DNA of 64,000 nt from positions 37,448,867 to 37,512,866 of the forward strand of contig CAIIXF020000008.1 in the NCBI GenBank assembly GCA_903813345.2. The letters are read 5' to 3'. Positions 1 to 64,000 of the stretch are shown here, piece by piece. The number at the start of each line of letters is the position of its first letter. The first letter of the stretch is position 1. A model generated the notes under the pieces. That model searched no databases and was not told where the DNA came from. It saw only the letters and a program-made list of their open reading frames with translations. This DNA is from Owenia fusiformis. Its lineage: Eukaryota; Annelida; Polychaeta; Sabellida; Oweniidae. Position numbers and translations under genes: made by a program.

Positions 1-1039
1 TTTACCACAGAATTAGAAATAATTGCTGCTCAGTTTTTGTTTTCTTGGGAGGGGGTTATCAAAGAATCATGCTGTTTATGAAATTGGGTTATCCCATGAA
101 AGAATCTTTCTGTCTGATTCTGGCCTGTTATCACACAATCCAAAAATAATTGCTGTGTTTTGTTTAGTTTGTTAATCAACATGTATAGTCTTACCAATTA
201 GTTAGTACTTATCAGGAACTTGTCTTATATGATGATCTTTATACAGTCTGGGCCTTCTGTGGTTTAATCCAATTAGCCTTGGCAGGGACTTATCTCATAG
301 ACATGTGATGGCTGACTTTGTTATATTACTACACTAAGTGGCAGAGCCTGGTAAATGAGGTGAAAAGTCTCTGGACTCCCCCCTATCTACTTAACTATTG
401 TGTGTAGTGGGGGGGGGGGGTCACAAAGTCTTGTAGCTAGACATGGTAAAGCTGGAACCTTTTGTGTGAGTAGATCTCTGGATCCAAAAAAGATCTCAAG
501 TACCATAAGGGAATTTGATTTTAAAGCAGTGATATTCTGGAAAGGAGGGGGATGTTTAAAGGTCAGGTCACAACTTATCTAACATCTGACTTAATCCATC
601 TTGTGTTTTCTCTTGCCCTGGTTAATCCAACATTAATCCATTGGAGGATCAAGATATATTAATGGATGTGATGTGAGGATTTACCACTACAGTTAAACCT
701 GAATATCTGAAAACCACTCAATGTGATAGAATGCTTTTTAGTACCAAAGGTTTAAAATGCCATAAGATTTCCATGGAATCAAGTCTCTGTCTTTCAATCC
801 TACTTCTTGTATAATTGAGGTGTAAATAAAAGAGAAGATCAATCCATGTTGATGTGGATTGGATGTATAGGCCTGGATAAATTGATAGAATTTTGCTGTA
901 AATTGAAGCAATTGCCTAACAGATTGTGCTTGTTAGGGTAATGAGAGTTCATTCAAAATGTTCATTTAATCAGGTAGATTAATTGTAAAGCCTGTTTTGA
1001 AGACAAATGTCACGGTGGTTCTGTTTTAAGTGCTGAATA
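1..1039. other. Non-coding, no gene seen
   Basis: No reading frame here has convincing protein character. A G-run sits near 407-420. Around 690-730 there is a weak match to the MITE end that reads 'agtaaaacctgtatatctg' in better copies near 3982 and 10082. The only open frame near the G-run is short and depends on it. Confidence 0.6.
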
Positions 1040-1120
1040 TAGTGGAAAAGAGTGGAATCAGCAAGGAATAAAGTAAACAGGCATGTAGGTGTCACTCTAA
1101 AATTGTACAGAAATGCAAGG
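1040..1120 (+). repeat. Dispersed repeat family A, copy 1
   Basis: The core 'ggaatcagcaaggaataaag' is followed by 'aaacaggcatgtaggt' and 'attgtacagaaatgcaag'. The same ordered blocks recur near 2884, 7436, 7995 and 23104, and inverted near 3925. No terminal inverted repeats or coding capacity are visible, so it could be a SINE or MITE fragment, or a conserved non-coding block amplified locally. The class is unresolved. Confidence 0.65.
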
Positions 1121-2883
1121 ACTTAGCTTAGAGACTGACTGCTCCTTCAGGACACAATGGGAAAATGTTGTGTAGATGCTGAATTATGACATCACATGTA
1201 AATGACCTCCCACAATGATTTTCTGTTTTGAAGAAAAGGTTTAAGTCAGTCAGGTTATAAATGTTTCTTGTTATCTAGTTTTAGATTTATATTTCAAGCT
1301 CACCATTTCTGTGAAAACAAAGGCCTGTGTTATCATGGGATAATCCAATTAAGAAGATTTATTGACCCACCCTGTAGTTAATTCAGCATTAAAGACCAAG
1401 AGGGGTGTAGTTACAAATTATAAATTAGAAACTCAATTTGGAAAAGGTCTTTAATTTTGGTTTCAATTATAAGATGCTAGAACATGTTTCATCTTTAAAT
1501 AGCTGTTATTCAAACTTGTGGGATCTGCCTCATCTCTTCTACTTGTTCTTCTACTGTAGAAATGAATTTTCATTGAATATCAATATTATACCTTTTCAAT
1601 GGTCTCCCCAGTTTTCCCCAACCTTGGACCAAGAATGTAATATTTTAATCAATAGGGTTTACCCCTCATATCGGAGAGGAATTCTGGAGATCTAGGTAAA
1701 AATATATTGTTACTTTTTGGTTTTGTTTGTTTGTTTGTTTGTTTGTTTTGAGGCTACGTATTGTCATAACAACCTATTATTTGCGGGATAAAATACAAAC
1801 ATTTTTATCTTGGTAATATACGGTAAATATTCTTTGCATGTTTGTTTGAATAACTGTGATATTAATATATACCTCAATTGTTTTCACTTTAAACATTACA
1901 TTTACATGTGTAATGTTTTATGCCCTGGATTTTGGTCTTTTTATGGAGATTAAGCAAGAAAGAAAGTGTCTGAAATGAAGGTTCCAAGCAGAAAGATTCA
2001 AGTGTCGTTTTACTTTAATATTAAATACATTTCAATGATGTTTGTAGGCTAAGAAGAAAAAATTAATTTTCATTCCTTAAAGATTATTGGTTTGGTGTAT
2101 TTATTATGTTATGGCTTGAAGTGAATTGTTTTGTATGAGAGAGCTTGTCAGACAATTCAATAACCAAAGTCAATCTTTGTGATAGTTTAGTCATAAAGTC
2201 AACACCAATGTCATATTTCTCAAGATTTTTAACCTGAAATTCCCTCCCATGGTGTTTGCTAAAATGACAGAGTTCTTCAGTGAATAATACTGGTAGAGTC
2301 TTTTGCCTTTCTCATGGACTTCACTGCAAAAACAACAACTGAAGTCTCTTATGAAAAAGACTGAAGTCTCTTATATATGACACCAAGAGTATGTTTAACC
2401 CACACAAGTTCAAACTCGAAGGAATTCATTTTTAATATTTGATTGTTTAGCAGGTCAATTTTTTATTAATTATAATGTATGTATTTCATATTCAAAAGTT
2501 TTCAATTCCTAAATAGTTGTAGCCAAGAATATAATGACATCATAGTAATAGAACATTAGGACTTTTTACACAATGTTCTTGCTCACACCCTACCCCCTCC
2601 TTTCTTTTCTTCCCAACCATAGTCATCAGTGCACACCGGTCAAATGACCATCTATGAGTTATGAAAATATCTGATCAGTATCAATGTTTTATTATTTTCA
2701 TCTTACATAGATTAAAGCAAATTGCTGTGTAAAAAGCATTTTGAATTCTAAACTGTTTTTCTTTATGATTAGTGACTTTTAAGATTAATATCAATGTACT
2801 TTGAAAATGTTTGTTGACATTCAGGCTATCATTGCTCAGTTGGTATCACAGTAACAAGCAATTTAGCCCATGGGAAATGTCCC
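1121..2883. other. Non-coding with a (TTTG)n microsatellite
   Basis: The only clear structure is a (TTTG)n run at about 1721-1750. An 85-codon open frame ending at 1695 begins at a non-ATG codon and has no recognisable motif, so I treat it as chance. The rest is AT-rich unique-looking sequence. Confidence 0.6.
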
Positions 2884-3040
2884 AGTGGTCCCATTTTAAA
2901 ATCAGAAATATTGTGAAAAAGAGTGAAATCAACAAGGAATAAAGTAAACAGGTGTTTAGGTGAAACTCGAAATCGTATAGAAATGCAAGAAAATCAGACA
3001 CTTTATTCAAATTTTACTGAGAAATGGCACAAAATAAGCA
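2884..3040 (+). repeat. Dispersed repeat family A, copy 2 (long)
   Basis: This copy has the full order of blocks: a 'cccattttaaaat' lead, 'gagtgaaatcaacaaggaat', 'aaagtaaacaggtgtttagg', 'atcgtatagaaatgcaag', then 'tcagacactttattcaaatt' and 'gagaaatgg'. It defines the family length at about 150 bp. Sequences outside these limits do not match between copies. Confidence 0.65.
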
Positions 3041-3924
3041 TGAGCAGATGGAGTAATTCTGCACAAGTTAGTCCACTTTGATACTTCAGTGAAGTGTTTG
3101 GCCAAGGAAGACCTGAGTGACCTTTTTATAATAAAGATCTTTTAAGTTAAAGATGCAATTTGTGTACGGGTTTCATAAAATAAAAATTTGCATTCATCTT
3201 TCATTGCCAGTATATGACTTTTAAAAAATGGAAAAGGGAAATTTGATCTGTTTTCAAAATTGTTCATTGCAACTGTAATGGACAAGTTGGTTTTTAATAA
3301 CCCTTTCCAATAATTTGAATTATATTCCCTGAGAGAGAGCCTTATTACTATTACAGTAGCATCTGGGTCACAGGGTAGTTTTAAATATATACATGTATGA
3401 TTGAATTATTGAGGATTTGACAAAGTAAATATAGGAATATCATGAATATGATACAAATAGAACATTATTATTAATTTGAGTTTTATTTGCAATAATCCTC
3501 ATAATTTGCAATAATTTTCATATCTTTATTTAGCAATATTGGATATTAGTTCCATAAACTGCGAATTTGCATTCTGTGCTAAATTACAGAACAGAAGTTC
3601 AATCAATTTGTATTCTGTGATTATTACAACATTGGCCCATTGGGAACAACAACGGTCTCATAAGAATAATAGATATATTATTGTAATTTAATTAATACGG
3701 CTACTATTCATTATTTATCACTATTTAATTTGACTTAATCGACATTCTTTTCATGAAGAATAGCCAATATCTCACATGTTGGGGTTGTATTCTCATTTTG
3801 GAGAATTCAGCTTTTTCAACATCTGAGCCCATTTATGGTGCCATTTTTGTTAAGTGAGCCAAAACTTGAAAATGAAGCTCTTTGACTATAAATATGAGAT
3901 TGAACATTGAATTTTTATTTTGAT
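3041..3924. other. AT-rich non-coding
   Basis: No gene, RNA or array was seen. The stretch is dominated by A/T with short poly-T and ATTATT runs around 3450-3720. Confidence 0.55.
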
Positions 3925-3982
3925 AGTCTACTACATGTCTGTTCACTTTATTCCTTGATTCCTCTTTCACTTCTCACTCTAT
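3925..3982 (-). repeat. Dispersed repeat family A, inverted copy
   Basis: Read on the minus strand this gives 'aatcaaggaataaagtgaac' followed by 'agacatgtagtagac', matching the core of family A. It directly abuts the MITE-like sequence that starts near 3982. It is the only minus-strand copy noticed. Confidence 0.55.
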
Positions 3983-4310
3983 AGTAAAACCTGTATATCT
4001 GAACAGCTCCCTAATCAGTACCGTCTCATTAATACTTTCTTTCATCACATTTTTTAATCTGCAATAGATCAGCATTATTAAAAATCTCAAAATGTGAACA
4101 CCCCCTGATTCAAACACTTTTGGCCTAAGTTCCATTGGTGTTTGGATCAAACAAGTTTAACTGCGTTCTATTGGTGTTTGGCTCAAACAAGTTTAACTGC
4201 ATTCCATTGGTGTTTGGCTCAAACAAGTTTAACTGCATTCCATTGGTGTTTGGCTCAAACAAGTTTAACTGCGTTCCATTGGTGTTTGGCTCAAACAAGT
4301 TTAACTGTAT
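3982..4310. mobile_element. MITE-like sequence with internal 36-bp expansion
   Basis: It starts with 'agtaaaacctgtatatctga', the same end as the element at 10082, and then shares 'acttttggcc' with it. At that point this copy carries five tandem 36-bp units (4130-4309), whereas the 10082 copy has a single related segment. The right end is not resolved here. Confidence 0.5.
4130..4309. repeat. 36-bp tandem repeat, 5 units
   Basis: The units begin 'ttccattggtgtttggctca' and start at 4130, 4166, 4202, 4238 and 4274, differing by only a few bases. The period equals 12 codons, which keeps frames open on both strands and creates two spurious open frames of 69 and 98 codons. I see no reason to call those genes. 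Confidence 0.9.
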
Positions 4311-6640
4311 TTTGAGTTTCAATTCAAGACCCCTCCTATATTGACAAGTACCACTCCCTTTAAAGTTTCCTAGCAGCTTCCAGTTGCTTCTTTGTTTTTG
4401 ATTGATGAACACACAAACCACTGAACAGTTCAGCGCATAGCCCCCAAAATGGGCTAAAACCTCCTACCCTCGAAGGGGTTTTCAATTAGGTGATTTACAG
4501 GTTGTTGTTGCTGATTTTGCATTCAATCAAGTAAGAAGTTGCTTAGACCGTTACTGCTTTGATGACATTATTTGTCGTCAAATGAGAAATAACATACCGT
4601 GATTTTGTTTCTTTAAAAGATACCTTCATCTGCTAGGTTCTGACTCTAGGGTAACTGGACAGCTTATCTGGTATTATAGCATACCCCATGTCCTTCAAGT
4701 AAAACCATATCTTGTGGTTATGTGTTTGACTGTACCTCTCAGTTTGCTTAGTTAGTGTACAGCCTTGCTTTACTCTCTAAGAGGCATTGGGTCAATATAC
4801 TGGAAACTTAATTTAGAAATCAAATAAGATTCATGGATCAATCATTGTTAAGTATTTCACTTGAGGAATGGTTTTGTAGGCTGAACATTGAGTATATGGA
4901 TTAGGGTAATAGATACTCGGGTCCATGCAATGCAATAATTTACTATTGCCCTTTGTGCTCAGGGGAGGGTTTCCCATACCCCCCCCCCCCCAACACACAC
5001 ACACTTACTATATTCTCTTCCTAACTTGTGTATTATCAGTTGGAAAATTCTTCATTGAATATTTCATATAATATCTTGATTAATATCTTTGGATATGGCT
5101 TGAAATATCTTGATTAATTTCTTTCGATATTTTGTAAAATATCTTGATTAATTTCTTTGGGTATTTCTTGATTGATTTCTGTGATATCTCCCATAGAGAT
5201 GACACCGTTCGATGAAAAGTTATTGCATACCCTATGTGACACATATAGAATTTAAAACTGACACACATCATGAATATATATTACTTAGATCGATATAGAT
5301 TTCATAACTTGATGAAACGTAATGCCATACAAGTGAGATGAAGAATGCAAGTAGTCAGTCTTGAAGCCCTTCTGATAAATACCCTTTTGAAGAGGCTCAT
5401 ACCTAGAGGCTTCCTGTAAAATAATAGATAGAGCTCTCTCTTAGAGTGACAAAGTCAAACTTGATCTCTAAAAAAGATTAGTGTTCTCATTTTGGGGCTG
5501 TTTTGTCTAAGTTTCATAGGAGGGGTACACCAATAGGAAAAAGTGGCCAAATTGCTCTCTAGATTTCCTATACTGATAGTCATGCCTTATTCAAAAAGGA
5601 ACAGATTGAAGGCTAGAAACATACATGTACTCTCTTCTGAAATACAAAAGCTGCTTGAAGAATTGAATAATTTAGAGCCAATGACCAGTGTTTTCACACC
5701 CTTTACCCCACATGCTGGCAGGCCTGTTGGAGATATACATTATTTATTTATATTATTTACTGGGATATTTTGATTAAATCCCATGTATTCTGTTATGTTG
5801 CATTTTCCTTGTAGAGATGTATCTCATGAAAGATCCATCATGATAAACCGTGACATCTCATTTCTTCTCAGCCCACAGATCACAGAATATGCCTCATAAT
5901 ATCAGAGCATGTTTCAGGTGAAACAGAACGATGCTATGAGTATCAGAATGTGAAAGATCACAATCTTTTCAGTTAATTCTGAAATATCAATAGTTAGAAT
6001 ATGGTTTGATGTGATCAGAATCAGAATGATATTTTTTCTTTGTCTTCCAAAGTTTAGAAAACTTTGAGGCATGACTGACCATATGTAATTAAACTAATTG
6101 TACATATGTTTAATGAAGAAGTGTGTGAAGCTAACTACCATTACATGTACATTGATAATTACCTTCCATCTAGTATATCTCCCATTTAATACATCACTGT
6201 CACTTGGCATAAGATGTAATTGTTTTGCAATGATTGCTCATCTTAGTTAACCTGTGAGTGTCAGAGTATATAGACAGTAGTACATAAGGTAGATGATGCT
6301 CTCTTTTAAATGGCAAAATCAAATATTGGAAAGGATGCATTTTGGCTATTTTGATCAATCAAGGTATATGTATTATGGATAAAAGAATACACTGGTTTTA
6401 GAGTGCAACATAATGTCTCGTTTCAATTCCTTGCGTATATATTATTCTATGAACTCACATCATTATATCAATATCTACCGATCAACCGATCATTTGAACT
6501 CCTTGCTGATTATACTCTTTTTTACATGAAAGAAAAATCATCTTATTTTCTTGAGGGTAATTATAACATGTAGTTAATGTAGTTAATGATTACAAGTCAT
6601 GTGAAGTCACACATTCGCATATGTAATAATCAATAAACAA
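4310..6640. other. Non-coding, short local repeats
   Basis: A C-run followed by a (CA)n run lies at about 4979-5004. Imperfect repeats of roughly 40 bp built on 'atatcttgattaatttcttt' occupy about 5070-5185. A 76-codon open frame at 5543-5773 starts at a non-ATG codon after a 'ctctctag' that could mimic a splice acceptor, but no donor or homology supports an exon. Confidence 0.5.
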
Positions 6641-6955
6641 TCAATTACATTAACATGCAATAGCATGTAACAACATGTAATAGCATGTAACAACATGCAA
6701 TGTTTCACCTTTGTTGCTCATTTCAACATGAATCCTTTGTGGTATCACACCATCATATCCACATGTATACACTGAGGCTTAGGAAACATGTCTATGTTTG
6801 CATTAGCTTTTATTAAGCCCCCCATTCCCCCTCCTCTTCCCTATTCTCACTGTCCTGTAAGTGGTTATCAATGTCAAAATAAGCTCTCTTTGCTTCTCTT
6901 TAAAAAATAACCTTATAAGAATTGCACCTATCGTTACTAAAGCTTTGTTAAAATG
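6641..6955. other. Non-coding with short ACATG repeats
   Basis: Between about 6650 and 6700 the motif 'agcatgtaacaacatg' and close variants repeat. No gene is seen before the foldback that begins near 6956. Confidence 0.55.
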
Positions 6956-7435
6956 CAGGGGCGGATCTGGGAACCAACAAGGGGGGGGGGGCAAATTTCT
7001 GGTCAGATAAAAAAAACTTCCACCTAAAACCCAAAAGTGGGCCAAAATTTCGAAATTTTGAGGCCCTTTTTCTTCAAAATTTGGCCTGAAATAAAAAAAA
7101 AATAAGGCCTTAAAAGGCCTAGTAATGACCAAAAAGGCCCACTTTTTGGGGGCCTTATTATGCAATGTACAATTTGATTGATAGCACAAATTTTCATATC
7201 ATGTTTAAAAAATTACTTTAGTATCTTGTCATTTCCAAAACTGCTTACCTGAAGATGTTTGCATATGAAGAATTTAACCAGGTGATCCTAAATGGCAAAG
7301 TGCAACTCCAAGTGAACTATACTTTAAATGATAAGCCAGGCTCTGGTTTCAGATTTACTTGGACAAGGGCTTGTATGTTTAGCTTACAGCAGGATTAGCC
7401 CACCTCAAGTGGCCTTTCTTTGATTAATAGGGATC

Positions 7436-7590
7436 GGGGTCGTGTTTTCAAATGCAAAGTAGAGGGGAAAAGAGTGGAATTAGCAAGGAATGAAGTAAAT
7501 AGGCATGTAGTGGACACTCGGAATTGTATAGAAATGCAAGAAAATTAGATACTTTATCCAAATTTAAGAGAGAAATGGAAAGAAAATGAC
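7436..7590 (+). repeat. Dispersed repeat family A, copy 3
   Basis: It carries 'gtggaattagcaaggaatga', 'taaataggcatgtag', 'aattgtatagaaatgcaag' and 'gagagaaatgg' in the family order. It lies inside the foldback interval. Confidence 0.65.
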
Positions 7591-7994
7591 GTAACTGGTT
7601 GCTATTTTTGCTGCAGGAAAACCAATTAACATTAGAGGAGAGCTGGTCATTTTAATTAAAGTCCAACTGATTGCAAATAATATTCTTGAGGGATGATTAT
7701 TTTTAGAATAAAATAATGATTTGTTTTGTTGATTAAATAATGAGAATTAATGCATAAATCATTAATTGCTTTTAATTTATGAATCAGGTAGGGATAGTCA
7801 GTGAGTTCAGAATGATAGGTCCCCATTTTGATCATAACCTGCTATAATGTGTGTTGTGTTATATTGCGGCTTTAAATATTTGCGAGTATAGCTTTCATAA
7901 ATCTATTAGATTAGTGGTCGATTGAAATAGTATTGATTTTGAATTGAAAACTATTACTTAAAGGTGTAAGTAGTGATCATGGGATTTAGCAAAC

Positions 7995-8110
7995 GTCAAG
8001 GGGTACATGTTTTGAATTTGAATGTAGAGTTTATAAAGAGTGAAATCAGCAAGGAATAAAGTGAAGAACCATGTAGTTGTTACAAACTAAATTGAATAGA
8101 AATGTTGAAA
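7995..8110 (+). repeat. Dispersed repeat family A, copy 4
   Basis: The core 'gagtgaaatcagcaaggaat' is followed by 'aaagtgaagaaccatgtag' and 'attgaatagaaatg'. It is more divergent at its 3' half than the other copies. Confidence 0.6.
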
Positions 8111-8603
8111 TATTCAATTTGTTCTTTTAAAGTGAAAAGTGTGGAATATTATATGCATTTAAGGTTGCTTACTTTTAAAGGCAAAGTTTTAAAGTTTGTC
8201 ATGTTAATGCCTAAATAACTCAGATGCCGGTAGGTAGTTACCAGTTTCACCACCAGGTGGCTCATTGGTCAGATAGCATGGCGAGTATAGTAGAAAGTTC
8301 CCTTTAACTTAAATATTCAGAAATGTTAACTTACATATCCAAAAAGAAATTGGGCCAAAAAATGTTGGGCCATAAAAGGCCTTAAGGCCCCAAAAAGTTG
8401 GCCCTTTTTGGTCATTACTGGGCCTTTTAGGACCTTATTTTTTAATTTCAGGCCAAATTTTGAAGAAAATGGACCTCAAAATTTCAAAATTTGGGCCCAC
8501 TCTTGGGTTTTAGGGGCCCAAAATGTTTCTGCGCAAGCGTGGAAGTTTTTTCTCTGACCTGAAATTTGCCACCCCCCTTGTTGGTTCCCAGATCCGGCCC
8601 TGC

Positions 8604-9890
8604 TTGTGTATCTAATAGTTATACAAATTAAAGTATGTCCAGTAAAAGAAAATATCATCTGTCCAATACTAGAAAAGATATTTCACTTTTTGTGATTTTA
8701 TAACATGGGGCCTATGGGGAATACAGCCTCTACTATCACTTATTCAATGAGATTCACTAGCATTAGATAAAAGGGACACAAATAAATCAGAATGGTGCTT
8801 TCTTTGATTTTATGAAACTGTTTTACCTGATTATACATTAAGTAGCTCATAAATTGCTCCCAACTGAGCCTATTTACAACATAATGGCATAATTTGCCTC
8901 AGATTATTGCCTTTTGTAGATTATAGTGGAGGTTGTAGTTACATGAAATGCTAATCCAATTTGGATGGCTTGTATTGTTCTAGGCTTCTAAGTAATATTA
9001 AGACCTAGCGCCTTTGTAGTGAGTTGTTACATGATGCGGTAGCCTTTGATTCTCTTAATGTAATATCACCTCGCACGAACATACCTGTATGAACAGGGAA
9101 TGATCAATTCTGGGTGCTTTTTTTCTTATTTTTATGTCACTTACAGAACCAATTTCTCTATGGACAGTGTTCGGCAGTTTGAGTTTGGCATCTGTAACAG
9201 CAGTTGACATCTGTAACAATGGTCAGCGTCTGTAACAGTAGTCAGCGTCTTTAGCAAATGGCAAGTGGTGACATTTTGCACGTTAATGCCTTGTTGATTT
9301 TCGTGACTTCAAAAGCATAATACCCTTTGTTTTTCTCCTTTAAAAAGAAGCTTCATCTGATATGCCTTTATAAGTCCATATTTTGCAGAGTGACAATATT
9401 TTTGTGGGTTGACTTTGTGAATGAAATTAGTAAAGGAAATGTCATATTATTTTTGGCTCATTACTGTTCATGAAGGAAGAGAAACTGATGTTCTGTAAGA
9501 TCATTTTAGACTTCATTCCAAATAGATTTGTGACAATGTGCATTTATGTCAGATGTAATGAAACTAGCCTTGCATCACGTTTCTGCTTGTATTCTCCAAT
9601 GTCTACTATGTTTCCCTCAACAGAGGAAACAATGTACCTTTTCAATTAATTGAGAGTTACATCTACTAGGCTCTGAGCCTAAAGGTAGAAAAGATGAAGG
9701 AGGGTCAATGGTATGGTATAGACAGAAATTAAGCTCCTCTACAGAAAAACTAAGATTGATATCTTAGACTTTTGGCCTTTGTGTCCAAGTGGGATTCAGA
9801 TTAGACAGGCATCAAGTTACTGTACCTTTTACTAATACAAAATCTGCTGACTGTGATTAATTTTTTTATAGCAAGACTGTCTCCATTAAA
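8604..9890. other. Non-coding
   Basis: Around 9190-9250 there are about four imperfect copies of an 18-21 bp motif containing 'catctgtaacag' or 'cagcgtctgtaacag'. No open frame with protein character and no RNA gene was recognised. Confidence 0.55.
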
Positions 9891-10036
9891 CAGGCCCGTA
9901 GCCAAGGGGGAGTGGTTTTGCCAAGGAGGAACTTTTGCCAAGGGGGAGGTTTTTGAAACATTTGGCTAAAAATCATGCGAAAAGTGCTCAGAATGATGAA
10001 AACTGCATCCCTCCGCTCCCCCTGGCTACGGGCCTG
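9891..10036. mobile_element. Short MITE, TIR CAGGCCCGTAGCC
   Basis: The element starts 'caggcccgtagccaaggggg' and ends 'ccccctggctacgggcctg', a near-perfect inverted repeat. It is flanked on both sides by ttaaa (9886-9890 and 10037-10041). A TTAA duplication with an extra A would equally fit. A degenerate relative sharing 'agtgctcag(a/t)atgatgaaaa' lies near 35400-35520. Confidence 0.8.
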
Positions 10037-10081
10037 TTAAACTCTTTCATGCTTGCCCCAACCATTTGAAGTATATACTAT

Positions 10082-10275
10082 ACAGTAAAACCTATATATC
10101 TGAACACCTCTCTGTTGTGAGCACCTCTCGATGTGTACACTTTTTAGTCCTATAAAGACTTCCATGTTAAGAAACCATGAAATGTGAACACATGCAAACT
10201 TTTGGCCAGTCCTAGTGGCATCTGGACAAGTTGTTCTGTTCACTGTAATTTTTTTACTGGAGAGAGGTTTTATAC
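10082..10275. mobile_element. MITE, 'acagtaaaacct' ends
   Basis: It begins 'acagtaaaacctatatatct' and closes near 'gagaggttttata', forming an imperfect inverted repeat. It is the same family as 3982-4310 and as the element split by the Harbinger insertion near 12716/21764. It has no coding capacity. Confidence 0.6.
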
Positions 10276-10797
10276 AGATGTCATTGGATTAGATTCCAAG
10301 AAGTGATATTCACTAGAGACAGTTGTTCATTAATTAGCATTGGTGTTCACTCTGACATATTTTACGGGGAGGAAATGAATTGAATAATTTGAAATGCCAA
10401 TGGATAAGGTCGGTGATGCCCTGAGAGTTCAAGAATGAACAATTAATTAATTTCTTTTATTGGCAGACTGCAATGGGAATATGTACTATGTATTATTATG
10501 GGTTTATTACGGGTCATGTCGTATTGATACTGATAGGCTTGTAATGTTATTATTGCTTCGTACTTGTTTTGTTATTGGTTTGTCATGTTATAATCAGTTC
10601 ATTTTAATCAATATTACAGCTATTATAGACTATTTATTAATCACCTGGTTTGTCAATTTGTTTTCTACATGTCATTCAGGGGTTTTATTAGGAGCAAGCA
10701 ATAGACAATTTTTCCAGTTGTTTCGAAAAATCATTTATGTTGTTGTCTCTCATCAGATATTCTAATGCATTTCTTTCAATCTTACATTCTTATGCTT
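10276..10797. other. Non-coding; hydrophobic open frame not accepted
   Basis: A 101-codon frame (10460-10765) follows 'tttcttttattggcag', which resembles a splice acceptor, and would encode a Leu/Ile-rich peptide. It starts at a non-ATG codon, its residues are what T-rich DNA gives by chance, and no donor site closes it as an internal exon. Confidence 0.4.
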
Positions 10798-11580
10798 ACC
10801 CCCCCCCTTACTCCCCAGTACTTTTGAATAACATTAATAAGGACCCTACCCCCCCCTTACTCCCCACTACTTTTAAATAACATTAATAAGGACCCTACCC
10901 CCCCCCCCCTTACTCCCCACTACTTTTAAATAACATTAATAAGGACCCTACCCCCCCCTTACTCCCCACTACTTTTAAATAACATTAATAAGGACCCTAC
11001 CCCCCCTTACTCCCCACTACTTTTAAATAACATTAATAAGGACCCTACCCCCCCCCTTACTCCCCACTACTTTTAAATAACATTAATAAGGACCCTACCC
11101 CCCCCCCCTTACTCCCCACTACTTTTAAATAACATTAATAAGGACCCTACCCCCCCCCCCTTACTCCCCACTACTTTTAAATAACATTAATAAGGACCCT
11201 ACCCCCCCCTTACTCCCCACTACTTTTAAATAACATTAATAAGGACCCTACCCCCCCCCCCCCCCCCCCCCCTTACTCCCCACTACTTTTAAATAACATT
11301 AATAAGGACCCTACCCCCCCCTTACTCCCCACTACTTTTAAATAACATTAATAAGGACCCTACCCCCCCCCCTTACTTCCCAGTACTTTTAAATAACATT
11401 AATAAGGACCCTACCCCCCCCCCCCCCTTACTCCCCACTACTTTTAAATAACATTAATAAGGACCCTACCCCCCCCCCCCCCCCCCCCCTTACTCCCCAC
11501 TACTTTTAAATAACATTAATAAGGACCTTACCCCCCCCCCCCCTTACTTCCCACTACTTTTAAATAACATTAATAAGGAC
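10798..11580. repeat. C-run minisatellite, about 15 copies
   Basis: The unit reads 'ttactccccactacttttaa', 'ataacattaataaggaccct', then a C-run of variable length. I count about 15 copies of 'aataaggac'. The A/T portion is nearly invariant while the C-run ranges from about 7 to about 22. The minus strand therefore carries a G-run every 50-70 bp. No gene is involved. Confidence 0.95.
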
Positions 11581-11652
11581 TTAAGATTTCACTTTCATCT
11601 GGAAAATGTCTTCCTTCATCATATATTACTGTGTGTTTATTTCTATTTACAG

Positions 11653-11728
11653 CACCTATTCAATACTCAAGAGACTTAAATGTCACCATGACCTCCATAT
11701 GTTTATAAACCACTTTGACTTCAATAAA
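11653..11728 (+). other. Candidate short terminal exon
   Basis: A plausible acceptor, 'tttatttctatttacag', ends at 11652. The frame that follows reads PIQYSRDLNVTMTSICL and then stops at 11706-11708. An AATAAA signal lies just after at 11723-11728. This would make a last exon of about 18 codons for a plus-strand gene whose other exons are not visible. Without homology or transcripts it could equally be chance. Confidence 0.2.
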
Positions 11729-12733
11729 AAAACAAATTAGTGGAATCCTAGCCCATCACTGTCACTGTTTCATTCGAAGTTTTAAGTGGTTTGATATTTC
11801 TTAACAAGGTTTTTGTTTGGTAGTATGATTTTTTGGCATATCTATACAATATAAAGTGTTTACTACATGTCTTGTCTCCTTTTCCATGCCAATCCAATGC
11901 TTTCTCTTCCAATTTAGATTTTAAAATACCCTGAGAATCAGGTTATATTATAACGTAATCTTACGTAGCCTGAGGGAGCTGCCATCTGGCAAGTTTCAGG
12001 CACTTTTCATGGATTTTTTCATTTTTAGCTGATTTTGCCTCAAATTGCGTGGAACACATAGATTGTAAGTCAAAGATGGGGGGTGTATAGAGATATTGTA
12101 TATTGTACATTTCCAAAACCCCCTATACACCCCCCCCCAAAGATGTGATGAACTTGAGCAATTCCCCTTTCCTGACTTCATAGGAAAATATTCACTCTAA
12201 AATTCTTATACAAAGAGAACATTAAGGATCCCAAGTCAGATTTTCCTGTATATTTATAATACATCCAGTTCAACATAAACAAATCAGAAATTGATATCTC
12301 ACCTGTAACTAATCCTGTTGCATTCAACTATTCAGAAATCCCATAAATCTCCCTTGTGAATTATCCCTTTCTCTGATTTAGAAAGCTTGCTATGATCCCA
12401 TGATGAGCAATTAACTCCAAAGAAGCCATTCTGTATTTTCCTGTGTTTCATGCTAGAATTACATTTCTGGATCAATCTTCTGTGCAACCACAAGCCAATA
12501 AAGGATTATAGTTCGCTTTTGCTAACATGCTATTTGAATTAATGGATGAATTAAAAAGTCTCATGATAGTTATCCAGGGACTGATCATTTTCAGTTTTTA
12601 ATGTTGCTTATTGAATTATTATTTTGATCATATCTTATTCTCTAAGGGTGTTTTTATTCATTCAAGGAGTAAACTCTGTAAGCATGTTGCAGTCAATACT
12701 AAAATGTATAAAAATATAGTAAAACTTGTACAG
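11729..12733. other. Non-coding, with a mini-foldback
   Basis: Apart from the 59-bp hairpin at 12079-12137, nothing stands out. The last 20 bp or so (from about 12714) are the left part of the 'agtaaaac' MITE that the Harbinger element interrupts. Confidence 0.5.
12079..12137. mobile_element. 59-bp hairpin flanked by 8-bp direct repeat
   Basis: The arms 'gggggtgtatag' and 'ctatacaccccc' flank a 30-bp spacer. The interval is bordered by 'caaagatg' on both sides (12071-12078 and 12138-12145), as expected for an 8-bp target duplication of the hAT or P superfamilies. It is very small for a transposon, so slippage of a C/G-rich hairpin is an alternative. Confidence 0.45.
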
Positions 12734-13104
12734 AAGCCTTATTCATAAAGCCAACGTATGACTTACGTCAACGTATCGTATTGCGGAAACTTATTTTGGT
12801 ATTCATAAAGCAAACGTAACTTTACGACGAACGTAAAGTCCTGCGGATCTTACAAAATATTTACGTCAAGTATCTTCACCGTGTAACTTTACGTCCAGGC
12901 TTAAAACACGGTTTATTCATACGCTTGATATCCAATTTACCATGAGATTTTGTGAAACACTTGTTTTAGATATAATGCGTATAATGTCAAAATTATTCGT
13001 CATTTGCTTGACATCTTCAAATATCTAGCAGGTCCCAAAGATAGGTATGAAAATGCCATTAATTTTTAGTTGTCCAAACGTAAACAGCAACGTATCTTTC
13101 GTAT

Positions 13105-13305
13105 ATGTTCAACGTAAATCATTTTCAAAAGCCAATGCGTCATTATTACGTAAAAGAAAGAACGCATGTACTAAGACGAGGGCAATTGTTTAGGGATCGT
13201 AGCAATCCCCTCGAAATCTTTGATGATGGGGAGCTTCTTACGAGCTTTAGATTACCGAGGTATTTAATTTTGGAGTTGGTACAGCGAATTACATGTACAT
13301 TGTAG
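13105..13305 (+). pseudogene. Harbinger transposase, N-terminal remnant
   Basis: This 66-codon frame opens with ATG and includes 'RDRSNPLEIFDDGELL', then 'FRLPRYLILELVQRI'. That matches the conserved N-terminal pattern of PIF/Harbinger DDE transposases (arginine-rich start, acidic residues, 'FRL..., ILELV'). It stops at 13303-13305, and another element begins 46 bp further on. The catalytic DDE domain and the Myb-like second protein of the family are not recognisable anywhere before the right end at 21760. The copy is therefore non-autonomous. An intron just after 'ITCTL' cannot be excluded, but its downstream exon would have been lost. The identification rests on motif resemblance only. Confidence 0.65.
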
Positions 13306-13750
13306 TATTCACACCATTAATTAAGGTATCGCCAAAAACAATAGTAGTTTTTATCGCACTTTGAAAAAGTGCTATATTGTCGTCGTCTTGTGCTGTTGGG
13401 CGGGCGTGCGGGCAGGCGGCACATAAACCAAATCTTGTCATCAAATTTCCAGGATAACTGCTTACCTGTTCAGCTTGAAATTTTTACAGATGCAAGAGCA
13501 GACTAGTACCAAGATCTGATTAGGTTAAGGGCATGCTGGGTAAACTACGTGGCAGCCATTTTGAATTTTTCAACAAATCTTGTCATCAAAATTCCAGGAA
13601 AACCACTTATCCGTTCAACTTGAAATTTTTACAGATGCAAGAGCAGACTTATGCCAAGATCTGATTAGGTTTTGGGTATATCTGGTATTCTACACAGAAA
13701 GAACACTTTTGTGGTTAGAGGCTTTCAAGCAGTTCTATCAGCGAAAAAGT

Positions 13751-15535
13751 ATGAAAACAACAACAACACGGATCAAACATGGAACTAAAATAACCGTATT
13801 AAATCATGTGACAGTGGAAATTGGTGATTCAGGCATTATCACTGTCTTTGGAGAAGAACTACAGGATTGGAAGGACAATGATTTTGATTTGATCAAAGGT
13901 ACATTAATTTCATTGAAACAAACTCCTATCTCTGACTCATACTCTACATCTCTGCCATCTACATCAACACCATGTAGTACATCACCAGCACAGACGCAAG
14001 AGGATATTTTCATTAGCCAGTCTAAGGAAATAGACATTGGTGAGGACAGCATTATTTTCTTCTTGGGTAATGATACTATACCCAACACTCAAACTGACAC
14101 TGATGATCCCATCCCAGAACCTTTATCTCAGTCCCTTATACAGCCTACTGTTATTCCAGAAACTCAGCCAGATATCAAAGAACCACTTCCTCAGAATGAA
14201 CCACAACCAGCAACAGTCAAATTGTCAAATAAATCTCCTACTCAGACAGAATCTACTTCAAAACCTGAAAACACGGGCATAACACAAGAGTTACAAAGTG
14301 AAAACAAAAAACTTAGGACGAGGATTATATCTCTTGAAAAGAGACTTGAGGAGAAGTCTGTGGAACATAGTCGACAAATAATTCAGCTGAATGCCAAGTT
14401 GCAGGATCTGCACTATAGGCTTGAAGCAGCTGACAAGAAGAGTGAAGATGACATCAAGATGGCAAAACAACTTCATGAGCAAGAGATGAGAGATATAGCA
14501 ACTAAGCTAGAATGCTATGAGTTAAATGAGAAGTGGCAAATTACGACAATACAGGGGTTAAAAGCAGATCTTGCAACCCAACACAGAAAAAATGTCGCTC
14601 TTATAGAGAGATTTCAACAGATGGGTTGTCATGATTTCAATCAGTCACTCCCACAATCAATGACACCCCCAACAGTTATTCCAAAGGGACGACCAACTTC
14701 AAAGACCAGGACTTCCAAGACCTCTGTCACTAAGAATACCTCATTGCCTGTCATAAATACACCCCCAAACTCTGCTTCAAAGGGATTACCCACCCATGAC
14801 AAACAAGGTATCTCACCAACTACCAACAAGAGACCCTCTAACAAAGCAGCTAAAGTTGCTCCAAAGAACCCCCCTAAGCCAACACCAAGGGAATTCAACA
14901 ATGGTCACAAGCAGCTCCCTACTTCTGTCCATATAATGTACTCTTCAAATGGGAAGAAATTGGCGGGTATTATGAATGCTAGATCAAAAGGGAAAAGCAT
15001 GAAAGTGACTTCATCAGTATATAGTGGTGCTAACATTGAATATGCAACCCGAGTCATACAACAAGGTGACATAGGTAGATCAACAGATCACAAATTCCTC
15101 GGTTTTGGAACAAACAATGTAAAAGATGACTCTGCACAAACCATTATTTATGAGTTAAAAAACCTTGCAATGACAGCCAAAAACCAGCATCCAACTTCTA
15201 AAATAACCTTGTGTGGACTGCATCACCGGGGAGATCATGCCAAACCACAAGAAGTCAAACAAATGAATATCAAAATTGACCATGTCAATGGAGAGATGGA
15301 GTCTTTTGCCATGAAAAAAGGCTTCCATTTCATTAATATCAACAGAATAAATGATTCAACATCACAGAACCCCAACATGAACATACTTTTTAATGACAAA
15401 CTCCACTTTAATCACACTGGAAGAACTCGGTTGGTAGATGCGATGTTGTCTATCATTAATTCAACACACAACTCCTATGCAGATGCAGCAAGAATTGGAA
15501 ACCCTCACTACACTCGAACTGGGCTCAAGTTATAA
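13751..15535 (+). CDS. LINE ORF1 protein, coiled coil plus SGNH-like domain
   Basis: This 594-residue protein should coat the LINE RNA. I place the start at the ATG at 13751, because the frame upstream lies in the target repeat rather than in the LINE. Residues about 177-292 form a long charged coiled coil ('ELQSENKKLRTRIISLEKRL'). Residues about 295-390 are Pro/Ser/Thr/Lys-rich and probably disordered. From about 390 to the end there is a region resembling the SGNH-hydrolase (esterase) domain of CR1-type ORF1 proteins: a serine in 'MYSSNGKKLAG' stands where GDS-type motifs lie, and 'NDKLHFNHTG' near residue 549 supplies a D-x-x-H pair. No frameshift or stop interrupts it. The coding strand is A-rich. 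Esterase activity is inferred and not certain, as the GDS motif is altered. Confidence 0.82.
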   Translation: MKTTTTRIKHGTKITVLNHVTVEIGDSGIITVFGEELQDWKDNDFDLIKGTLISLKQTPISDSYSTSLPSTSTPCSTSPAQTQEDIFISQSKEIDIGEDSIIFFLGNDTIPNTQTDTDDPIPEPLSQSLIQPTVIPETQPDIKEPLPQNEPQPATVKLSNKSPTQTESTSKPENTGITQELQSENKKLRTRIISLEKRLEEKSVEHSRQIIQLNAKLQDLHYRLEAADKKSEDDIKMAKQLHEQEMRDIATKLECYELNEKWQITTIQGLKADLATQHRKNVALIERFQQMGCHDFNQSLPQSMTPPTVIPKGRPTSKTRTSKTSVTKNTSLPVINTPPNSASKGLPTHDKQGISPTTNKRPSNKAAKVAPKNPPKPTPREFNNGHKQLPTSVHIMYSSNGKKLAGIMNARSKGKSMKVTSSVYSGANIEYATRVIQQGDIGRSTDHKFLGFGTNNVKDDSAQTIIYELKNLAMTAKNQHPTSKITLCGLHHRGDHAKPQEVKQMNIKIDHVNGEMESFAMKKGFHFININRINDSTSQNPNMNILFNDKLHFNHTGRTRLVDAMLSIINSTHNSYADAARIGNPHYTRTGLKL

Positions 15536-15573
15536 ACACTGATCAGTGTGATAGTATCATAGACACAGAATGT

Positions 15574-18500
15574 ATGAGTGACTCTTGTAATGAGATGGAA
15601 TGCAATGCTATTCATTTCCATGAATCAAATCATATGATGATAAATGAAACCTCATTATATATAGATAATGAGACTGTAAATAATTCTGATTCAAACCCTC
15701 ACAATATGCAATTGAACACCAAATCAGGTCAGATTTCCCATAATGTAGATAGTATTCAATCTTCTAGTCCTGTAACAACACAGTTGAATGCCAAGTCGCA
15801 GGATCTGCGCTATAGGCTCATATCAACTGAGAAAAACATAAATGCACATTTGAACCAAACAAATGATAATACAAGTGAAGGTGATGTAAACTTTGATTTA
15901 GGCCCTCACAATGTACATTTGAACTCCACATCAGGTCAGGTTTCCCAAAATGTAAATAGTATTCAATTTTCTAGTTCTGTAACAACGCAGTTGAATGCCA
16001 AGTCGCATGATCTGCGCTATAGGCTCAAATCAACTGACAACAACACAAAAGCACATTTAAACCAAACAAATGATAATACAAGTCAAGAAGATATAAATTT
16101 TCTATTTTGGAATATTAACAGAATTTCTGATAAATTATATGATGGATGTGATATTTATGAGCTTTTCAGTAAATATGCAGTGATCCTGTTAAGCGAGACA
16201 TGGTTAGATCCATGTGACAGCTTATCATTTAATGGTTATACTGTACATAATCTGGCAAGAAAGTCTAAAAATAGTAACTCAAATGTTTATTCTGGAGGCA
16301 TTGCTGTCTTCATAAAGGATGAATTGTATAGTTCAATTGAGGTGTTAAAACAGACTCATGATTTCTTTGTATGGATAAGAGTTAAGTCTTCTTTATATAA
16401 TTTAGAGAATGATATTTATATATGCTTTGTTTATATGCCACATAAAGGTTCAACTTATGAAAATTTTGACAATTTTGACATCTTGGAGAAATCGATTGCT
16501 TCTTATCAACTATCTGGTAAAACAATCATATGTGGAGATATGAACGCTCGTACTGCCCAGTTGTCAGATTTGAATATTGATGTTCATGGATCAAATGATC
16601 AGTTTACCAATTCTTATTTTTTAAATGACCACCATATAAATAATCATCATGAATTAAATGCCTCTCTTCATAATCGTGTCTCAATGGATAAAAATCTAAA
16701 GGCAATAAGCCAGACACATGGCAATGAATTCATAAGTTTATGCAAGGCATCTAATTTAAGAATACTAAATGGGAGATTCTTTCATGATAAAAATATTGGT
16801 CACTTTACATACTATAGATATATAAATGAAAATGATTTTGATCCAAGTAAAGGGAAATCTGTATTAGACTATGTTGCAGTTCAAGCTGATATTCTCAACA
16901 CAGTTTCAGACTTTAAAGTACATGAACGGCATCCGGATTCTGACCACTGTCCTATACATTTTAATCTCAACCTAGGTCAGTTCAAAATTAAAGATAGAGC
17001 CAGCAAAAACATGCAGAATTTACCTTACTCTTACTTTAAATGGGATCCTACATTAAAGAAACAATTCACTGAGCTATTGGATGCTAATATTAACAATGGT
17101 TTACTTGAGAAATTTTATGTTGATGTTGGTTCAAATACCAACTCAGATTGTTTACTACAGTCTCTTAAACATGTAATATATGACACTTCTGATAAAATAT
17201 TCCCACTTAAACATCTAAAGAAAAGTACTAAAAAGTTCCCAATGAACCCATGGTTTAATAGTGAATGCAAGAAATTGAAAAAGGATTTACATTCTGCCAT
17301 TAAGCAGAAGCTACCAAATAACATTATTGCTGATTTACAGAGAAAGTACAATCAAACTAAACAACATGAAAAAAGAGCATACCAGTCAAATCTATTAAAA
17401 TCTCTCATTTCTTTCAAATCTCAAAATCCAACAGAATTCTGGAAAATGATAAACAGTATTCCAGGAAGCAGTAATACAAATGAAATCCCTATTGAGGCAT
17501 CAGAACTTTTTTGTGCATTTGAAAAGTTGGGTAAGAACCCCAAAATTGACTATTTTGATGACGAAGCATTAAAAGAGATGCAATTATTTATTGATGAATA
17601 TGATACAAATGGTGTTTGCACAGGGGAAATAAGAATAAGTCATGAAGTCCTTAATGGCAGTATAAAAGAATTTGAAGTATATGCTGCTCTTAATAAGGTT
17701 AAAGCTAACAAAGCTCCTGGAATTGATGGGTTACCTTCTAATATCATTAAAAATTGCAGTATATTAGTCCCTGAATTTACATCCCTTTTTAATCACATCT
17801 TTTTTCATGGTGATTACCCTAATGAATGGAGTATAGGTATGTTAACAACTCTCTTTAAACAAGGTTGTAGATTTAATCCTGATAACTATAGGGGAATAAA
17901 TGTCTTAGCATGTATAGGAAATATCTTTGATAGAGTAATACAAAACAGACTTGTTTTTAATGCCGAAATGTTAGATATTCAGGATCCACTTCAAGGTGCT
18001 TATAAATCTGGACATCAAACAACAGATAATTTATATATTTTAAACACAATCATAACCCGTTATAAGCTTATGAAAAAGCCATTATTCTGTATTATGATAG
18101 ATTTTCGAAAAGCATTTGACTATGTAAATAGAGTGGCACTTATGTATAAACTATGTAAATCGGGAATATCACCTGATTCTAATATGTTCAAGGTTATAAC
18201 AAGTATGTATGAAAAGTCAAAAGCATGCCTGAAATTAAAAGAAGGTGTCACCCCTGCTTTCGAAACAAATGTCGGAGTAATGCAGGGCTCTGTACTTAGT
18301 ACTTATTTATTCAACCATTTCCTTGATGATTTAAAAGATAATCTACCAAAAGAAAATGGTATTCAATTTGATGGAAATATGTTAAACCACTTACTTTGGG
18401 CTGACGATCTTATTTTGATGTCAAATAGTAAAGATGGCGCCCAAACTTTGCTCAATTGTCTTTTTGATTTTTGTAAGAGATATCATCTTATAGTTAACAC

Positions 18501-19581
18501 AATGAAGACAAAATCAATTGTTTTTAACTCAAAATTTGATATAGTTTTCACATTCAATGATAGTGCAATAGAAAGTGTTGAGCAATATAAATATCTAGGA
18601 TGTGTATTCAGCAAAACTAAGAATTTTGACCAGCATGTATGTTATCTAAAAGAGCAGGCAAGAAAAGCTTTGTTTAAAGTTAAACAGCAATATAAAAAAT
18701 TTAATGACATTCCAGTTAATCTTGCATTGCACCTTTTTGACTCTTTAGTTGAACCTATCCTAACTTATGCTTCAGAGGTGTGGATTAATGAAAAACATCT
18801 TAAGACAATAGAGACAATGCATTTATCTTTTCTTAAAAGTTTATTAGGTGTTAAAAAATCAACAGCAACACCAGCAGTCTATGGAGAATTAGGACGTTAC
18901 CCATTAAAAATACGTTTTGAAATTAAGTTAATTAAATATTGGCTCCGTTTAATTCATCTATCACCTGGAAACATTCTTCATAAAACATATACGCATGACC
19001 GTGAAATGAGCCAACTGGGTTTTAAAGGCACTTGGTCAAACAAAATCATTGATATTTTGAAAAAATGTGATTTATTCTCATATTGGGAAACTCAAAAGAT
19101 CGATGATGATTATATTTTTATCAAGATGATAACAAAAAAACTGTATCAGAATTATAAGTCTCAGTGGCAGAAAGATATTTTCAAATATCCTGTTTTAAGA
19201 ACTTACATAACATTCAAAAATGTCTTTGAAAAAGAGGGTTACTTAAATATACAAAATAAAAATTACAGACAAGCAATAAGTAGATTTAGGCTTAGTTCAC
19301 ACAAATTACATATAGAAATTGGTCGTCATTTAAAGCCTAAGCCAAGACCTTTGGATGAACGTTTATGTAATATGTGTGGTATTTTAGAAGATGAACAACA
19401 CTTTATCATGGTGTGTAAGAAAAATACAACAGAGAGAAAACTTTTGTTTGACACCCTTACGCAATTTAATTTTGTAGGAAGTCCTAACTTTATTTTCAAA
19501 AAGCTTTTGTCTCATAAAAATTCTTATGTAATTTTACATCTAGCAAAGTTCATTTATCATTCATTCAAAAAACTGGATTAA
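15574..19581 (+). CDS. LINE ORF2: AP endonuclease, reverse transcriptase, zinc knuckle
   Basis: This intact 1335-residue protein should nick the target and reverse-transcribe the LINE RNA. Residues about 41-175 are an unusual N-terminal extension made of two 69-residue direct repeats. The APE endonuclease starts near residue 180 ('WNINRIS'), with 'LLSETWLDP', 'GDMNAR' and 'SDHCP' in the expected order. The RT domain has 'NKAPGIDGLPSNIIKN', motif A 'MIDFRKAFD' (D843), 'GVMQGSVLS' and motif C 'WADDL' (D944-D945). The C-terminus carries a C-x2-C-x7-H-x4-C knuckle at C1265, C1268, H1276 and C1281. No RNase H was seen. The frame is already open from 15460, overlapping the end of ORF1, so reinitiation or frameshifting could link the two. 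All key residues are present, so activity is plausible. Confidence 0.9.
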   Translation: MSDSCNEMECNAIHFHESNHMMINETSLYIDNETVNNSDSNPHNMQLNTKSGQISHNVDSIQSSSPVTTQLNAKSQDLRYRLISTEKNINAHLNQTNDNTSEGDVNFDLGPHNVHLNSTSGQVSQNVNSIQFSSSVTTQLNAKSHDLRYRLKSTDNNTKAHLNQTNDNTSQEDINFLFWNINRISDKLYDGCDIYELFSKYAVILLSETWLDPCDSLSFNGYTVHNLARKSKNSNSNVYSGGIAVFIKDELYSSIEVLKQTHDFFVWIRVKSSLYNLENDIYICFVYMPHKGSTYENFDNFDILEKSIASYQLSGKTIICGDMNARTAQLSDLNIDVHGSNDQFTNSYFLNDHHINNHHELNASLHNRVSMDKNLKAISQTHGNEFISLCKASNLRILNGRFFHDKNIGHFTYYRYINENDFDPSKGKSVLDYVAVQADILNTVSDFKVHERHPDSDHCPIHFNLNLGQFKIKDRASKNMQNLPYSYFKWDPTLKKQFTELLDANINNGLLEKFYVDVGSNTNSDCLLQSLKHVIYDTSDKIFPLKHLKKSTKKFPMNPWFNSECKKLKKDLHSAIKQKLPNNIIADLQRKYNQTKQHEKRAYQSNLLKSLISFKSQNPTEFWKMINSIPGSSNTNEIPIEASELFCAFEKLGKNPKIDYFDDEALKEMQLFIDEYDTNGVCTGEIRISHEVLNGSIKEFEVYAALNKVKANKAPGIDGLPSNIIKNCSILVPEFTSLFNHIFFHGDYPNEWSIGMLTTLFKQGCRFNPDNYRGINVLACIGNIFDRVIQNRLVFNAEMLDIQDPLQGAYKSGHQTTDNLYILNTIITRYKLMKKPLFCIMIDFRKAFDYVNRVALMYKLCKSGISPDSNMFKVITSMYEKSKACLKLKEGVTPAFETNVGVMQGSVLSTYLFNHFLDDLKDNLPKENGIQFDGNMLNHLLWADDLILMSNSKDGAQTLLNCLFDFCKRYHLIVNTMKTKSIVFNSKFDIVFTFNDSAIESVEQYKYLGCVFSKTKNFDQHVCYLKEQARKALFKVKQQYKKFNDIPVNLALHLFDSLVEPILTYASEVWINEKHLKTIETMHLSFLKSLLGVKKSTATPAVYGELGRYPLKIRFEIKLIKYWLRLIHLSPGNILHKTYTHDREMSQLGFKGTWSNKIIDILKKCDLFSYWETQKIDDDYIFIKMITKKLYQNYKSQWQKDIFKYPVLRTYITFKNVFEKEGYLNIQNKNYRQAISRFRLSSHKLHIEIGRHLKPKPRPLDERLCNMCGILEDEQHFIMVCKKNTTERKLLFDTLTQFNFVGSPNFIFKKLLSHKNSYVILHLAKFIYHSFKKLD
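15695..16110 (+). repeat. Two 207-bp direct repeats in ORF2
   Basis: The block 'cagttgaatgccaagtcgca' occurs at 15781 and 15988, 207 bp (69 codons) apart, and the surrounding codons match along most of the period. The same block, with four or so changes, is present in ORF1 at 14384-14422 inside the coiled-coil coding region. Confidence 0.85.
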
Positions 19582-19817
19582 TATTGTAACAATGATACAT
19601 CACACTGATGTTTTAAATTCTGTCATGTTGTATCTGTATTTTACAATTATCTCATTTTTGTATTTTACATTTTGTGATGCTGTAATTGTATTTTACAGCT
19701 TTGTATATTTCCTATGAAGTAGTTAGTTTAGTCTTAGTTTAATTTTGTATATTGTAGTTTGTAGTGACTAATATGTCATTGCAATGACATCAGAGAGTCA
19801 ATAAAAGATATATATAT

Positions 19818-21187
19818 GTTGGCTGAATTACATGGTGGCCATTTTGAATTTTTCAATTTGGAAAACCACTTATCCGTTCAACTTGAAATTTTTACAGATG
19901 CAAGAGCAGACTATTGCCAAGATCTGATTAGGTTTTGGGTATGCTGGCTGAATTACATGGTGGCCATTTTGAATTTTTCAATTTGGTGGCCATTTTGAAT
20001 TTTTCAACTTGCTCCAAATTGACCAATTTTTTTTAAAAAAACATCTACAAGTTCTCAGAAGTTTAAATCTGACCTTAGATTTCAGATTTGACCTTTCGTT
20101 CACCTTCAGTGACCTTGAAAAGGTCAAAAAAGTTGATTTTCTAAATTTATATTTTGGATTTAAATTTAGGTCAGCTTAATTACAAAACACCTACTGAGGT
20201 CTGAAAAAGTGAAATTTTCAAGGTCGAAGGTCAATGTCATTAAACTAGGTCACAAATTTGACCTTTCATTCACCTTCAGTGACCTTGAAAAGATCAAAAA
20301 AGTTGATTTTCTAAATTGATATTTTGGATTTAAATTTAGGTCAGCTTAATTACAAAAGACCTACTGAGGTCTGAAAAAGTGAAATTTTCAAGGTCGAAGG
20401 TCAAGGTCATTAAACTAGGTCACAAATGATGTTATCCAAGTTTCTCAAAGTTTGAGACTACAAATCAATTCTTGTCATCAAAATTCCAAGAAAACCGCTA
20501 ACCTGTTCAACTTGAAATTTTTACACATGCAATAGCAGACTAGTGCCAAGATCTGATTAGGTTAAGGGGATGCTGGGTAAACTACGTGGTGGCCATTTTG
20601 AATTTTTCAACAAATCTTGTCATCAAAATTCCAGGAAAACCACTTATCCGTTCAACTTGAAATTTTTACAGATGCAAGAGCAGACTATTGCCAAGATCTG
20701 ATTAGGTTTTGGGTATGTTGGCTGAATTACATGGTGGCCATTTTGAATTTTTCAATTTGGCGGCCATTTTGAATTTTTCAACTTGCTCCAAATAGACCAA
20801 ATTTTAGTTCAAATCTGACCTTAGATTTCAGATTTGACCTTTCGTTGACCTTCAGTGACCTTGAAAAGGTCAAAAATTTGATTTTCTAAATTGATATTTT
20901 GGATTTAAATTTAGGTCAGCTTAATTACAAAAGACCTACTGAGGTCTGAAAAAGTGAAATTTTCAAGGTCGAAGGTCATCAAATTAGGTCACAAACAATG
21001 TTATCTAAATTTTCCCAAAGTTCAAGACTACAAATAAATTCTTGTCATCAAAATTGCAGGAAAACCGCTAACCTTGTCAACTTGAAATGTTTACAGATGC
21101 AAGAGCAGACTAGTGCCATGGTCTGATTAGGTTTTGGCCATGCTGGGTAAATTGCATGGTGGCCAGTTTGCTCTTCAAAGTGCGATA
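19818..21187. repeat. Direct repeats with GACCTT/AGGTCA-rich blocks
   Basis: The right part of the 'tatcgcactttgaa' element consists of alternating modules: 'ggtggccattttgaattttt' repeats, then 'gaccttcagtgacctt' blocks, then 'tcaaggtcgaaggtca'. The palindrome 'tgaccttgaaaaggtca' is perfect at 20110-20126 and 20856-20872. No open frame of interest lies here. Confidence 0.75.
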
Positions 21188-21735
21188 TTTATCACTGTGT
21201 GTCTTGTTTGTAAATCAATTGTGGTTTATTTCTTTTTGTTACTCTAGCACTGAGCTATTTTTCCACGGGTACCTTTCAACATTGTGACAGGGGCTATTGT
21301 CGGGGTCAGTCAACCAACGACTATAGCAGGCATATACATCTTGTTCAAGTTCAATTTTCATTTTCCGAAGTTGGAAAGTTTACTCGTCTTTATTTCTCAG
21401 ACATGATTTTGCTGGGGAATGTGGTGAAAATGAACTCGAATGGAATACAGTAAGCTTTTATATAGGAGTATAAACATCAAGACACAACCATGACAACGAG
21501 AAAAGCGTCAAATCATGCGTAAGTGGACGATGCAATCATATTCAAATACGTACATGCACGTGGTCACAGATTATGGACATAATATGGGAGTATATAGTAT
21601 ATTATTTTCATTGCGTAAGTCCTTGCGGAAACATAAACGTAGATCTCCAATTTCCGCATGTGTTTATGAATACGACGGAGAGATGTTTTTACGGCCAACG
21701 TACGATTGAGTAACGTGAACGTAAATGGAAATATT
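21188..21735. other. Right remnant of the Harbinger element, no gene recognised
   Basis: This segment between the inner element and the right TIR has a 64-codon ATG frame at 21515-21709. The product is rich in Tyr, Arg and Lys but matches no transposase or Myb motif I recognise. It could be the decayed end of the second Harbinger gene; that is a guess. Confidence 0.4.
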
Positions 21736-21763
21736 TACGTTGGCTTTATGAATAAGGCTTCAG

Positions 21764-21845
21764 AAGAACACCTCTGAAAAAACACTTTTTTGAAGCCCAT
21801 GTTTGAAGTAACAAAAGTGTTCCCCTAACAAAGGTTCTACTGTAC
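21764..21845. mobile_element. Right part of MITE interrupted by Harbinger
   Basis: The sequence 'aagaacacctctgaaaaaac' to 'aaaggttctactgta' continues the element whose left part is 'tatagtaaaacttgtacag' at about 12715-12733. It is 'agtaaaac' family, older than the Harbinger insertion. Confidence 0.55.
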
Positions 21846-23103
21846 ATAAATATAAGGCAGTCTGGTCCCCGGGGAGGGTTGTTCTTGGTATTCTGACCTT
21901 CTGAAGACAAATCATCATTATTACTCATCAGTCAGGGGTTAGGGGTTGAAGGTGTTTCTTATATCAATACCAGACACTTTTGTTGATTCAACAAGTTGGT
22001 ATTATCTCATGCTGATGCCTTGTTATTCTATATAATCCAAAAACAAACTTAAAACACAGAGCTGATGGTGACATTTTCTCATGCTGATGCCTTGTTATCC
22101 AGTGGATTCTTCAAAAAAACTTTAAACCCAGAGCTTGACCTTATCCCAGTGTTTCCATTTTAATTGATCATGTGATATCTCATTTGATTAATGATGTAAG
22201 TTCCATTTTATTGAAATATGTAGAATCTTGGGTACAGTGCATTATTTTACTGAACTGATCTCAAAAAGTGAAGTTTTTCTGGCACTAAACCATTGGAGTT
22301 TGACAAGACTGCCACACTCCTTTCTCCCATTCTTTGCTTTCTGAAATTATAAGACAGTGATCTTTCCAGCATTGAATAACCTATGGCTGGATTCAGTTAA
22401 GAATTTTAAACTTTCCCCTGTCGCTGCTGAGAATTGAAAAGTTTCTTTTCAGAAAGGCATTGCTGTTGAACAAAGGTGAGATTTTGGACATCATGAAAAA
22501 TTAGGACATTCAGAGATTATTGAGAATTGAACTCAGTTCAGAAAATTTTGGTTCTCATCAGTTCCTTCTCCCTTCAAATAATTTAAATGTGGTCAATATT
22601 AGTAATATGCTGAATACTTCATGCATTCTAATTATTTCCCAACATTTATTTGATTGTAATTCAAAGCACCAATACATTTATTGAAGCTGTGAGTTTAAGC
22701 GGATTATGGAAATTTAGAAGCTGATTGAAAAGCCACACACTTTGGAATTGGAGAAACTGAATTGGAGAAATTATATTCAATTATGGAACAATTACTTAAT
22801 ACGTATTCTGAATAACACAAAAGCGGATTAACCCTCCAGAAGTTAACACATTCCAAATTATTTGAATTTTTCATTTCCTTGTAAACTATAGAAATTGATT
22901 GTTGGCTTGTAATCAGACATTAATGTGATTTTAATGACTCATCTGTTAAATAGCAAGAACACAATTACTATAGTGGCCAAAATCTAGAGTTGTGATTAAT
23001 CTGCATATTTAAGAGAGGAGAATTATCAGTCATTATTGTGTTAAATGTGGATTATCTGAAGGATAATCCAAAATTAAAACATGACCCATTACAAAAATGC
23101 CAT
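21846..23103. other. Non-coding
   Basis: A short direct repeat, 'tctcatgctgatgccttgtt', occurs near 22005 and 22076. Otherwise this is AT-rich sequence with no gene, RNA or array. Confidence 0.55.
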
Positions 23104-23250
23104 GAGGGTCATTTAAAATGCAGAATAGAAAGGAAAAGAGAGAAATCAGCAAGGAATAAACTCAATGGGCATGACGTAGGAGACATTCTAAATTGTATAG
23201 AAATGTAAGAAAATCAGTCACTTCATTTAACTTTTAGAGAGAAAAGACAT
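23104..23250 (+). repeat. Dispersed repeat family A, copy 5
   Basis: It contains 'agagaaatcagcaaggaata', 'gggcatgacgtaggagacat', 'attgtatagaaatgtaag' and 'agtcacttcatttaac' in the family order. It is the last copy seen in the window. Confidence 0.65.
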
Positions 23251-23464
23251 GACTTGTTATGATACATAGGAAATAAGGGTGTACAATGGGGGAGGGGTTG
23301 TTATGATATTGAACTCTGATCAATCCCTTTTGAACTGCATGGTTTTGAATAGTCTTTCCTACCATGAACTGTGGGAGAAGATGTGCAGCGTATGTTATAA
23401 AAAGGAGGGGGTGTTACATGACAAGATTAGAAGCAACCTAGCCAATCAAATGAACAGCACAAGC

Positions 23465-23632
23465 AAGCAAGGTCGCAGCCACATCAATCAAGGTAGCAAC
23501 CACACCAATCAAGGTAGCAACTAAACCAATCAAGGTAGCAACCACACCAATCAAGGTTGCAACCACACCAATCAAGGTTGCAACCACTCCAATCAAGGTA
23601 GCAACTACACCAAGATAGGTAACAAACTAACC
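23465..23632. repeat. 21-bp tandem repeat, about 7-8 copies
   Basis: The unit is 'aatcaaggtagcaaccacac' plus one C, with single-base variants (tagc/ttgc, ccacac/ctaaac). The period is seven codons, so frames stay open across part of it; no protein is implied. Confidence 0.9.
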
Positions 23633-25507
23633 AAGCAATGTATTCAGTGATCTCCTGAGCATGATAGCAACTGGGTGCTCTAAAGTAGTGAAATATTAAA
23701 AATTACAAGCCACCTTATTGAAAATCTGTTTGGTCTCTTTCAAAAAGAACCAAATATAGTACAACATGAAAATTAGGGCTCAAGTAACTCTCAGGAAAAA
23801 ATCTGAAAAGATCTATTTGGTATTTGATATTCTATTAACTTATGTGTATAAGCTCCTATTGATCACAACCATGTACCAATATTAATATAATGCCTATATT
23901 TCAACAATATTATATGATGTAATCTGATATACGAAATTGCAATCATCGTTATACTAATTAAATGGACATATTTGTAATAATTCTAATTAATCACCCGTAC
24001 AGGTTTGTGATTGTAGTTATTGTATTATTGTATTATGTAGTTTGATCTGGTTGATCTGTACACATGCGCAGGTGTTTCCTTTGATCTGTATACTATAGAG
24101 TTGATCATGAGGCTGGATCCTTTGATCTGGATTAGATCCTGATTATTTCTTTGATCAATGTAAATGTTTTAGCTCCTATTTTGATTTGTGTTTATGTAAC
24201 TTGAATTGTATGTAAATCTGTAAAATATTACCCTTCCCAAGAGAGCTCTCTTATGTTAACATTATTGCTAAAATGTCCCATTAATGGGCTTTTAAATCAA
24301 AGAGGTTTTACTGTATTTGCCAAGGGTTAAAATTCAGTAAATGCTATTTTGGTCATCTTGGCACGCTCGGTCTTCACTGCTGAACACTGATTGGGCGCAT
24401 TCTAGGATGCGCCATGGCACCCCCCATATACATTGTCAGGACTTTTACGCTAAATATACGAAGGCGACCGATGGGAGCCGAGTGAACGAAGATGTATTTT
24501 GGTTGTGTCTCTGGTTTTTGATTGTCTGTATAGTACTGATTGGTTAATGCTTGATCGAAGGATTATCTCTCTCAGAGTGTAGTTCTCTTTTAAAGGTGTA
24601 AAAATGGAAAGGGTAGAGGTTTGGTCCATCATCAATGATGCGTGTAATCCCTTGATTAACCTACTGGCAAAGTGATCTATTATTTACACCCCCATGGGGA
24701 TTCTACCAATTTCTTTTTGTGTTAAATCAATTTAGGCGTTCATCATAGTGGCCGTTTCGTCAAGGAAAACATAAATCTGTCCTCTATTGAACTTTGAATC
24801 AAATCTTCACTAAGATGGCTCTGGCATTTTTATAATTTATATCAGTCGAGTTGCTGGTCGCTACGGTCTATCATTATCTCATTGTAGTGATGATATTATT
24901 TGATTAAATATGTTCACTCACAAATTGTGCTCAACGATGACTTTTTGTTTTAAATCAATCTCAAATGAATACCTGATATTTCAACCGTTGACAATTCAAC
25001 AACATCTATAAGTGGTTGAGTAGAGTGTCTAGTGGGTATCTCAACTGACCATCTTCAACAGGTTGAAATTCAGTTTGCCACATGTCAAAATGATATAATG
25101 TCGAAATATTTTGACTAAAACAGGATAAGTGAGGCAAACACCCTTGAGGCCGATATTGATTAGATTTTGTAATGGATTCAGGCTATAGTTTACCCCAATC
25201 CTTAAACATCAAAGACATCTCTCCAAACTTAAAAAATGCAAGAAAGAAAAATTCACAGTCCTTCAATACGGCCCTCAAGAACTACACTACCACCTTCCAC
25301 AATCTATCTCTAAACCAGTGTAATGTTGGGAAAATGGAAGAATTATTGTTTAAAAAGTATTATCAGCCCCAGTAAAAGGCAAGAATATGAAATAGTGTAA
25401 AATTAGAGCAATCAATAAAACATTCAAGGACTCCCACTCCCATCATGTCAGTGATTTCCTCTAGTTAATTTCCCCAAATCACTTATACGTATGATTCTGT
25501 CCATTGT
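23633..25507. other. Non-coding
   Basis: Near 24230-24320 a MITE-like end appears ('gaggttttactgta'). At 24394-24415 there is a short palindrome, 'ggcgcattctaggatgcgcc'. A 67-codon ATG frame at 25172-25375 ('MDSGYSLPQSLNIKDISPNL') is Asn/Lys/Ser-rich with no recognised domain; it is left as unproven. Confidence 0.5.
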
Positions 25508-25589
25508 ATTCATGCATTTCACCTGTTATATTCATGCATTTCACCTGCTATATTCATGCATTTCACCTGTTATATTCATGCATTTTGCC
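25508..25589. repeat. 22-bp tandem repeat, about 4 copies
   Basis: The unit is 'attcatgcatttcacctgtt' followed by 'at', with starts at 25508, 25530, 25552 and 25574. Each unit contains 'atgcat'. Confidence 0.88.
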
Positions 25590-26594
25590 TCCAATCAAGA
25601 ACTCTAAAGACACCCATGTGTGTGGTTGTTTTCCTCTCCTGATCTCTATCTTGCTTTTATCTGCTTGTTTTCATTTTATAATTCAGTTGATCCCCTGTTG
25701 ACTGATGTTTGAAGTTATTCATGACAGACTGATTTTCTTTGCACATTTCTTCCATTTGATCTGAGTTCATGTTTCAGTACTGATCTCTCAGAGTCATGAA
25801 ATCAAGAAATCAGTTGTGATATAAGGATACTGATTTATGTACTGATTTTTCAATGCTTCTCTCTCTATTTAGACATCTCTGAGGCAAAGCCCTTCATTTA
25901 ATTCATAACACCAAAATGCCCCCACCCCAACTATTGTAATGTGCCTCTTTTTACACTAAAACATGAGAAAATCATAAATTGTTGTTGCAATTCTGATCAC
26001 TCAGGGTTAGAATCTTGGTATCCTGAAATCAGACGTGGTTTAAGGATATTCATTTACTTTTGCTGTTTATAACATGTTTGAAAGATGTTTGAAAGATTAG
26101 TTGATTCATATTCTCCCACGAAAGACCATTACTACTTTTTGGCTCATTATGGTTAGAATCAAAATTGTAAAATTGCCTATCATATTAAGAGGTAAATTAT
26201 TGTTACTAAATTCTGGGCTGTGAAATTGATATTTCTACACCAGTGTTCCTTTATCTCAAATCCTCAGGTTAAAATCTGGATGAACCTGTTCCTTTATATC
26301 AATAAGTCAAACTTACCATTGCGTTGCAAGTGGACCAAAACAGTTTTGAGGTAAAATGACCCAATTCTGTTGGTCTATACAAGCTGTTCCTGTTATATCA
26401 CTTACAATTAGTACATTAGCCTTTTTTCAAAATTAGTTGGCCCATATTTTCAAAAACTTTGCCCACATAATCAATAAAGTACACAACCCCAATCCTCACT
26501 ATGAAATCCCGGGATGGTAAACTCAAATAGTACAGTACCGTATGGTACCATATCATGCTCAGACTAAATAATAGTGTTGTCATGAACTATTCTG
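25590..26594. other. Non-coding
   Basis: No gene, RNA or clear repeat was seen in this AT-rich kilobase. Confidence 0.5.
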
Positions 26595-26900
26595 CAATTT
26601 CTTTTTTTCTTTTTTTTCTTTTTTTTGTAGTATTTATTTTATTTCAGTTTAAACTTCTTACATTTTAACATTTTAAAGCAACCTCCAAACGTTCTTCCTT
26701 TCACACCATACATTCCTACCCATCCATACCCTCTCATCTTTCATACATCCCAGTCAGACACATGCATACTGTAAATGTCACATAAATATAGAGGAAAACA
26801 TCATGCCATAAAATAAAGCATAGAACGCTATTTAAAGTTAGAAATCATAATTATCTAATTTGGAGCCCTCGGAAAGATACGCCCTAAACCCCAAGTATGA
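26595..26900 (-). mobile_element. Possible 3' end of a 5'-truncated LINE
   Basis: Read on the minus strand, an untranslated-looking segment ends in 'ctgaaataaaataaatacta' and an A-rich tail with interspersed G. That layout (AATAAA, then poly-A-like tail at one end and an abrupt start at the other) is what 5'-truncated retrotransposons leave. No coding segment and no target duplication was identified. Confidence 0.35.
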
Positions 26901-27205
26901 TATAGGTTCTCTTCTAAAAATCTTCGTATGCACATAGTACTACTTTTGATATGGTGCTTTCATCTATTATTAAATGAATGTTAGAATAATATATTTGACA
27001 TCTCATTGCAAACATTTATTGTATCACCAGTTCAAACAGAAAAAACAAACAAATAACAATATCTATAAAAAACACTTATTAAAATACACTTATTTTGAGT
27101 ATTGTATGGTGCTTCCATCTATAGAATCAGTTAAATGTTAGAATCATATTTCTGACATTAAATTAATTAATAAATTAACTCATATTCTGCCTTGTGTACT
27201 TACAG
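26901..27205. other. Intron-like sequence upstream of the terminal exon
   Basis: It contains a direct repeat of 'tatggtgctt(t/c)catctat' with its flank 'gttagaat' at about 26949 and 27103. It ends in 'tgtgtacttacag', the splice acceptor for the exon at 27206. Confidence 0.5.
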
Positions 27206-27386
27206 ATGGTGGGCCAGGGACCTGTGGAAAAAGTTCTTTGATACAATGCTTAACATCCCAAGCTGTAACGACCTTCCAGATGTAGGGGCCATTAGAAAGG
27301 AATTCCAAAATTATTTCAAGAACAAATACTCCGATGATATCCAGTCTATCCTACAAAGTGTTGACTTAATGTACATTGATGTATAG
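27206..27386 (+). CDS. Terminal coding exon of an unidentified gene
   Basis: The exon follows the acceptor 'tgtgtacttacag' and stays open for 59 codons to a TAG at 27384-27386. The first base completes a codon from the previous exon. The product 'WWARDLWKKFFDTMLNIPSC' continues to an end reading 'DDIQSILQSVDLMYIDV'. The mix of Trp, Asp and Phe residues looks like a folded C-terminus rather than chance, but I do not recognise the family. Upstream exons must lie further 5', probably beyond what can be recognised here. From 27334 the coding sequence is the first unit of the 77-bp satellite. A candidate poly(A) signal is at 31669-31674, which would place the whole satellite in the 3' UTR. Confidence 0.55.
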
Positions 27387-30300
27387 ATACACATGAGAGA
27401 AAGTTCTTTAATGATATCCAGTCTATACTACAAAGTGTTGACTTAATGTACATTGATGTATAGATACACATGAGAGAAAGTTCTTTAATGATATCCAGTC
27501 CATACTACAAAGTGTTGACTTAATGTACATTGATGTATAGATACACATGAGAGAAAGTTCTTTAATGATATCCAGTCCATACTACAAAGTGTTGACTTAA
27601 TGTACATTGATGTATAGATACACATGAGAGAAAGTTCTTTAATGATATCCAGTCTATACTACAAAGTGTTGACTTAATGTACATTGATGTATAGATACAC
27701 ATGAGAGAAAGTTCTTTAATGATATCCAGTATATACTACAAAGTGTTGACTTAATGTACATTGATGTATAGATACACATGAGAGGAAGTTCTTTAATGAT
27801 ATCCAGTCTATACTACAAAGTGTTGACTTAATGTACATTGATGTATAGATACACATGAGAGAAAGTTCTTTAATGATATCCAGTCTATACTACAAAGTGT
27901 TGACTTAATGTACATTGAAGTATAGATACACATGAGAGAAAGTTCTTTAATGATATCCAGTCCATACTACAAAGTGTTGACTTAATGTACATTGATGTAT
28001 AGATACACATGAGAGAAAGTTCTTTAATGATATCCAGTCTATCCTACAAAGTGTTGACTTAATGTACATTGATGTATAGATACACATGAGAGAAAGTTCT
28101 TTAATGATATCCAGTCTATACTACAAAGTGTTGACTTAATGTACATTGATGTATAGATACACATGAGAGAAAGTTCTTTAATGATATCCAGTCTATACTA
28201 CAAAGTGTTGACTTAATGTACATTGATGTATAGATACACATGAGAGAAAGTTCTTTAATGATATCCAGTCTATACTACAAAGTGTTGACTTAATGTACAT
28301 TGATGTATAGATACACATGAGAGAAAGTCCTTTAATGATATCCAGTCTATCCTACAAAGTGTTGACTTAATGTACATTGATGTATAGATACACATGAGAG
28401 AAAGTTCTTTAATGATATCCAGTCTATACTACAAAGTGTTGACTTAATGTACATTGATGTATAGATACACATGAGAGAAAGTTCTTTAATGATATCCAGT
28501 CTATACTACAATGTGTTGACTTAATGTACATTGATGTATAGATACACATGAGAGAAAGTTCTTTAATGATATCCAGTCTATACTACAAAGTGTTGACTTA
28601 ATGTGCATTGATGTATAGATACACATGAGAGAAAGTTCTTTAATGATATCCAGTCTATACTACAAAGTGTTGACTTAATGTACATTGATGTATACAGGGT
28701 GTCCCGAAAGTATGGGGCCCCCCCTAGGCAGACATATACCAATGTCTCCATAGTATGCGTCATATATCATTTTAAAGCTTATCCAAAGTTACATTGATTC
28801 ACCAAGTATCATGGTTCAACTCTCAAATGTGAAAAAATTACAAGCATTTCAAAATTTAGTGTTTGGTCAAAATTAAGTTCAATTTTACACCAAATCACTA
28901 GTCAATGTGTCCTCCCGGGCCATCTTAAAAGCAGCAATTCTTTACGGGTCGGATGAATATTGAGTTGGAAAAAGAGAACGGTGACTCTAAGGAAACTCTT
29001 CTAAAGTCCCTTAACAGGTTTTAAGAGGGTTATACAATTCCACACCCCTATTTGAAGGGCTTTTAAGGTCATATCTGAAAATAATTGCTGCTGTTAACAT
29101 GGCCAAGGGGGGCACATTGACTAGTAATGTGGTGTAAAATTGAACTTTATTTTGACAAAACACTAACTATTAAAACGACTGTAACTTTTTCCCATTTGGG
29201 AGTTAAACCATGATACTTGGCAAATCAATGTAACTTTGGATAAGCTTTAAAATGATATATGACACATACTATGAAGACACTGGAATATGTCTGCCTAGGG
29301 GGGGGGCCCCATACTTTCGGGACACCCTGTAGATACACATGAGAGAAAGTTCTTTAATGATATCCAGTCCATACTACAAAGTGTTGACTTAATGTACATT
29401 GATGTATAGATACACATGAGAGAAAGTTCTTTAATGATATCCAGTCTATACTACAAAGTGTTGACTTAATGTACATTGATGTATAGATACACATGAGAGA
29501 AAGTTCTTTAATGATATCCAGTCTATACTACAAAGTGTTGACTTAATGTACATTGATGTATAGATACACATGAGAGAAAGTTCTTTAATGATATCCAGTC
29601 TATACTACAATGTGTTGACTTAATGTACATTGATGTATAGATACACATGAGAGAAAGTTCTTTAATGATATCCAGTCTATACTACAAAGTGTTGACTTAA
29701 TGTACATTGATGTATAGATACACATGAGAGAAAGTTCTTTAATGATATCCAGTCTATACTACAAAGTGTTGACTTAATGTGCATTGATGTATAGATACAC
29801 ATGAGAGAAAGTTCTTTAATGATATCTAGTCTATACTACAAAGTGTTGACTTAATGTACATTGATGTATAGATACACATGAGAGAAAGTTCTTTAATGAT
29901 ATCCAGTCCATACTACAAAGTGTTGACTTAATGTACATTGATGTATAGATACACATGAGAGAAAGTTCTTTAATGATATCCAGTCTATACTACAAAGTGT
30001 TGACTTAATGTACATTGATGTATAGATACACATGAGAGAAAGTTCTTTAATGATATCCAGTCTATACTACAAAGTGTTGACTTAATGTACATTGATGTAT
30101 AGATACACATGAGAGAAAGTTCTTTAATGATATCCAGTCTTTACTACAAAGTGTTGACTTAATGTACATTGATGTATAGATACACATGAGAGAAAGTTCT
30201 TTAATGATATCCAGTCCATACTACAAAGTGTTGACTTAATGTACATTGATGTATAGATACACATGAGAGAAAGTTCTTTAATGATATCCAGTCCATACTA

Positions 30301-30518
30301 CAAAGTGTTGACTTAATGTACATTGATGTATAGATACACATGAGAGAAATTTCTTTAATGATATCCAGTCTATACTACAAAGTGTTGACTTAATGTACAT
30401 TGATGTATAGATACACATGAGAGAAAGTTCTTTAATGATATCCAGTCCATACTACAAAGTGTTGACTTAATGTACATTGATGTATAGATACACATGAGAG
30501 AAAGTTCTTTATGATATC
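27334..30518. repeat. 77-bp satellite, about 33 copies
   Basis: The unit begins 'atgatatccagtctatacta' and ends 'gagagaaagttcttta'; starts at 27334, 27411, 27488 and 27565 give the period. Copies differ by one or two substitutions (cca/cta, tac/tcc, aaag/aatg). The first unit is coding at its 5' end and contains the stop codon of the preceding exon, so the array arose from the gene's own 3' end. It is interrupted once by the MITE at 28695-29329, and the last unit is broken by a second MITE. Confidence 0.97.
28695..29329. mobile_element. Mariner-type foldback MITE in the satellite
   Basis: The 635-bp element has ends 'cagggtgtcccgaaagtatg' and its reverse complement, flanked by TA on both sides. 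The satellite sequence resumes exactly where it broke ('gatgta|ta|gatacac'), which fixes the limits. The arms extend over 200 bp with small differences. There is no open frame. A fragment of the same family ends the repeat near 63663. Confidence 0.92.
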
Positions 30519-30759
30519 CAGGGTTCTCACCAGGAAATTTTGGACTCCGGATTTTTTTTGCGGTATCGCGACTACTTCTCCCCCAGTTTTATGTATTTTT
30601 TCAAGAGTTTTACCGCAAATAATGTGACAAAAATATAAAATTAGACTCTGGAAAAAACACTTTACGGTCCGGAAAGGCTATTAGACTCTGGAGCGAGAGG
30701 GTTTTAAGACATTAGACTACGGAGAATCTCCAGAGTCTAAAAGCCTAGTGAGAACCCTG
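30519..30759. mobile_element. MITE, TIR CAGGGTTCTCACC
   Basis: The 241-bp element starts 'cagggttctcaccagg' and ends 'cctagtgagaaccctg'. The satellite bases atatc are repeated on both sides (30514-30518 and 30760-30764). It interrupts the last satellite unit; beyond it, degenerate unit-like sequence continues to about 30860. No coding capacity. Confidence 0.85.
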
Positions 30760-30764
30760 ATATC

Positions 30765-32250
30765 CAACATATACATGTTCTCCATGTACATGAGAAAAAG
30801 TGCTTCTCTGATAATATCCAATCATGAACATTAATGTGTAGATGTTCAAAAGTAAAGAAACTACTCTAATGTTTTCTGATATACGGATGTACTTCAATCA
30901 GGTGATTAAATGGCAAAATTGGAGCACATTTTTCTAGAAATGGGGTCATTTTCCACATAGGATAGGGCCTTTTGAAAACAAGGTCTAAATATATTTTATT
31001 CTTGGAGTGATATGACTATGTAAGATGCCTCATGCAACTGGCATATATCTTATTTTATGTAATCAACATCATTTTTTTTGTAGTAATTTGCTAAAAATAC
31101 TTTTTGTAGATTTATTAAGTATTTGTTATATTATCTTATAGCCGTTGGCTGTATATATAAGTTTTATAGATATTTCTTGGTAGGAGTTCAGAGAACGGAA
31201 ACCACAGTGTTGAGTTATACATCTACTTAAATATATGAGTATACTCCCCTTCAAAAGTTTGGCATCCAAGACTCTTGATTAGATAGCTGAAAAAGGCTAT
31301 TTATGCATTATAAATCCCTTCTTCCTGAATAACGTTAGGTGAGGAATTCATGGCTTTGAAGATCTGTCTGAATTGGAGTTAATGTTTCCAAACTTTTTGA
31401 GTTGAGTATAATTCATGACTTGATCTAAAATGCTTTGATTTATGTAATTATGCCATCTATATATAAGAAAGTGAAACAATCACAGGTTACCAGTGGTTAT
31501 GTTGAATGAATGGGAAGTTTTACATGTTCATTGTTCAATATTGGTAAAATAAGTTTGTATGAATGTGATTTAATGTGCTGAGACTCGTATAGATGGCAGT
31601 TCACTTATTTCCTCAAGAGAGTTATTCTTGACACCAGCCCCATTGGTTTTTGTATAAAATATTGCTGTAATAAAACTTCAAATACACTACATGATCAAAC
31701 TAATGATATACTTTCTTTTCATAATTATTTTATTACATTTTTATGGCAGCAATGCTTGTTTTCATTTAAATATACAGATTGATTGCACATCATGTCATCT
31801 TTAGGGCTTTGTGTTTTGTACGACTGACAAAATCTGTAGCAATGCTCGTCGAATGATTCACCAAATGAGAAACCTTGCACTTCTTGACTAAAAAATGAAA
31901 GTAATCATAAATGGGATTTAAAAAGTAAATGACCATGATCATCTAAGACTATTTGGTATGTTCTCTATGTGATCTTCCTTAAGTTCTTATAGTCTAGAAT
32001 TGGTATGTTGAAAATAAAATGACATCTTACATTTTGACGAGCACCTTAACCATGGTTATTAAATGAAAGGTAAAGGGTTCCTTTATTGATACTGAGATTT
32101 GCCAAGATGAAATAGGTGTTGAAGTGAGTTTTTTGGTAAAAAGATGTGTTTTTTTGCAAAAAAAATTTTGAATTGATAAAAAATATTTTTGAAAATTGAT
32201 TACCCTCAGTAAAGAAAAAAAGGTGCATTGTCCTTTACCAATCATAACTT
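30765..32250. other. Intergenic region between convergent genes
   Basis: Degenerate satellite-like sequence fades out by about 30860. AATAAA at 31669-31674 is the best plus-strand poly(A) candidate. Another AT-rich 1.4 kb holds no gene. Confidence 0.5.
31669..31674 (+). terminator. Candidate poly(A) signal, plus strand
   Basis: AATAAA in 'ttgctgtaataaaacttc' is the first good signal downstream of the satellite on the plus strand. If used, the unidentified gene has a 3' UTR of about 4.3 kb containing the satellite. Confidence 0.3.
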
Positions 32251-32251
32251 T

Positions 32252-32257
32252 TTTATT
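32252..32257 (-). terminator. Poly(A) signal of the dioxygenase gene
   Basis: On the minus strand 'gaaaaataaaaaag' gives AATAAA about 72 bp after the stop codon. It is the first such signal downstream of the gene. Confidence 0.6.
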
Positions 32258-32328
32258 TTTCGTTATTATTATAAAAAACGTTCAGAGGCGAAATCTCTCC
32301 ATTATAGAGACTGCAACGTTATATTGTG

Positions 32329-33507
32329 TTAGCTGTCGAGAACAATATCGAAAAAACCCTCAGATTGTCTGGTAGACCCGACTGTCTCCAAACTAATTGT
32401 TCTATGAGGATCATTAGAGTGACAGTATGGAGGTGGACATGCGTCGCTAACTCCCAAATACGGATCATTTTCAAAGTAGATCTGAGTTACTAGGCTATGA
32501 TATCCAGGCTTTGTGGTGAAAATGTGGATGTGGGCTGGCCTAAACTGCCCATTAACTACATAACGTCCAGGATGAATTGTTTCAAAATTATAGAAGCCAT
32601 TCTCATCTGAGAGGATGTATCCCCTGCATGTATTATCATTGTGGTATCCCCCTTCCTCATCTGCCTGCCAAATCTCAATTTTCGCTCCACTCAGTGCATC
32701 ACAGTCCACATTCTTCACGTATCCTTTTATACTGATCTTCGGTAGAATGGTATAATTTTTATATCGCATACAAATGTGATTATTTTCCGCTGTATCTGGT
32801 TTAAAAAATGGGCCCAAGAGGTCTTCTTGAGTTGGTTCGCAATGCTCCGATACAGCGTCAGTGAGATCTTTGTGATTTTTGATCACTTTGAAGTCATCAT
32901 TCTGAAACATACATAGTAATGACTAGGAAAGTTTCACATATTTATATCAAATCCATGGTCATTTTGACCATTTTAAGATAGGGAAAACCAGGCAGTAATA
33001 TTGTCTCATTTTGGCAAACTTTACACCAATGACATGTAGCCATATTCCTTCTCGATTAATAACATAACCTTCATGAACACCAAAATCGTTTTTAATTTTT
33101 TGAAGAGTAAGTACTAGGTTTGCAGGTGTATGTAACTCATTTACACATAAAATGACCAATAGAAGTTGAACGCAATGAACCTCATGCACAAATAGGATGA
33201 CCTGGACGACCCAACGAACTTCATGAACAAAGAGTGATCAATATGAGCTTAATACAATGCACCGCATAGAGTGACCGTTATGAGTTGAACACAGTGAACC
33301 TCGTGCACACATAGGATGACCTGGACGACCCAACGAACTTCATTTTAATTGGAGTTCGAGGTAAATGCAAAGATCGATCAATTTATATTTTCATGGATTC
33401 ATAGTTCTGTATTTTGTAAGACCTACCTCTTTTGAGGAAATCGTTATTGATGCACAATGCACATTCAAAACTCCCACAACAAATAGCAGCACAACTAATA
33501 TCTTCAT
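32329..33507 (-). CDS. Secreted intradiol ring-cleavage dioxygenase, two exons
   Basis: Intradiol dioxygenases use non-haem Fe(III) to open catechol-type rings between the two hydroxyls. The model joins exon 1 (33507-33427, 27 codons) and exon 2 (32901-32329) through a phase-0 GT-AG intron, giving 217 residues. Exon 1 encodes a signal peptide ('MKILVVLLFVVGVLNVHCAS'), so the product should be secreted. Exon 2 has 'CEPTQEDLLGPFF', then 'IEIWQADEEGGY', 'GFYNFETIHPGRY' and 'GQFRPAHIHI'. The family's four iron ligands are all present: Y113, Y141, H151 and H153. The length suits the short secreted class seen in fungi and spider mites rather than bacterial catechol dioxygenases with a helical N-terminal domain. 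A TATA box lies 41-50 bp upstream of the ATG. The substrate cannot be told from the sequence. The family is rare in animals, so horizontal acquisition is likely. Confidence 0.9.
32902..33426 (-). other. Intron of the dioxygenase gene
   Basis: The donor is GAG|GTAGGT and the acceptor 'tatgtatgtttcag', both phase 0. Inside, 'gatgacctggacgacccaac' and its flanks occur twice (near 33196 and 33316), giving an imperfect 120-bp duplication. A 76-codon frame in the intron is not supported as an exon. Confidence 0.8.
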
Positions 33508-33547
33508 TCTTGAATGATCCCCTTGTCGTCGGTTTATTGTACAGGTT

Positions 33548-33557
33548 CTATATATGC
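33548..33557 (-). promoter_or_regulatory. TATA box of the dioxygenase gene
   Basis: The minus strand reads 'gcatatatagaacc' about 41-50 bp upstream of the start codon, a spacing that allows a short 5' UTR. Confidence 0.6.
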
Positions 33558-33559
33558 AG

Positions 33560-34135
33560 CTTGAAGAACATGAAATTTGAGGGTATTTATATACAAAAAA
33601 TAACGTACTGGATGTTTACAACAATATTACCTTCACAGGGATGTTATGACAGTTATGACGTCTGATGTTTGACCGACAAAGACATATTGCATTGGCCAAC
33701 CAATCGTTGTACTTATTGTTTTCTGGTTTCTAGAGTAAACATCCTGTTTCAATGCTAGCTCAAAGATCATCCTGAAAATTTACTTAGAACATTAAAACAT
33801 AAACTAAACTCTTATGATGAACAAGCTAATTGTACTTCCTTATTCACCAAGTACAATTTGGTGTACAATGATGTTCGTGCTAGTTGAACGTTATGGAGAA
33901 GAAGGGGAGTTGTTTGTAAAATGAATTGAGGGAGTTTTGTCAAGCAGTTCTCTTATGCTTTTCATCATAAAAACATCAATACACTTTAGAACATTTTATT
34001 GATTATAAGATTGCACCATATATCCCCAAAAATATTTCTCATTTTCAAGGATTATCTATGGATTAACACCCAGGTATTGTTATTTTTCAAACTTCAGAGG
34101 GCTGGGAATCATTATTACGATCCCTTTTGAATAAT
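33560..34135. other. Upstream region of the dioxygenase gene, no other gene
   Basis: The sequence is AT-rich without recognised coding sequence. It ends at the left end of the nested DNA element at 34136. Confidence 0.5.
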
Positions 34136-34487
34136 AGAGAGGTTTCGCAAAACGTTTTTTAGCTCCACGGATCCGTATCCGTAACGTATTTATCAGATTT
34201 ATGCGTAGTCAGTTCAATATATACGTGAAATGATACGGAAAACACAAAAATGAGGCTTTTGTACGTTGGTCATTTACGTATCCGATTTGACCCTTCGATT
34301 ATATGGTTTTTAGTTCTAAAAATAGCACTATATGAACAAGCACAGTGTGCTGTGTATAATTTGACTAACATTTGGTGAATGAATTTGTTTATTGTTTGAA
34401 ATAAATCGAGTTTTTCAAATGGTATGTTCAATTTATTTTACACTGTATGGAATCGTATTGCAATAATTACAGTGTACATGTTTCGCA

Positions 34488-34560
34488 CAACGTTTTAGCT
34501 ACCCGTATCAAAATCCGTAACGCATCGATGGAGTAAAAGTGTACTCAATACGTTTGTGAT
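34488..34560. repeat. Second copy of the 'tttcgca...acgttttagct' end
   Basis: The sequence 'tttcgcacaacgttttagct' followed by 'ccgtaacgcatcg' repeats the terminal sequence found at 34140, about 350 bp inside. This may be a subterminal repeat or a remnant of a second copy. Confidence 0.5.
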
Positions 34561-34673
34561 ACCAACAGCAATACAGAAAGTACGTAAACGAACACTTTCT
34601 GTGTAGTCCATTTGTCACCCCTATACATCCAATAGTGAACCTAGAAATTGTTAAAAGTACGATTTATGATAAT

Positions 34674-34910
34674 AAGGGTTTTCTGAAGTGATTTAACTGG
34701 GTTGCCCAAAAAGTTTGTTTGGGGAAAAAATGATATAGGCTGATTAGGGAGGGGTGCAATCGCTTAACATGGCGTTGACTATTGACTTAGCGTTTGGATA
34801 CCACCATATACCTGGTATGTTACCATGGTAATAGATACAAAAATTTTCCCCAAAGTTATTTTTTGGGCAACCCAGCTAAATCACTCCAATAATCCCTAAT
34901 GATAGTATTT
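34674..34910. mobile_element. Foldback MITE, 'ctgggttgcccaaaaagt' arms
   Basis: The left arm 'gtgatttaactgggttgccc' with 'aaaaagtttgtttgggg' is mirrored by 'ttttttgggcaacccagcta' and 'aatcac' at 34865-34895. Weaker inverted similarity extends outward to 'tccatttgtcac' and 'gacaaatgga' (34607 and 34956). No coding. Confidence 0.65.
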
Positions 34911-35879
34911 ACACAGAAAAACATCATACTTTTAAATATTTATACATTCAAAAAATGACAAATGGACTAGTGCGTAGTTGTCTCCGTATCTATTTTGTCC
35001 TTCAAATCTTGATAATTTTTTCCCTAAATGTATAATTTTAGTAACACACATATGTTATCATGTGTGTCGTGCTAATTTTGATAAGTAATTGCCTTATCTG
35101 CCGATAAATTTGATTATAAGCGATGGGCCTGCAATTTTTACAAATAAAGCTTTAGTCACATTTGCTAATAGGCAGATGTAAGGTCTATCGTTTCTGGGGT
35201 CAATAGTAATACCGTAGTCAATTTCTTAGGGACATCAAACCAATGGTTATCAGCTAGGCCACCTGAATATATATTTTATGCCTTAAGTCACGCTCCGAAT
35301 TCATATAGAGCAGGGTCTTGGGCTTAGTTTGAGTATAGTAGCTTTTTCCTGACCTCGACAATGAATGTTACATTGGGTCTAAAGATGGCGCCCCGCATCA
35401 CTCTTGCCCGTATCCAGCTTGTGACAAGGGGGGGGGGCTTTTTTGGCTTAAAACTCCCGAGAAGTGCTCAGTATGATGAAAAACTGAATGATTTTGAATT
35501 TTTTTTAGCCAGGTAGCTTCTTCCCGTGGTATGACTTGAACACGCATCGAGTCGTGCGATCTATGTCAAATAGTAAGCGGCCTCGTTTGGGGGTCCAGGG
35601 AGACTAGTGCCCTAAAGTTTAGTGCCCAAGCTTCCCCGAACCACCGTCAGTGATTATGTAACAGGTAGAGTATATTTCTTTGATCCTAGGATGATGATAT
35701 TGGCGTATCATTTCCTATTTTCATTTTTGTAAAGACAGGCCTGACATCCAGATCCTGTAACGGATCTTCTCTCTTACATGTGAGTCACGGTAGGGGCCCC
35801 AGATGTTCCTAACTCTTGGGTAGTGGTCCATGATGTGTTCTTCATTAGCAGCCTTGGGATGATAGGGAAGGGGGGGTTG

Positions 35880-36860
35880 TAATTCAAGTACATATTCAGT
35901 AGATACCGGGTTGTCCCCAATTGTTTTGTGCGATTGTCTCCAGTTGGAATAACTTAGTTGAGTAAATCGGTATCAACGTTTCGTTGTGGTTTATTGGTTT
36001 TGCCTGATTGTGTTTTGATGGGTTGAGTGAATCGATTGAGTATTTGACTAAGCCTGGTTGTGTAATGGTGGGTTAGTGTCAAGTAGGTATAGGTATTGCC
36101 GAAATGTGTTGTGTACGTTTGAGACTAGGTTCTCTTTTGATGGTTGTTAGTCTGGTGATTTAGTATCGGGTTGTGTCCCATTGTGTTATGTTAATCTTAT
36201 AATGGGTTGTTTTCTCTTGTGAATATGATCTGTAGGTTGGCTAGCTGGTTGTGGCTAGTAGGGTGAGGTATCTTGTTTTGTCTGATTGTGTTGTGTGATT
36301 GGCGTTGTCTCCAATTGGGTTAAGTTAGTTGTGTATCTCGGTATTACAATTTTAATGTGTTTTTTGCCTGTGCCTGATTTTGTTTTGATTTTTTGGTTTT
36401 TGCTTTTGAAAAATTGTGTTGTGTTACTTGAACAATGGGCTGTGTTTGCTTTTGTTGGTTTAACATTGGGTTGTGCCAAATTGTGTGGTGATAATTTCAC
36501 AGTTCGATGTGTTTTCATGGTTGTTAGTTTAGCTGTGTTTTATTGGTTGTGCCTGGTTGTGTTTTTATTGTTTAGTGTTGGATTGTGCACAATTGTGTTG
36601 AATTAATTCAAAAATTGGTTGTGTTTGTCTTTGTTGTCTTATTATTGGGTTGTGACATATTGTGTTAATCTGACAGTTGGTTGTGTTTTGGTGGTTGTAA
36701 GTCAGGTTGCGCCATGCTGGCTTTGGTGCTGGGTTATGCTATATTGCGTTCTGAGTATTTTGACCCTGGGTTATGTTCTATTGAACTGTTGCATGACTGG
36801 TGATCTAGGTTGTGTTTGGTTGTAATAGGTTATATATTTCGAGTTGTGGGCTGTGTCCGA
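35880..36860. repeat. G+T-rich degenerate repeat tract
   Basis: For nearly 1 kb the plus strand is strongly enriched in G and T, with recurring 'gggttgtg', 'ggttgtgttttg' and 'attgtgtt' motifs at irregular spacing. It looks like an old, decayed tandem array. Open frames on either strand here (for example 36286-36606) encode low-complexity Val/Leu/Cys or Thr/Asn/Gln peptides and are not accepted as genes. Confidence 0.65.
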
Positions 36861-37367
36861 TCAGGCTGTGGTGTTTATTGGGATAAGAAACAAATGGCCG
36901 GTTTAGGGTATTATGTTGTTGGTTTATCAGTTGATTCTATGTAGACCCCAAAGGGGATATAGGGTATCATGATGGTGAGATATTCAACTGGCATGGTAGG
37001 CATTAGCTTCGCGTCGTTCTCTGATGAGCTTGTCCCCTGTTGTTCAATGAATTCAAGAAAAACAATGCTAATTTATCTTTTTACATAATTTATTTTTTGT
37101 TCATTTCTCATACAAAACATACTTTTATTGCATAACTGATATATTTGTGTCGCATTCTATGATCAAATATGTTATTTTGCTCCCCTTCTTAGTTTATATG
37201 AGGCATGGGTTTTCAACTAAAGCCCATGTATGAGGAAAGGGGGTGGCTTATGTGAAAACGTATGGTTTCCGAATGCCTTGGCCTTGCCCAAGTCGCTATT
37301 TCTTTATTTATTTGATCTTGAATTATTACCAAAATATACAGCTGCAAAAACATGAAATTAAAGGTCA
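36861..37367. other. Non-coding up to the Gypsy insertion
   Basis: No gene is seen. The last bases, 'aaggtcaatgtg', include the left target duplication of the Gypsy element. Confidence 0.5.
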
Positions 37368-37372
37368 ATGTG

Positions 37373-39102
37373 TGTCACATATCAATGCAGTATGGGAGTA
37401 TACCTCCTTTTTGAAACACTACCTTGTTTACCTCCTTTGTACAATTTCTTTGGCAATGCATTCACACTTTCTAATTATACCATAAACAATGAATAGGATT
37501 AAAACTGTACAAGGTTACTTTGCAATGTAGAGCAAGATTTGTGTGTAGAAGGCAAGTAAGGCAGGCACAGATGGGTGTAAAAATATGAGAAATTTATCTA
37601 AGGTATTTATGTTCAATCTATTTTGTTAATTTTATGTAGATGTTATGTTAATATACTATTTTATTCAATTACTACAAATGTTAGATTTTATGGAGTGAGT
37701 TAGACAAGTTACTTAGCAAATAATTATTTTATATTTTAAGCGTTCAGTGTTGTATGAGAAAGATGATATTGTTGCGTAAAAGACTAGACAGTTTGTAGCA
37801 GAATGTGATGTCTATAGCGTGACGTAATTGATGAAGTAATTACCATTCATATGTGATATGTGCTTAAGAGACTAGGCAGTTCGTAGCAGAATGTGATGTC
37901 CATAGCGTGACGTAATTGAAGTAATGACTATTCATATGTGATAATTGTGATGCGAAATATTACCTGATATGAGGTGAGACAAAATATTTATTAATTATTC
38001 CCAGAGTGACCTGACCTTGCTGAACTTTATGTATATTGCTACAATTCTACGATAAACTATATTGTGAAATATCATCATTCCTGTGATTGACTGTGGCGTT
38101 ATAGTTATAATGATGCTGATGCTGCGTAAATGAACATGAACCTATGTTGCTGATATCGCATATTCCATATGGTATCTTATGCTGCAATCGTGAACAATAA
38201 CCCTTACAGGATTTTCTCGCATATACGCCCCCCTAAATTTAGGCCCATGGGCCAAAAATCGAATGTAGTACGCTTATACGCCCATGGGCTTATTAAAAAT
38301 GACTATTTATTGTTTTTTTCAATAAATTCAAGAGTATTTTGTCACTGGCAGATCGTTCTGTCGTTACTTTGTTTCAACATTAAGTTCAACGCTGTGCCGT
38401 AAGTGGCAGTGATGGATCGTTCTGTTGTTACTTTGTTTCAACATTAAGTCCAAGGTTGTAGGTGACATTTCCCTTGTAATTCTTACAAAACATGCGGTAG
38501 GACTACAACAGTAGGTACGGTAGTCTTTGAGGAAGATGGCTGATGCCCACCCCGCGGTGGCTCTTCTCACCCTTACGCCCACTGGGCCAAAAATCGAAAG
38601 TAGTACACTTATACGCCCATGGGCGAAAAATAAGAGGTAAAATAACAGACGAAATTACCCCTTCTTTCAGTTGTACGCCCAGGGCTTATATGCGAGAAAG
38701 TCCGGTACTACATAAAGATACAATCATCTATCGAGGAATCCTAATATACAAGCATCTCCCCAGTGATTGTCATATACACCCAGTGATTGTTATATACAGG
38801 GTGATCTTAAAACTATAGATCTAAAATTCTCGTGATGAACATTTGAGTTCTACCAAATGTGAACAATATATAATTTGTGCATTATCACGCTTAGGAGTGT
38901 TTAGAGTATTTAATTTGAACGCAGATAGATATGTTAAGTAAGATAGGCGTTAGGTGTTAGTTAGTGTACATACTTTCGTATTATTCATTTTCTTATTTTA
39001 TATTTATACGAACACAAGTTATTCTTTTAATAAACTTTAATATGTTATTTTAATTACATGTTTTGTTAGGGGTCATAAAATTATACCCGGGAACTCTTGA
39101 CA
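37373..39102 (+). repeat. Gypsy 5' LTR, interrupted by a MITE
   Basis: Without the 498-bp MITE and its 3-bp duplication the length is 1229 bp, identical to the 3' LTR. I could spot about seven substitutions between the two by eye. A poly(A) signal AATAAA lies at 39029-39034. Near 38797, a 'cagggtgatcttaaaac' mariner-like end is part of both LTRs and hence older than the insertion. Confidence 0.93.
38208..38705. mobile_element. MITE in the 5' LTR, TAC duplication
   Basis: The ends are 'aggattttctcgcatatacg' and 'cttatatgcgagaaagtccg' plus G, imperfect inverted repeats. TAC is duplicated (38205-38207 and 38706-38708), and the 3' LTR at 49394-49405 shows the empty site. Internally it has a direct repeat of 'gttactttgtttcaacatta' and several 'acgcccatgggc' motifs. 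Three-base duplications fit CACTA/EnSpm or Harbinger; I cannot choose. Confidence 0.88.
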
Positions 39103-39103
39103 A

Positions 39104-39116
39104 TGGGGGCTCGTCC
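39104..39116 (+). other. Primer binding site, tRNA-Pro type
   Basis: The 13 bases 'tgggggctcgtcc' start two bases after the 5' LTR and equal the core of the well-known tRNA-Pro primer site of many retroelements. Complementarity ends after 13 bases. Confidence 0.75.
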
Positions 39117-39853
39117 ACACTTTTGACCTTGAACGCTTAGATAACATAAAAAATCCTTTAAGGTAGTGTCACATCATATACAGGGTGATCCAGAAGTAAC
39201 GTCAAAGACATTGTAATTTCAAAAGTATTCATCAGATCTTCATGAAATTTGGTATACATGTACCCACAACATTTCTGAGTTACCATCTCAAAGATTGGAA
39301 TTCAATCATTTCATTGGTTGAAATTATGGTTGCTATAGGAACCCGATATCGCGTAACCCGGGGCAAATTACTTAACGTGTAATGCGTAATCTCAAAATAT
39401 CAACAAGATCTGAAATTGTTATATCCTCAACATTTTATTTCACAACAATATAAATCATACTATTGCACAGTTACTAATAATAGTTCATTCTACATAATTG
39501 CCACCATTTGCAACACATTTCTCATGTCTGGATACCCATTCCTTGAACAAAGAATTAAATCCATTAGAACTCATTCCTTGTAGGGCTAGTACTACGGCAT
39601 TTTTCAATTCCTCACAGGATTGAAAATTATTTCCACTAAGGTTTCTTTTTAGTTCCCCATACAAATAAAAGTCACTGGGGGCAAGATCAGGTGAATAAGG
39701 GGCATGTTCAAGTTGTTGAAATCCAAGTGTTTGGACTGTGTTGCTGGTCAGGATTGCAGTGTGCGTAGGGGCATTGTCCCAATGCAAGATAAACTGCTGC
39801 AGATGTCCGGGACGCTTTTTCCTCAGGGAACGTTGAAGATCACGCTTCAGAAC

Positions 39854-40024
39854 CTGAAAAACAAATGTTTAATGGTTGTTAAACCAGTTGTTTCATTGAT
39901 TGGATTTGGATTTGAATCATGGCCATGGAGTTATAATTATATTGACAGTGAACAACATTTAAATACTTTAATTTAAAAATAAAATTCACAGTATGATGTA
40001 TTATTAGAACAAATGATATCTTAC
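39854..40024 (-). other. 171-bp intron in the mariner transposase
   Basis: On the minus strand the donor is AAG|GTAAGA and the acceptor 'atttgtttttcag'. Removing it joins 'NAVYIAK' to 'VLKRDLQRSL', a continuous mariner motif in phase 0. Read through, the sequence meets a stop within nine codons. No TIRs or target duplication mark it as a transposon. Confidence 0.8.
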
Positions 40025-40224
40025 CTTTGCAATGTAAACGGCATTAATTCTCTGGCCAATGGGAACAAAATGGGTTAACACCATTCCTCTAATGTCAAAG
40101 AATGTCACAACCATTTGTTTCTTTTGTGGAATTCCTGGTACTATTTTAGGCTTGGTTGGTGTTGGGGAGTTGTCATGTTTCCACGATGAACTTTGTTGCT
40201 TGGTCTCTGGGATGTAGAATGATT

Positions 40225-40788
40225 AGAATACTTAGAATACTCTTCTTCAGTTTGGGACCCTTACCAGAAGAAGGACAAAGCAAGGGTAGAGATGGTTCAG
40301 CGTCAGGCAGCAAGGTTTGTAACCAAACAGTACTCTAGGGAGCCAGGAACCATCACCAAGATTTACAAAGATCTGGAATGGAAACCACTTGAAAACCGAA
40401 GACAAACCAAGAGACTCACCCTATTCCATAAAGCCCTTCATAATGAAATAGCAATACCCATTCCCCCCTACATCGAGAAATCCAACAGAACTGGCAGAAG
40501 AGCCCAACAATTCATTCCTCCCTTTGCCAGAACTGATACCTACAAGAATAGCTTCTTTCCCAGAACAATAACAGATTGGAACAACTTCCCTTCCACAACC
40601 AGGATGATAGAAGACAGTACTGCCTTCCGTGATGCCCTGGTATCTAGTATGCAGGGTTAGCTCATGACACGAGACCTGTTTTTAGACAGTATTTTAATTG
40701 TACATACTGCCATTTTAGACTTTTAGCTTGGATGACTTCCAAAACTAATTGTGTTGCTCTTTAAAGAGCTTTAATTAGTATAATGATA
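40225..40788 (+). mobile_element. 5'-truncated LINE 3' fragment in mariner
   Basis: The fragment is flanked by 'gatgtagaatgatt' (40211-40224) and 'gatgtagatagcaatgatt' (40789-40807), a target duplication differing by a 5-bp insert. It encodes the last part of ORF2, then a 3' region ending 'ttagtataatgata'. It is a different family from the LINE at 13680. Confidence 0.88.
40226..40660 (+). pseudogene. C-terminal end of a LINE reverse transcriptase
   Basis: About 144 codons are open to a stop at 40658-40660. 'EYSSSVWDPYQKKD', 'VEMVQRQAARFV' and 'RTDTYKNSFFPRTITDWNNF' are the conserved C-terminal motifs that follow the RT domain in many CR1/Jockey-type ORF2 proteins. Catalytic RT motifs and endonuclease are absent because of 5' truncation, so there is no function. 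The reading frame is undamaged, which suggests recent insertion. Confidence 0.85.
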
Positions 40789-41653
40789 GATGTAGATAGC
40801 AATGATTCGTCACTCGTAATGATCTTGTTAAGAAAGTCATCTCCATCTCTCCGATATTTTGCAAGAAAGTCCCTTGAAGCCTTAACACGCCGGTCTTTCT
40901 GCTCCTGTGTCAAGTCATGCGGCACCCATTTAGCAGACACCTTCTTTAACAGACAGTTCTTTGTCAGTATCCGTTGCACAGTCCCATAGCTCAGATCGTG
41001 TTTTTCAGCCAATTCTCTGATAGAAATTTGCCTATTGTCCATAACATCAGCTTCAATTGCTTTGATGGTTTGATCATCGAATGACGACACTGGCCTGCCT
41101 CCTCGCTGCTTGTCTACCACTTCATCATATCCACTGGAATACTTGTTAAACCACCTGTAAATGTTTCTCTCAGCAATGGCAGCTTTACCATATGCCTTCT
41201 TTATCTGTCTTATAGTCTCTTTTACACCTTTCCCCAACTTTACACAGAACTTAATGTTTGTTCTTTGCTCTATTTTACTCTGACTTGGCGCCATCTTGAA
41301 TTGGGTGGGTTAGTGTCCTTGGTCATGTTAGTATTTGTCATGGATGATGGAAGCAATTCAAAGAAATTGAAAGCTTTTTATGAATGCCTATTGTGACATC
41401 ACAACTATTACATATTTGTTACCATGGCAACAAATATAAAAATCATAGAAAACAAACAATGAACATTTTCAAATGTTACTGACTTTTTAAATTAGAGAAA
41501 TTCACAAAAACGTTATGGTTTCTCTTCAATTTGCCCCGGGTTACGCGATATCGGGTTACTATAGCAACCATAATTTCAACCAATGAAATGATTGAATTCC
41601 AATCTTTGAGATGGTAACTCAGAAATGTTGTGGGTACATGTATACGTACCAAA

Positions 41654-42598
41654 GGATGAGTCTGGGAATGAGTCAGGGTATCGACTTAGAAAATATTGAA
41701 AATTCGAATGTCTGAAAAACCAACTCAATCACACATATTATTAGACTTCAATATCTTATCCTTCTTCTGAGATTACAAAAATATCAATTTGTATCACAAT
41801 TGATGAAGAATATTGGCATCAAAGACAGTGCATATCACTTTGTCAGAATTGAAAAAATTCAATGGCAAAAATATTATTATTGAATTATTTATACAAAAAG
41901 TTTTAAACATATCCTCCAAAACATTGCTTACTTTCTTTGTATAGACATTGAATGGTATTTCAGGATAAGTGAATTGGTGTTTATCTGGGTAATAAAGGGA
42001 TTATAGTCACTCAAAGTTACTGAGCATCCAATTTAGAGACTTCAATTGTGTTGGTGAAGTTACACATATTTTAGTCAAATTCATGCTGAGCACAACATTT
42101 TGGTTTCAATTTTATATTCTCTATACATGACCCTGGTGATAAAGAGTCAGAATCAGTCAAAAAACCTAAACCGGAAAACTGTGCTCATTGTGAAAACTAA
42201 AAGTGAAGCAACTTTTTTTACAGATATTTCTTCCATCAAATGGCAGCCATCTTGTTTTTCCACCTTCAAATTAAACTGGCGGGAAATTCAAAAAATTGAA
42301 AAAACTTTAATCCTTAGATATATTTCAAAAATATGATTTTCTTTTATAATTCTTCATGGGTCTTAAGTTATTTCTTCTTAGTATGTCATATATGTTGCCA
42401 TTGGTGTTTTTTTCTATGATAATGACTATTGTTTTGTTTTTTAAGATACTTATTCTGACTTTCAGCAGGGGGTTAATTATGCATCAAAACTCGTGAAAAA
42501 GTAAATATACTTATCAAATATAACTAGGACAGTAATAAAAACCATATTTCACATACATTTGACTGAGGGACCAAAAGGGTATATATCCGGACACATCC
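41654..42598. mobile_element. 945-bp insertion in the mariner right TIR
   Basis: The left TIR predicts the join 'accaaa|tttcatgaag'. Here 945 bp starting 'ggatgagtctggg' and ending 'ccggacacatcc' stand between them. The two ends are short imperfect inverted repeats. I see no target duplication, which fits Helitron-like insertion between A and T, but the canonical TC start and CTRR end are absent. No gene inside; a 78-codon frame at 42100 is not protein-like. Confidence 0.7.
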
Positions 42599-42942
42599 TT
42601 TCATGAAGATCTGATGAATACTTTTGAAATTACAATGTCTTTGACGTTACTTCTGGATCACCCTGTATATGTTATAGTTAAGGTAGTTAGTCACGAATAG
42701 GCTAGTATACATTTATCAAAATTAAGGTAACATAACACAAATCCTTAAGGAGGTGTTACATGTAAAGTGTATATACGTTTGTTTTACAGTTTTTATTTCA
42801 AGTTTACAATTTTAAAACGCATTAAAATGCTTATAACGCGTCTCGCGCATATCAAATTCACATAATTTTGAAAAAAGAAAATCATAAAAACTTGACATTT
42901 TCAACATATTCGCGTTTTTATCCCAGAAAAATCGTTTTCAAA

Positions 42943-43302
42943 ATGGAGGACGATAAACCAGAATACACAGACAATACAGAATTTGAAGAATCTGATATAG
43001 AAAGATGTCTGAGAATAGGAAAAGAATATGGCTACTCTGGTACAAACCTCGAACAATTTGTAGCAAAAGAAAGTGAAAGATTAAGTAAACAAAGAAAAGA
43101 TAATCAGGAACGAACAGATAGGTTAAGGGAACGTGAATTCAACAGAAACATACAATTAGGACAACAAAGACAACAAGAAATAGCAATGCAAATAGACTTA
43201 GAAAAACAAAAAAAGCAAATGCTATACATGTTAATACAGCAACAACAGAATCAATATCCACCAATTCTGGACCAAGTAGGCGAGGGCTCAAATCTTGCCT
43301 GA
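42943..43302 (+). CDS. Gypsy Gag N-terminal fragment
   Basis: The ATG at 42943 ('MEDDKPEYTDNTEFEESDIE') is chosen over an upstream in-frame start at 42868 because acidic N-termini like this are typical of Gypsy Gag proteins. The 119-residue product has a helical charged stretch ('ERLSKQRKDNQERTDRLRER', then Gln-rich repeats) near residues 50-105, as in the multimerising N-terminal region of such Gags. Capsid and zinc-knuckle parts are missing. The frame ends at or near the junction with unrelated sequence. It could still make a small helical protein. Confidence 0.55.
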   Translation: MEDDKPEYTDNTEFEESDIERCLRIGKEYGYSGTNLEQFVAKESERLSKQRKDNQERTDRLREREFNRNIQLGQQRQQEIAMQIDLEKQKKQMLYMLIQQQQNQYPPILDQVGEGSNLA

Positions 43303-44444
43303 GGCCAAGGTATGCCTATCTAACTCTACCAATGTGATTATAGTTATACTCAGCTGACACTGATGTCAAACCACAAGTATTTTCTGTGAATATAGTGCCT
43401 ACAAACTCTTCCAATATCAGGGAACTATACTAATAATATTGATTTATCTTGATCTCAAATTGTTCTTTAATGTGTCTTTTACTTACTTTGATCATAACTG
43501 TTTCAATTTAATATGAACTTGATATATAAAACTTGGTATGTGTATAGGGTATTCTGTGCAATTGTTTGTTTTGACACGTGACCTAAAGTACATGTCCTAT
43601 GTTCAGTACAGCTTGACCTTGGCAACACTTCCGGTTCAAATTGACATGTAATTGATATCGGTTATGGCCGTTTTCGAGTCAGTAAGCAGTAAGCACTAAG
43701 CATCAGTTCATGATGTCATCAAAGCCATGTATAAGGTAAGGTTGTCTTTTATATTTACATTTGGCATATGTGGATATAAACTTGTACTTAGCGGTCAATT
43801 GTCATAATTCAACAGTTGCAGGTACAGCATTCGTAGAAAATGTTGACAACGAAAAAGTATTTGTGTACGTATAAAACCGCGTGTTATGCTTGTACATATT
43901 CACTGTCCGTCAATGGACAACATTATTATATACTGACATGTAGTTATTTGACTTTTCTATTTGGCTCTTTTCAATTCATCAATTCTCTCCAACTTTACAT
44001 GTGTGTGTGTTATCGATTGATTTGTTTTATGTGCCCAAGTTTAGCTGTGAAGCTGTGAATTTAGTCTGTAAGGGGAGCGTATACTTGGTTCAATAACATA
44101 GGTTGAACACGTAGTTCACGAGCGGGAGGGGGGAGGTTGGACTGGAGCCAATTATTTTGTTTACATTTTGTCTGGCTTTGATACAGTGTACAAATCAATT
44201 GGTTTGGGATATAAAACTCTCCTGTTGCATCATTCTCCAGGCATTTTTAGGCAACTGTAAATAATAACAATTATCTTATTTTGCTGGGTGTTTTCTATTC
44301 TAGTAGTGATTATGTAAAATAATTAGAAGCACCTATTTACTTCATTATCTACTGTACATGAACATTGTCATTATATATGAATGTTTTATTTAAAACATTT
44401 TCCTAATGTTAAAGGGATGGCAGTCCCCTGGGTTCTACTGATTC
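43303..44444 (+). other. Junction region and probable LINE leader, no gene
   Basis: Somewhere here Gypsy sequence gives way to the 2A-type LINE; the boundary is not visible. Around 43627 'cacttccggttc' resembles an ETS-type initiator-proximal site, and 43694 onward has short 'agcagtaagcactaagcat' repeats. This may be the LINE's 5' UTR with an internal promoter; that is inference. Confidence 0.35.
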
Positions 44445-45026
44445 ATGATGATGGGGGTTAGTTTAATGACTTGGAGGTGCAGAATAGGTGTATTTAATTG
44501 TGTTAAAGTAAGTCAATCTGACTGCTCCTTTGGCATAAACAAAGTAGGGATATCAGAGTGGTTAAAACACATATGTATCCGACATGTTTATATGGTATCC
44601 ATTGTAGTAATACTTTGTTTATTCTTTCTGTTTTTTCCAATAGTGTCATTGATTTTGCTTACAATTAGTGCCTCAGTGATGATACATCTTGTAGTATTGT
44701 TGTGTGTATCATGCATCCTAAAGCTCATTTGTCTAAATGCATGCAGATGTCTTTTATCAATTAGATGTTTGTTAATGACCACCATGGTTATATTTACAAT
44801 TCTACTGACAATTCCTGGAATAATTCCTTTTGTGAATTTACTTAGTCCATTCATAATCAGGCAACTTTTGTTACTTGCTGGGGATGTTGAGGTAAATCCA
44901 GGTCCCTTAAACAAAGTTAACGTGTTATTTACTAATATTAATAGCATCTCAGCGGATAATAGAAGTCGGTTTGAAAGCTTAAGTATATTTTTTGAAGGAG
45001 GAGGGGGTCCATATAGCTGGAATTAG
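44445..45026 (+). CDS. LINE ORF start: hydrophobic leader, 2A-like motif, APE
   Basis: The frame opens at the first of two adjacent ATG codons (44445). Residues about 46-145 are strongly hydrophobic, with several potential membrane segments. They lead into 'LLLLAGDVEVNPGP', which matches the D-V/I-E-x-N-P-G-P consensus of 2A ribosome-skipping peptides; the break would fall between G153 and P154. Immediately after comes the start of an APE endonuclease ('KVNVLFTNINSIS'). A single-base shift in the G-run near 44998-45006 ends the frame; the -1 frame continues the endonuclease ('HIAGISEVGTNLNLADYNIH'). APE-type LINEs with 2A motifs just upstream of the endonuclease are known from sea urchins and other animals. 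This copy is dead. Confidence 0.8.
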   Translation: MMMGVSLMTWRCRIGVFNCVKVSQSDCSFGINKVGISEWLKHICIRHVYMVSIVVILCLFFLFFPIVSLILLTISASVMIHLVVLLCVSCILKLICLNACRCLLSIRCLLMTTMVIFTILLTIPGIIPFVNLLSPFIIRQLLLLAGDVEVNPGPLNKVNVLFTNINSISADNRSRFESLSIFFEGGGGPYSWN

Positions 45027-45320
45027 TGAAGTGGGGACAAATCTTAACCTAGCTGATTATAACATACATGGTTACCACACCTTGAACCAAGAACTCTATG
45101 TGATATTGTACCTCTATTTTAATTAAAAGTAATATTCTCATTTATAAAAAGCATTAGGCTTTAATATGTTCAACTAGTAAGGTTCAATGAATACAAAGTT
45201 TATAATGCTGTACACAAAGCAATAGCCTTTAAGCATCAGTGTTGATTGCCAAGTTTTAGCTGATAGAAGGTTTAATACGCTTGAGTAAATACCAGTACAG
45301 AATCATGTTATGCAGAAATC

Positions 45321-45495
45321 ATACACTAATCCCACTTTTTATTGTGTTCGATTTGCACATTTTCAGCCAATGACAACTTTGTAATAACTTGTATTTGAAT
45401 ATACACCAATCCCACTTTACATTGTGTTCAATTTGCACAATTTCAGCCAATGACAAGTTTGTAATAATTTGTATTTGAATATAAACCAATCATAA
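45321..45495. repeat. 80-bp tandem duplication with CCAAT motifs
   Basis: Units start at 45321 and 45401, and a third begins at 45481 but soon diverges. Each has 'caatcccactt' or 'aatcccactt' and 'cagccaatgaca'. It lies about 70 bp upstream of a TATAAAA, so it could act as promoter sequence. Confidence 0.75.
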
Positions 45496-45673
45496 TTTGT
45501 GAGCTCCTAAAGGGACATATTCCTTTTAGCACGAGTGTAAAACTTGATTTCCAATATAAAAGCTACACCTAGATTTATTTCAATCAGTCCCAACATTTTG
45601 ATACAAAGTTTTGCTGCAGTAGGAGTTACAACAAAAACAGTGTGAGATGAACATGTAAAGCTGCCAACATAAA

Positions 45674-45708
45674 ATACCAATGTGCAGTTATCAACTGCAC
45701 ATTGGTAT
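45674..45708. other. Perfect 16-bp hairpin
   Basis: The arms 'ataccaatgtgcagtt' and 'aactgcacattggtat' are exact reverse complements separated by 'atc'. It sits between the TATA-like box and AATAAA of the inserted segment, so it would be part of any transcript. It does not match the histone stem-loop. Confidence 0.8.
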
Positions 45709-45865
45709 ATTTTAACAATAAAGACAATTTTAAACCTACAATACGTGTTATTGATCTATACGCACATACGTCCACCTTCCAAGTGTGCTACAAATGGTAC
45801 TGCGGGTGAACAGTGAACATTGGGTGCAAATGCAGACAACAGCGTAATCTACAATCTGGTCGTCG

Positions 45866-46100
45866 GCGTAATCAACAGCGTAATCAACAGCGTAATCAAC
45901 AGCGTAATCATCAGCGTAATCATCAGCGTAGTTATCAGCGTAATCATCAGCGTAATCATCAGCGTGGTCGTCAGCGTAGTCATCAGCGTAATCGTCAGCG
46001 TGGTCGTCAGCGTAGTCATCAGCGTAATCGTCAGCGTGGTCGTCAGCGTAATCGTCTGCGTAGTCGTCAGCGTAGTTGTCATCGTAGTCGTCATCGTAGC
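45866..46100. repeat. 12-bp minisatellite, about 20 copies
   Basis: The unit is 'agcgtaatcatc', with variants 'agcgtggtcgtc' and 'agcgtagtcatc'. As 12 bp is four codons, three overlapping frames stay open on both strands, giving RNQQ-, VISV- and TLTT-type peptides. All are artefacts of the period. Every unit keeps a CpG. Confidence 0.95.
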
Positions 46101-46436
46101 CAAGAGTGATGTCAACTTCATGTATTTCGTATTATATGTGGACTGCAACTGCGTTCGTTCTATAAGCCACCCAAAGAAAGGAACAGTCGTCACCGTAGCC
46201 AAGTGTGGTGTCCATATCAGCATAAATATGTAAGTTCAAAGTTCCATTGAGACTAAAGCCATATTTAAAACAAATTCAAAGTGTAAATCCCCAGTGTTAA
46301 GTGTTTAACTAGATTGCGTAAGTTTAGATCAATTTTTAATGTCATAGTGACAACAATCGTTAGGTCAAACCAGTCAAATCATGGCAACTTCAAGTGATCA
46401 AAAGTCAGATTCTGAAGAATCGAAATCTTTTAATGG

Positions 46437-47525
46437 TTGCTTATTTACATTCATGAATCTATTTCATATAGAATTCGCAATGACCTAAATAATGCAAACC
46501 TAGAGTGTCTCTGGGTTGAAACTAAGGTAAAAAATGAAAAACTTCTCTATGGCCTCTTTTATCGTTCACCCTCCCAATCTGCAATCTCAAGAGATCAATA
46601 TATGCATAACCTTGATTCGAATATTAGAGCTGCTTTATCAGTGAAATCTGACTTTGTTATCTTTGGTGGCGATTTTAATTCAAGAAGTCAAAAATGGTGG
46701 GTTGGTGATACTAATACTTTAGAAGGAAATATGCTTTATGATGTGAGTGTGAATAATTCTCTGACCTAATTCATTGAGGAACCTACTAGAATTACAGCCA
46801 CTTCTAGCTCATGTTTGGATCTAGTTTTCTCAAATTTTCCTGGAAAGGTATTAAAATCTGAGGTAAAACTGCCAATTGGGGGTTCCGTCCATAGCTCTGT
46901 TTCAGCACTTTTAGATTTCTCTCTGCCTGATAGACATGCAGGGGATTATAAGCAGATCTGGCATTACAGTGATGCTAACATTTTACAGTTAAATCAAGCT
47001 GTATCTGATTTTAACTGGGATGCACTTTTATCTCATGAAGACATTGATACTGTCACTGTAAATTTTACCAATGCATTGTTTGAGATTTTTCAAACTTATA
47101 TTCCATCCAAAGTGAAATTTATAAAGAAAAGTGATATGCCCTGGTTTAATCATGACGTGAAATCAGCATTAAATAAGAAAGATAAATTGTATAGAAAATT
47201 AATTAAAAATATAAATGATTTTAACTTCACAACATTTAAACATCAATGTGATTTAGTCTCAGATGCAATTGTTCATGCAAAAACCAGTTATCAGGACAAG
47301 ATGTGCAGTAATCTTGATGAAGAGGCAGCTAGTAAGAAAAATTATTGGACCATCATTAAAAAATTAATGGGTTCTAAATTTGCATCAGGAATTCCTTTTT
47401 TAGAGATTAACAGGACGATCATTGAAGATGACCATGCTAAAGCTAATGCATTTCTCCATCAATTTTTACAGAAATTTCATCACAACATTGTTGATCAAAC
47501 TTTACCAACTTGTCAAAAAAACTGA
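46437..47525 (+). pseudogene. LINE ORF2 remnant: endonuclease and linker
   Basis: The first part ('LLIYIHESISYRIR', 'FGGDFNSRSQKWW') is the second half of an APE endonuclease, with the GDFN motif. A stop at 46767-46769 follows 'NNSLT', and the frame resumes with 'EEPTRITATSSSCLDLVFSN', the expected end of such a domain. Then a linker ('WFNHDVKSALNKKDKLYRKL') typical of CR1/Jockey-type ORF2 runs to 47525. In another frame 'LSQQSINKHLRELKSNKKGG' begins the RT domain and stops near 47684. With one stop, frameshifts and truncation it has no function. Confidence 0.85.
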
Positions 47526-47684
47526 TAACATGCTAATTGAAATTGATCTTTCACAGCAGTCAATAAATAAACATTTGAGGGAGCTTAAATCAAACAAAAA
47601 GGGGGGTGATGATAACATTACAAATAAAATGCTTAAACTGGTGGCAGATTCACTTGATGCAGAACTTCATAAACTTAACATATT

Positions 47685-48431
47685 GAAGTACTTACAAGTT
47701 TATTCGAGAGGATCAGAAACGCAGGCCTCACAGTAAAACCATCAAAATGCTTTTTCGGATATAGCTCTCTTGAATTCATTGGACACGAAATAGGAAAGGG
47801 TGAATTACACACAAAAGAAGAAATGGTTAAACACATAATCAAAGCAAAAACTCCAACAAACAAAACTACCCTGAGATCATTCTTGGGATCAATTGGATAT
47901 TATCAAAAGTTTATACCAAACTATTCAACGATAGCTGCACCACTAACAGACTTGACAAAAAAGGGAAATCCTGAAACATTGAAGTGGAACGACAAACATG
48001 AAACAGCTTTCAATACCCTGAAAGAAAAACTTGGAAGTCATCCAATCATGAAGTTACCTGATTTTCAAAAAGACTTTGTACTCAGAACCGATGCCTCTGA
48101 TATTGGGATAGAAGCCTTATTGATGCAGGAACATGATGACAAAATGCATATAGTTTCTTGTGCAAGTAAGAAATTGTCCAACAGAGAGAAAAACTACTCA
48201 ACAATAGAACGAGAGTGCCTGGCGGTGGTTTGGGGAATAACAAAATTCCAAGAATATCTACATGGTACAAAATTCACAATTCAAACAGACCACCAACCAC
48301 TAGCATACCTTGAAAAAGCAAAATTGACTAACTCACGTTTAACACGATGGTCACTATTTTTGCAACAATACGAATATTCAATCCAAGTGATAAAAGGTAC
48401 CAAAAACGTTGGTGCTTTGGTGATTTCTTAA
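47685..48431 (+). pseudogene. Gypsy RT end and RNase H remnant
   Basis: The frame runs from 'EVLTSLFERIRNAGLTVKPS' through 'FIGHEIG', 'LRSFLGSIGYYQKFIPNYS' and 'AAPLTDLTKKG' (end of RT and thumb), to RNase H with 'FVLRTDASDIG', 'TIERECLAVVW' and 'IQTDHQPLAYL'. Those acidic RNase H positions are intact. A small insertion near the end shifts the frame: the last residues read GALVIS, where the other frame would give the usual A-D-F-L-S-R motif. The catalytic RT YXDD and integrase are missing. It starts abruptly at the junction with LINE sequence. Confidence 0.9.
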
Positions 48432-48550
48432 GTAGAGACATGTAATATAAAACACTTTAAAGAAATCAATTAAAACAAATACACACATATCACAATACAT
48501 ATACACTTAAATATTTTAAGTAGAAAGAAAATTATATGTATATAATTTCT

Positions 48551-48565
48551 TGAAAATGGGGGTAA
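48551..48565 (+). other. Polypurine tract
   Basis: 'tgaaaatgggggtaa' directly precedes the 3' LTR and would prime plus-strand synthesis. Confidence 0.7.
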
Positions 48566-49794
48566 TGTCACATATCAATGCAGTATGGGAGTATACCTCC
48601 TTTTTGAAACACTACCTTGTTTACCTCCTTTGTACAATTTCTTTGGCAATGCATTCACACTTTCTAATTATACCATAAACAATGAATAGGATTAAAACTG
48701 TACAAGGTTACTTTGCTATGTAGAGCAAGATTTGTGTGTAGAAGGCAAGTAAGGCAGGCACAGATGGGTGTAAAAATATGAGAAAGTTATCTAAGGTATT
48801 TATGTTCAATCTATTTTGTTAATTTTATGTAGATGTTATGTTAATATACTATTTTATTCAATTACTACAAATGTTAGATTTTATGGAGTGAGTTAGACAA
48901 GTTACTTAGCAAATAATTATTTTATATTTTAAGCGTTCAGTGTTGTATGAGAAAGATGATATTGTTGCGTAAAAGACTAGACAGTTTGTAGCAGAATGTG
49001 ATGTCTATAGCGTGACGTAATTGATGAAGTAATTACCATTCATATGTGATATGTGCGTAAGAGACTAGGCAGTTCGTAGCAGAATGTGATGTCCATAGCG
49101 TGACGTAATTGAAGTAATGACTATTCATATGTGATAATTGTGATGCGAAATATTACCTGATATGAGGTGAGACAAAATATTTATTAATTATTCCCAGAGT
49201 GACCTGACCTTGCTGAACGTTATGTATATTGCTACAATTCTACGATAAACTATATTGTGAAATATCATCATTCCTGTGATTGACTGTGGCGTTATAGTTA
49301 TAATGATGCTGATGCTGCGTAAATGAACATGAACCTATGTTGCTGATATCGCATATTCCATATGGTATCTTATGCTGCAATCGTGAACAATAACCCTTAC
49401 TACATAAAGATACAATCATCTATCGAGGAATCCTAATATACAAGCATCTCCCCAGTGATTGTCATATACACCCAGTGATTGTTATATACAGGGTGATCTT
49501 AAAACTATAGATCTAAAATTCTCGTGATGAACATTTGAGTTCTACCAAATGTGAACAATATATAATTTGTGCATTATCACGCTTAGGAGTGTTTAGAGCA
49601 TTTAATTTGAACGCAGATAGATCTGTTAAGTAAGATAGGCGTTAGGTGTTAGTTAGTGTACATATTTTCGTATTATTCATTTTCTTATTTTATATTTATA
49701 CGAACACAAGTTATTCTTTTAATAAACTTTAATATGTTATTTTAATTACATGTTTTGTTAGGGGTCATAAAATTATACCCGGGAACTCTTGACA
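48566..49794 (+). repeat. Gypsy 3' LTR
   Basis: At 1229 bp it starts TGTCACAT and ends CTTGACA, followed by the target duplication ATGTG. It shows the empty site of the MITE found in the 5' LTR. AATAAA lies at 49721-49726. Confidence 0.95.
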
Positions 49795-49799
49795 ATGTG

Positions 49800-50187
49800 C
49801 AGTATGGCAAGTGATTTTAGAAATGTTTACGAATTTTGTGGCATAATGCATCACGTCACTTAATGACCACTATTTCAGCCTATCTGTTTTCAAACCCTTA
49901 AATATTCCCAAAGGTATAATTTGACACTGAATTAGTCATTGTAAACCGAGAAATAATCTTTTCTGGCCTAAAGGATATTCTTCATTTTGAAATTGATGTC
50001 ATGAAATTAATAAATGACACCTTAGGGATGAAAGGGTTAATGTGTATTTTTGCACTCACCAAAAATATTTTTGGAGTTGTGATTCTGAAAGCCGACACTC
50101 CCAATGGTGTTTTGAAATCTTAGTGCAGATGAAGCCTTTTATTTGAATTACGTACTTCAAAAAACGAACTGCGAAACGAAAATTATC
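49800..50187. other. Non-coding between two insertions
   Basis: No gene. The 25 bp at 49797-49821, starting 'gtgcagtatggcaagtgatt', also occur at 52032-52056 inside the GC-rich MITE, so some of this may be transposon-derived. Confidence 0.5.
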
Positions 50188-50342
50188 GAGAGGTTAAGCT
50201 ACACGTATAAATGCAAACCGTGAACCTGAACGCGTAAGTCCACGCTCAAGTACACGTTAAAAAAAATTTCAGTTAAGCTACACGTCTGAAACCATGTCAG
50301 TGGACGTGGAGCTATATTTATGTGGCGACTGTGTCTAAGGTC

Positions 50343-50385
50343 ATGTCTCTATGGTGTAATGGATAGCACTTCGGCAATCTAGCAC
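50343..50385 (+). other. tRNA-like segment (A-box only)
   Basis: 'tctatggtgtaatggatagc' resembles the first third of a tRNA (D arm and A box). The sequence that follows does not form an anticodon arm, and no B box is seen. It could be a tRNA-derived SINE head or chance. Confidence 0.25.
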
Positions 50386-51155
50386 TTCACGTATGTCAGT
50401 TAGGCCTTTTTTATTTATTTCATATTCAACCACAATTGAAGGGTCTAGTGCACTTTCCATTATGATTTCCCCATGAACAAAATGAATCATTTTTAACTGT
50501 ATATCATAAAGAATACAATGTCACATAATACTTTGAAAAATATTTAAGCGTTTAGACCCACATTGGCTGAGGTTGAGGTCATTAAGTTCTGCAAGGGTAT
50601 ATTGACTTGACATTGATGTGTTCTATTGACTTAACATGTGGATACCATCAGATTCCGATGGAGGCCATTGGTTTCTATTGATTTTCCCAAAAATACACTA
50701 TGACCTGAATTGATTGCAAATTAAATAATTTCACAATATGACACAAATGGTATATCACATCAGATGTGCAAATATAAAGTTTGCAATCGATTCAGGTCAA
50801 ACTTCAAATTAAAAGATAATACATATTTTCATCATTTTTCATCATTTTTTTCAAAATGGCTATAGAAAAATGCTTCAAAAGCAACTTTTACACTAACAGA
50901 ATCCCATACAACTTTGTAAATACAAAGATTATACTGTTATGTTTCATTAATAAATAACATATTTGGATAAGATATAGGGATGTGTAGGATGCAAATGGAT
51001 TTTGGCAGACACAAAAAGGCTTCATGGTTTGGCATCTCAACCCCTGTATATTTTATGATTGAATATTGGCCCTAATAAGTGGCCCATTCATCAATACAGT
51101 GCTGAATACTAGTGTACATATAAATGAAATAATAAAAGCAGTATATTTATTTTTA

Positions 51156-54100
51156 CTCTAAGAGCGAGGAGGAAAATTCTTAATAAATGGAGTATAGTTG
51201 GTTTGGCAGCATTTTCAGTTATGCCTTGGTCACATAGGCTCCGATTTTCACTACGGCGCCCGGCCGATGAGTATTTTGTTCAAAATCGGCCGGCGAGCCC
51301 GGGCATCGTACGGGCGCCGGGCGATGATCGCCACTCATCGGCCGATTTTTAGACATCGTACGGGCGCCGGCAGAGTTTTATCGCGGAGATAAAAGTTGCC
51401 GATGTCTTGGCGATTTTTTCTCAAGCAAACTCATCGGTACCTTCTCGGCCGTGTCCCGTCCGGTCATCGTACGATTATCTTACGGCGCCCGGTGTCATCG
51501 CACGGTCATCTTGGGATTTTGCGTGCTGATTTGTTTGATAAATCTTAATAATGATTACTTATAAAGTGATAAAAAGGTTCTAAAAATAATGAGGTACGGA
51601 ATTATAATTACTACATACTGAGATTTTTTATAAAACATAAATGGAACGATTAGGCTTACTGTAAAACAATGAAACACATCTGAATGGCTGGGTGGGTGGG
51701 TTGATCTAGTCGTTCTTATATTGACATTAATCGTGTATGTCTCTCATACACATTGAATAGAGTGATACATTTTTATACGTATATTCACTCATGCATATAC
51801 CATTATAAATCATTTATTTTAAAAATCTTCTGACTGATTTTGTGAGTAGACTTTTGAAGGGTCACAATTTTAATACGAAGTTCACCGCCTCAATAATTAC
51901 AGTTAATATGCCAAAGGCTAAGGATAGAGGGGATTAGGCCGATTGGCCATATATAGGTAGACATAGTATGTGTTTCTATGAAAGATCTAAAAATGAATTA
52001 AGGTCAGGGTGCACTTTGATGAAAAGACCACGTGCAGTATGGCAAGTGATTTTAGACGGTCATAATTTTCACCATGAGTACTTTCTGGGCATAAATACAA
52101 TGTTTTTTTTTATTAAAACAACATGTTTTCTTTCAATTGGAGTACCCGGAGTACCCATGATAGAAAAAACTATCAATCAAACAATTTGAAAAATTATGAA
52201 TAGGGACCCCATGTCAGCATTTTTTCTAAATATTGAACCTATTTACTCGAAAAGAGGATCTTCTTTTTCTGATTTTTATTGCATGAAAACATAATTAACC
52301 TGGAAGTCCTGTCTAGCGACATGTATTTCGTTTTCGAAGCTTGCATTCACGCCATGTGGAACAGTCATACTGGGTCATACAAGAATTAAGTATAAATCTA
52401 GAGGCCTGTTGATCGACCGATGTCCTGGCGGGTGCCGTACGGGCATCGGCAGATAGCCTTGCGATACCCGTGCGATGTCTTTCAGATCCAATTGATTGCG
52501 GGCGCCGTACGATGCCTTTACTAATGTGACCATACTCACGATTAGATCAAGACATCGGTGAAAAGTCACCGGCGCCCGGTCGATTTAGAAATCGGCCGAT
52601 GACTACTCATCGGCCGGCGCCCGGCGGCTATGTGACCTAGGCATTAGAAGGAAGTCTTGGATGAAAATTCTACCTAGGTGATAGCTTCACAGAGTGGTAC
52701 ATTATTCTTTTTTTCAGGGATTAGCCCCCCACCCCCCAAAAAGACCCCACCCCGGGAAAATAATTTTTTCATTCTCGATAACTTTAGATATCTTGATGTT
52801 TGTAAGTTACATACATAGACATTATATATATGAATCATTTGCATAATAAATGATGTCAATCACTCTTACAGAATTTGAATAATAGTACAAAGTATGTACC
52901 CCAGGGGGCAAATTCGTGACCCATTTTCTTACTTTTTAGAGCCTCACTTTTGATTCAGACACTGGAAGACATTGGAAAAATTCATGTGAAGTGCTCAGTA
53001 GCAGGGCTATAAGCCCTGAAAGGTTTAAACTAATTGAATCAGTAGGAGCCGAGAAAAAAATTGTTGATTTTTTGAAAATTTTGACATTTTTGAGAGGGGT
53101 GATTTTGGGTATGACTATAGCTGATGCCTATGGTTTCTATACCTATCCCTCTTTGATTATAAATATGATTTTGAAGTTTTGAACTAAGATGTAAAAGATA
53201 ATTAAAATGGGTTTTAAGGAAGTTCAAAGTTTTAAACAAGTTCAAAATTCGAAGAATTGTATAATATCAGGTCTGAATTTACGTATTTTAGGTAAGACCT
53301 TGGGTGAGCCTTAGATTTTTTACATCTGTCCCACTTTGATGATATGTATTGTTTTGTATTGTGGAACTTAGATGTACAAAATAATTAAGATGGTTTTTAA
53401 GAAGGTTTAAGGGTTTTAATAAGTCCAAAATTTGAAGAATTGTATAATATCAGGTCTGAATTTGCGAATTTCAGGTAAGACCTTGGATTAGCCTTATATT
53501 TTTTACATATGTCCCTCTTTGATGATATGTATGGTTTTGTAGTGTGAAACTAATGAGTAAAAAATAATTTAGATGGATTTGAAGAAGGTTAAAGGATTTT
53601 AAATGAGTCCAAAATTTGAAGAATTGTACAATATCAGGTCTGAATTTATGAATTTCAGGTATGACCTTGGACGACCCTTATTTATTTTACATCTTTCCCT
53701 CTTTGATGCTATTTATGGTTTTATAGTGTGGAACTAAGATGTAAAATATAATTTAGATGAATTTTAAGAAGGGAAAAGGATTTTAACAAGTTCAAAATTT
53801 GAAGAATTGTATAATATCAGGTCTGAATTTACGAATTTCAGGTAAGACCTTGGATGAGCCTTATACTTTTACATCTGTCACTCTTTGATGATATGTATTG
53901 TTTTTTGTAGTGTGGAACTAAGATGGTAAAAATGATTTAGATGGTTTTGAAGTGTGTTAAAGGATTTTAATGAGTCCAAAATTTGAAGAATTGTATAATA
54001 TCAGGTTTGAATTTTCGAATTTCTGGTATGACCTTGGACGACCCTTTTGTTTTTTTACATCTGTCCCTCTTTGATGATATTTATGGTTTTATGGTATGGA

Positions 54101-57100
54101 ACTAAGATGCTCAATATAATTTAGATGAATTTTGAGAAGGTTTTAGGATTCTAACAAGTTCAAAATTTGAAGAATTGCACAATATCAGGTCTGAATTTAC
54201 AAATTTTAGGTAAGACCTTCGATGAGCCTTATATTTTTTACATCCGTCCCTCTTTGATGATATGTATTGTTTTGTAGTGTGAAACTAAGTTGTAAAAAAT
54301 AATTAAGATGCATTTTAAGAAGGTTTAAGAATTTTAACAATTTGAAGAATTGTACAATATCAGGTCTGCAATTAATGAATTTCAAGTATAACCTTGGTTG
54401 GCCCATATGTTTTTTCCACCTATCACTTTTTCATGATATATTTGGTTAAGTAGTGTGGAAATGTGATAAACATAATTTAGATGGGTTTTAAAGAAGCTTA
54501 ACATTTTAAACAAGTTCAAAATCTTGGCGTATTGTACAATATCAGATCTGAAATTAAGAATTTAAAGTACAACCTTGCTTGGCCCGTATATTTTTATTTT
54601 AACATCTATCCCTTTTTGATGATATGGTTTAGTATAGTAGTGTGGAGCTAATATGTAAAACATGATTAAGATGGGTTTTAGATAAGTTTAAGGTTTTAAA
54701 CAAGTTCAAATTTTGATGAATTGTACAATATCAGAGTTGATATTAATGAATTTTGGATATTACCTTCTTGGACGAGCCTTGTTTTTTACATCTATCCCTT
54801 TTTGATGACATACAGTATCATGGTATATGGTTTAGTAGTGTTGAACTAAGATGTTAAACATACTTTAGACAGGTTTTAAAGAAGTTTAAGGTTTTAAACA
54901 AGTTTAAAATTTGAAGAATTGTACAATAACAGGTCTGGAATTAATTTTAGGTATAACTGTGGATGGCCCTTATTCCTTTTTTACATCTATCCCTCTATGA
55001 TGATATAATATATGGCTGGTAATATATAGTAGTGTGGAACTAAGAGGTAAAACATAATTTAGATGGGTTTTAAGGAGGTTTATGGTTTTAAACCTGTTCA
55101 AAACTTGACAAACTGTACAATATCATATCTGACATTAATGAATTTCAGGTATATATCTCTATGATAATATATATGGTTTAGTAGTATGGAACTAAGATGT
55201 AAAACATAATTAAGATGGGTTTTAAGGAAGTTTAAAGGCAGAATCAGATCTATGGGATGACAAAATTACAAGCAACATGTACAATTCATCTACCAATCTA
55301 TTCCTTATAATCTCAAATACAATTTGGAGTTTTAAGGAGGTTTTTATTTATTTTTACTTATTGCTTATTGCTACTTCAGACTAGGGTTAAACTTCCTTAA
55401 AACCCCAAATTCCTAAATTATGTTTTACATTTTAGTCCTATAATACAGAACCATGTAAATCATCAAAGACGTTTAGAATGTAAAGAACATGAGGATCATT
55501 CAAAACTTTACCTGACATTTGTTAATTTCAGATCTGATATTGTATAATTCGCCAAGATTTTGAACTTGTTTCAAACATTAAGTTTTTTAAAACCCATCCA
55601 AATTATGTTATACATATTATTTCTACACTACTAAACCAAATATATCATGAAAAGGGATAGGTGTAAAACCAACCAAGGTTATACTTGAAATGTGTTAATT
55701 GCAGACCTAATATTGTACAATTCTTCAAATTTTGAATTTGCGAAAATCCTTAAACTTTCTTAAAATTCATCTTTAATTATATTTTAAATCTTAGTTTCAC
55801 ACTACAAAACAATACATATCGTCAAAGAGGGACGGATGTAAAAAATATAAGGCTAATCCAAGGTCTTACCTGAAATTCGCAAATGCAGACCTGATATTAT
55901 ACAATTCTTCAAGTTTTGGACTTATTAAAACCCTTAAACCTTCTTAAAAACCATCTCAATTATTTTGTACATCTAAGTCCCACACTACAAAACTATACAT
56001 ATCATCAAAGTGGAACAGATGTAAAAAATCTAAGGCTCACCCAAGGTCTTACCTAAAATTCGTAAATTCAGACCTGATATTGTACAATTCTTCAAATTTT
56101 GAACTTGTTAAAATCCTTAAACCTTCTTAAAATTCATCTTAATTATATTTTACATCTAAGTGTCACACTACAAAACCATACATATCATCAAAGAGGGACA
56201 GATATAAAAAACATAAGGGTCATCCAAGGTCATACCTTAAATTCGTAAATTCAGACCTGATATTGTACGATTCTTCAAATTTTGAACTCATTTAAATCCT
56301 TAAACGTTCTTAAAATCCATCTAAGTTATTTTTACATATTAGTTTCACACTACAAAACCATACATACCATCAAAAAGGGACAGATGTAAAAAATATAAGG
56401 CTAATCCAAGGTCTTACCTAAAATACGTAAATTCAGACCTGATATTATACAATTCTTCAAATTTTGGACTTATTAAAACCCTTAAACCTTTTTAAAAACC
56501 ATCTTAATTATTTTGTACATCAGAGTTCCACACTACAAAACTATAAATATCATCAAGGTGGGACAGATGTAAAAAATCTAAGGCTCACCCAAGGTCTTAT
56601 CTAGAATTCGTAAATTCAGACCTGATATTGTACAATTTTTCGAATTTTGAACTTGTTTAAAACTTTAAATTTCCTTAAAACCCATTTTAATTATCTTTTA
56701 CATCTTAGTTCAATACTTCAAAACCATATTTATAATCAAAGAGGGATAGATATAGAAACCATAGGCATCAGCTATAGTCATACCCAAAATCACCCCTCTC
56801 AAAAATGTCAAAATTTTCAAAAAATCAACAATTTTTTTCTCGCCTCCTACTGATTCAATTAGTTTGAACCTTTCAGGGATTATAGCCCTGCTACTGAGCA
56901 CTTCACATGAATTTTTCCAATGTCTTCCAGTGTCTGAATCAAAAGTGAGGCTCTAAAAAGTAAGAAAATGGGTCACGAATTTGCCCCCTGGGGTACATAC
57001 TTTGTACTATTTTTCAAATTCTGTAGGAGTGATTGGCATTATTTATTATGCAAATGATTCATATATATAATGTCTATGTATGTAACTTACAAACATCAAG

Positions 57101-57312
57101 ATATCTAAGGTTATTGAGAATGAAAAAATTATTTTCCCGGGGTGGGGTCTTTTTTGGGGGTGGGGGGCTAATCCCTGAAAAAAAAGAATTATGTACCACT
57201 CTGTGAAGCTATCACCTAGGTAGAATTTTCATCCAAGACTTCCTTCTAACTGAAAATGCTGCCAAACCAACTATACTCCATTTATTAAGAATTTTCCTCC
57301 TCGCTCTTAGAG
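51156..57312. mobile_element. Large foldback element with 180-bp monomers
   Basis: The ends 'ctctaagagcgaggaggaaa' and the reverse complement are flanked by TA. The left arm (to about 55235) and right arm (from about 55385) are inverted copies over roughly 2 kb. They share 'ccaccccgggaaaataattt' and the 'gggctataagccctg' region, and then tandem monomers of about 180 bp ('gaattgtataatatcaggtc ... tttacatctgtccctctttg'). The left arm has more monomers. Mirror-image 63-codon frames at 52991 and 56710 differ at few positions simply because the arms match. No transposase. Confidence 0.85.
51222..52643. mobile_element. GC-rich non-autonomous Harbinger-like MITE
   Basis: The ends 'tgccttggtcacatag' and 'ctatgtgacctaggca' are inverted repeats and TTA is duplicated (51219-51221, 52644-52646). 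The right arm of the foldback keeps the empty site at about 57246. Unlike its surroundings the ends are GC-rich and full of CpG, with 'catcgtacgggcgccgg' and 'atcggccgat' repeated in both orientations. The middle is AT-rich without a gene. A TWA duplication suggests Harbinger. Confidence 0.85.
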
Positions 57313-57906
57313 TATTTGAAAAATCAGATGAATTTATTTTTGTTCATGGGAGATCATAGCACACTAGATCCTTTCTTGCCCTGGTTGTCATTTCATTTCG
57401 TTTAGTATACATATGGTACTAAGCCCCGGGCATCAAATTGGTCTTGCCAATTTATATTGTACGGAATGAACAAGCGATCACATTTCAAGTTGTCATTTAC
57501 CAATTAAAATGTATTCTTATTTCCAATTAAGGATTGGGGTTTACCAATATAACAAGCAAGATTGTCTGTGTCAAATATGGGCTCCAGGGCCATCCTAGAA
57601 CATAGCTAAAATCAATCACGTAATGAGCGACGTGTAATCACTCATCTACACGTAAAAACCTGTAACTTTCACGCTTACCTGAAGAAAGTAGACTAATCTG
57701 AAGTCATTTTCCTGCGCGCGCATAGAAGTACACGTTCATGCTTTGTTGAATACGCGTCTGTAAATTGCACGAATATGATAATCTCATGTAAAAACCTGTA
57801 AATTTCACGCTGGCCCACAGGAAATAAACAAATCTGACGTCATTTATCTGCGCGCGCATTGAAGTTCACGTTCAAGTTTTGTTAAATACGTGTAGCTTAA
57901 CCTCTC

Positions 57907-57977
57907 TACTTATTCGTAAACGTAACGAGATACGGATGCGGATACGTTTTAGCTAATTCGTTTTGCGAAACCTCTCT
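57907..57977. mobile_element. Right end of the AGAGAGGTTTCGC element
   Basis: The 71 bp hold 'atacggatgcggatacgttt' and end 'cgttttgcgaaacctctct', mirroring 34136-34200. They are separated from the left end by the nested elements. Confidence 0.6.
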
Positions 57978-58520
57978 AATATTAATGCTACTAGTAGGTT
58001 TCATGTTTGCCAATAATTTCTCAAATTGTGTAAATGGTACCCCTTCCTTAATCCCAAGAATATTCTCTTTGAGGAATTTCCCACAGTAATCCAATGGTAT
58101 TGTTCCAAGCATTGTATAATTAGGATGTTAATTTTATCATATATTGTAGCATACGGTTTCGTAGCCTTTTACGTTCATCTTAAACTTATTTTGCAATACG
58201 CATTACCCATACGTAAGTAACCTAAGCATCGTTCAGAATAAAAATGAATTTATATAATATACAGTATATTATATAAATTTATTTTTATTCTGAACGATGC
58301 TTACTTATCAATTACTTAATTACTTGTACTTACATGTACTTATGTACCTATACTGACCTGTCATCTTTAGATATAAAACTACATGTATGAGTGATTTCCG
58401 TCATGCGCATCGCGAAATTAGAAATTTTTTAATTTACCCAATCCCTCCCACTCTTGTATTATCTATTTGAAATATTTGCAAAACATGGGGGCGGTTATTC
58501 TATTACTAATTTCATATGTA
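57978..58520. other. Non-coding with a long hairpin
   Basis: The only structure seen is the 79-bp palindrome at 58224-58302. Confidence 0.5.
58224..58302. other. 38-bp near-perfect hairpin
   Basis: The arms begin 'aagcatcgttcagaataaaa' and are reverse complements over 38 bp with one mismatch, around a 3-base centre 'cag'. No flanking duplication was seen. It could be a tiny foldback or source of a double-stranded RNA. Confidence 0.85.
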
Positions 58521-58740
58521 CAGGGTGGACCAAAAAAAACCAATACCCAACTTCGAATCAGGATAAAAATAGTTACATTCAATATGGTACATTGACTTAC
58601 ATACCATTTTAAAGGTTATACAATCTCAAACAATTTGGTATATAACACTGTATCATGAAATCAAAAGTAAAGTTTTATTATACTTATTTGGGAGGTTGGG
58701 TCGCTATTTAAGGTCTCCAGATTTTAGGGAGAAAATAGTA
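58521..58740 (+). mobile_element. Unpaired mariner-like end
   Basis: TA followed by 'cagggtggaccaaaaaaaac' looks like the left TIR of a mariner-type element. I found no matching right end in the window, so the length is arbitrary. Confidence 0.35.
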
Positions 58741-61402
58741 AATCTACGGAATTATGTTAATTTCTTATCTATAGAATATCATTCTTTTGTTAGGTGAATA
58801 CATGCTTGGATATTGATATTTGCATCATTGTGTGACTTAATCTATTCAGCAGGAGATCCAAAGGGCAAATTGTGCTTCGGTTAGCGACATTTCTATCTCC
58901 GCCGTGGCGTGATATAGTCCCGATTTCTCGGTACACGAGTTCGTAGAAAAATACGACACCTCATACAAGAGGCCATAACTCAACCCATAAATTATCAATT
59001 TTGATTCTGTTTGAATTTTTAGGATGCCAGATACGAGAGTTGTGATATATAAAGCCATCGTTATGTTTCATAAGGGATAAAATAGTGTATTTGGTGTAGG
59101 CCCGACTTGAATATTATCTTCCAAAAAAAAAATGTTTCCGCTAAAAAGTTGGCAGAAATTTGTCTTCATGGTTTTCAGCACTAACCTTCAGGTGTTCTCG
59201 ATTATTTTGGATATCTCTGATCTTTTTGTCAGCTTAACTTTTTTAACCTACCTGTAGTTCATGGAGAAAATGATATCGAAAGTGCACTCTCATTTTCACC
59301 CTAAATCGTATTTTTGGCGAGTCATGACCTCATGACGTAAATTCCGGTTTTGAAGTTTTGAGGTGGAAGTTTTCAAATTGTCGAATATGCCCGAATATGA
59401 CGACAGTAACAATAAATTGGACCCTAAGGTGTTGCTGTCTGGTGTATAAAGTATAAGGGAACAAACAGATAACATTGAAGTAAGTATATAACAGGTGCTA
59501 TCGATAAAAGTGAAGGAACAAGTCGTAAAAGTTCACTAAAATTATTCCAAGATCGAAGATGGCTTCCAATTTTCTAAGTTGAATTTTGAATGACCAGTTT
59601 TGCCATTCCAATCTGAATTATTGTGCTTTTAGGGTATAACTAGATGGTCGATATTACCCTGGGATATTACTAGATTCTTGATCAACTTAAGACTTTTATG
59701 AATCCCGATCTAGACCAAGGGCCAAGCAGAGACATGAAAAACTGTTTTCCATGTCTCTGGGCCAAGGCATTATTACGGTCTACAACTTGTGGACTGCGAT
59801 AACTAAGGCTCACCAAGTTTTCTTTTTTTGACTTTTCATCAGGATGATTAAGCCTAGTTGAACTAAGATTGCTGTCATGTCTGCATTTCACAGTTCAAAA
59901 TCAACTTGTGTAGTAATTTGACACCGACTTCTAATTTGCCTCATTGACTTATCGTTTCTCAAACATATTTTCAAAAATCAGGAAATAAGGGTGACGAGCG
60001 GGGAAATTTTATTGGGAATTTCATTGTGAAAAACTACCGAGTGACAATTTAAACCACAGATCCGGAGCCAGATCCCGCTCCTATTGGTAGTAGGCTCAAA
60101 GGATAAAAAATATTTATTGAGCATAGACACAGAGCAGGTTATCTGGCAGAGGTCCGTGATTTCCTTCAAGTGTAGGGTGACATGACATTTCTTTCTCTGT
60201 ATTGTCTTTATTATTTTGATCAACTGAAATTGTTATTGTTTATTGGGCATATTTTTTCTCATTTTGATGCAAGAAAAGCTCCTGGTAATACTGCTAATAC
60301 TTATATCTGGCCAGCTTTAGAGAGAGCCAGTTTAATTTAGCTACATTTAATCTTTCAACATAATTTCAACGGTTGGTGTGAAACTTTTTCATATTTTGAT
60401 CTAGCATCATTGATGAAATATCTCCAGATCTTCTTAAGCCTTTACTAGCAGCTTTCCCATAATTTTAACAGTTGGTGTGAAACTTTTTCATGTTATGAAC
60501 GGAGTTGAACTCTGGCCAAAAAGCCTTGCTTTTGATGATCTATGGAATTCATTTTCAAATGTTCATATTTTGATCAAGCATCGCTGTAGAAAAATCTCTT
60601 AAGCCTTTACTATCAAAAGGTCCAAAATTAACAGACATAAGCAAAAATATTGGAAATGTTTTTCAAATATTCATATATCCAACCATTTTTCAATAAAAGG
60701 TGCAATTTTTTAATCATCAAATAGTCTGCTTCACTGTTTACAGTGCAAAACACTTTATCTTTGCACCATTGCATTTAATGCATTGTCTTATTAATGTTAG
60801 GTATAGGCAATATTTATAGCCTTTTCAGTCAATTTCACTTTTGAGAAGGGTATTTTTTATATTCTATGGGGAAAATGAACTGAAAATGTCATTAGCCAGA
60901 GAGCACAACTGCATTGGCCAAATAGGATGGTAAGTTAGCATTTGAATGAATCTAAATTTCAATATTAGATGCTTTTTTACAGATGCAAATGGAGTATTTC
61001 CATGTATAACATATCCAAGAACTGACTGTATACTAAATGCTCTTCACACTTTGATTTTCAGGCAGGCAAAGAGTGGGTACTAAAGCTCTGGGTGTTATAT
61101 GAACATGAAGTGAAAGAACCCATGCAGATTGCTTGAGTAGAAATGATCTATAGTTACTCAGTTCCTCAAAAAACTTAAAGATGCAGGTTTGTTTCCTTGT
61201 TCATTTAAATTAGTTGAAGTCATGATAATATTAGCTCACGTGGGTTCAAATGATCAAAAACCTGAATGTTTGATATTGCTAAAAGCATTTTTGTTACTAA
61301 AATTAGGCTCAGTTGGCAGTCAGAGACTTCAAGATGTTACACTTTTGTACACACATTGATTTTATGTCACTACCTACTAAAATGGTAAGATATTTAAGGA
61401 AT
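58741..61402. other. Non-coding, no accepted gene
   Basis: Small ATG frames at 58846-59058 (minus) and near 59390 (plus, 'MPEYDDSNNKLDPK') have no recognised domain. A hairpin 'cagagacatg...catgtctctg' lies at 59729-59759. 'caacggttggtgtgaaactt' and a variant occur near 60366 and 60469 as a partial duplication. Confidence 0.45.
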
Positions 61403-61563
61403 AAAGACCAAGATTTTATAATTTATGGCGTAATATATGACCGTAACTTTTATTCTGCTCATTGTTAAAAGACCGAAATTGCGAAGCGATTGAGGTCTTT
61501 GGCAATGGCCAGAATAAAATTTGAGGTCATATATTTGACATATATCATAAAATCGAGGTCTTT
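61403..61563. mobile_element. Palindromic MITE, AAAGACC ends
   Basis: 'aaagaccaagattttataat' on the left mirrors 'ataaaatcgaggtcttt' on the right. The inner 'ttttattctg' and 'cagaataaaa'-type arms and a central 'gaccgaaattgcgaagcgat' complete the hairpin. No clear target duplication. Confidence 0.65.
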
Positions 61564-62789
61564 GTTACGATTCTAATATGATAAACAGACAAGAAACACA
61601 ACTATTTGCATTTATGAATTTTAGCAGTCATGCATACTCCAACATCCAGTTGTCAGCAGTTAGCATTCAGCATCTAGAACAAATTCTTAGAACTTGAAAA
61701 AATGTAACTAATAGTGTTTAGATTAGATGTAGCATCCAGGTGGCTACATTTTGTCATTTTAATGCTTTGTTAGAGATTGCTTCAAAAATATTTATTGTTG
61801 CCTTGATGATACTGGAGTAATAGGTATTGAAAGAACCATAAACCTGCCTGTCATCTATGTACTAATTTTCTCTAACAACTTGTTTAAATATTCCTTTAGA
61901 TGCCATAAAGTACATCATCATTGTTGTATCTGGCACGGCTTTCTGATGCTGCTCCTCTCTAATACCTGACTCCTTATTTTGGCTGTGACATCATGTGAGA
62001 ATACTTCAGAGATAAGCAAAACAGGTGAGAAAGTCCTATTACGTGGGTACTGTAGATACACTTAAAGGGGCAACAAGGACTGTAGAGAGAAACTTCGAAA
62101 TTTTTATTTTTTTCTGAGCTATCAGGTCAATATTTAGCTTTATATCTTCTTTGACATATCTATTTTCTTGAAATGTATGGATAAACTATCAATTTCAGCA
62201 TTAAGCAGTATAAATTCAGTTCAAAGCTTCTATAAAGGGTGTCCCAATTCATAGATTTTAAGATTCACAACGTTTCAAGAGGAATATCAGCTGAACTAAT
62301 GTTCATCCAGGGGGTTTCTTAGGAGATAATAAAAAAATAATTTTAGTCTTGATGAAATATACAAACTTAAATATATTTTGACACTGGTCAATGATCATTT
62401 AATGCCCCCTATGCACTAATTGTTGCACCTTTAATTTGCTGGCTACTGTTTAATTTGACGGATTGAAAAGGTCTGCCAAACAAAAATCCACCAATTTTCA
62501 GGTGTATTTTGGAAAATCTCCAAATCTCTGAAATATTTCATTTGTGTAAGCCTTTCTATTTGGATTTCATTGCTATACCAAGACTTACTGTATGCTATAC
62601 ACCTGAGTTTGAAATGCTGATTTCCAGATCAATGATAAGACTTAAAACTCAGTTCTTAATCTCAGTTCTTAAGTGTGATAATTAACTGTATCTACAGTAT
62701 GTTTCATGAATTAAGTTGAGTGTTCATTTTCAAATTATAAATATGCAGGTCAAGGTACATTCTGATATACATGTCCATGATATACTGTA
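61564..62789. other. Non-coding
   Basis: At 62236 'aagggtgtcccaattcatag' resembles a transposon end but has no partner. No gene seen. Confidence 0.5.
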
Positions 62790-63012
62790 CTCCCACTAAT
62801 ATTTGACACAATTATATGTTGCGTTTTTGGCATTTTGTTTCACGGCTATTATATTTCGCTAATTTTCAATTTTTTTGGCTTATTTGGCCATATTGTCAAC
62901 ATTGAAATCCCCGAATTAGAACTGCTGGAATTTTCGCGCCTTTTATAATTCGCGAATTTTCCAATTTTTGCGAAAAGCCCAAAAAAAAGTAGCGTGCCAA
63001 AATTAATGGGAG
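62790..63012. mobile_element. Short MITE, TIR CTCCCAYTAAT
   Basis: It starts 'ctcccactaatatttgacac' and ends 'gtgccaaaattaatgggag', with TA on both sides. The right part recurs in the duplication below. Confidence 0.75.
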
Positions 63013-63583
63013 TACAATATTATCATTGCACCGTAGGTGCTATATTGTGATCAATTTAATGGGCGGGTGTGTGGTTGCTCAGGGGTCCCTTAATTTGCTT
63101 GTTTGTAAAAAGTACTTCAAGGTGTTTGACTGCATCGTTGGTCCACAGCTGGTACAAAAAGCCATGACAACATGTTATGACAACATTTAAAGCTTGTGCA
63201 AAGCTTTAAATGATATAGGCTTTTTTTTACCTATTATAGCCCAGCTCTGGATTAAAATATTGTCAACATTGAAATCCCCGAATTAGAACTGCTGGAATTT
63301 TTGCGCCTTTTATAATTCGCGAATTTTCCAATTTTTGTGAAAAGCAAAAAAAAAAGTAGCGTGCCAAAATTAATGGGAGTACAATATTATCATCGCACCG
63401 TAGGTGCTATATTGTGATCAATTTAATGGGCGGGTGTGTGGTTGCTCAGGGGTCCCTTAATTTGCTTGTTTGTAAAAAGTACTTCAAGGTGTTTGACTGC
63501 ATCGTTGGTCCACAGCTGGTACAAAAAGCCATGACAACATGTTATGACAACATTTAAAGCTTGTGCAAAGCTTTAAATGATAT
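62891..63583. repeat. Direct duplication of about 325 bp
   Basis: 62891-63216 and 63259-63583 are nearly identical, from 'tattgtcaacattgaaatcc' to 'gcaaagctttaaatgatat', separated by 42 bp. Both contain 'gcaccgtaggtgctatattg' and a gggcggg block. Differences are a few bases and one C-run change. Confidence 0.92.
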
Positions 63584-63663
63584 ATGACACATGCAATGGA
63601 ACCATTGGTATATGTCTGCTTATGGGGGGCCCATACTGCCTAGGGGGGGGGGGGGACACGCTG
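63570..63663 (-). mobile_element. Truncated copy of the satellite MITE family
   Basis: 'gatatatgacacatgcaatg', 'tatgtctgctta' and a G-run followed by 'gacacgctg' and TA match the right end of the mariner-type MITE at 29220-29329. The left part is replaced by the duplication. Confidence 0.7.
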
Positions 63664-64000
63664 TATATGCAGAACAGGTTTTGCCAACCCTCATTACTGG
63701 TAAACAAAATACAAAACAAAAAAGAACATGCCCATTTTGAAACTTACATTTTTCCCATAACATGTGCTTTATTGCATCCTGATGCAAAGACTAGTTATAA
63801 TCTACACTAATTTACACATTTTTGGGGTATTTCCAGAGCTCCATTCACATATCCAGATTCCTAAGATCAATGACTTCTATAGTAGATCCCTCCATCAATG
63901 TGGGTCCCTGAAGTCTGTATCATGTGTAGGATCAGATTTAAGCCATGATATAGGTAGGTTCAAGAAGACAGCTGAGTTTCAAAATGGCCATTATTTTTTA
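63664..64000. other. Non-coding
   Basis: No gene or repeat was recognised in the last 340 bp. Confidence 0.5.

What the first reader, a model, noticed from the sequence alone, without database searches (positions are those of the whole stretch)
32329..33507. Secreted intradiol dioxygenase gene in an animal genome
Seen: a signal-peptide exon, a phase-0 GT-AG intron, a TATA box, and all four iron-ligand positions (Y113, Y141, H151, H153). Known: intradiol dioxygenases are mainly bacterial and fungal; animal cases are few, the spider-mite secreted enzymes of likely fungal origin being the best known. Inference: a functional, domesticated transfer used to break down catechols outside the cell. 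The intron and the animal-type flanks argue against contamination.
Basis: partly seen in the sequence, partly recalled or inferred. Interest (0 to 1): 0.8.

Follow-up and report, generated by a model that had tools for sequence, protein, structure and literature searches.

The report
Secreted catechol-cleaving enzyme in an animal
An animal genome, possibly that of a segmented worm, carries a small family of genes for a secreted iron enzyme that probably breaks catechol rings, a type of enzyme usual in bacteria and fungi but reported in few animals.

Summary
On the minus strand, 33507-32329 encodes 217 residues: a signal-peptide exon, a 525-bp phase-0 GT-AG intron, and an exon with an intradiol dioxygenase domain (PF00775, E 7.9e-23). 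The four iron ligands are where stated and invariant in 16 of 16 aligned rows. Contamination is very unlikely: the gene lies in a 39-Mb contig, its intron carries repeats found on other contigs, and the genome holds three more open copies and two fragments. One copy lies in a block about 99% identical, roughly 99 kb away: a tandem duplication or an assembly duplicate. Two single-exon copies on another contig begin with signal peptides by eye and are 60-63% identical; dN/dS among the three paralogues is 0.085-0.255. The nearest sequences sampled are small, apparently secreted bacterial proteins at 31-38%. Mite enzymes match more weakly. Fungi and other animals could not be searched, so donor and date stay open. 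The host is perhaps an annelid (tentative). Activity, splicing and secretion are inferred. A new member of a known enzyme family in an apparently unreported animal lineage.

The parts
33427..33507 (-). Exon 1: start codon and signal peptide (27 codons)
   Evidence: Translation. Copy 2 on the same contig differs by one base here, V6L. Two paralogues on C4 also begin with signal peptides by eye. No homology to another gene was found for this exon.
32902..33426 (-). Phase-0 GT-AG intron, 525 bp, carrying repeats found elsewhere in the genome
   Evidence: Splice sites. Of 29 matches to 32902-33760, 2 are this locus and its near copy; the other 27 are partial and fall in the intron part of the query.
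32329..32901 (-). Exon 2: intradiol dioxygenase domain (PF00775) with Fe ligands Y113, Y141, H151, H153, and stop codon
33587..33593 (-). TATA-like element 80 bp upstream of the ATG
   Evidence: short motif, weak by itself.
32252..32257 (-). AATAAA polyadenylation-like signal 72 bp after the stop
   Evidence: short motif, weak by itself.
22064..64000 (.). Part of a block that recurs about 95-101 kb downstream on the same contig, in pieces mostly about 99% identical from 34 kb on, with stretches missing or inserted between
   Evidence: Megablast of the window against six 10-kb stretches around the second copy, matches of 400 bp or more shown; 99.2% identity over 3,571 bp around the gene.

Best explanation
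This is a functional animal gene for a small secreted non-haem Fe(III) intradiol ring-cleavage dioxygenase, one of a small family in this genome. The signal peptide sends the protein into the secretory pathway, where conserved cysteines probably form disulfides. Two tyrosines and two histidines hold Fe(III), and catechol-type substrates are cleaved by O2 between the two hydroxyls to muconate-type products outside the cell. The most likely role is removal of dietary or environmental phenolics in the gut or at the body surface. Shown here: gene structure in the DNA, active-site residues, a predicted fold, genomic integration, paralogues and low dN/dS. Inferred: splicing, secretion, iron, activity, substrate, role, and an old gain from a microbe (nearest among the groups sampled: bacteria).
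For: PF00775 E 7.9e-23. Fe ligands, and R148 and Q167 (their role in catechol 1,2-dioxygenase is recalled), invariant in 16 of 16 rows. 50 of 50 listed Foldseek matches, of 68 at E <= 0.001, are intradiol dioxygenases, best SACTE_2871 (best model pLDDT 80.0, the five models 65.8-80.0). The six cysteines of the mature protein are all conserved in the three paralogues, two of them in 16 of 16 rows. Six places in the genome, four open across the domain, on two large contigs. dN/dS 0.085-0.255, five of six estimates. Genome repeats in the intron. No match to muconolactone isomerase or the Lactonase family in the genome, which fits detoxification better than full catabolism.
Against: No RNA or activity data. 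The C8 gene has an intron and a separate signal exon where the C4 genes have neither, so exon 1 is not confirmed by homology. The C4 copies lack the TATA pattern. dS is above 1, so dN/dS values are rough. Without eukaryotic sequences an old, wide presence in animals cannot be excluded. The family searches for downstream enzymes see genes exon by exon and can miss them.
Confidence: 0.78

Rival explanations
1. The gene is contamination or an assembly error, not part of the animal genome.
For: The family is typical of microbes (general knowledge; it rings in 4 of 14 control genomes, the 4 named ones prokaryotes, and no eukaryote control was shown). The near-identical second block could be one locus assembled from both haplotypes, though that would concern copy number, not origin.
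Against: 39-Mb and 32-Mb contigs; an intron with repeats found on other contigs; paralogues on two contigs at about 60% identity; no listed prokaryote match above 38%; G+C of the gene 38%, window 34%.
Confidence: 0.03
2. The enzyme works on the animal's own catechols (DOPA, dopamine, tanning or tube-cement catechols) rather than on food or environmental phenolics.
For: A secreted location fits both. Animals have such catechols (general knowledge).
Against: Nothing here separates the two; the characterised animal cases, the mite enzymes, are reported to act on plant phenolics (PMC9167512, passages).
Confidence: 0.25
3. The gene is an old eukaryotic or animal gene kept by descent and lost in most lineages, not a transfer into this lineage.
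For: The animal proteins form a group on a long branch with no near donor among the rows sampled. The paralogues are deeply diverged.
Against: Papers seen describe animal intradiol genes in mites and tardigrades as transfers. The reported distribution is patchy.
Confidence: 0.3
4. Exon 1 is not used: the protein starts at the ATG at 32910 and stays inside the cell.
For: An open frame of 193 codons starts there. The intact C4 copies have no intron between signal peptide and domain.
Against: That ATG lies directly at the acceptor site. Both intact C4 copies carry signal peptides joined to the same core, and the mature chain has six conserved cysteines, as secreted proteins often do.
Confidence: 0.06

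Closest known systems
Streptomyces SACTE_2871 secreted intradiol dioxygenase (PDB 4ilt, 4ilv)
   Same: Best match in the PDB by sequence (E 2.3e-16) and by fold (E 4.0e-15, 30% identity); small catalytic domain.
   Different: SACTE_2871 is a fusion with a carbohydrate-binding protein (PDB title); the animal proteins match PF00775 alone, apart from a SpaA match below its cut-off.
Small PF00775 proteins of Nitrospirota, Rokubacteria and one Pelobacter genome bin
   Same: Same C-x-P-[TS]-x-x-D-x-LGPFYKPD start, two shared cysteines, all ligands; nearest sampled group in the tree (92/92). Signal-like N-termini by eye.
   Different: 31-36% identity in the alignment; about 150-160 residues, without the animal C-terminal part that holds CPPxxC. 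Function untested.
Spider-mite DOG enzymes (Tetranychus urticae, PDB 5vg2, 6bdj)
   Same: Animal, secreted, multigene family of intradiol type (PMC9167512, abstract and passages).
   Different: Weak match to the proteins here (E 1e-4 and 1.2e-4, 2.6e-5 and 2.7e-5; 33rd-34th and 32nd-33rd of 34) and not among the 50 listed fold matches (18 of the 68 were not listed). Mite genes are reported to come from fungi.
Tardigrade intradiol dioxygenase clusters
   Same: Named among tandem clusters of transferred genes (PMC5531438, one passage).
Phage catechol 1,2-dioxygenase (PDB 9yh9)
   Same: Small single-domain enzyme, 28% identity in the fold match, E 4.6e-13 by sequence.
   Different: From a soil metagenome phage by its PDB title; a scan of viral contigs with the window protein found no relative.

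Membership tests
Intradiol ring-cleavage dioxygenases (PF00775) | Match over the curated cut-off | tested here: met
   81.3 bits against 27.3; C4 paralogues 71.7 and 80.4 bits.
Intradiol ring-cleavage dioxygenases (PF00775) | Two Tyr and two His iron ligands, plus active-site Arg and Gln (roles recalled) | tested here: met
   Invariant in 16 of 16 rows: 3 proteins of this genome and 13 of the 15 bacterial loci.
Intradiol ring-cleavage dioxygenases (PF00775) | Fold of known intradiol enzymes | tested here: met
   AlphaFold2 best model pLDDT 80.0, pTM 0.77; 50 of 50 listed PDB matches are intradiol enzymes. Ligand geometry was not measured.
Intradiol ring-cleavage dioxygenases (PF00775) | Fe(III)-dependent cleavage of catechols between the hydroxyls | not testable with these tools
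   Needs purified protein.
Spider-mite DOG family | Animal PF00775 protein with a signal peptide | tested here: met
   Exon 1 and two C4 paralogues, signal peptides judged by eye.
Spider-mite DOG family | Common descent with the mite genes, fungal origin | tested here: inconclusive
   Mite proteins rank 33rd-34th and 32nd-33rd of 34 PDB hits; no tree, because mite and fungal sequences were not held.
SACTE_2871-type fusion | Carbohydrate-binding module on the same chain | tested here: not met
   Pfam finds none in the 217-residue protein or in the two C4 paralogues.

The most novel reading that the evidence does not exclude
A lophotrochozoan (perhaps annelid) lineage gained a bacterial-type secreted intradiol dioxygenase independently of mites and tardigrades, expanded it on two chromosomes, and in one branch of the family added an intron and a separate signal-peptide exon, giving a further animal route to extracellular aromatic-ring cleavage.
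Probability: 0.45. Interest if true: 0.6.

Novelty: new member of a known kind. Interest (0 to 1): 0.45.

Why it matters
[quoted passage not shown] spider mites are reported to have gained it from fungi and to use it against plant phenolics (PMC9167512, passages). A maintained family in another animal phylum would suggest that such gains happened more than once, also outside plant feeders. Single-exon and spliced paralogues in one genome would let the gain of an intron and signal exon in a foreign gene be studied directly.

Tried and rejected
Host identity: COX1 gave no match. The 18S model search failed on the machine, so I located 5.8S and read the adjoining 18S; that it looks lophotrochozoan is my reading from recall. 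Mollusc haemocyanin gave nothing, but no control rang either. Annelid erythrocruorin linker PF16915 gave three matches within 15 kb on C6, 28.4-38.1 bits against a cut-off of 27, one with a stop inside; 0 of 14 controls rang; that the family is confined to annelids is recalled. The Owenia fusiformis paper gives 505.8 Mb and 12 chromosome-scale scaffolds (PMC9977687, passages); 498 Mb in 525 contigs here is near that, but identity is not established.

Relatives: a scan of viral contigs gave two pattern matches and no relative; PHROGs none. NCBIfam matches were far below their cut-offs. Alignment A2 used 13 of the 15 loci; L013 and L020 were left out as near copies, and the first codons were picked by hand, so that the rows of L012, L014, L017, L019 and L025 do not begin at a Met. 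The tree used 12 of those 15 loci (L023 also left out) and 7 of the 793 plasmid records, with 3 proteins of this genome; it is rooted at the midpoint, one row is a long branch, and it holds no other eukaryote. The scan sees only relatives that carry one of two peptide patterns. The list shows only matches of 400 bp or more.

Literature: 8 searches. 'intradiol' with 'annelid' gave 2 papers and with 'mollus' 8; judged by titles and abstract starts none is about such a gene in an annelid or mollusc genome (one is on shipworm gill symbionts). Term searches in two annelid genome papers found no 'dioxygenase' (PMC9977687, PMC12403961). The library holds only open-licence papers, so this does not show absence from print. 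One search was too broad to be useful. PMC12105342 (dust mite) holds 'intradiol' only in its reference list.

Full report
What is there. The gene runs on the minus strand from 33507 to 32329. Exon 1 (33507-33427) encodes a typical signal peptide by eye. A 525-bp intron with GTAGGT and TTTCAG ends follows in phase 0. Exon 2 (32901-32329) holds the rest of a 217-residue protein. Pfam gives PF00775 at E 7.9e-23; a SpaA match is below its cut-off. TATATAA at 33587-33593 and AATAAA at 32252-32257 flank it; the TATA pattern was not found before either intact C4 paralogue.

Active site and fold. In an alignment of the window protein, two paralogues and 13 of the 15 bacterial loci, the columns of Y113, Y141, H151 and H153 are invariant, as are R148 and Q167 (numbering there is 26 lower). 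That the last two serve catalysis is recalled. The best AlphaFold2 model has mean pLDDT 80.0 and pTM 0.77; the five models range from 65.8 to 80.0. Foldseek finds 68 PDB chains at E <= 0.001; the 50 listed are all intradiol dioxygenases, led by Streptomyces SACTE_2871 (30% identity). Ligand geometry could not be measured. A stretch of low confidence (model residues 152-160) overlaps the CPPxxC part that the three proteins of this genome have and the 13 bacterial rows lack.

Integration. The window is C8:37448867-37512866 of a 498-Mb assembly in 525 contigs. A DNA search with intron, exon 1 and upstream region gives 29 places, a lower bound by the tool's own note: this locus, its near-identical copy, and 27 partial matches at 68-91% identity on eight contigs. 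All 27 lie within the intron part of the query, none in exon 1 or upstream. The intron thus carries this genome's own repeats.

Family in the genome. A protein search gives six places: this gene; a copy at C8:37579903-37580475 with identical exon 2; two at C4:2272012 and C4:2268572 (63% and 60% identity; 59% and 56% over the whole alignment); and two partial ones, at C4:2254689 (55 residues) and C8:37676281 (33 residues). PF00775 finds the four full ones. The two full C4 genes are single open frames that begin with signal peptides of their own. NG86 and YN00 estimates among the three paralogues give dN 0.23-0.26, dS 1.0-2.7 and dN/dS 0.085-0.255 over 168-170 codons; one of six estimates failed. 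dS is high, so only the direction, purifying selection, should be trusted. The six cysteines of the mature protein are shared by the three.

The near copy. Around the gene the two C8 copies are 99.2% identical over 3,571 bp. The alignment has 32 differing columns: none in exon 2, one in exon 1 (V6L), one in the intron, four upstream and 26 downstream. Matching pieces run in the same order from about 22 kb to the window's end, 95-101 kb away, mostly about 99% identical from 34 kb on, 90-97% between 22 and 27 kb, with a 77-bp satellite between. The two 10-kb stretches farther upstream that I fetched gave no match of 400 bp or more. This may be a recent tandem duplication or one locus assembled from both haplotypes. 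A third, truncated copy farther on (DNA pieces 88-95% identical) suggests an older duplication as well.

Relatives elsewhere. Among 793 plasmid records with a match none reaches 60% identity, and the 25 listed lie at 27-37%. A pattern scan of genomes of 84,980 prokaryote species gave 15 loci at 33-38%: 11 Nitrospirota, 3 Rokubacteria and 1 Pelobacter by title, small proteins with signal-like N-termini by eye in the 13 that I translated. A tree of 22 rows groups the three proteins of this genome (99/98) and puts them next to the small bacterial ones (92/92, below the tool's star level), apart from five actinobacterial and rhizobial proteins, PcaH and a hydroxyquinol-type row. It is rooted at the midpoint and has no fungal, mite or other animal row. 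In PDB searches the mite enzymes come near the bottom of 34 hits. So the nearest relatives sampled are bacterial, far off, and do not point to the mite genes. An independent old gain is likely but not proven; long descent with losses is not excluded.

Host. I read the 18S beside the 5.8S on C501 as lophotrochozoan, from recall. The annelid linker family PF16915 matches three times within 15 kb on C6, over its cut-off, one match with a stop inside. I take an annelid as the best guess, no more.

How it likely works. The signal peptide and cysteines point to the secretory route; Fe(III) held by two Tyr and two His, O2 and a catechol would give a muconate-type acid. Neither muconolactone isomerase nor the Lactonase family (which holds a fungal carboxymuconate cyclase, recalled) was found in the genome (they rang in 2 and 5 of 14 control genomes). 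This leans to detoxification rather than use as food, though a missing match is not proof of absence. Which catechols, and in which tissue, is open.

Against known systems. It meets the tests of an intradiol dioxygenase that could be run. It would work like the mite DOGs as described in PMC9167512 (abstract and passages), but membership in that clade is untested by tree. Tardigrade clusters are named in one passage of PMC5531438. By listing, no paper found describes such a gene in an annelid or mollusc.

Noticed in passing
window 27334-30521: A 77-bp satellite, 41 copies, ends 1.8 kb from the gene's 3' end; it recurs in the second C8 block.
   Followed up: partly
window 53146-55152 and 55508-56758: Two arrays of a 183-184-bp unit whose consensus units read, by eye, as reverse complements: a large near-palindrome.
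   Followed up: no
window 13580-19581: A LINE-type stretch with two long open frames, the second with endonuclease and reverse transcriptase domains; the first has only sub-threshold Pfam matches.
   Followed up: partly
window 10799-11580: C-rich minisatellite with a unit of about 49 bp, about 15 copies, and strong strand asymmetry.
   Followed up: no
L008 (C501:27500-30800): This 18S gene copy seems to lack an inner stretch compared with what I recall of animal 18S; possibly a broken rDNA unit.
   Followed up: no
window 22064-64000 and C8:37570000-37608000: Two blocks 95-101 kb apart, about 99% identical in most matching pieces, differing by inserted or missing stretches; tandem duplication or both haplotypes assembled.
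   Followed up: partly
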